In this document: piece after piece, positions 1 to 20,080 of the stretch | Position numbering within the stretch: the stretch's first letter is position 1 | Layout: each line of letters opens with the position of its first letter | Origin: a virus | DNA: 20,080 bases | Virus record (IMG/VR): IMGVR_UViG_3300002488_000040 | Span: 10,313-30,392 of that record | Direction: 5' to 3' (one strand) | Translations under genes and position numbers: made by a program | The notes under the pieces: generated by a model | Told to the model about the DNA's origin: nothing | Seen by the model: the letters and a program-made list of their open reading frames with translations, nothing else | Databases searched by the model: none

Positions 1-249
1 CACGAAAAACTCGTTGCCGTCAAAAAGCAGATTAAACAGCTCGATGTCGAGAGGCGCGAGATGGAGAATCTGATGAGGGCAAAGATTGGCGACGATAGTG
101 GTATTGCGGGTGTAGCCACTTGGAAGCAGAGCAAGCCGAGAAAGGTGTTCGACAAGGACTCCTTCCGTGAAAAACACCCCAAGCTTTACGACAAGTTCGT
201 CGTCGAGAAACCAGGTAATCGCATCTTGCGAGTAAAAGAGGCAACATGA
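1..249 (+). CDS. YqaJ/lambda-type exonuclease, C-terminal fragment
   Basis: The reading frame is open from base 1 and ends at TGA 247-249, so only the last 82 residues are present. The visible part has a charged helix, then MENLMRAKIGD, a TWK-like segment (ATWKQSKPRKVFD), an HPKLYDKF segment and a final RILRV strand. This order matches the C-terminal end of YqaJ-type viral recombinases (PD-(D/E)XK 5'-3' exonucleases that resect double-stranded DNA ends). The catalytic D/E/K residues lie upstream, outside the window, so activity cannot be judged. Its stop overlaps the RecT start (ATGA, 246-249), which implies translational coupling. An exonuclease next to RecT is the classic two-component phage annealing system, and this context raises confidence. 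Confidence 0.75.
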   Translation, partial: HEKLVAVKKQIKQLDVERREMENLMRAKIGDDSGIAGVATWKQSKPRKVFDKDSFREKHPKLYDKFVVEKPGNRILRVKEAT

Positions 250-1130
250 CTACAGCATTGACTACCAGAGACAAACTTGTACATCTCAACGATTTCTTGG
301 AAAAGAAGAAAAGCAGCCTCGTGAGTGTGGCGCCAAACGGTGCAGATGTGGACCGAATCATCCGCACCGCAATGTTTGAGGCATCGAAGAACGAGCGTTT
401 GGTTCAGTGCAGTCCGACGTCAGTGTACATGGCACTGGCCAAGGCCTGTGAACTGGACCTCGTTGCGGGTGGAGCACTTCATCGCGCTTCCTTGGTTCCT
501 ATGTGGAACAAGTCGAAGAAGACTTATGACGCTGAGCTGTGGATTGAGTACACGGGACTGATGGAGCTCGTTCTCCGTTCTGGTGATGTGTCTCACTTTA
601 CAGCTGAAATCGTTTACGAGAAGGACGAGTTTGAGTGCTCGTTCGATCTAGATGGCGGTAAGAAGTTGCACCACAAGCAGTTCTTCGATGGTGACCCAGG
701 TCCACTACGACTTGCATATGCCGTGGCTCATTTCAATAACGGCGGTCACCAAGTAGAAGTCATGCGTCGTGATCAAATCAACAAGATTCGAAAGTCTTCT
801 CGTAATCCCGATTCCGGTCCATGGGCCCAGCATACTGAAGAGATGTGGCGCAAGACTGTTGTACGTCGCATCTGCAAGTACCTTCCGCTTTCACCAAAAA
901 CAAAGGCAGTGGTTGCTCACGACATCAATAGTGACTTCAACGAGCCAAACATTATTGATGCCTCATTTCAATCCGATGTTACCGAAACGGACAACACGAA
1001 AGAAGCAGAAAATGTTATTGAAGTTCAAGAAGCCAAGCCTAAGCGTAAGAGGAAGACGAAAGTGAAGGATTTGGTTGAACGAGCTCAGGCAAATGACTTG
1101 CCAGAGCCAGAAGAAGATTTCACCTCATAA
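246..1130 (+). CDS. recT: RecT-family single-strand annealing protein
   Basis: This 294-residue protein should bind the single strands made by the exonuclease and anneal them to complementary DNA, giving homology-directed recombination during phage replication. Family hallmarks are visible: a helical N-terminus, SVYMALAKACELDL (about residues 59-72) followed by LVPMW (83-87), the strand segment YDAELWIEYTGLMEL, and the conserved block MRRDQINKIRKSS...GPW...EEMWRKTVVRRICKYLPLSP (about 173-217). Length is near the usual RecT size (about 270-300). The last ~35 residues are a basic stretch (KPKRKRKTKVK) followed by an acidic end (EPEEDFTS), a tail probably outside the core fold. The start is ATG 246, overlapping the exonuclease stop. 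A GGAG ribosome site for the next gene follows directly after its TAA. Confidence 0.93.
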   Translation: MTTALTTRDKLVHLNDFLEKKKSSLVSVAPNGADVDRIIRTAMFEASKNERLVQCSPTSVYMALAKACELDLVAGGALHRASLVPMWNKSKKTYDAELWIEYTGLMELVLRSGDVSHFTAEIVYEKDEFECSFDLDGGKKLHHKQFFDGDPGPLRLAYAVAHFNNGGHQVEVMRRDQINKIRKSSRNPDSGPWAQHTEEMWRKTVVRRICKYLPLSPKTKAVVAHDINSDFNEPNIIDASFQSDVTETDNTKEAENVIEVQEAKPKRKRKTKVKDLVERAQANDLPEPEEDFTS

Positions 1131-1142
1131 GGAGCACACATG
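1128..1142 (+). promoter_or_regulatory. translation start module TAAGGAGCACACATG
   Basis: The RecT stop codon, a GGAG ribosome binding site and the next ATG are packed into 15 bases. The arrangement is a one-base variant of the module (stop, GGAGCTCAC, ATG) found at several other gene junctions in this window on both strands. Confidence 0.7.
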
Positions 1143-1802
1143 TCGCTACTCGACGAAGCCGCAAGCAACCTTTCTCCATACAAGCTGATGATGTCTGAGA
1201 AGGCGGGCAAGGAAGTACAACGCAAGTTCATCATCCAGCCACAACGTCTGATGGACATTCTTCAAGACGAAATGACTGGCCGCGTCATTGACAAGAAGTC
1301 CAAGAAGGAGTTTGCCAAGTACCGGAGCAAGCTCAAGAGGACGGAGTGGACCCTCAAGGGCATGCTCAACTACGTCGATGAGCCACTGTACCGGGAACAG
1401 ATTGGCAAGACGATTGAAAGCATGATGAAGCACATCAAGCTTGTTCAGCCGAACGGTGAGTGGTGCATCATGGATTTCGAAGCAGCCATCCGACCCGATG
1501 ATAGGGGTGACGATTCAATCATGCTTGCAGTCAAGTTTGTCGACGCCAAGAACGAGCGTGATCTGCAGTACCAGAACGGCGTTCCCTTGGTTGACGTGAA
1601 GGTTGATGTCAGTGGTTCCAACAAGGAGCTCATCGAGGCAATCCAAGCTCAGAACGCAGTATCTAATGGTGGCGACCCCGAAATGAAGGCCCTACTGAAG
1701 CAGCTCGCTGCACTAATGATTCAGAAGGAATCTGGAGCTGTTGAAGCCAAGCCTCAGGAGCCTGCCGAAGAGATAGAAATGCCTACTGACTTCGAAGGCT
1801 AA
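1140..1802 (+). CDS. unknown protein in recombination operon, acidic C-terminus
   Basis: I do not recognise a family for this 220-residue protein. The first ~110 residues are mostly charged and helical in character (KAGKEVQRKF, DKKSKKEFAKYRSKLKRTEW). A likely alternating beta/alpha section follows (EWCIMDFEAAI, DDSIMLAVKFVDA, VPLVDVKVDVSG). A flexible end is rich in Glu/Pro and finishes EEIEMPTDFEG. There are no cysteines and no membrane segment. The acidic, phenylalanine-containing tail recalls the protein-docking tips of single-strand binding proteins, and RecT just upstream also ends acidic (EEDFTS). An OB-fold is not evident, so this is only a suggestion. It sits 9 bases behind RecT with a strong ribosome site, and its TAA overlaps the next ATG by one base, so a role beside recombination or replication is likely from context. 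Confidence 0.8.
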   Translation: MSLLDEAASNLSPYKLMMSEKAGKEVQRKFIIQPQRLMDILQDEMTGRVIDKKSKKEFAKYRSKLKRTEWTLKGMLNYVDEPLYREQIGKTIESMMKHIKLVQPNGEWCIMDFEAAIRPDDRGDDSIMLAVKFVDAKNERDLQYQNGVPLVDVKVDVSGSNKELIEAIQAQNAVSNGGDPEMKALLKQLAALMIQKESGAVEAKPQEPAEEIEMPTDFEG

Positions 1803-1987
1803 TGCCCCTGTACGTGTTCAAATGCGAGGACTGCGATGTCAGAGTCGAAGTCCTCCAAGCATTTGGTGATCCTAAGCCCAGCTGCGAAAAGTGCTCTAAG
1901 GACATGAAGAAACAAATCGCACTGACCAGCTTCGTCCTGAAGGGCGGCGGCTGGGCCAAGGATGGATACGGTTCGACCGATGGCTGA
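1802..1987 (+). CDS. FmdB-type zinc-ribbon protein
   Basis: This 61-residue protein begins MPLYVFKCEDC and carries two CxxC pairs (C8/C11 and C28/C31), followed by an FVLKGGGW segment. That layout, a short MPxYxFxC start, a zinc ribbon, then a strand ending in a G-G/S-G-W signature, is typical of the FmdB/CxxC_CxxC_SSSS zinc-ribbon family (named as putative regulators; biochemical role unclear). The pairs should bind one zinc ion. Its ATG overlaps the upstream TAA (TAATG), and it overlaps the next gene by 8 or 26 bases depending on that gene's start, so it is translated as part of the same operon. In phages such ribbons may act on transcription or as assembly adaptors; this one could serve the DUF2589 genes that follow, which is inference from position only. 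Confidence 0.85.
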   Translation: MPLYVFKCEDCDVRVEVLQAFGDPKPSCEKCSKDMKKQIALTSFVLKGGGWAKDGYGSTDG

Positions 1988-2474
1988 TCATTCTCTCGAC
2001 GACATCGTCCACTCCATTCAGTCCGCTGTTATAGCGGCGACCGACATCGCGGAACGGCATGAACTGGATTCGATTACGAACCAGGAGTTCTGGGAGCTCA
2101 AGGTTGATGAGAATGGAGATCCGATTACCGATGACGACGGAAGACACATATATGCACCTCGCATGGTCGTCATGGAGATCCCAACATGGGAAAATGGAGT
2201 ACTGGTACAAAAAAGAATTCCGGTCCCCCTCCAGTCCCTCACTACTGGCCAGAGCCTACGGGTGGATACGCTCGAGGTTGAGATGTCAGTGGAGATCTCT
2301 GGTCTCACTGCGGACAAGAAAAAAGGTCAGCTGATGGTACGACCCTGCGCCACCAAGCCGTCGTGGTTCAAAAAGGAGAGCAATGCTGCTAAACTGAAGT
2401 TGGTTTTCAAGGGCAGCGAACCACCTGAAGGTTATGCAAGAATCGACGACCAGCTCATCAAACTGCTTCCGTAG
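1980..2474 (+). CDS. short DUF2589-like protein
   Basis: The frame can start at ATG 1962 or ATG 1980. I prefer 1980 (164 residues, starting MADHSLDDIV) because the later DUF2589 gene also starts MAD followed by a similar helix; the 1962 start has AAGG placed only one base ahead, too close for a good ribosome site. An N-terminal helix (SLDDIVHSIQSAVIAATDIAE) is followed by a strand region with RIPVPLQSLTTGQSLRVDTLEVEMSVEI. This aligns with VDLQVPLLAIINTPALSVKEAEVRFTMEV in the 3099-3707 protein. Both proteins also end with a strand and an acidic linker into PPEG plus a final helix. This supports distant membership of DUF2589 (PF11655), a family without an established function. The long loop of the larger protein, between the strand block and the end, is mostly missing here. 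Family assignment needs a profile search. Confidence 0.75.
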   Translation: MADHSLDDIVHSIQSAVIAATDIAERHELDSITNQEFWELKVDENGDPITDDDGRHIYAPRMVVMEIPTWENGVLVQKRIPVPLQSLTTGQSLRVDTLEVEMSVEISGLTADKKKGQLMVRPCATKPSWFKKESNAAKLKLVFKGSEPPEGYARIDDQLIKLLP

Positions 2475-2483
2475 GAGATCATC

Positions 2484-3089
2484 ATGGCAGATGGGAATGA
2501 TTCTAAAAGTTTAGATGCCGACTACCTTGCGGCATTGCGAGATACAGACTTTTACAAAGACGCTTTTCAGCGAGCCTACCAAGAGCCTGAGTCAGCCATG
2601 ACGGAACTGTATCGATATACAGGCAAGTTTGGACCTTACAGTTCTCGCTTGAATATAGCAATACCGCAATCATCGGAAGCACCAAACGAACAAAACTATA
2701 GTAAAGCTGCCCAGCAGTTGCGTCAGGCTATTAGCGCATCTCCACCTGAAATAAACGACCCAAGACGTGTTCCTAAGGACGCAACTGGTCTAAGAGGTTC
2801 GCGGCCTGGGGACGCGGCAAGAACGCACGCAGTTTTTTCACTCGCCTTGACTGAAGCCTTAGAATCACATGAACAACAAGGCAAGAGGTTCGATAAAGCT
2901 TTTATGCTCAGAGAAACTCGAGAGGGGGCACCTAAATCTACGAGGTCTATGGGAAAAACAGTCGAACCCATGGAGCGTTTTCCCACAAGAGCGTATGGTA
3001 TTATTCCGGGGCTTGGACGAGACAGTCCAATTCCAATCGAAGACAAAACAGCTGACCAAACACTCATGGAAAACATGAGGAAAAAATAG
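2484..3089 (+). CDS. unknown protein between two DUF2589-type genes
   Basis: This 201-residue soluble protein is not one I recognise. It starts MADGNDSKSLDADYLAALRD at an ATG with AGGAG seven bases ahead, overlapping the previous TAG stop. An N-terminal helical part (residues 10-40) is followed by a region rich in Ser, Pro and Asn (GPYSSRLNIAIPQSS, SASPPEINDPRRVPKD). Then comes a helix (ARTHAVFSLALTEALESHEQQG), and finally a basic, probably unfolded end (GAPKSTRSMGKTVEPMERFPTRAYG). There are no cysteines, no membrane segment and no visible catalytic motif. Codon use looks slightly more A/T-rich than the flanking genes. Its only context clue is its place inside the DUF2589 cassette, with tight junctions on both sides, which suggests a partner of those proteins. 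Confidence 0.78.
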   Translation: MADGNDSKSLDADYLAALRDTDFYKDAFQRAYQEPESAMTELYRYTGKFGPYSSRLNIAIPQSSEAPNEQNYSKAAQQLRQAISASPPEINDPRRVPKDATGLRGSRPGDAARTHAVFSLALTEALESHEQQGKRFDKAFMLRETREGAPKSTRSMGKTVEPMERFPTRAYGIIPGLGRDSPIPIEDKTADQTLMENMRKK

Positions 3090-3101
3090 GAGCTCACCAT
3101 G
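3087..3101 (+). promoter_or_regulatory. translation start module TAGGAGCTCACCATG
   Basis: Stop codon, AGGAG ribosome site, CTCACC spacer and ATG of the DUF2589 gene in 15 bases. It is almost identical to the junctions at 8000-8014 and 11739-11753 on the other strand, so the motif is shared by the two transcription units. Confidence 0.7.
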
Positions 3102-3707
3102 GCAGATTCCGGCCTCGTACAAATGTCATCGCAGTTCGGTGGCCTTCCAATGGAGCAACTCATTGGTGGTCCCCTCAAGGCTGCGTGTAACGCTCAGACC
3201 CTGCTCGCTAAGGCATCCAGCGACTTCATCAAGGACGTTGGTCTCAACGACGATGGCAAGGGCAACCTGTCAGCTCGTACCGTCGACTTCGGCTTCAACA
3301 AGCCAGTCCAAGATGCTGCTGGCAACACGAAGATGGAGAAGGTGGACCTCCAGGTACCCCTGCTCGCCATCATCAACACCCCAGCTCTCTCAGTAAAGGA
3401 AGCCGAGGTCCGGTTCACGATGGAGGTCAAGTCCTCCACCTCGAGCAAGACCACCTCCGACAGCAAGGCTGACCTTACAGCCAAGGCCAAGTACAACGCT
3501 GGTCTGTTCTCTTGCGAGGTCACTGTGCATGGCTCTGTGGCTAACCACAGCGAGAACAGCCGTAGCAGCGACAACAGTGCCAAGTATGACGTCAAGGTCG
3601 TCGCCCGTGATGACGGGCCACCAGAAGGCCTCATGAAGGTGCTTGACATGCTGAACGACGCCATCGCTCCTACTCAGGGCGTGGCTGCAGCTCCAGCTGG
3701 CAAGTAA
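3099..3707 (+). CDS. DUF2589 family protein
   Basis: This 202-residue protein carries the features I associate with DUF2589 (PF11655). An N-terminal helix, LPMEQLIGGPLKAACNAQTLLAKASSDFIKDVGL (read as residues about 15-50), is followed by a TVDFGF strand and the core VDLQVPLLAIINTP-SLxVxEAEVRFTMEV. A Ser/Thr/Lys-rich variable section follows (SSTSSKTTSDSKAD), then YDVKVVARDDGPPEGLMKVLDMLNDAI near the end. Function is not established for the family; in bacteria these genes often occur as neighbours of further copies, and here a shorter relative lies two genes upstream. It is probably a soluble beta-sandwich-like protein with an amphipathic N-terminal helix. It is the last gene of the + operon and a large hairpin follows seven bases after its stop. 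Family call is fairly confident; role is unknown. Confidence 0.85.
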   Translation: MADSGLVQMSSQFGGLPMEQLIGGPLKAACNAQTLLAKASSDFIKDVGLNDDGKGNLSARTVDFGFNKPVQDAAGNTKMEKVDLQVPLLAIINTPALSVKEAEVRFTMEVKSSTSSKTTSDSKADLTAKAKYNAGLFSCEVTVHGSVANHSENSRSSDNSAKYDVKVVARDDGPPEGLMKVLDMLNDAIAPTQGVAAAPAGK

Positions 3708-3713
3708 CGTCCC

Positions 3714-3792
3714 CCTGACCCCCCCACCCACATCGTCTGTTCCCATCTCGGGACGTGAGCATGGGCGATTCCTACCGGGTGGGGGGGTCAGG
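3714..3792 (+). terminator. large GC-rich hairpin ending the + operon
   Basis: Perfect 16-base arms (3714-3729 CCTGACCCCCCCACCC and 3777-3792, its reverse complement) enclose 47 bases that fold further. ATCG 3732-3735 pairs with CGAT 3766-3769, CCCAT 3742-3746 with ATGGG 3761-3765, and CTC 3747-3749 with GAG 3757-3759, leaving a seven-base loop. The + strand side is followed by CATTTTATT, so it can act as an intrinsic terminator for the operon that ends at 3707. It is much longer than a normal terminator stem, so an additional RNA role (3' end protection, structured small RNA) is possible. Confidence 0.7.
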
Positions 3793-3844
3793 CCATTTTA
3801 TTCAGGCTTTAATACACACAAGGGTGGTGGTAAAGATTTGGTTT

Positions 3845-3885
3845 CATCAGATAGGCTGATGTCACCAATTAATCCCGTGGATTAA
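3845..3885. repeat. two short inverted repeats in the switch region
   Basis: CATCAG 3845-3850 pairs with CTGATG 3856-3861 across a five-base loop. TTAATCC 3869-3875 pairs with GGATTAA 3879-3885 across CGT. The second is a 17-base near-palindrome of the size of a dimeric repressor operator. They could be operators for the gene at 3934 or small hairpins in its leader RNA. I see no convincing -35/-10 pair between 3795 and 3930, so no promoter is called. Confidence 0.5.
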
Positions 3886-3891
3886 ACCTGG

Positions 3892-3921
3892 CCCCACTTG
3901 AGTGTCACGACTCAAGTGGGG
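3892..3921 (+). terminator. 12-bp hairpin with T-rich tail, just ahead of a small gene
   Basis: CCCCACTTGAGT (3892-3903) and ACTCAAGTGGGG (3910-3921) form a perfect 12-base-pair stem with loop GTCACG, followed on the + strand by TATTCTTT. This has the form of an intrinsic terminator, yet it lies only 12 bases before ATG 3934. It may be an attenuator or leader hairpin for that gene, a backup stop for + operon read-through, or a stop for leftward transcripts coming from the late operon (the - strand tail GGCCAGGTTTAAT is weaker). Confidence 0.6.
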
Positions 3922-3933
3922 TATTCTTTGGCC

Positions 3934-4227
3934 ATGGCACGATGTGGACGATGCGGATTCTTCAAGTCCTACGAGGGTGCTAGCAAACAGGCAGGCGTCT
4001 GTTTAATGTTCCGGGGTCTCCAGCTGCCTGAAGACGCTCTGTGGGAGCATCGGAAGTGCCCTGAGTACACTCAGAAGATTCCTGATTGGACTCCTGAGCA
4101 GCACTTCGACTTCGAAGTAAAGCGACATGATGTTCAGCGCAGTTGGCGTGCCAGTAAACGAGCTCTGTTCTTTTCTTGTTCCGCATTGGTCGTTTCAATC
4201 CTGACGCTACTGAGTGGGCTGATCTAG
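3934..4227 (+). CDS. small cysteine-rich protein with C-terminal membrane helix
   Basis: This 97-residue product is read from ATG 3934; a longer TTG-start version from 3898 would run through the hairpin arm and is unlikely. The N-terminus MARCGRCGFF has C4 and C7, with C23 and C42 further on (GVCLMF, HRKCPEY), a likely zinc-binding set. A charged middle follows. Residues about 77-96 (ALFFSCSALVVSILTLLSGL) form one hydrophobic helix at the very end, so the protein is probably tail-anchored with the cysteine part in the cytoplasm. There is no strong ribosome site: only AGTGGGG in the hairpin arm, 13 bases ahead. It stands alone on the + strand between the two operons, and its TAG shares the CTAG at 4224-4227 with the converging gene. 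Family not recognised. Confidence 0.65.
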   Translation: MARCGRCGFFKSYEGASKQAGVCLMFRGLQLPEDALWEHRKCPEYTQKIPDWTPEQHFDFEVKRHDVQRSWRASKRALFFSCSALVVSILTLLSGLI

Positions 4228-4727
4228 GTCTTCTCAACGATCTCGAACAGCTCGTCGACACGTTTCTTCATGCGCTTCATCTGACGCTCGACATCGTCTC
4301 CGTCAAAGTCAGCAGAAATGGTAGAAGTCTTCTTCTCAATGCCTGCAAGCTTCGACTTGAGACCGTCGATTTCTGCCTGCATGGCCGCAGACTTGACCGC
4401 ACAAGGGGGAGGCTGCTCGCCCTCAAGACCTTGGTTCTGGGACTCAATCTCCAGCTTCTTCATCTCCCGCTCGTGCTTCTGCTCAGCCCAGTCACGGTAC
4501 AGCTTGAACGCCTTTGAGCCACCAGCTACGGCCATGCCAGCCAAGGCAACGGCCACTACGGGTGCATGCTCACCACCAATCGCTTGAGCTGCATCAGCCG
4601 CTGCCGTGATGTCTGAGGCTACACCGAGCGTTTCTGAAAGCTCTGGGGGTTCTGGTCCCACGTCCAAGTTGGCGATGTCGACAGGCTGAGGAGTTGTGAC
4701 TGGTGCAGGCGTTTCTGTTGATGGCAT
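4224..4727 (-). CDS. small membrane protein with C-terminal coiled coil
   Basis: This 167-residue protein is the last gene of the leftward operon. Residues 1-50 are Pro/Thr/Glu/Ala-rich and probably unfolded (ETPAPVTTPQPVD). Residues about 54-72 (APVVAVALAGMAVAGGSKA) form a small-residue-rich hydrophobic helix. The rest is charged helix (DWAEQKHEREMKKLEIESQ; AAMQAEIDGLKSKLAGIEKK; VERQMKRMKKRVDELFEIVEK) with heptad character, interrupted by a QPPPCAVK link. I recognise no family. Its place after the endolysin-like and holin-like genes suggests a membrane-anchored accessory of the lysis module, or a virion component. The start is ATG 4727 with GGAA nine bases upstream; the stop overlaps that of the + strand gene. 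Confidence 0.75.
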   Translation of the reverse strand: MPSTETPAPVTTPQPVDIANLDVGPEPPELSETLGVASDITAAADAAQAIGGEHAPVVAVALAGMAVAGGSKAFKLYRDWAEQKHEREMKKLEIESQNQGLEGEQPPPCAVKSAAMQAEIDGLKSKLAGIEKKTSTISADFDGDDVERQMKRMKKRVDELFEIVEKT

Positions 4728-4739
4728 GACTGTGGTTCC

Positions 4740-5048
4740 TTACTTGTCGCGATCTAAAATGCGGTCCAACTTAGACACGATCTCGTTGTGTACTTTTGTG
4801 CGCGTAATCAAGAAGTCTTTGGACTGACTGTCGTTATTGTGCCGGTACTCTTGAATTACACGGTCATATCTTTCACGCATGGCTTCAGATCGGTCGCCAT
4901 ACTCTTTACGAATCTCGTCGATCTGCTCTTGGAATCCCTCTACGAGTTTGTCCAGGCGTTTCTGCATCGTCATGAACTGGTAGACCAAGAACGCTGCGAA
5001 GATACCGAGGTGACCATCGGCCAACAAGGAATCAACCAAGGCTTCCAT
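4740..5048 (-). CDS. UviB/BhlA-like holin candidate
   Basis: This 102-residue protein has an N-terminal hydrophobic helix (about residues 12-28, HLGIFAAFLVYQFMTMQ) followed directly by a basic/charged helix (KRLDKLVEGFQEQIDEIRKEYGDR...) that continues as coiled coil to the C-terminus. A single N-terminal membrane helix with G-x-F-A-A-x-L-V-Y and a charged helical body is the layout of the UviB/BhlA group of small holin-like proteins. Members I recall are usually shorter (about 70-90 residues), so the extended coiled coil is an addition. The ATG overlaps the TGA of the transpeptidase-like gene (TGATG), fitting a coupled enzyme-holin pair. It could alternatively be an i-spanin-like protein; no experimental family member is being claimed. 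Confidence 0.7.
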   Translation of the reverse strand: MEALVDSLLADGHLGIFAAFLVYQFMTMQKRLDKLVEGFQEQIDEIRKEYGDRSEAMRERYDRVIQEYRHNNDSQSKDFLITRTKVHNEIVSKLDRILDRDK

Positions 5049-5635
5049 CAGACCACTCGTTTGGCTTCTTCAGGCACCAAGGTGTAGCTGAATGAGTTGC
5101 CCCACTTGTCTCGAGCCTTGTAGCAGATGTCCATGAACTCAGCGAAGTCATCTGCGTTCGCGAAGACTTGGCATCCAGCTGACCATCGGTCTACTTGCGT
5201 CGAGTGTGACCCGGCTTTGTGAATGTTGATGCCATAGTAGCCTTCAGTAATAGACTCCACATCACAATCAATGATGTCGTCTTTATTGCTGTCACGATAA
5301 GTCTTGACCTTACCGTTCCTCTGGCAGAGCGCGTCATACTTCCCTTGGTGCTTGTCGATCTTCCACACACCTCGATACTGACCCGGAACCAAAATGGCTG
5401 TGCCATTCACGTTGGTGGGGTTCTCCAACCAGTAGTTACCAGGCTCAGTTGTGCAGGCCCATGACTTGTGTACCCACACATCGTCTTCGTCCTTGAAGAC
5501 GCAGTGAATGACATCGTCAAAGCTGTTGGCCGTGTGGTCTGTGGACCGCACGCCGATGATGTTGACGTTGTAGGCCCCAGACTCAAAGACCTTGTAGCCG
5601 AGGGACTCAGCGTAATCGAGAATCTCAGGCCGCAT
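5048..5635 (-). CDS. L,D-transpeptidase-like (YkuD-related) endolysin candidate
   Basis: The frame is open from 5779, but ATG 5635 (195 residues, MRPEILDYAESLGYKVF) is the likely start. It lies one base after the TGA of the upstream gene, whereas the longer version would overlap that gene for 143 bases and adds a low-quality Arg-rich stretch. The core ends YYGINIHKAG...VDRWSAGCQVF, with H139 and S152-x-G154-C155. This pattern of His, then S-x-G-C, is the catalytic signature of YkuD-type L,D-transpeptidases and related phage cell-wall enzymes that act on peptidoglycan peptides through a cysteine nucleophile. There is no signal peptide, so it would need a holin or virion delivery, and holin-like genes sit on either side. 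Cutting rather than cross-linking is inferred from context. Confidence 0.75.
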   Translation of the reverse strand: MRPEILDYAESLGYKVFESGAYNVNIIGVRSTDHTANSFDDVIHCVFKDEDDVWVHKSWACTTEPGNYWLENPTNVNGTAILVPGQYRGVWKIDKHQGKYDALCQRNGKVKTYRDSNKDDIIDCDVESITEGYYGINIHKAGSHSTQVDRWSAGCQVFANADDFAEFMDICYKARDKWGNSFSYTLVPEEAKRVV

Positions 5636-5636
5636 A

Positions 5637-5948
5637 TCAGTTACCGCTGCTACAGTTGGCGTTTGTGGCTTGGCAGATCTGTGCGATATTGACTGCCTGA
5701 TGTTGCTGATTCTCAAGCATCTTAGAAACAATGTCTTCCATCTTATCCAGACGCTTCTCAACACCCTCAATCTTGACATCGACTACCTCTTGATGGGTAA
5801 GAGTGGTCGCCTTCTTGCTCTCAAGAACGGTGACTCGCTTATCGAGGTCCTCTACATCTTGAGCCGCAGACTCAAGTGAAGCGAACGATACACCCGCTGC
5901 GAAGATGACGGTGAGTACAGGGACTGCAATATCTTTGATTTCCACCAC
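5637..5948 (-). CDS. small membrane-anchored coiled-coil protein
   Basis: The product is 102-103 residues with an N-terminal hydrophobic helix (about residues 6-25, DIAVPVLTVIFAAGVSFASL) followed by a long predicted coiled coil (DVEDLDKRVTVLESKK; VEKRLDKMEDIVSKMLENQQ) and a C-terminus with two cysteines (ICQATNANC). It starts at GTG 5948 or, better spaced from the AGGAG at 5952-5956, at GTG 5945. Family not recognised. A short N-terminal anchor and periplasmic coiled coil is the general form of an inner-membrane spanin, and it directly precedes the endolysin-like gene, so a spanin or holin-regulator role is plausible. There is no nested lipoprotein gene visible as an outer-membrane partner. 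Confidence 0.72.
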   Translation of the reverse strand: MVEIKDIAVPVLTVIFAAGVSFASLESAAQDVEDLDKRVTVLESKKATTLTHQEVVDVKIEGVEKRLDKMEDIVSKMLENQQHQAVNIAQICQATNANCSSGN

Positions 5949-5956
5949 ATACTCCT

Positions 5957-6349
5957 CTACGGTTTGACGTTCTCAGGACAACTATATGACCCAATAAGTT
6001 GGTCGGTCAACTTAGACGGCTCGCATCGTTGCTTATCTGTTTCACCTGTTCGAATACAGAGCGCCCACATGCATTGCAGAGACATGGGATCCCCCCCAAC
6101 CTCTTTGATGCATGGGGGAGGCAATTCCGTCAACTTGTTGGCAATCGCACTTTCGCGCTGAGCTTCTTCAACTGCAACTTGTTGTACCTTGGCCACCAGC
6201 TCTTGATTACCACTGTTGAGCTCAGCAATGGCCTCAGTTTGCGCCTCAATCGCTTCTGCACCGGCATCAGGCTTCAGACCCCACCCAGCACCGAAACCGA
6301 CGCTCAGGGACGCTACAACAGCAATAACGGTCAGTGTGACGGGTTCCAT
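5957..6349 (-). CDS. Rz/i-spanin-like membrane protein with conserved cysteines
   Basis: The frame has ATGs at 6358 and 6349. The GAGG site lies 9-10 bases before 6349 but directly abuts 6358, so 6349 (130 residues, MEPVTLTVIAVVASL) is the better start. An N-terminal hydrophobic helix (about residues 5-24) is followed by an Ala/Glu/Gln-rich coiled coil (AEAIEAQTEAIAELNSGNQELVAKVQQVAVEEAQRE as read in pieces), then a cysteine-containing end: LPPPC, LQCMWALCIRTGETDKQRCE, SYSCPENV. A membrane anchor, periplasmic coiled coil and cysteines near the C-terminus are compatible with an i-spanin. The PPC...C.W..C.R.GETD.QRC pattern looks family-specific, but I cannot name the family with certainty. Confidence 0.7.
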   Translation of the reverse strand: MEPVTLTVIAVVASLSVGFGAGWGLKPDAGAEAIEAQTEAIAELNSGNQELVAKVQQVAVEEAQRESAIANKLTELPPPCIKEVGGDPMSLQCMWALCIRTGETDKQRCEPSKLTDQLIGSYSCPENVKP

Positions 6350-6368
6350 GTTCAACATTCCTCACTCG

Positions 6369-6767
6369 CTATGCACAAAGTATTTTGACGATGACTGCAG
6401 ACGTTGCATTCGCCGATGTTCCAGCTGCAGCACCTGTGGTCACCCAGTACGACAATCCAGTCGACAAGGCCAAGCCTGCAGGAAACGAGTAGCACATCTT
6501 AGTAAACGCCGGAGCAATGAAGCTGTGGTCGGGTGTCCCAGCTCCGTTCGCAGTAGACACCGATGGCTGAAAGTCGGTGTTGTCCCGAATCTTCAGGTAC
6601 ACCGTGGATGAGTTGGCCTCATTGTCGATTTCAATCAAGTAGATTGTCCCACTGCCCGTGAGTGCGTTTTTCTGATCTGCAATGTCATTGTCATGACCCT
6701 TTGCATTTCGGTTGAGAACGTACTTGCCACCGAGCTCGGTCAATGCAGATGTTGTTACGGAAGCCAT
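6369..6767 (-). CDS. small beta-rich virion-type protein, copy B'
   Basis: This 132-residue Ala/Thr/Ser-rich protein (MASVTTSALTELGGKYVLNRN...) is probably all beta. It has GSGTIYLIEIDNEANSSTVYLKIRD, then AFTKMCYSFPAGLALSTGLSYWVTTG, and ends SANATSAVIVKILCA. The order G-x-IYxI...N...YLK, PAG, GLxY, final strand is shared with the genes at 6767, 7619 and 8012, and the end is closest to the 7619-8002 protein (GLRYFGTST... TTAANALVAKFLFI). Such small beta-sandwich proteins encoded next to fibre genes are usually capsid decoration or tail-tip components, but I cannot assign it to a family. Its ATG overlaps the stop of the previous gene (TGATG), giving coupled translation with copy A'. Confidence 0.75.
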   Translation of the reverse strand: MASVTTSALTELGGKYVLNRNAKGHDNDIADQKNALTGSGTIYLIEIDNEANSSTVYLKIRDNTDFQPSVSTANGAGTPDHSFIAPAFTKMCYSFPAGLALSTGLSYWVTTGAAAGTSANATSAVIVKILCA

Positions 6768-7123
6768 CAGCCCACCAAGAACCTGACATTGACACCAGCT
6801 GCAGGAGCGGTGTTGTCTTGGGGATTAGAGTTCGCAGTCACAGCAAAACTCAAGTACGTGTATGGAAGTCCATCCGGAATCTCAATCATCGTCGTCGAGG
6901 TAGCAGGGATTTTGAAAACCATGTCTGCCACCGTGGTAGACATGGTCACAGACTCTGCGTCAAACAGCTTTAGCGACGCTGCGTTGTTGCTGTTGACGAA
7001 GTGGATAGCGTAGATGGAGCCAGGACCAGAGGTTGTGTTGACAATTGCAGTCTCATCGCACGCCGTCTCTTGGACAATCTCGTACTTGAATGCGTCTTCA
7101 AACTTGGTCTTGGACAGTGCCAT
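6767..7123 (-). CDS. small beta-rich virion-type protein, copy A'
   Basis: This 118-residue protein starts MALSKTKFEDAFKYEIVQETA and continues with GSIYAIHFVNSNNAASLKLFD, VADMVFKIPA, IEIPDGLPYTYLSFAVTANSN and a final VNVRFLVG. It aligns clearly with the 8012-8389 protein (MALSSAQFDNTVLTYKIIKQT; GKLYEISLVNNSSSNAYFKA; HIPAGLSFTKLSFWAVTN). It is therefore a paralogue, probably a beta-sandwich virion protein. It follows the unknown 7127-7390 gene by three bases and is coupled to copy B' through TGATG. No signal peptide or membrane segment is present. Exact role is unknown; head decoration or tail-tip are the simplest options given the fibre genes upstream. Confidence 0.75.
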   Translation of the reverse strand: MALSKTKFEDAFKYEIVQETACDETAIVNTTSGPGSIYAIHFVNSNNAASLKLFDAESVTMSTTVADMVFKIPATSTTMIEIPDGLPYTYLSFAVTANSNPQDNTAPAAGVNVRFLVG

Positions 7124-7126
7124 CTA

Positions 7127-7390
7127 CTATTCCATGCCCTTCACTTTTACAGATGAATCATCTACATCGATGGGCTGAACTGGGTTGGGGCGAGCCTTGG
7201 GCTTCACCTTTGGTCCGGCAGGAATATCGACGGACATTGAGTCCTTAGGCTTCTTGGCCTTGATGTCGATGGTCCCGAACCTAAGCACCACAGCCTTTTG
7301 AGCTGAAGTCAGGTTCTTGCCCTCTCCCGCGTTGATTTCATCCAACTTTCGTGCGTCTTCTTCAGACATATCTTCAGTCATACCGAACAT
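7127..7390 (-). CDS. unknown small hydrophilic protein
   Basis: This 87-residue protein is without cysteine, membrane segment or recognised family. The N-terminal half (MFGMTEDMSEEDARKLDEINAG, then LTSAQKAVVLRFG) is likely helical. The second half is a Lys/Pro-rich, probably extended tail (KAKKPKDSMSVDIPAGPKVKPKARPNPVQPIDVDD). It is translated from a TAAGGAGCTCATTATG junction and is followed after three bases by copy A'. It may be a linker or adaptor for the neighbouring virion proteins, a guess from position alone. Confidence 0.65.
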   Translation of the reverse strand: MFGMTEDMSEEDARKLDEINAGEGKNLTSAQKAVVLRFGTIDIKAKKPKDSMSVDIPAGPKVKPKARPNPVQPIDVDDSSVKVKGME

Positions 7391-7403
7391 AATGAGCTCC
7401 TTA
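7388..7403 (-). promoter_or_regulatory. translation start module TAAGGAGCTCATTATG
   Basis: The stop of the holin-like gene, the GGAG ribosome site and the ATG of the next gene in 16 bases on the - strand. It shares GGAGCTCA with the junctions at 3087, 8000 and 11739. Confidence 0.65.
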
Positions 7404-7610
7404 CTCTGCGCTTGCAGCCACAGCCTTCTTCTCAGCTGCGTCTACGTAACCTTGACCCAGAATGTACGAGACGCACACGCCGGCAGAAAGCTTGAGTGCT
7501 TCGCCCAAACCGATGTCTTCGCTCACGAACGCAAGCACTGGGGGAAGCAGAGCTCCGATGAATGCTGCCCAGAACTTTCTCGAGGCCAGCTTGGCTTTCA
7601 ATGTTTCCAT
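7401..7610 (-). CDS. holin-like two-helix membrane protein
   Basis: This 69-residue protein has two hydrophobic helices, about residues 13-30 (KFWAAFIGALLPPVLAFV) and 40-57 (LSAGVCVSYILGQGYVDA), with a basic N-terminus (KAKLASRK) and a charged end (AAEKKAVAASAE). The S-R-K-F-W-A-A start and YILGQGYVDA segment resemble small proteins commonly annotated as phage holins. Such proteins oligomerise in the inner membrane and trigger release or activation of the cell-wall enzyme. It has a good ribosome site (TAGGAGAGATCATG). It lies about 1.8 kb upstream of the enzyme gene in the same operon, separated by the A'-B' pair, which is unusual for a simple lysis cassette. A second holin-like gene lies at 4740, so which is the real holin is open. 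Confidence 0.72.
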   Translation of the reverse strand: METLKAKLASRKFWAAFIGALLPPVLAFVSEDIGLGEALKLSAGVCVSYILGQGYVDAAEKKAVAASAE

Positions 7611-7618
7611 GATCTCTC

Positions 7619-8002
7619 CTAGATGAAAAGGAATTTGGCTACCAATGCGTTGGCAGCTGTAGTTGGCGCTTGAGTAGAGCCGTTTGCTTTTGTAGATGTC
7701 CCAAAGTAACGCAGGCCGCCAGCTAAAGCGTTTCCTTCAGAGCAGACATACTCTATTTTTTCACCGGCGGGCACCGGGAACACATAGTCTGGGTTGTTGC
7801 TATCTGGCGCCCCCGATGTACCGTCATACACCTTGATGTATGAAGTGCTTGTGGTGATAACTCCACTTGAGCCGTCACCAATCAGGTAGTACCAAGTCGT
7901 TGATCCAGAATTAGCCTGAACAGGATTTGCGTCATCGACGGCACTGTCGGTCACTATTGTGTCAGCAAGAGCTGCCGGTACTGTTCCAGTAGTTACTGCC
8001 AT
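7619..8002 (-). CDS. small beta-rich virion-type protein, copy B
   Basis: This 127-residue Ala/Thr/Gly-rich protein starts MAVTTGTVPAALADTIVTDSA. It has STTWYYLIGDGSSG, TSTSYIKVYDGTSG, YVFPVPAGEKIEYVC, GGLRYFGTSTKANG and the end TTAANALVAKFLFI. The order of strand-like segments and the C-terminal end match the 6369-6767 protein, and more loosely the A copies, so it belongs to the four-member local family. It is probably a structural protein of the particle. It begins at a TAGGGAGCTCACATG junction after copy A and is followed by the holin-like gene. Confidence 0.73.
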   Translation of the reverse strand: MAVTTGTVPAALADTIVTDSAVDDANPVQANSGSTTWYYLIGDGSSGVITTSTSYIKVYDGTSGAPDSNNPDYVFPVPAGEKIEYVCSEGNALAGGLRYFGTSTKANGSTQAPTTAANALVAKFLFI

Positions 8003-8014
8003 GTGAGCTCCCTA
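8000..8014 (-). promoter_or_regulatory. translation start module TAGGGAGCTCACATG
   Basis: The stop of copy A, the GGGAG ribosome site and the ATG of copy B in 15 bases on the - strand. It is identical to the fibre gene start at 11739-11753 except for one base in the stop codon region. Confidence 0.7.
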
Positions 8015-8389
8015 TGAGGTAACCAAAGTAGTAACTAGACCGTTACCACTGTTCAGGGTTGGAGACGTAGTGTTGTTGTCCGTTGGATTGGTCACGGCCC
8101 AAAAGCTGAGTTTGGTAAATGACAGCCCAGCAGGGATGTGCCAGCGTTTGGATTCTGCAGCATTCACACGAATCATCAGCTCGGGAATAGTGGTTCCAGG
8201 CGTCACGACATCATCATCCAGTGTGGCTTTGAAATAAGCGTTCGAAGATGAGTTGTTGACCAAAGAAATCTCATACAGCTTCCCAGACTCGGACGTCACA
8301 TCTACGTTTGCGGTAGCGTTCGTAATGGTCTGCTTGATGATTTTGTATGTGAGAACTGTGTTGTCAAACTGAGCTGAAGACAGAGCCAT
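8012..8389 (-). CDS. small beta-rich virion-type protein, copy A
   Basis: This 125-residue protein starts MALSSAQFDNTVLTYKIIKQT, with GKLYEISLVNNSSSNAYFKA, IPELMIRVNA, HIPAGLSFTKLSFWAVTN and the end GNGLVTTLVTS. It is the clear paralogue of the 6767-7123 protein: the same start, the same IP-x-GL-x-(Y/F)T-x-LSF segment and a similar length. No membrane or signal segment is visible. It is likely an all-beta structural protein of the phage particle. It is preceded by TTAAGGAAAAGTCATG, which contains an AAGGA ribosome site, and follows the 33-residue microprotein gene by 17 bases. Confidence 0.75.
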   Translation of the reverse strand: MALSSAQFDNTVLTYKIIKQTITNATANVDVTSESGKLYEISLVNNSSSNAYFKATLDDDVVTPGTTIPELMIRVNAAESKRWHIPAGLSFTKLSFWAVTNPTDNNTTSPTLNSGNGLVTTLVTS

Positions 8390-8406
8390 GACTTTTCCTT
8401 AAGTGA

Positions 8407-8508
8407 TTAGCCGCTTGCCAGCAGTACGGTTCCGAGAGCGAGCACAGCCAGTCGTCGCCAAGAGATGCGCTTCTGTGAACAAAAAAGTTGGTCGATGAAA
8501 TCCTTCAT
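8407..8508 (-). CDS. 33-residue membrane microprotein
   Basis: This short frame begins at ATG 8508, with GGGAGAAATA directly ahead, and ends at TAA 8407-8409. The product starts MKDFIDQLFCSQKRISWRR and continues with LAVLALGTVLLASG. A basic RISWRR patch is followed by one short hydrophobic helix at the very C-terminus. It fills the gap between the Asp-box protein (stop 8518) and copy A, has a good ribosome site, and lies in the direction of the operon, all of which argue for a real gene. The ending LASG* is abrupt, so it may be a shortened relative of longer phage proteins with an RISWRR-plus-helix start. Function unknown; a small holin or anti-holin-like role is possible. Confidence 0.5.
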   Translation of the reverse strand: MKDFIDQLFCSQKRISWRRLAVLALGTVLLASG

Positions 8509-8517
8509 TATTTCTCC

Positions 8518-9651
8518 CTATAGAGGCAAGTATACGTTGGGGGCGCAATCTAGCATGTCCTTGCCGCCCATGTTTTGCTCAGAAGCACTAAAGTTTACGC
8601 CGTTATCGGTGCTAAAAAACATGTCTCCAGTGAAACAAGCCACGCACCACGTTCCAGATCCGTCTGTTGATATAGCCGACAAAGTTCCGTGAGTAGTTCC
8701 ACTGATGAAGTCCACACCATTTTCAACTACGGTTATGGTTTTACCATTAATATCAATTATTGATTTAAGCTGGCCGCCTACAGCTATGACGCGACCACCA
8801 GCGGCGGCAACGCGAGTATCAAATTGGAAACATGCCCCACCATGATTACTAATAGTAGTTTCAGTTGACCAGTCAGTTAAATCTGATGCCGCCGCAGTAA
8901 AACACTCTCCACCATTGACTCCAGCAAAAAGCGTAGAGTTGGTATACGCTAAAACTCTAATATCACCAGGATCTGCATTGCTTGAATCGAGTAGTGTGTG
9001 AAGCAGGCTCCAAGATGAACCATCATTAGTACTTTGGTAAATTCTATTTTGCTGCGCGAACCACCAAGTTCCAGTACCATTAGATGCCAAAGCATAAGCA
9101 CGTTCACTGTTAATCCCACTAGCGCCACTAACATCAACGTGACTCCAGTCCTTACCATTGGTTGATCTGAAAACATCAGGTCCACCCATCTTGCCGACCG
9201 CGATCCAAACATCATTACCCCACTGAACTTGGTCTCTTCGTCCAGTTAAGCCTCCACCACCACTCAATGAATTTACACCAGTCCATGGACCCGAACTCGG
9301 GATACCTTCTTTGTATGACAACTCGCATGAGTCATCCGCATACGTACCAACCCATATTTCATCGCCATTTTCATCTTTACCGTATGCAACAGAAATATGA
9401 TCGATACTACTAGATGGGTTTGGACTGCTACCACCCTGGAATGAGTCATAGTCAGTCCAATCATTTCCTGCTTTAAGATCGGCATCGGTAATGTAGCCAA
9501 CTCTTCTGTCGTCACCTACAGCAAACCAATATGTTGCGCCTGAAGAAGGCTTAGTCGCGCCGTCACACTTTACGATACTACCAACCGCTACACCGTCAAT
9601 CTTAATAATGTCTGCTGCGGCAACACCATTATATTTAGTGTAGTCAGCCAT
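8518..9651 (-). CDS. Asp-box (BNR-like) repeat protein, likely virion adhesin
   Basis: This 377-residue protein has a short N-terminal piece with a doubled pattern (ADIIKIDGVAVGSIVKCDG, residues 13-31) and a body that reads like a sialidase-type beta-propeller. Asp-box-like motifs occur at about 162-169 (RSTNGKDW), 206-214 (QSTNDGSSW) and 346-354 (FSTDNGVNF), with W/V-rich strands such as YWFAVGDD, EIWVGTYADD, DVWIAVG, WWFAQQNRIYQ and WCVACF between them. Three clear motifs in ~340 residues suggest several blades. Catalytic sialidase residues are not evident, so binding rather than hydrolysis is likely. The ATG overlaps the TAA of the fibre gene (TAATG), suggesting the two are co-translated parts of the same host-recognition structure. 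A receptor-binding role is inference. Confidence 0.8.
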   Translation of the reverse strand: MADYTKYNGVAAADIIKIDGVAVGSIVKCDGATKPSSGATYWFAVGDDRRVGYITDADLKAGNDWTDYDSFQGGSSPNPSSSIDHISVAYGKDENGDEIWVGTYADDSCELSYKEGIPSSGPWTGVNSLSGGGGLTGRRDQVQWGNDVWIAVGKMGGPDVFRSTNGKDWSHVDVSGASGINSERAYALASNGTGTWWFAQQNRIYQSTNDGSSWSLLHTLLDSSNADPGDIRVLAYTNSTLFAGVNGGECFTAAASDLTDWSTETTISNHGGACFQFDTRVAAAGGRVIAVGGQLKSIIDINGKTITVVENGVDFISGTTHGTLSAISTDGSGTWCVACFTGDMFFSTDNGVNFSASEQNMGGKDMLDCAPNVYLPL

Positions 9652-11741
9652 TATAGCTCAACGTGGTTGTTAGATGGGTTGAAGTAAATAAGTACGTCAC
9701 CACCGTCGTCATCAAGCGCGTGACCTACGATTCTTACGAAGTCACCCCCACCGGAAGGTGCGGTAAAGTCAAGGTGTCCAGCCGTCGTGCTGACATAAAT
9801 AGGAAGCCCATCTACAGCACCAGATCCGGGAACATTTAGAATCTCGGTCGATGGGATACGAATAAAACCCTCCATCAAGCAGCCTGCGGTTCTTGCGTTC
9901 CCGAGACCAATACCAAGCATCTGCGTTGCACCAGTAGCAACAGCGTCAGCATCTGTTTGATCCCACGTCCCATCAGTATGCAAGAAGTAAAGCTGACCAA
10001 CAGTCAGGGTATCATCGGCCCCTGGGCTATAGCGAAGAACGCGACCACCGCCTTCCCCATCTGCAAGTTGGTTCTCAAAAGTAACTAAGTTGTAGTCATG
10101 AATGACATTCAGAGAAACTTTGGGCGCTGTGTCTCGAACACCAAGAGCACCTGAAACGCTTGTCTTTGATGTAGTTACGTTACCGATAATGACGTTGACT
10201 TCATCCTCAGCGCTTCCATCTTCGATTACGAGGCCGTTCTGAAACTCCCCATCGTGAGTGGCTACACCGAGCATCAGCCGGCCACCCTCGGCACCGTTTG
10301 ATGCGTCGGCTACTTCAGCCCTGACCTTCGCGAAAAGAATATTGTCTTGGTTGTCATCGTCTCCGAAGAACTCAATCTCACCACAACCATCTGCATCAGC
10401 ACCAGCAGCGCCCTTGTCTTTTACAAACCGGAGGACTGCGGCAGTAGAGTCATTGACTGTGTTCTTGATAACGACATCGCCATCGGGCTCAAGATTGATG
10501 TCTGCATTCGCGCCGTCATCGTCGGTAGTCGTGATGGTCAGGGCACCATTCGCACCAGTAGCGATTGTGCAGAAGTCTCCAGTGTCGGCTGAACTGAGCA
10601 TCTTGATGTCGGGACCACCGTCATCAATCTTCATGAACACGCCTTGGTTGAAGTCTGCGCCTGTTGCAGTCAAGTCCAAGGCTCTGGTCGTAGTGTTTCC
10701 TGGCCCACTACCAGTCGCAGTGATTTCAATGCCTTTAACCAGCGTTGTACCCGCCGCTGACGCATGTTGAAGCGTCGGAGTCAACTTGGCGCCAACCATC
10801 TCGTTTGTGCCGTTGGTGGCTGTAGTGTTGTCCATGTCGACATTGATGCCAATCATCGTATTGTCAGACGTACTTGCGCCCGTCTTGTCAAAGTCTATGT
10901 CGAGTCCGATAGTGCTAGAGGCATCGGTAACGCTGAAGTTTTGATCGAGCGTCACTCCAGTAGCAGCAGTAACGGTGCTAGTCACAACCCCGGTGTTCAC
11001 CACACCAGCGAAAGTCGAAGACAAATCGTCGCTAATCGTCAAGGCTGTAGCGAGAGAGTTCAAGCTGCTGCCGGAGGATCCAGCGTTCGCGGTCTTGAAG
11101 ACGATGTCGCCACCGGCACCGCTACCCTTACCTTGGCCACCAGAGATGGTAACCGAGCCACCAGCTTGGTTATTGCTTGTGCCCGCAGTAGGCGCTCCGC
11201 CAGAAATATTAAGCGTAGCACCTGCTGCATCATGGGCTGTAGCCCCCACAGCAAGCGTAGAGTTTGTGGCTCCGTAAGTGATGTCGCCGCCTGTGACGGT
11301 AAGGTCGGTACCAACAGTAACGGCAGCGTTAAACAGAGCCGCACCAGCTTCTGACATATCGAGAGTCAGTGCGGTAATGTCACTGGTATCGTCGGTGCCC
11401 TTGAAAATAATGTCAGCATCGCCTGCTTGGGCATCAAGGGTAATGTTGCCGCTCGATGTGGCGATAGTAACTGCGGCGTCACCCGTGCTGATGTCATCTG
11501 CGGCAGTACCACCACCACCACCGGCAATCGATGTACCAGACGTAATCTGGATGTCGTTTCCAGCATCCGTGGTGAAGTACAGTTCACACGGAGTCTGATT
11601 GTCGACCCAGAGTTGACCCTTGCCGGCTTCGTCTGCCTGAGCGTCTGCACGCTCTTGTATGAATACGGTACCCGATGCGTCTACATCAGTACCGCTAACT
11701 TTCTGACCGCGACCTGTGAATGACCCGTTGAAGGTTGGCAT
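9651..11741 (-). CDS. phage fibre-like structural protein
   Basis: This 696-residue protein is very rich in Gly, Ala, Thr, Asp and Ser, with no cysteine-rich or membrane part. The N-terminus (MPTFNGSFTGRGQKVSG...GQLWVDNQTPCELYFTTDAGNDIQI) looks like an attachment or trimerisation start. A Gly-rich linker (AGGGGG) follows, then hundreds of residues of short strand repeats such as NITLDAQAGDADIIFKGTDD, LTLDMSEAGAALF, VGTDLTVTGG and INLEPDGDVVIKN, as in elongated trimeric fibres. The last ~130 residues form a distinct domain: GQLYFLHTDGTWDQTDADA, MLGIGLGNARTAGCLMEGFIRI, GLPIYVSTTAGHL, FVRIVGHALDDDGGDVLIYFNPS. This pattern is common in phage head- or tail-fibre ends. No intramolecular chaperone domain is visible. 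It likely extends from the particle and contacts the host surface. Confidence 0.8.
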   Translation of the reverse strand: MPTFNGSFTGRGQKVSGTDVDASGTVFIQERADAQADEAGKGQLWVDNQTPCELYFTTDAGNDIQITSGTSIAGGGGGTAADDISTGDAAVTIATSSGNITLDAQAGDADIIFKGTDDTSDITALTLDMSEAGAALFNAAVTVGTDLTVTGGDITYGATNSTLAVGATAHDAAGATLNISGGAPTAGTSNNQAGGSVTISGGQGKGSGAGGDIVFKTANAGSSGSSLNSLATALTISDDLSSTFAGVVNTGVVTSTVTAATGVTLDQNFSVTDASSTIGLDIDFDKTGASTSDNTMIGINVDMDNTTATNGTNEMVGAKLTPTLQHASAAGTTLVKGIEITATGSGPGNTTTRALDLTATGADFNQGVFMKIDDGGPDIKMLSSADTGDFCTIATGANGALTITTTDDDGANADINLEPDGDVVIKNTVNDSTAAVLRFVKDKGAAGADADGCGEIEFFGDDDNQDNILFAKVRAEVADASNGAEGGRLMLGVATHDGEFQNGLVIEDGSAEDEVNVIIGNVTTSKTSVSGALGVRDTAPKVSLNVIHDYNLVTFENQLADGEGGGRVLRYSPGADDTLTVGQLYFLHTDGTWDQTDADAVATGATQMLGIGLGNARTAGCLMEGFIRIPSTEILNVPGSGAVDGLPIYVSTTAGHLDFTAPSGGGDFVRIVGHALDDDGGDVLIYFNPSNNHVEL

Positions 11742-11753
11742 GTGAGCTCCTTA
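11739..11753 (-). promoter_or_regulatory. translation start module TAAGGAGCTCACATG
   Basis: The stop of the upstream structural gene, the GGAG ribosome site and the ATG of the fibre gene within 15 bases. It is the consensus form of the junction module seen on both strands of this window. Confidence 0.7.
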
Positions 11754-12179
11754 TGTGTGGTCGTGCCAGTGCAATCGAGCCTTGGACACCTTGCATGCTT
11801 CGGAAGGCTTAATCCACACGTAGCACTTACCCGTTGCAGTCTGACCCGATGGTGCAGTCACGAACAACTTGTCGAGTGAAATGACGCAGTGAACGGTGTT
11901 TGATGAGCCACCTTCAGTGACCGATACGCTAGTCACCTTGGAGGTCAATGGGTCGTCGCCGGTCGAGTCCCAAGTCATGTAGACTTCGATTGTGCCCGTG
12001 CCTGCGTACTCAGTCAGTACGAGGTCCAGCTGAGATAACGAGCAAGCACCAGGCATCGCACGAGACCGAGCATCACTGGGTGTACCAGTCGTCTGCTCTG
12101 CAAGCAACGTGGATGTGAACGCACTTGTCGACGTGATGTTGGTCACTGCCGTGTTTGTAATGAAGCCAGCTCTTGGCAT
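11751..12179 (-). CDS. small beta-rich structural-type protein
   Basis: The frame extends to TTG 12191, but the GGAGG at 12185-12189 sits five bases before ATG 12179 and falls inside the longer version, so the product is taken as 142 residues (MPRAGFITNTAVTNITS...). It is Thr/Ser/Ala-rich, with likely strands LSQLDLVLTEY, GTIEVYMTWDS, NTVHCVISLDKLF, GKCYVWIKPSEACKVSKARLHWHDHT. The last segments carry Cys and several His. I recognise no family. An all-beta protein between a fibre and another structural gene is most likely a virion component such as a fibre-attachment or decoration protein. It follows the intrinsic terminator at 12205-12224, so it is expressed by read-through or from a nearby promoter not identified here. 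Confidence 0.7.
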   Translation of the reverse strand: MPRAGFITNTAVTNITSTSAFTSTLLAEQTTGTPSDARSRAMPGACSLSQLDLVLTEYAGTGTIEVYMTWDSTGDDPLTSKVTSVSVTEGGSSNTVHCVISLDKLFVTAPSGQTATGKCYVWIKPSEACKVSKARLHWHDHT

Positions 12180-12189
12180 CTGAGCCTCC
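12177..12189 (-). promoter_or_regulatory. ribosome site that decides the 12179 start
   Basis: GGAGG, CTCAG and ATG lie consecutively on the - strand. This places a strong ribosome site five bases before ATG 12179 and makes the upstream TTG at 12191 unlikely. The GGAG(G)CTCA core resembles the other junction modules. Confidence 0.7.
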
Positions 12190-12191
12190 AA

Positions 12192-12224
12192 AGAAAGGTT
12201 GAGTGAGGGGGCCGAAGCCCCCTC
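12192..12224 (-). terminator. intrinsic terminator with UUCG loop inside the late operon
   Basis: On the - strand GAGGGGGC, TTCG, GCCCCCTC (12205-12224) form an eight-base-pair GC stem closed by the very stable TTCG tetraloop, followed by ACTCAACCTTTCTTT. The loop reads TTCG only in the - direction and the T-rich tail is on that side, so it acts on leftward transcripts. It lies just after the 12242-12847 gene and should reduce expression of the fibre and lysis genes downstream. Confidence 0.75.
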
Positions 12225-12241
12225 GAATCAATGACTCAGAA

Positions 12242-12847
12242 TCAAGTGGACGGGTTGACGATGTCTACCACGAAGATTTCCGAGTTGGCCTCGTTGTCGG
12301 CGTGAGCGACACTCCAATCACCTGTGACGGCAAGACGCAGAGCAGATGTCGTATCTACAGCAAAGCTCGCCTTGTAGTTCCACTTAGGAGCAGTACCTGA
12401 AGCGTCTGGGTCTTGGAAGCTAGCCATGGCAACGGCGGTTCCACTGGAGCCAGAGGTGCGGATCTGAATCATTCCGTGCCAGCAGTAAATATCAGCGTCT
12501 GCGACATCTACGGCTGCTGATGAAAACACCTCAGTGTTGCTGCGGTCGGTGGTGCTTGTGCCGAGGCGAATGAGAGTCTTCAGCGTATCTGTACTGTTGT
12601 TGTCCTCGACAATTCCAGCAGCGTAGAAGCGAATCGTAGAGCCAGCAACCAAGGTGTTTGCTGGGATAGTGAAGACGGACAAAGTGCCTTCGTCAGTGCT
12701 GTTCTCGTGAGAGGTTCCAGCAGCGACTTGAGCGTTTGCTTGACCACCAACGTGCATCTTGGCTCCACCACCAGCTCCGTGGTCGACCATCATTGCGATA
12801 CCGTGTGTAAGGGCGCGACCGCCCGAAAGTGCAGGGATTTGGGACAT
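12242..12847 (-). CDS. beta-rich structural-type protein
   Basis: This 201-residue protein starts MSQIPALSGGRALTHGIAMMVDHGAGG from ATG 12847, with GGAG seven bases ahead. It is rich in Ala, Ser, Thr and Gly, with likely strands GTLSVFTIPANTLV, STIRFYAAGIVEDN, DTLKTLIRLGTS, ADIYCWHGMIQIRTSG, AVAMASFQDP, WNYKASFAVDTTSALRLAVTGDWS and ANSEIFVVDIV. The order recalls jelly-roll-like folds of phage fibre heads or decoration proteins, but no family is recognised. It is the first gene after the giant protein, with a 67-base gap, and it ends at a strong terminator, so it may be expressed at a higher level than the genes further on, as expected for an abundant virion protein. This last point is inference from the terminator position. 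Confidence 0.72.
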   Translation of the reverse strand: MSQIPALSGGRALTHGIAMMVDHGAGGGAKMHVGGQANAQVAAGTSHENSTDEGTLSVFTIPANTLVAGSTIRFYAAGIVEDNNSTDTLKTLIRLGTSTTDRSNTEVFSSAAVDVADADIYCWHGMIQIRTSGSSGTAVAMASFQDPDASGTAPKWNYKASFAVDTTSALRLAVTGDWSVAHADNEANSEIFVVDIVNPST

Positions 12848-12914
12848 GATTTACTCCATATAGGGAAAGGGAAGGTTGCGGGAAAATGGTATCACGATTT
12901 GGGAGATATTCGTA

Positions 12915-15900
12915 CTAAAACTCGCCTGGGTCAAACTGACGCTGTTGAGCTCGTTGCTCGAATGGGTCTTGGCTTTGAGGGAATCTCTTCCTGTATTCTC
13001 TACGTAAGTCTTTGAGGGCTCTTTCGCGAGCAAACTGTACATTCGGTACTAAGGTGGTACGAACTCCACCAATACCTAGAATATGATCGAGTGGTGTGAG
13101 GCCAACCTTAGGGCTCATGGTGTCGCCGTCGATGAACTCCCACTCACGGTCTTTCTCATCAGCTAGTCCAAGTTCTTCAGCTTCAAGTCGGGCAGTACGG
13201 AGCATATCGGTGATCGCCTCTACGATTCCCAAATTTGCTTGGTCTACTTGTGTAATGATGCTCATGGAGCGACCAGTACCAGGTATTTGAAGCAAATTGC
13301 GATAGGCCCACCAAAGCTTACCGTTCTTGGCGTTGTAGAACTGCCTGTAAGAGTCGTCGTGTGAAGTTCTCAATCTGTCGTTTCTGTTGCTTTCTCTCTC
13401 CACTTCCAACAACAGTCCGAGCTGACCACCCGTTACGGCCAAGTCCCACTCCATAAGCCACGCAGGTATCTTGTTGTAGCGGTCTACCTCACCACCATAG
13501 AACGGGTCTACGCCAAGAGCAAACACCGCAGGCGCCTGATACCAAGGGGTAACTTTGCTAAACAACATTCGAGCGGCGTCAGCATTTCCACGCACTGCGT
13601 CATACGTGTCAATCATTAGATTCATTGAATCCATGATTGGAGTGTTAGGCAGTACGTACATACGAGCACTGTTGACGTGCTTGTTGATAATCGGTTTTGC
13701 CGTAGCAACTCCTAATCGTGCTTGAATGTACTCAGGCAAAACAACTTGTGACTCGTCATCTAAGTTTGCTCGATGCAAGCCATTTGTCAGTCGGAGCTGG
13801 TTCGTGACTCGAGACGGGTCAGTAAGGAGAGCATCGAAGAACAGGTCCATGTTTTTACGCATGTAGCTGTAAAACATGATGGTGTTACGCATGATGCGTT
13901 GCTCGAAATCGGTAAGCGCACTGTAGTCAAATGCAGCTCGTCTTGCGAGGCCAGCTGCTTGACCAGGAGACACACCGTCGTTCAAGCCATCTACAAAAAT
14001 CGACACACGATAGAAGTTGTCGAGTGCTGTAGCGACTTCCGCCAACTGATCATTCCAAGCAGTAGCAAACCGTTTGGCTTTCTGAAGCTTGGTAGGATTT
14101 TGCTTAAGGTAAAGCTTGATATCTTCGGCCATGGACCGCTGCGTTTCGGCCTGAATGAAACTTGAGTTCAACCGATAAGCAATAGCCATGTCTGCAATCT
14201 GGTCGGCGTTGTAGATCATGCCGTTCTTGGCGACCAAAATCTTGTTTCCAAACGGCCTGTGTGTGCCTTCCCCAAACATCCGTGCAACGACTGCACCAAC
14301 CATCTTTGGATTCTTGGTCAACATCGAGAAACCCTTCACTGGGTTCACAGCGGTGACGAGCTGTAGTGCGCCACCCATAAAGTTTGCTGTGTAGTAAGCA
14401 GGGTTAGGTATGAACAGACCAGTTGTCACACCACGCTTGATGTTTGTGAATGTAATCGGAAATATTTCAGCCAAAGCAGTGATGGCATTGGCTACTCTGC
14501 TGTAGTTTTTCACTGTGGTGGTTTTTTCACCGGGTACGAACGGAGCTCCTACGTCGGCAACTCTCAGGCGCTCAGCAGCCTCGCTTCCAAAAGCCTTACC
14601 GACCGATGCAGCTCTCAGGAGTGCTTGATCAATCTCGTCTTTGATACCCTTAGGCCCGTATGTGACGCTGCCATCTGGAAAAACTATAGTGTCTAGTTCC
14701 TGACCATTAGTCAGAGTGCGTACACCGAATCGGACAAGAGCTTCTTCAGCAGCAAGTTGAGCATCAAGATCATGGAAGTTGCCTGTGACTTCATCACCCT
14801 TCTCTTCGAAAGCTGCGAATCGATACTTCACATCTTGACTGCCTGTGGGCACGCGAGGCTTCCGGATGCGTTCGGGTGCGTCTGCTGTAGCCTCGACCAC
14901 CTCTGTAATGTCGTTAGCCTTGAAGATTTGGTCCATGTAGGCTCTGACCCGATCATAAAACGCATGACTGCGCTCAATCGAGACCTCAGCTCCGGTTGGT
15001 GACACAATCTTTTTCGGCATCCGGTAGTTCACGTTTGCACCAGGCATGCCGTGCTGGACCATCACATCGTACAAGCCCAACAACTTGTCCTCTGCCATGA
15101 GTCGAACAGTCATTTCAAGAAACGCTTGAGCTGGACTAAACTTGCCGATCTTGTCTACGTCCAAGCCCAAATCGGCACCTTGGCTTTGTACGAAATCGTA
15201 CAACTGCTGCCAACCTTTACCGCCCTGATGAAACAACCTGTACGCATGAGCGAGTTGAACAGTGTCCACGTTCTTTGCGGCGTCTCTTGTTTCTCCACTC
15301 ATTGCCGTCAGTATGGTTTGACCTCGGTTTCGGACGTACTTAGCTCGGCGCTCGAGTTCTTCTTGAATTGTGAAGAGCGAATCTGCAATAGAGATTCGTT
15401 CAACGTCATCCAACTTAGCCACCGCAGCAGCTGTAAGTCCTTCATCCGTCGAGTACCTTTCAAGCAGCGTAAGTGCTGTGTTTATTTCTTCCGGCAAACC
15501 GTGGAAGCTACCACTTGAGCAAAGGTCTTGAAGTAGTGCCCGAGTCGAAGATTTGGTGAGGTACTGCAGTCGACTTTCACCTTCAATAATTGGAGAAGGC
15601 AACTTTTTTCCAGAGCTCAAACCCTCGATAAACTGATCTGGAGTCATCACATCTTCCGATGCAATGATTTCTGCCTGTGACGGCTTCAGTTGTTGTGGAG
15701 CAACGTCTACGCCCTTGGCTTGCTCAGATGCCGCAAACTCGGCATCTATTCTTGCAATCTCAGCCGTAGTAAATTCGTTGAATATAGACAAGAGTCCTTG
15801 CTTGCCTATGTATTCGCCCTTGTCGGTGAAAAGTTCGACGTTACCAAGCAGAATCTCAACTTGGTCTGGCGTCATCATCATGTCGCCTTCAAGTTGATTC

Positions 15901-18900
15901 CGAAGTGAATCGAAAATCTGCTCGATAGTTGCGTCGGGTTTTTGTCGACGAGCATCTCTAGCGATCTTGATTACGTCACTACGCACATTCTCCAGCTTAG
16001 TGAGCTCTCTCCTAAGCAGTTCCTTTAGTTCTGGTCGCACAGCAGAGAGCGGGTCGTCCAGTTTGAACATCCTCTCGACTCCGGTCACGAACTTATTCAG
16101 CGGAGGTATCGGGCCGGATATTTTAGCAATAGGACCAGACCTAAATGCACCGAGCAATGAGTACGCGAGAGACTTAGAAATAGCCTCCGTATAGACCGTT
16201 CGACGAGCAAAAGCCCCAGCCTCAACATCTTGCATCAGTTCAACTACACGGTTGTAGTTTTCAAACGAGATTGAATCTAGCTTGGCGCCTGGACCGACGA
16301 GCTCTTGCGGCATTCGAGTCGCAACAAATGGCTCCGATGCTAATCTCTGTATGAATACCTTGAAGCTCGCCTGTTGAGTCTCGTTCAGACTGATGGTGTT
16401 TGATTTAGCATCGGCTATACCTTTAAGCTTTTTCGCATCGAGGTAGGTAATACCAGAGATCTTACTGCGATTTGAGATGCCGAGCACAGATGCCAAACGT
16501 GCGTTGACGCTCCTTCTAATGCTCTTGGCCTTCTCTCTTGTCACAAAGGTAGCAGATGTCAGATTCACCAAATCCATGCCACGAAGAGCCTTGGATGCCT
16601 CTTCTTTCTTCATGGTCTCAGCGACCACGTACCCAATAGCTCGAGCGTATACGTCTACGGCATCGACTTCTTGCATGTCGTCGGTGATACCAAGAGCCTG
16701 TTTTACGTACTCCGGCTGCGCGTCAACATCTGCGAAAACACGCTTACGACCTGTTTTGGCTCTTCGCCCCTCACTGATACGAGCTGAGAGGTCTCCACTG
16801 ACACGAACCATGGTGCCCGGACGATTGGGCCTACCCACATTTCGGTTGATAATGTCAGGCCGGAAGAAACGGTCCGGCTTCAACAACTCGTTTAGGTTTG
16901 CTCTCTTCGTAATAGACGGAATGATTGCGGCCTTTGCCCCGTCACCCATTCTCGCGTACACCGATGTAAGGTTGGCCAACAGCTCACGCATAGAGACGGT
17001 GTCTGCACCCAGACGACCACTGCCCTCAATAAGCGTTCTTAATCTTCGCTCGAATATTGTCTTACCTGCCTCGTTGAGCGTATTTGACGGCATCTTGTTC
17101 GGCTGTATTTCTCGTGGCTTAGTATTACCGATCTTGTTTTTGATGAACTCCGCTGTCCATCGTTTGCCCATCAAATCAACCAAAAGCTCCAGATCATTGT
17201 CCAGCAATCTTGTCATCGAGAGCGTGTCTTCGTCGGCAAAGATATCGATCAGCTGCTTGACGCTGTTCATCGATATTTCATCGGCGGCATTTTTACTGAG
17301 CGTGGTCTTAATTTTAAACGCTGGCGGTCCATCAGAGCCGTCATCGAGCTTTGTCGCAACTCGTTCAATGGTCGTTGCTTCGAAGTAGCTCTCCGGGTCT
17401 TTTATCTTCTTGTACATTGTCTCAACACCCGAGGTGTTGTGAGCTCGTGTCTCCATCATGGCAAGCAGCGTGACCTTCTCTTCAGGGGTCATGTCGCCAT
17501 CTTCTACAAGCTTGTCGAGTTGATCTCGTACTTTTTTGTAGGGCTTTGAGTTGCGAAGTTCTAAAGTGTCTTCGTCTGCACCCATAGCCGAAAATGCACG
17601 TAGATTTTTGGTGTACTCGTCTGCATTAGATGCAGCGAGCTTTCCAAGTTGATCTCTAATGTCCTCGTATCGAATGCCTGCTGCGGCAAGGACACGCTTG
17701 GTCTGTTGGTCAACCTCAAACGGTATGGCGCCTGGTCGATACTCAGGAGTACCCGGTTTACCAGAAGGAAATAGTCCTATGCCCTCTTCAGTCTCAATGA
17801 CATGACGAACAGCAGACTCTGTTACGTCAGCTGCAGTCTCAAATACGTCCGGTGAATAACCATCCTTGATGGCTTCGGACGCATCGTCGAAGGTCTTTCC
17901 TGCCTGCATCTGATCAAAGATTTGGTCTGCAAACTTACGTTCCGTGTAGGTCAAGGGTCGGAAGTCAGTCGCAACGTCATCAACCGCAACTTCGACATCT
18001 ACATCCTGAGCTGCACGAAACGCATCGTCTTGGTCCAACAAGCTTTTGAGTGCCGGGGCATCAATTTCATCAGGCAGTCGCCTTCGAATATTGTCTGCAG
18101 CCAAAGACGCTCGCTCAAAAGTCTTGTAAATACGGTTGTACATGGCAGGAGAGAACCCCGCCAAGAACGCACGTCCACGATACCCCGACACGTTTAGCTT
18201 GCGTGTCAGTGATGCTCCACGAGCTGCAGCTTTGGTTGTGTGTGCCACTGGTGCGAGATGCAGCTTTTCCCAAGGCACCAAGAAGTCCAGAGCGCCACCA
18301 ATAAAAAGCTTGGTGTGAAACTCTGGTGTGCCTCGTTCAAATCCGTCCTTTCTCGCCTCGTTCGTCAAGTGTGTAGTGAATCCAACATTGCCAGTCTCAA
18401 TATTAGCAAGCGTTCGTGACAACCACGTAGAGTCCATGTCTCGCATGCCGTAGTTGAAATAGAAGTCTCTTGATGCTGGGGTGACGTTGAGTATATTACC
18501 GACGCCGAGACCAGGGAGAATAGAGAGTTCCTCTGGCAATCCCACTGCTTTGAGTTTTTGTTTGACCGCATCCTCTGTGAGTCCAAATGTGCCGTCAATC
18601 TCTGCGACTCCTTCGGTGAAGACACCCAGCATGCGGAGCGCCTTGCCCAAGGTGTTTTCCATCACCTTGATTTCATCGCCGACCTGTTCGGCACTGAACA
18701 AGGTCGACTCGATGCCCTTTTCAAGAACCCGCGCAGCTCTTCCTGCATCACCCTTAGCTTCAATCACCCGCTTGGCAGTTTCGATAGACTGCCGCACCAA
18801 GGGGACCGTCGAACGCACTGAACCGGCCCATACCTCTTCTGGTAGTGCTCCGAACGACACATCATTCAACGCTTTCTGGATGACCTTATCAGAGGCGCCT

Positions 18901-20021
18901 TCCTGAACAAGAAGTGCAGCACCCCTGAGTTGATCGTTGTTGGACAATGTGAAGCGGTCGTTGTTGGCGTTCACCGATTTTTTGAACAGGTCTACAGACG
19001 GTTTTGCGACTTGAAAGCCGGACGGCAAATCGTCAAACGACTGCTGCATCAATGTAGAACCTATTTCGTCGCCGAGCTGGTCCTCAATTTGCTTGTCGTT
19101 CAATCCCTTTTCATGAGCGAGCTCAACAGTCTCGACGATTCTCTCGAAGTTTTCAGTGGGAAGTGCAAGCTTGGTTTCTTTGAGGTACGCCTCTCGCTCA
19201 TCTTCGTCTAGAAACACGTTGGCGAACATCCCAGGTATGTTGATTTTGATTGCAGCTCGTTCAATCAACTCAGGAATGTTTTTGATGCCAAATGGAATGT
19301 ATGCGTCATCGAAGAACGAAACATCATCGTCGACACCGTCTTGTCGGTCACGTCCCCAGAAAGACTGACGATCAATACCGATACCTGACTTCTTAGCCTC
19401 TTCGATGGTCATCGGTTCACTGCCTTCCCAGACCTTGCCGAGAACAGCCATCGCGCCTTCTTCTTGAACCATTTCTCTGATTTCAAGCTCGGCGTTTCGA
19501 TTCTCCTCCATTCGCATGTCGAACGCTTTCTTGGGAGTATCTGCGTCCCTCATGCCGTACAACTTGCGAGAGCCGAACACTCGACCACCAGCTGCTAAGA
19601 TTCCCTTAGCGTCAGGATCGGTGGGCTTAGGTACTTCGCCAACAAGGTTGTAGATAAGCGCGCTGCGTGCTTGCTCTGAGGCAATTTTTTCAGCCTGCTG
19701 TTCTGTCTTGCCCCTGTTTAGCTGACCCTGAAAAATGTGGTCGTACACCTCGAAGAAGTAGTCCTCGATTTCAACGGGTGTTGCAGGGTCAAGGTCCATC
19801 TCCCGACCAGGGAGAGGCATATACCCCGACTCGATTTGTTGCTGCTCTACCTCCTCGTCCGTTTGTGGTAGACGCTGCACGTCTGAGCGCAAGGTGCTTG
19901 CAAGGTAGTCGTCTACATCAACTTGTTGAGTGTCAGCACCGAAGATGCTTTCTTCATAGGCCTTCAGTTCGGCGTATGGGTCTACATCCGGTAACGTCGA
20001 TGTTTCGGTTTCTTCTGCCAC
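12915..20021 (-). CDS. giant virion-type protein (2368 residues), likely internal/ejected protein
   Basis: A single uninterrupted 7107-base frame begins at GTG 20021 (AGGG seven bases ahead; stop/start overlap TAGTG with the upstream gene). It starts MAEETETSTLPDVDPYAEL and is mostly charged helix with disordered acidic patches. A more hydrophobic section lies near residues 500-620 (FIGGALDFLVPWEKLHL). The clearest domain is near residues 1840-2060: FIPNPAYYTANFMGGAL, LDNFYRVSIFVDGLNDGVSPGQAA, FDYSALTDFEQRIMRNTIMFYSYMRKN. This recalls C-terminal domains of very large phage polyvalent or internal virion proteins (LPD38-like). The end is basic and charged (RREYRKRFPQSQ). A lytic transglycosylase, peptidase or polymerase motif was not found by eye. 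Its place before the structural/fibre genes and its size fit a protein packaged in the particle and ejected with DNA, or a very long tape-measure-like protein. Confidence 0.85.
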   Translation of the reverse strand: MAEETETSTLPDVDPYAELKAYEESIFGADTQQVDVDDYLASTLRSDVQRLPQTDEEVEQQQIESGYMPLPGREMDLDPATPVEIEDYFFEVYDHIFQGQLNRGKTEQQAEKIASEQARSALIYNLVGEVPKPTDPDAKGILAAGGRVFGSRKLYGMRDADTPKKAFDMRMEENRNAELEIREMVQEEGAMAVLGKVWEGSEPMTIEEAKKSGIGIDRQSFWGRDRQDGVDDDVSFFDDAYIPFGIKNIPELIERAAIKINIPGMFANVFLDEDEREAYLKETKLALPTENFERIVETVELAHEKGLNDKQIEDQLGDEIGSTLMQQSFDDLPSGFQVAKPSVDLFKKSVNANNDRFTLSNNDQLRGAALLVQEGASDKVIQKALNDVSFGALPEEVWAGSVRSTVPLVRQSIETAKRVIEAKGDAGRAARVLEKGIESTLFSAEQVGDEIKVMENTLGKALRMLGVFTEGVAEIDGTFGLTEDAVKQKLKAVGLPEELSILPGLGVGNILNVTPASRDFYFNYGMRDMDSTWLSRTLANIETGNVGFTTHLTNEARKDGFERGTPEFHTKLFIGGALDFLVPWEKLHLAPVAHTTKAAARGASLTRKLNVSGYRGRAFLAGFSPAMYNRIYKTFERASLAADNIRRRLPDEIDAPALKSLLDQDDAFRAAQDVDVEVAVDDVATDFRPLTYTERKFADQIFDQMQAGKTFDDASEAIKDGYSPDVFETAADVTESAVRHVIETEEGIGLFPSGKPGTPEYRPGAIPFEVDQQTKRVLAAAGIRYEDIRDQLGKLAASNADEYTKNLRAFSAMGADEDTLELRNSKPYKKVRDQLDKLVEDGDMTPEEKVTLLAMMETRAHNTSGVETMYKKIKDPESYFEATTIERVATKLDDGSDGPPAFKIKTTLSKNAADEISMNSVKQLIDIFADEDTLSMTRLLDNDLELLVDLMGKRWTAEFIKNKIGNTKPREIQPNKMPSNTLNEAGKTIFERRLRTLIEGSGRLGADTVSMRELLANLTSVYARMGDGAKAAIIPSITKRANLNELLKPDRFFRPDIINRNVGRPNRPGTMVRVSGDLSARISEGRRAKTGRKRVFADVDAQPEYVKQALGITDDMQEVDAVDVYARAIGYVVAETMKKEEASKALRGMDLVNLTSATFVTREKAKSIRRSVNARLASVLGISNRSKISGITYLDAKKLKGIADAKSNTISLNETQQASFKVFIQRLASEPFVATRMPQELVGPGAKLDSISFENYNRVVELMQDVEAGAFARRTVYTEAISKSLAYSLLGAFRSGPIAKISGPIPPLNKFVTGVERMFKLDDPLSAVRPELKELLRRELTKLENVRSDVIKIARDARRQKPDATIEQIFDSLRNQLEGDMMMTPDQVEILLGNVELFTDKGEYIGKQGLLSIFNEFTTAEIARIDAEFAASEQAKGVDVAPQQLKPSQAEIIASEDVMTPDQFIEGLSSGKKLPSPIIEGESRLQYLTKSSTRALLQDLCSSGSFHGLPEEINTALTLLERYSTDEGLTAAAVAKLDDVERISIADSLFTIQEELERRAKYVRNRGQTILTAMSGETRDAAKNVDTVQLAHAYRLFHQGGKGWQQLYDFVQSQGADLGLDVDKIGKFSPAQAFLEMTVRLMAEDKLLGLYDVMVQHGMPGANVNYRMPKKIVSPTGAEVSIERSHAFYDRVRAYMDQIFKANDITEVVEATADAPERIRKPRVPTGSQDVKYRFAAFEEKGDEVTGNFHDLDAQLAAEEALVRFGVRTLTNGQELDTIVFPDGSVTYGPKGIKDEIDQALLRAASVGKAFGSEAAERLRVADVGAPFVPGEKTTTVKNYSRVANAITALAEIFPITFTNIKRGVTTGLFIPNPAYYTANFMGGALQLVTAVNPVKGFSMLTKNPKMVGAVVARMFGEGTHRPFGNKILVAKNGMIYNADQIADMAIAYRLNSSFIQAETQRSMAEDIKLYLKQNPTKLQKAKRFATAWNDQLAEVATALDNFYRVSIFVDGLNDGVSPGQAAGLARRAAFDYSALTDFEQRIMRNTIMFYSYMRKNMDLFFDALLTDPSRVTNQLRLTNGLHRANLDDESQVVLPEYIQARLGVATAKPIINKHVNSARMYVLPNTPIMDSMNLMIDTYDAVRGNADAARMLFSKVTPWYQAPAVFALGVDPFYGGEVDRYNKIPAWLMEWDLAVTGGQLGLLLEVERESNRNDRLRTSHDDSYRQFYNAKNGKLWWAYRNLLQIPGTGRSMSIITQVDQANLGIVEAITDMLRTARLEAEELGLADEKDREWEFIDGDTMSPKVGLTPLDHILGIGGVRTTLVPNVQFARERALKDLRREYRKRFPQSQDPFEQRAQQRQFDPGEF

Positions 20022-20080
20022 TACTTTGCCCTATCACCGTCCGGTGTCTGCTGCGTCTGCGAGGGGTTGACCACCACCTC
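20021..20080 (-). CDS. C-terminal end of an upstream gene (partial)
   Basis: The - strand frame entering at 20080 reads EVVVNPSQTQQTPDGDRAK and stops at TAG 20021-20023, which overlaps the GTG start of the giant protein by one base. Only 19 residues are present, a Gln/Thr/Pro/Asp-rich tail such as many phage structural proteins have at their end. The overlap with the next start supports a real gene; identity cannot be told. Confidence 0.5.
   Translation of the reverse strand, partial: EVVVNPSQTQQTPDGDRAK

Follow-up and report, generated by a model that had tools for sequence, protein, structure and literature searches.

A gene pair encoding one short and one long protein of the DUF2589 family (PF11655) is the conserved unit in the phage locus analyzed here, and the recurring partner of this pair, spanning bacteria and phages, is a cell-wall hydrolase. 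Our best reading is that the pair assists a wall hydrolase made in the cytoplasm, as an accessory module that is either a lysis helper or a carrier. As the pair forms the core of a previously undescribed bacterial module that lies beside many unrelated wall hydrolases, it probably helps such enzymes to act, for instance during lysis of the host by the phage.

Gene content of the phage locus

The window, the whole stretch of 20,080 nucleotides that was analyzed, comes from an uncultured marine phage whose IMG/VR virus record spans 30.4 kb. A replication/recombination operon on the + strand comprises a RecT annealing protein (246..1130; PF03837, 5.5e-35; phrog_148, 2.3e-61), which serves here only as upstream context, a 220-aa ORF with no assigned function (1140-1802), an FmdB-type zinc ribbon (1802..1987), the short DUF2589 protein (1980..2474, 164 aa), an accessory ORF of 201 aa (2484..3089) and the long DUF2589 protein (3099..3707, 202 aa). 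These ORFs and their order stand as described in the first-pass annotation, as does the zinc ribbon, which matches PF09723 (1.2e-11) and scores 52.7 bits against TIGR02605 (cut-off 31.3). One correction concerns the short gene, whose start is the ATG at 1980, 18 nt later than the proposed 1962, because its homologues begin at that residue; the gene overlaps the zinc ribbon gene by 8 nt. The operon had also been said to include an exonuclease and RecT; RecT is there, but none of the genes in the window was identified as an exonuclease.

Directly after the long gene is a GC-rich stem-loop with a 16-bp outer stem (3714..3792, + strand; fold of 3700-3930, z -7.1), the probable end of the + strand operon, followed by a terminator-like 13-bp stem with a T-rich tail (3891..3922, + strand). 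The lysis region lies downstream of both stem-loops on the opposite strand. It includes a putative Rz-like spanin with an N-terminal transmembrane segment (residues 4-22) and a coiled coil (4740..5048, - strand; weak match to phrog_1327, 0.0022), an endolysin of the phrog_3000/phrog_33083 type that is convergent with the DUF2589 pair (5048..5779, - strand), and a holin-like small membrane protein (7401..7610, - strand; phrog_9987 holin, 1.9e-4). A protein similar to the last comes after the endolysin in another phage, L288.

Both proteins are members of DUF2589

DUF2589 is a Pfam family with no known function, and we required its curated cut-off (23 bits) over the whole domain. Both window proteins pass: the short protein scores 58.1 bits (1.8e-15, positions 2-153 of 154) and the long protein 149.4 bits (1.3e-43, positions 1-153 of 154), and the two also turn up when the virus record is searched in all six frames. 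Their profiles align with each other over the whole length (hhalign E 3.5e-14, with a probability of 98.2% over 162 columns). The alignment takes in the two features that the first-pass annotation had seen in both proteins, a core (VPLL..L.I..V...EV) and a PEG-helix end. Thus its suggestion that the short protein is a DUF2589 member is confirmed by the profile match. Many bacterial proteins share about 50% identity with the long protein. Cultured phages contain no relative of the short protein or of a 2,368-aa protein, and none of the long protein save on one 4-kb faecal contig. Neither member of the pair has a match in PHROGs, PADLOC or NCBIfam.

The AlphaFold model of the short protein is fair (pLDDT 79.6) and consists of a long N-terminal helix, a beta sandwich and a C-terminal helix. 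No similar fold was found for it in the PDB, where the pair also has no sequence match; a viral predicted structure, A0A516L4Y6, matches it (E 8.5e-8) and is probably a DUF2589 family member without assigned function. The model of the long protein is poor (pLDDT 52), and residues 119-142 (3453..3524, + strand) are its lowest-confidence part. This segment has a strong two-residue periodicity (beta-moment z about 1-3, averaged over at most 58 homologues) and is bordered by Ser/Thr/Lys-rich stretches; the short protein has no equivalent full hairpin. The pattern would suit an amphipathic hairpin, a structural meaning that we infer from sequence. Beta pore-formers have a known fold with an insertion hairpin, but PDB searches with the sequences of the pair and with the model of the short protein yielded no match, and the model of the long protein is poor. 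Hydropathy scans detected no transmembrane segments in either protein, and in particular not the transmembrane helices of holins. Action at the membrane lacks structural support, as a PDB fold match is absent and the model of the long protein is unreliable.

The conserved unit is the pair

Scans of viral contigs yielded 139 loci near the phage group of the window, chosen by DUF2589 similarity, of which 126 have both genes. In 102 of these the short and long genes are separated by 7-10 nt with no gene between them. The gap is 280-1111 nt in the other 24, each with one ORF that has its own ribosome site, and these ORFs belong to several unrelated families. The family of the window's 201-aa middle ORF, which has no match in Pfam, PHROGs, PADLOC or NCBIfam, occurs in only 5 of the 139 viral loci and is absent in bacteria. 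It evolves quickly, with a dN/dS of 0.31-0.35, versus about 0.03-0.09 for the DUF2589 pair. The first-pass annotation had taken the four genes from zinc ribbon to long protein as a conserved set, with the middle protein as a possible adaptor. Neither proposal survives this comparison: the middle protein is found in few loci and its slot is elsewhere empty or otherwise filled, so we consider it optional cargo rather than an adaptor. The zinc ribbon was also considered as a fixed partner and rejected, since in many relatives inserted ORFs intervene between it and the short gene. The conserved unit is the short and long pair, not four genes.

Four of the inserted ORFs have a common tail, (Q/E)TLMENMR(K/Q)K. 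We rejected this tail as a cargo signal, as it abuts the recombination junction and may have been left by recombination. The pair could alternatively be a component of the virion or of another particle, packaged or ejected, with the inserted ORFs as its variable cargo. The common tail speaks for such cargo, its position beside the junction against it, and in phage groups C and G the neighbours of the pair are structural genes or large genes of late type. However, the window pair lies in an early-type operon and bacterial loci show no recurring capsid or tail genes, and we regard a particle role as very improbable.

A role in recombination is unlikely

The first-pass annotation had tied the proteins functionally to exonuclease and RecT, as parts of a multi-protein assembly; in recombination or replication, this would be the least supported role, and we give it very little credence. 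RecT is indeed present in 74 of the 100 window-group loci whose upstream sequence extends far enough. Its median identity to the RecT of the window is 31%, versus about 90% for the pair, a contrast that is inflated by the choice of the loci by DUF2589 similarity and, with saturated dS for the neighbours, is only indicative. This poor conservation of the neighbouring RecT makes a recombination role unlikely. In one further phage group (group F, L292) the pair is located between an SbcD-like metallophosphoesterase and a PD-(D/E)XK nuclease, but this is the only other group with the pair beside nucleases; elsewhere it is found in structural or lysis operons of phages, and in bacteria, where neither recT nor exonucleases or other recombination genes recur at its loci.

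Bacterial loci include a third gene and a wall hydrolase

Scanning a single genome from each species identified 310 bacterial loci, 80 of which were analyzed (from Pseudomonadota, Bacillota, Thermodesulfobacteriota and Bacteroidota, among others). The short and long genes are on the same strand in about 78 of the 80, usually with the short gene first and with the long gene first in seven. Six whole genomes each encode exactly one long and one short protein, and the family occurs in 3 of 369 genomes of one class, with two copies in each. The distance matrices of the long and short proteins are congruent (Mantel r 0.795; maximum of 999 permutations, 0.117). Given this co-inheritance and the profile match, the proposed link between short and long members holds: they occur jointly in other genomes and probably function as a pair.

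A third gene, encoding a protein of about 91 aa (p91; consensus DLSDVRYVKRIVVGSDNPEKLESEEEIQAQMDLLNRCLSETPKGKIIGKEKSFAVLNIGEHQVVLQYVVYHVGFKRKPLWL), is present on the same strand in 79 of the 80 bacterial loci. Counting plasmid loci, it directly follows the long gene in 66 of 82 and just precedes the short gene in 14. It has no match in Pfam, NCBIfam or PADLOC. Of the phage loci searched, only L228 contains it, and that locus looks bacterial. Other neighbours include LuxR-type response regulators, which are frequent, a small exported protein (25 loci) and, in five Bacillota loci, a DUF4231 membrane protein, which we take to be of the SLATT type.

A peptidoglycan-degrading enzyme is encoded on the same strand within 4.5 kb of the pair in 56 of the 80 bacterial loci, with only one match further off. 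The enzymes represent nine families: GH19, GH108, N-acetylmuramidase PF11860, CHAP, Amidase_2, Pesticin lysozyme, VgrG3-C+LysM, PG_binding_1 type and phrog_3000 type. Fisher's test of the association gives p about 2e-15, with the qualification that the bacterial loci are related and the counts therefore overstate their independence. None of the 52 hydrolase ORFs scanned has an N-terminal hydrophobic segment; they are signal-less. The window endolysin is 54% and 49% identical to Bacteroidota enzymes encoded close upstream of the pair (L198 and L212), and Flavobacteriales, phage L288 and the window phage all have a member of this endolysin family beside the pair. No recognized wall hydrolase was detected in 24 of the 80 loci, two of which have a colicin-type nuclease instead.

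The main alternative is that these loci encode an antibacterial effector system in which the exchangeable hydrolases and nucleases are toxins aimed at competitors, DUF2589 and p91 form a carrier or release particle and the exported protein confers immunity; the phage pair would then protect the infected cell or release effectors. Some neighbours do resemble known effectors of the Pesticin/colicin and T6SS muramidase types: the cargo is polymorphic, as is typical of effectors (Pesticin lysozyme, a VgrG3-like C-terminal domain, colicin-type DNase/WHH nucleases), and 22 of the 25 loci with the exported protein also have a hydrolase. But no secretion apparatus gene recurs among the neighbours, DUF2589 is no known effector adaptor, phages carry no toxin cargo beside the pair, and it is guesswork that the exported protein confers immunity. 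An effector system thus seems to us possible, though doubtful.

Gene contexts in phages

All 17 phage long proteins used fall into one clade (SH-aLRT 99 in a quick maximum-likelihood tree), and the phage copies span at least 8 gene contexts. We infer that the pair travels among phages as one unit. In L288 the short, long, endolysin and holin-like genes are contiguous. Two phages (L230 and L285) have a holin (phrog_2359) followed by the short and long genes inside structural operons, with an SU10-type portal in L230, and in L235 the pair is followed by a GH24 phage lysozyme. Of 78 window-group loci, 54 have a convergent endolysin, at a median of 1.36 kb after the long gene. An adjacent endolysin or hydrolase is found in the window, L288, L235, 54 of the 78 window-group loci and 56 of the 80 bacterial loci, while holin-like genes adjoin the pair in L288, L230 and L285 and lie 3.7 kb away in the window.

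Several contexts count against a lysis helper. Structural or other genes take the position of the endolysin in 24 of the 78 window-group loci. The pair has no adjacent lysis gene in group F, in group G (L294-L300), where it follows LPD38-type large proteins, or in group H (L278-L283), where it precedes the terminase, and to these are added the 24 bacterial loci without a hydrolase. In the window itself, the pair is on the early-type gene strand, opposite lysis genes that already include a holin-like protein.

A different explanation is suggested by the lack of p91 in phages: the phage pair, taken without p91 and hydrolase, could be a decoy that poisons a host self-lysis (abortive) module. The near-constant presence of p91 in bacteria and its restriction among phage loci to the bacterial-like L228 would fit this, as would the strong conservation of a single phage clade across unrelated phages, like a moron, and the DUF4231 protein accompanying the pair in Bacillota. 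On the other hand, PADLOC, which covers known anti-phage defence, matched none of the 8 proteins searched, and several phages carry the pair inside the lysis cassette itself. The module is also rare in bacteria (the 3 of 369 genomes of one class), so there would be little selection for a decoy. We consider this improbable.

Proposed role of the pair

The preferred reading is that the short and long proteins form one complex that acts together with a signal-less hydrolase, gating it at the membrane and helping or replacing the holin step; we assign this a probability of about 0.38. The two proteins would be obligate subunits of one complex, perhaps joined by their N-terminal helices, which in bacteria would also contain p91 as a third member and serve an exchangeable hydrolase. 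Phages would have kept only the two subunits, working with the phage's own endolysin. The complex would most likely sit between the folded hydrolase and the inner membrane, which the long protein may engage or perforate through its additional amphipathic beta hairpin. The hydrolase would be held back and then let through, making the complex a helper of, or substitute for, the holin step.

A broader version, which we think rather unlikely, is that DUF2589-short, DUF2589-long and p91 constitute a hitherto undescribed, holin-independent machine that moves or releases signal-less hydrolases. In bacteria of several phyla it would carry or release them across the inner membrane; a phage lineage would have retained only its two DUF2589 subunits, and this reduced pair, acting as a non-canonical lysis factor, would have spread to phages that are not related.

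The phage loci resemble holin/endolysin/spanin lysis cassettes in their signal-less endolysins of the same families, sometimes contiguous with a holin (L288, L230, L285), but differ in the DUF2589 proteins, which have neither transmembrane segments by hydropathy nor a PHROG match. The type 10 secretion system, found in gene clusters outside phages, takes its definition from a holin, an endolysin and spanins (PMC10847048). The bacterial module is similar in having a phage-type endolysin with regulator genes nearby; in contrast, neither holin nor spanin recurs at the bacterial loci, whose constant components are DUF2589 and p91.

In the open-access literature searched, a scope outside which most subscription journals and all preprints fall, PF11655 is not mentioned and DUF2589 appears in one sentence of one paper, named in passing for the lactate-induced region AF0414-AF0417 of Archaeoglobus (PMC3949148). 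The obligate short and long pair, p91, the wall hydrolases and the phage clade are absent from these papers. What is new here is the association of the pair with p91 and wall hydrolases, together with a phage-specific DUF2589 clade.

These results give DUF2589 its first testable context: one short and one long protein, a constant partner in p91 and exchangeable wall hydrolases. Should endolysins prove to be moved or gated by the pair, this would represent a new answer to the holin problem, both in phage lysis and in bacterial lytic release.

Genes adjoining the DUF2589 pair

The non-conserved ORFs inserted between the short and long DUF2589 genes end in a common C-terminal tail, (Q/E)TLMENMR(K/Q)K, at four loci: the window (2484-3089) and the loci L005 (6900-7991), L021 (7395-7979) and L094 (800-1336). 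The L005 protein keeps this tail, and its remainder looks unrelated. After the putative terminators, the window encodes a small protein (3934-4227, + strand) that is rich in cysteine and has a TM segment at its C terminus; a relative of this protein sits between the zinc ribbon and short genes in locus L060.

The DUF2589 locus of Lachnospiraceae (L150, L152, L153 and relatives) also carries a SLATT-type DUF4231 membrane protein, as well as DUF6765 and phage-type integrases; together, these neighbors suggest a mobile island. Downstream of the DUF2589 pair in Burkholderia stagnalis (L147, 7554-8000 and beyond) lie genes for a GH24-type lysozyme and for three proteins that, by eye, resemble AidA/PixA inclusion-body proteins.

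Other genes of the virus

The minus strand encodes a 2,368-aa protein (window 12915-20021) that had no match in Pfam or among 50,697 phage records; this large protein is probably either associated with the virion or ejected. Also on this strand is a series of paralogue-like proteins of ~120-150 aa each (window 6369-8389 and 11751-12191; 4563-5403 in L142, which is bases 1-10400 of the same virus record). They share the pattern MAL..TGF....L.YKI..ET........GTLY.I...N......LKI, occur in relatives at the late-gene junction, and are possibly repeated virion surface proteins.

Upstream of the window, L142 contains a likely DNA hypermodification cluster (663-3483, + strand). By profile match, one of its proteins belongs to the Mom family (PF25680, 8.4e-7) and another is an N4/N6 DNA methylase (PF01555, 7.3e-14); possible DpdA-like and QueC-like proteins and an SSB-like protein were noted there by eye.
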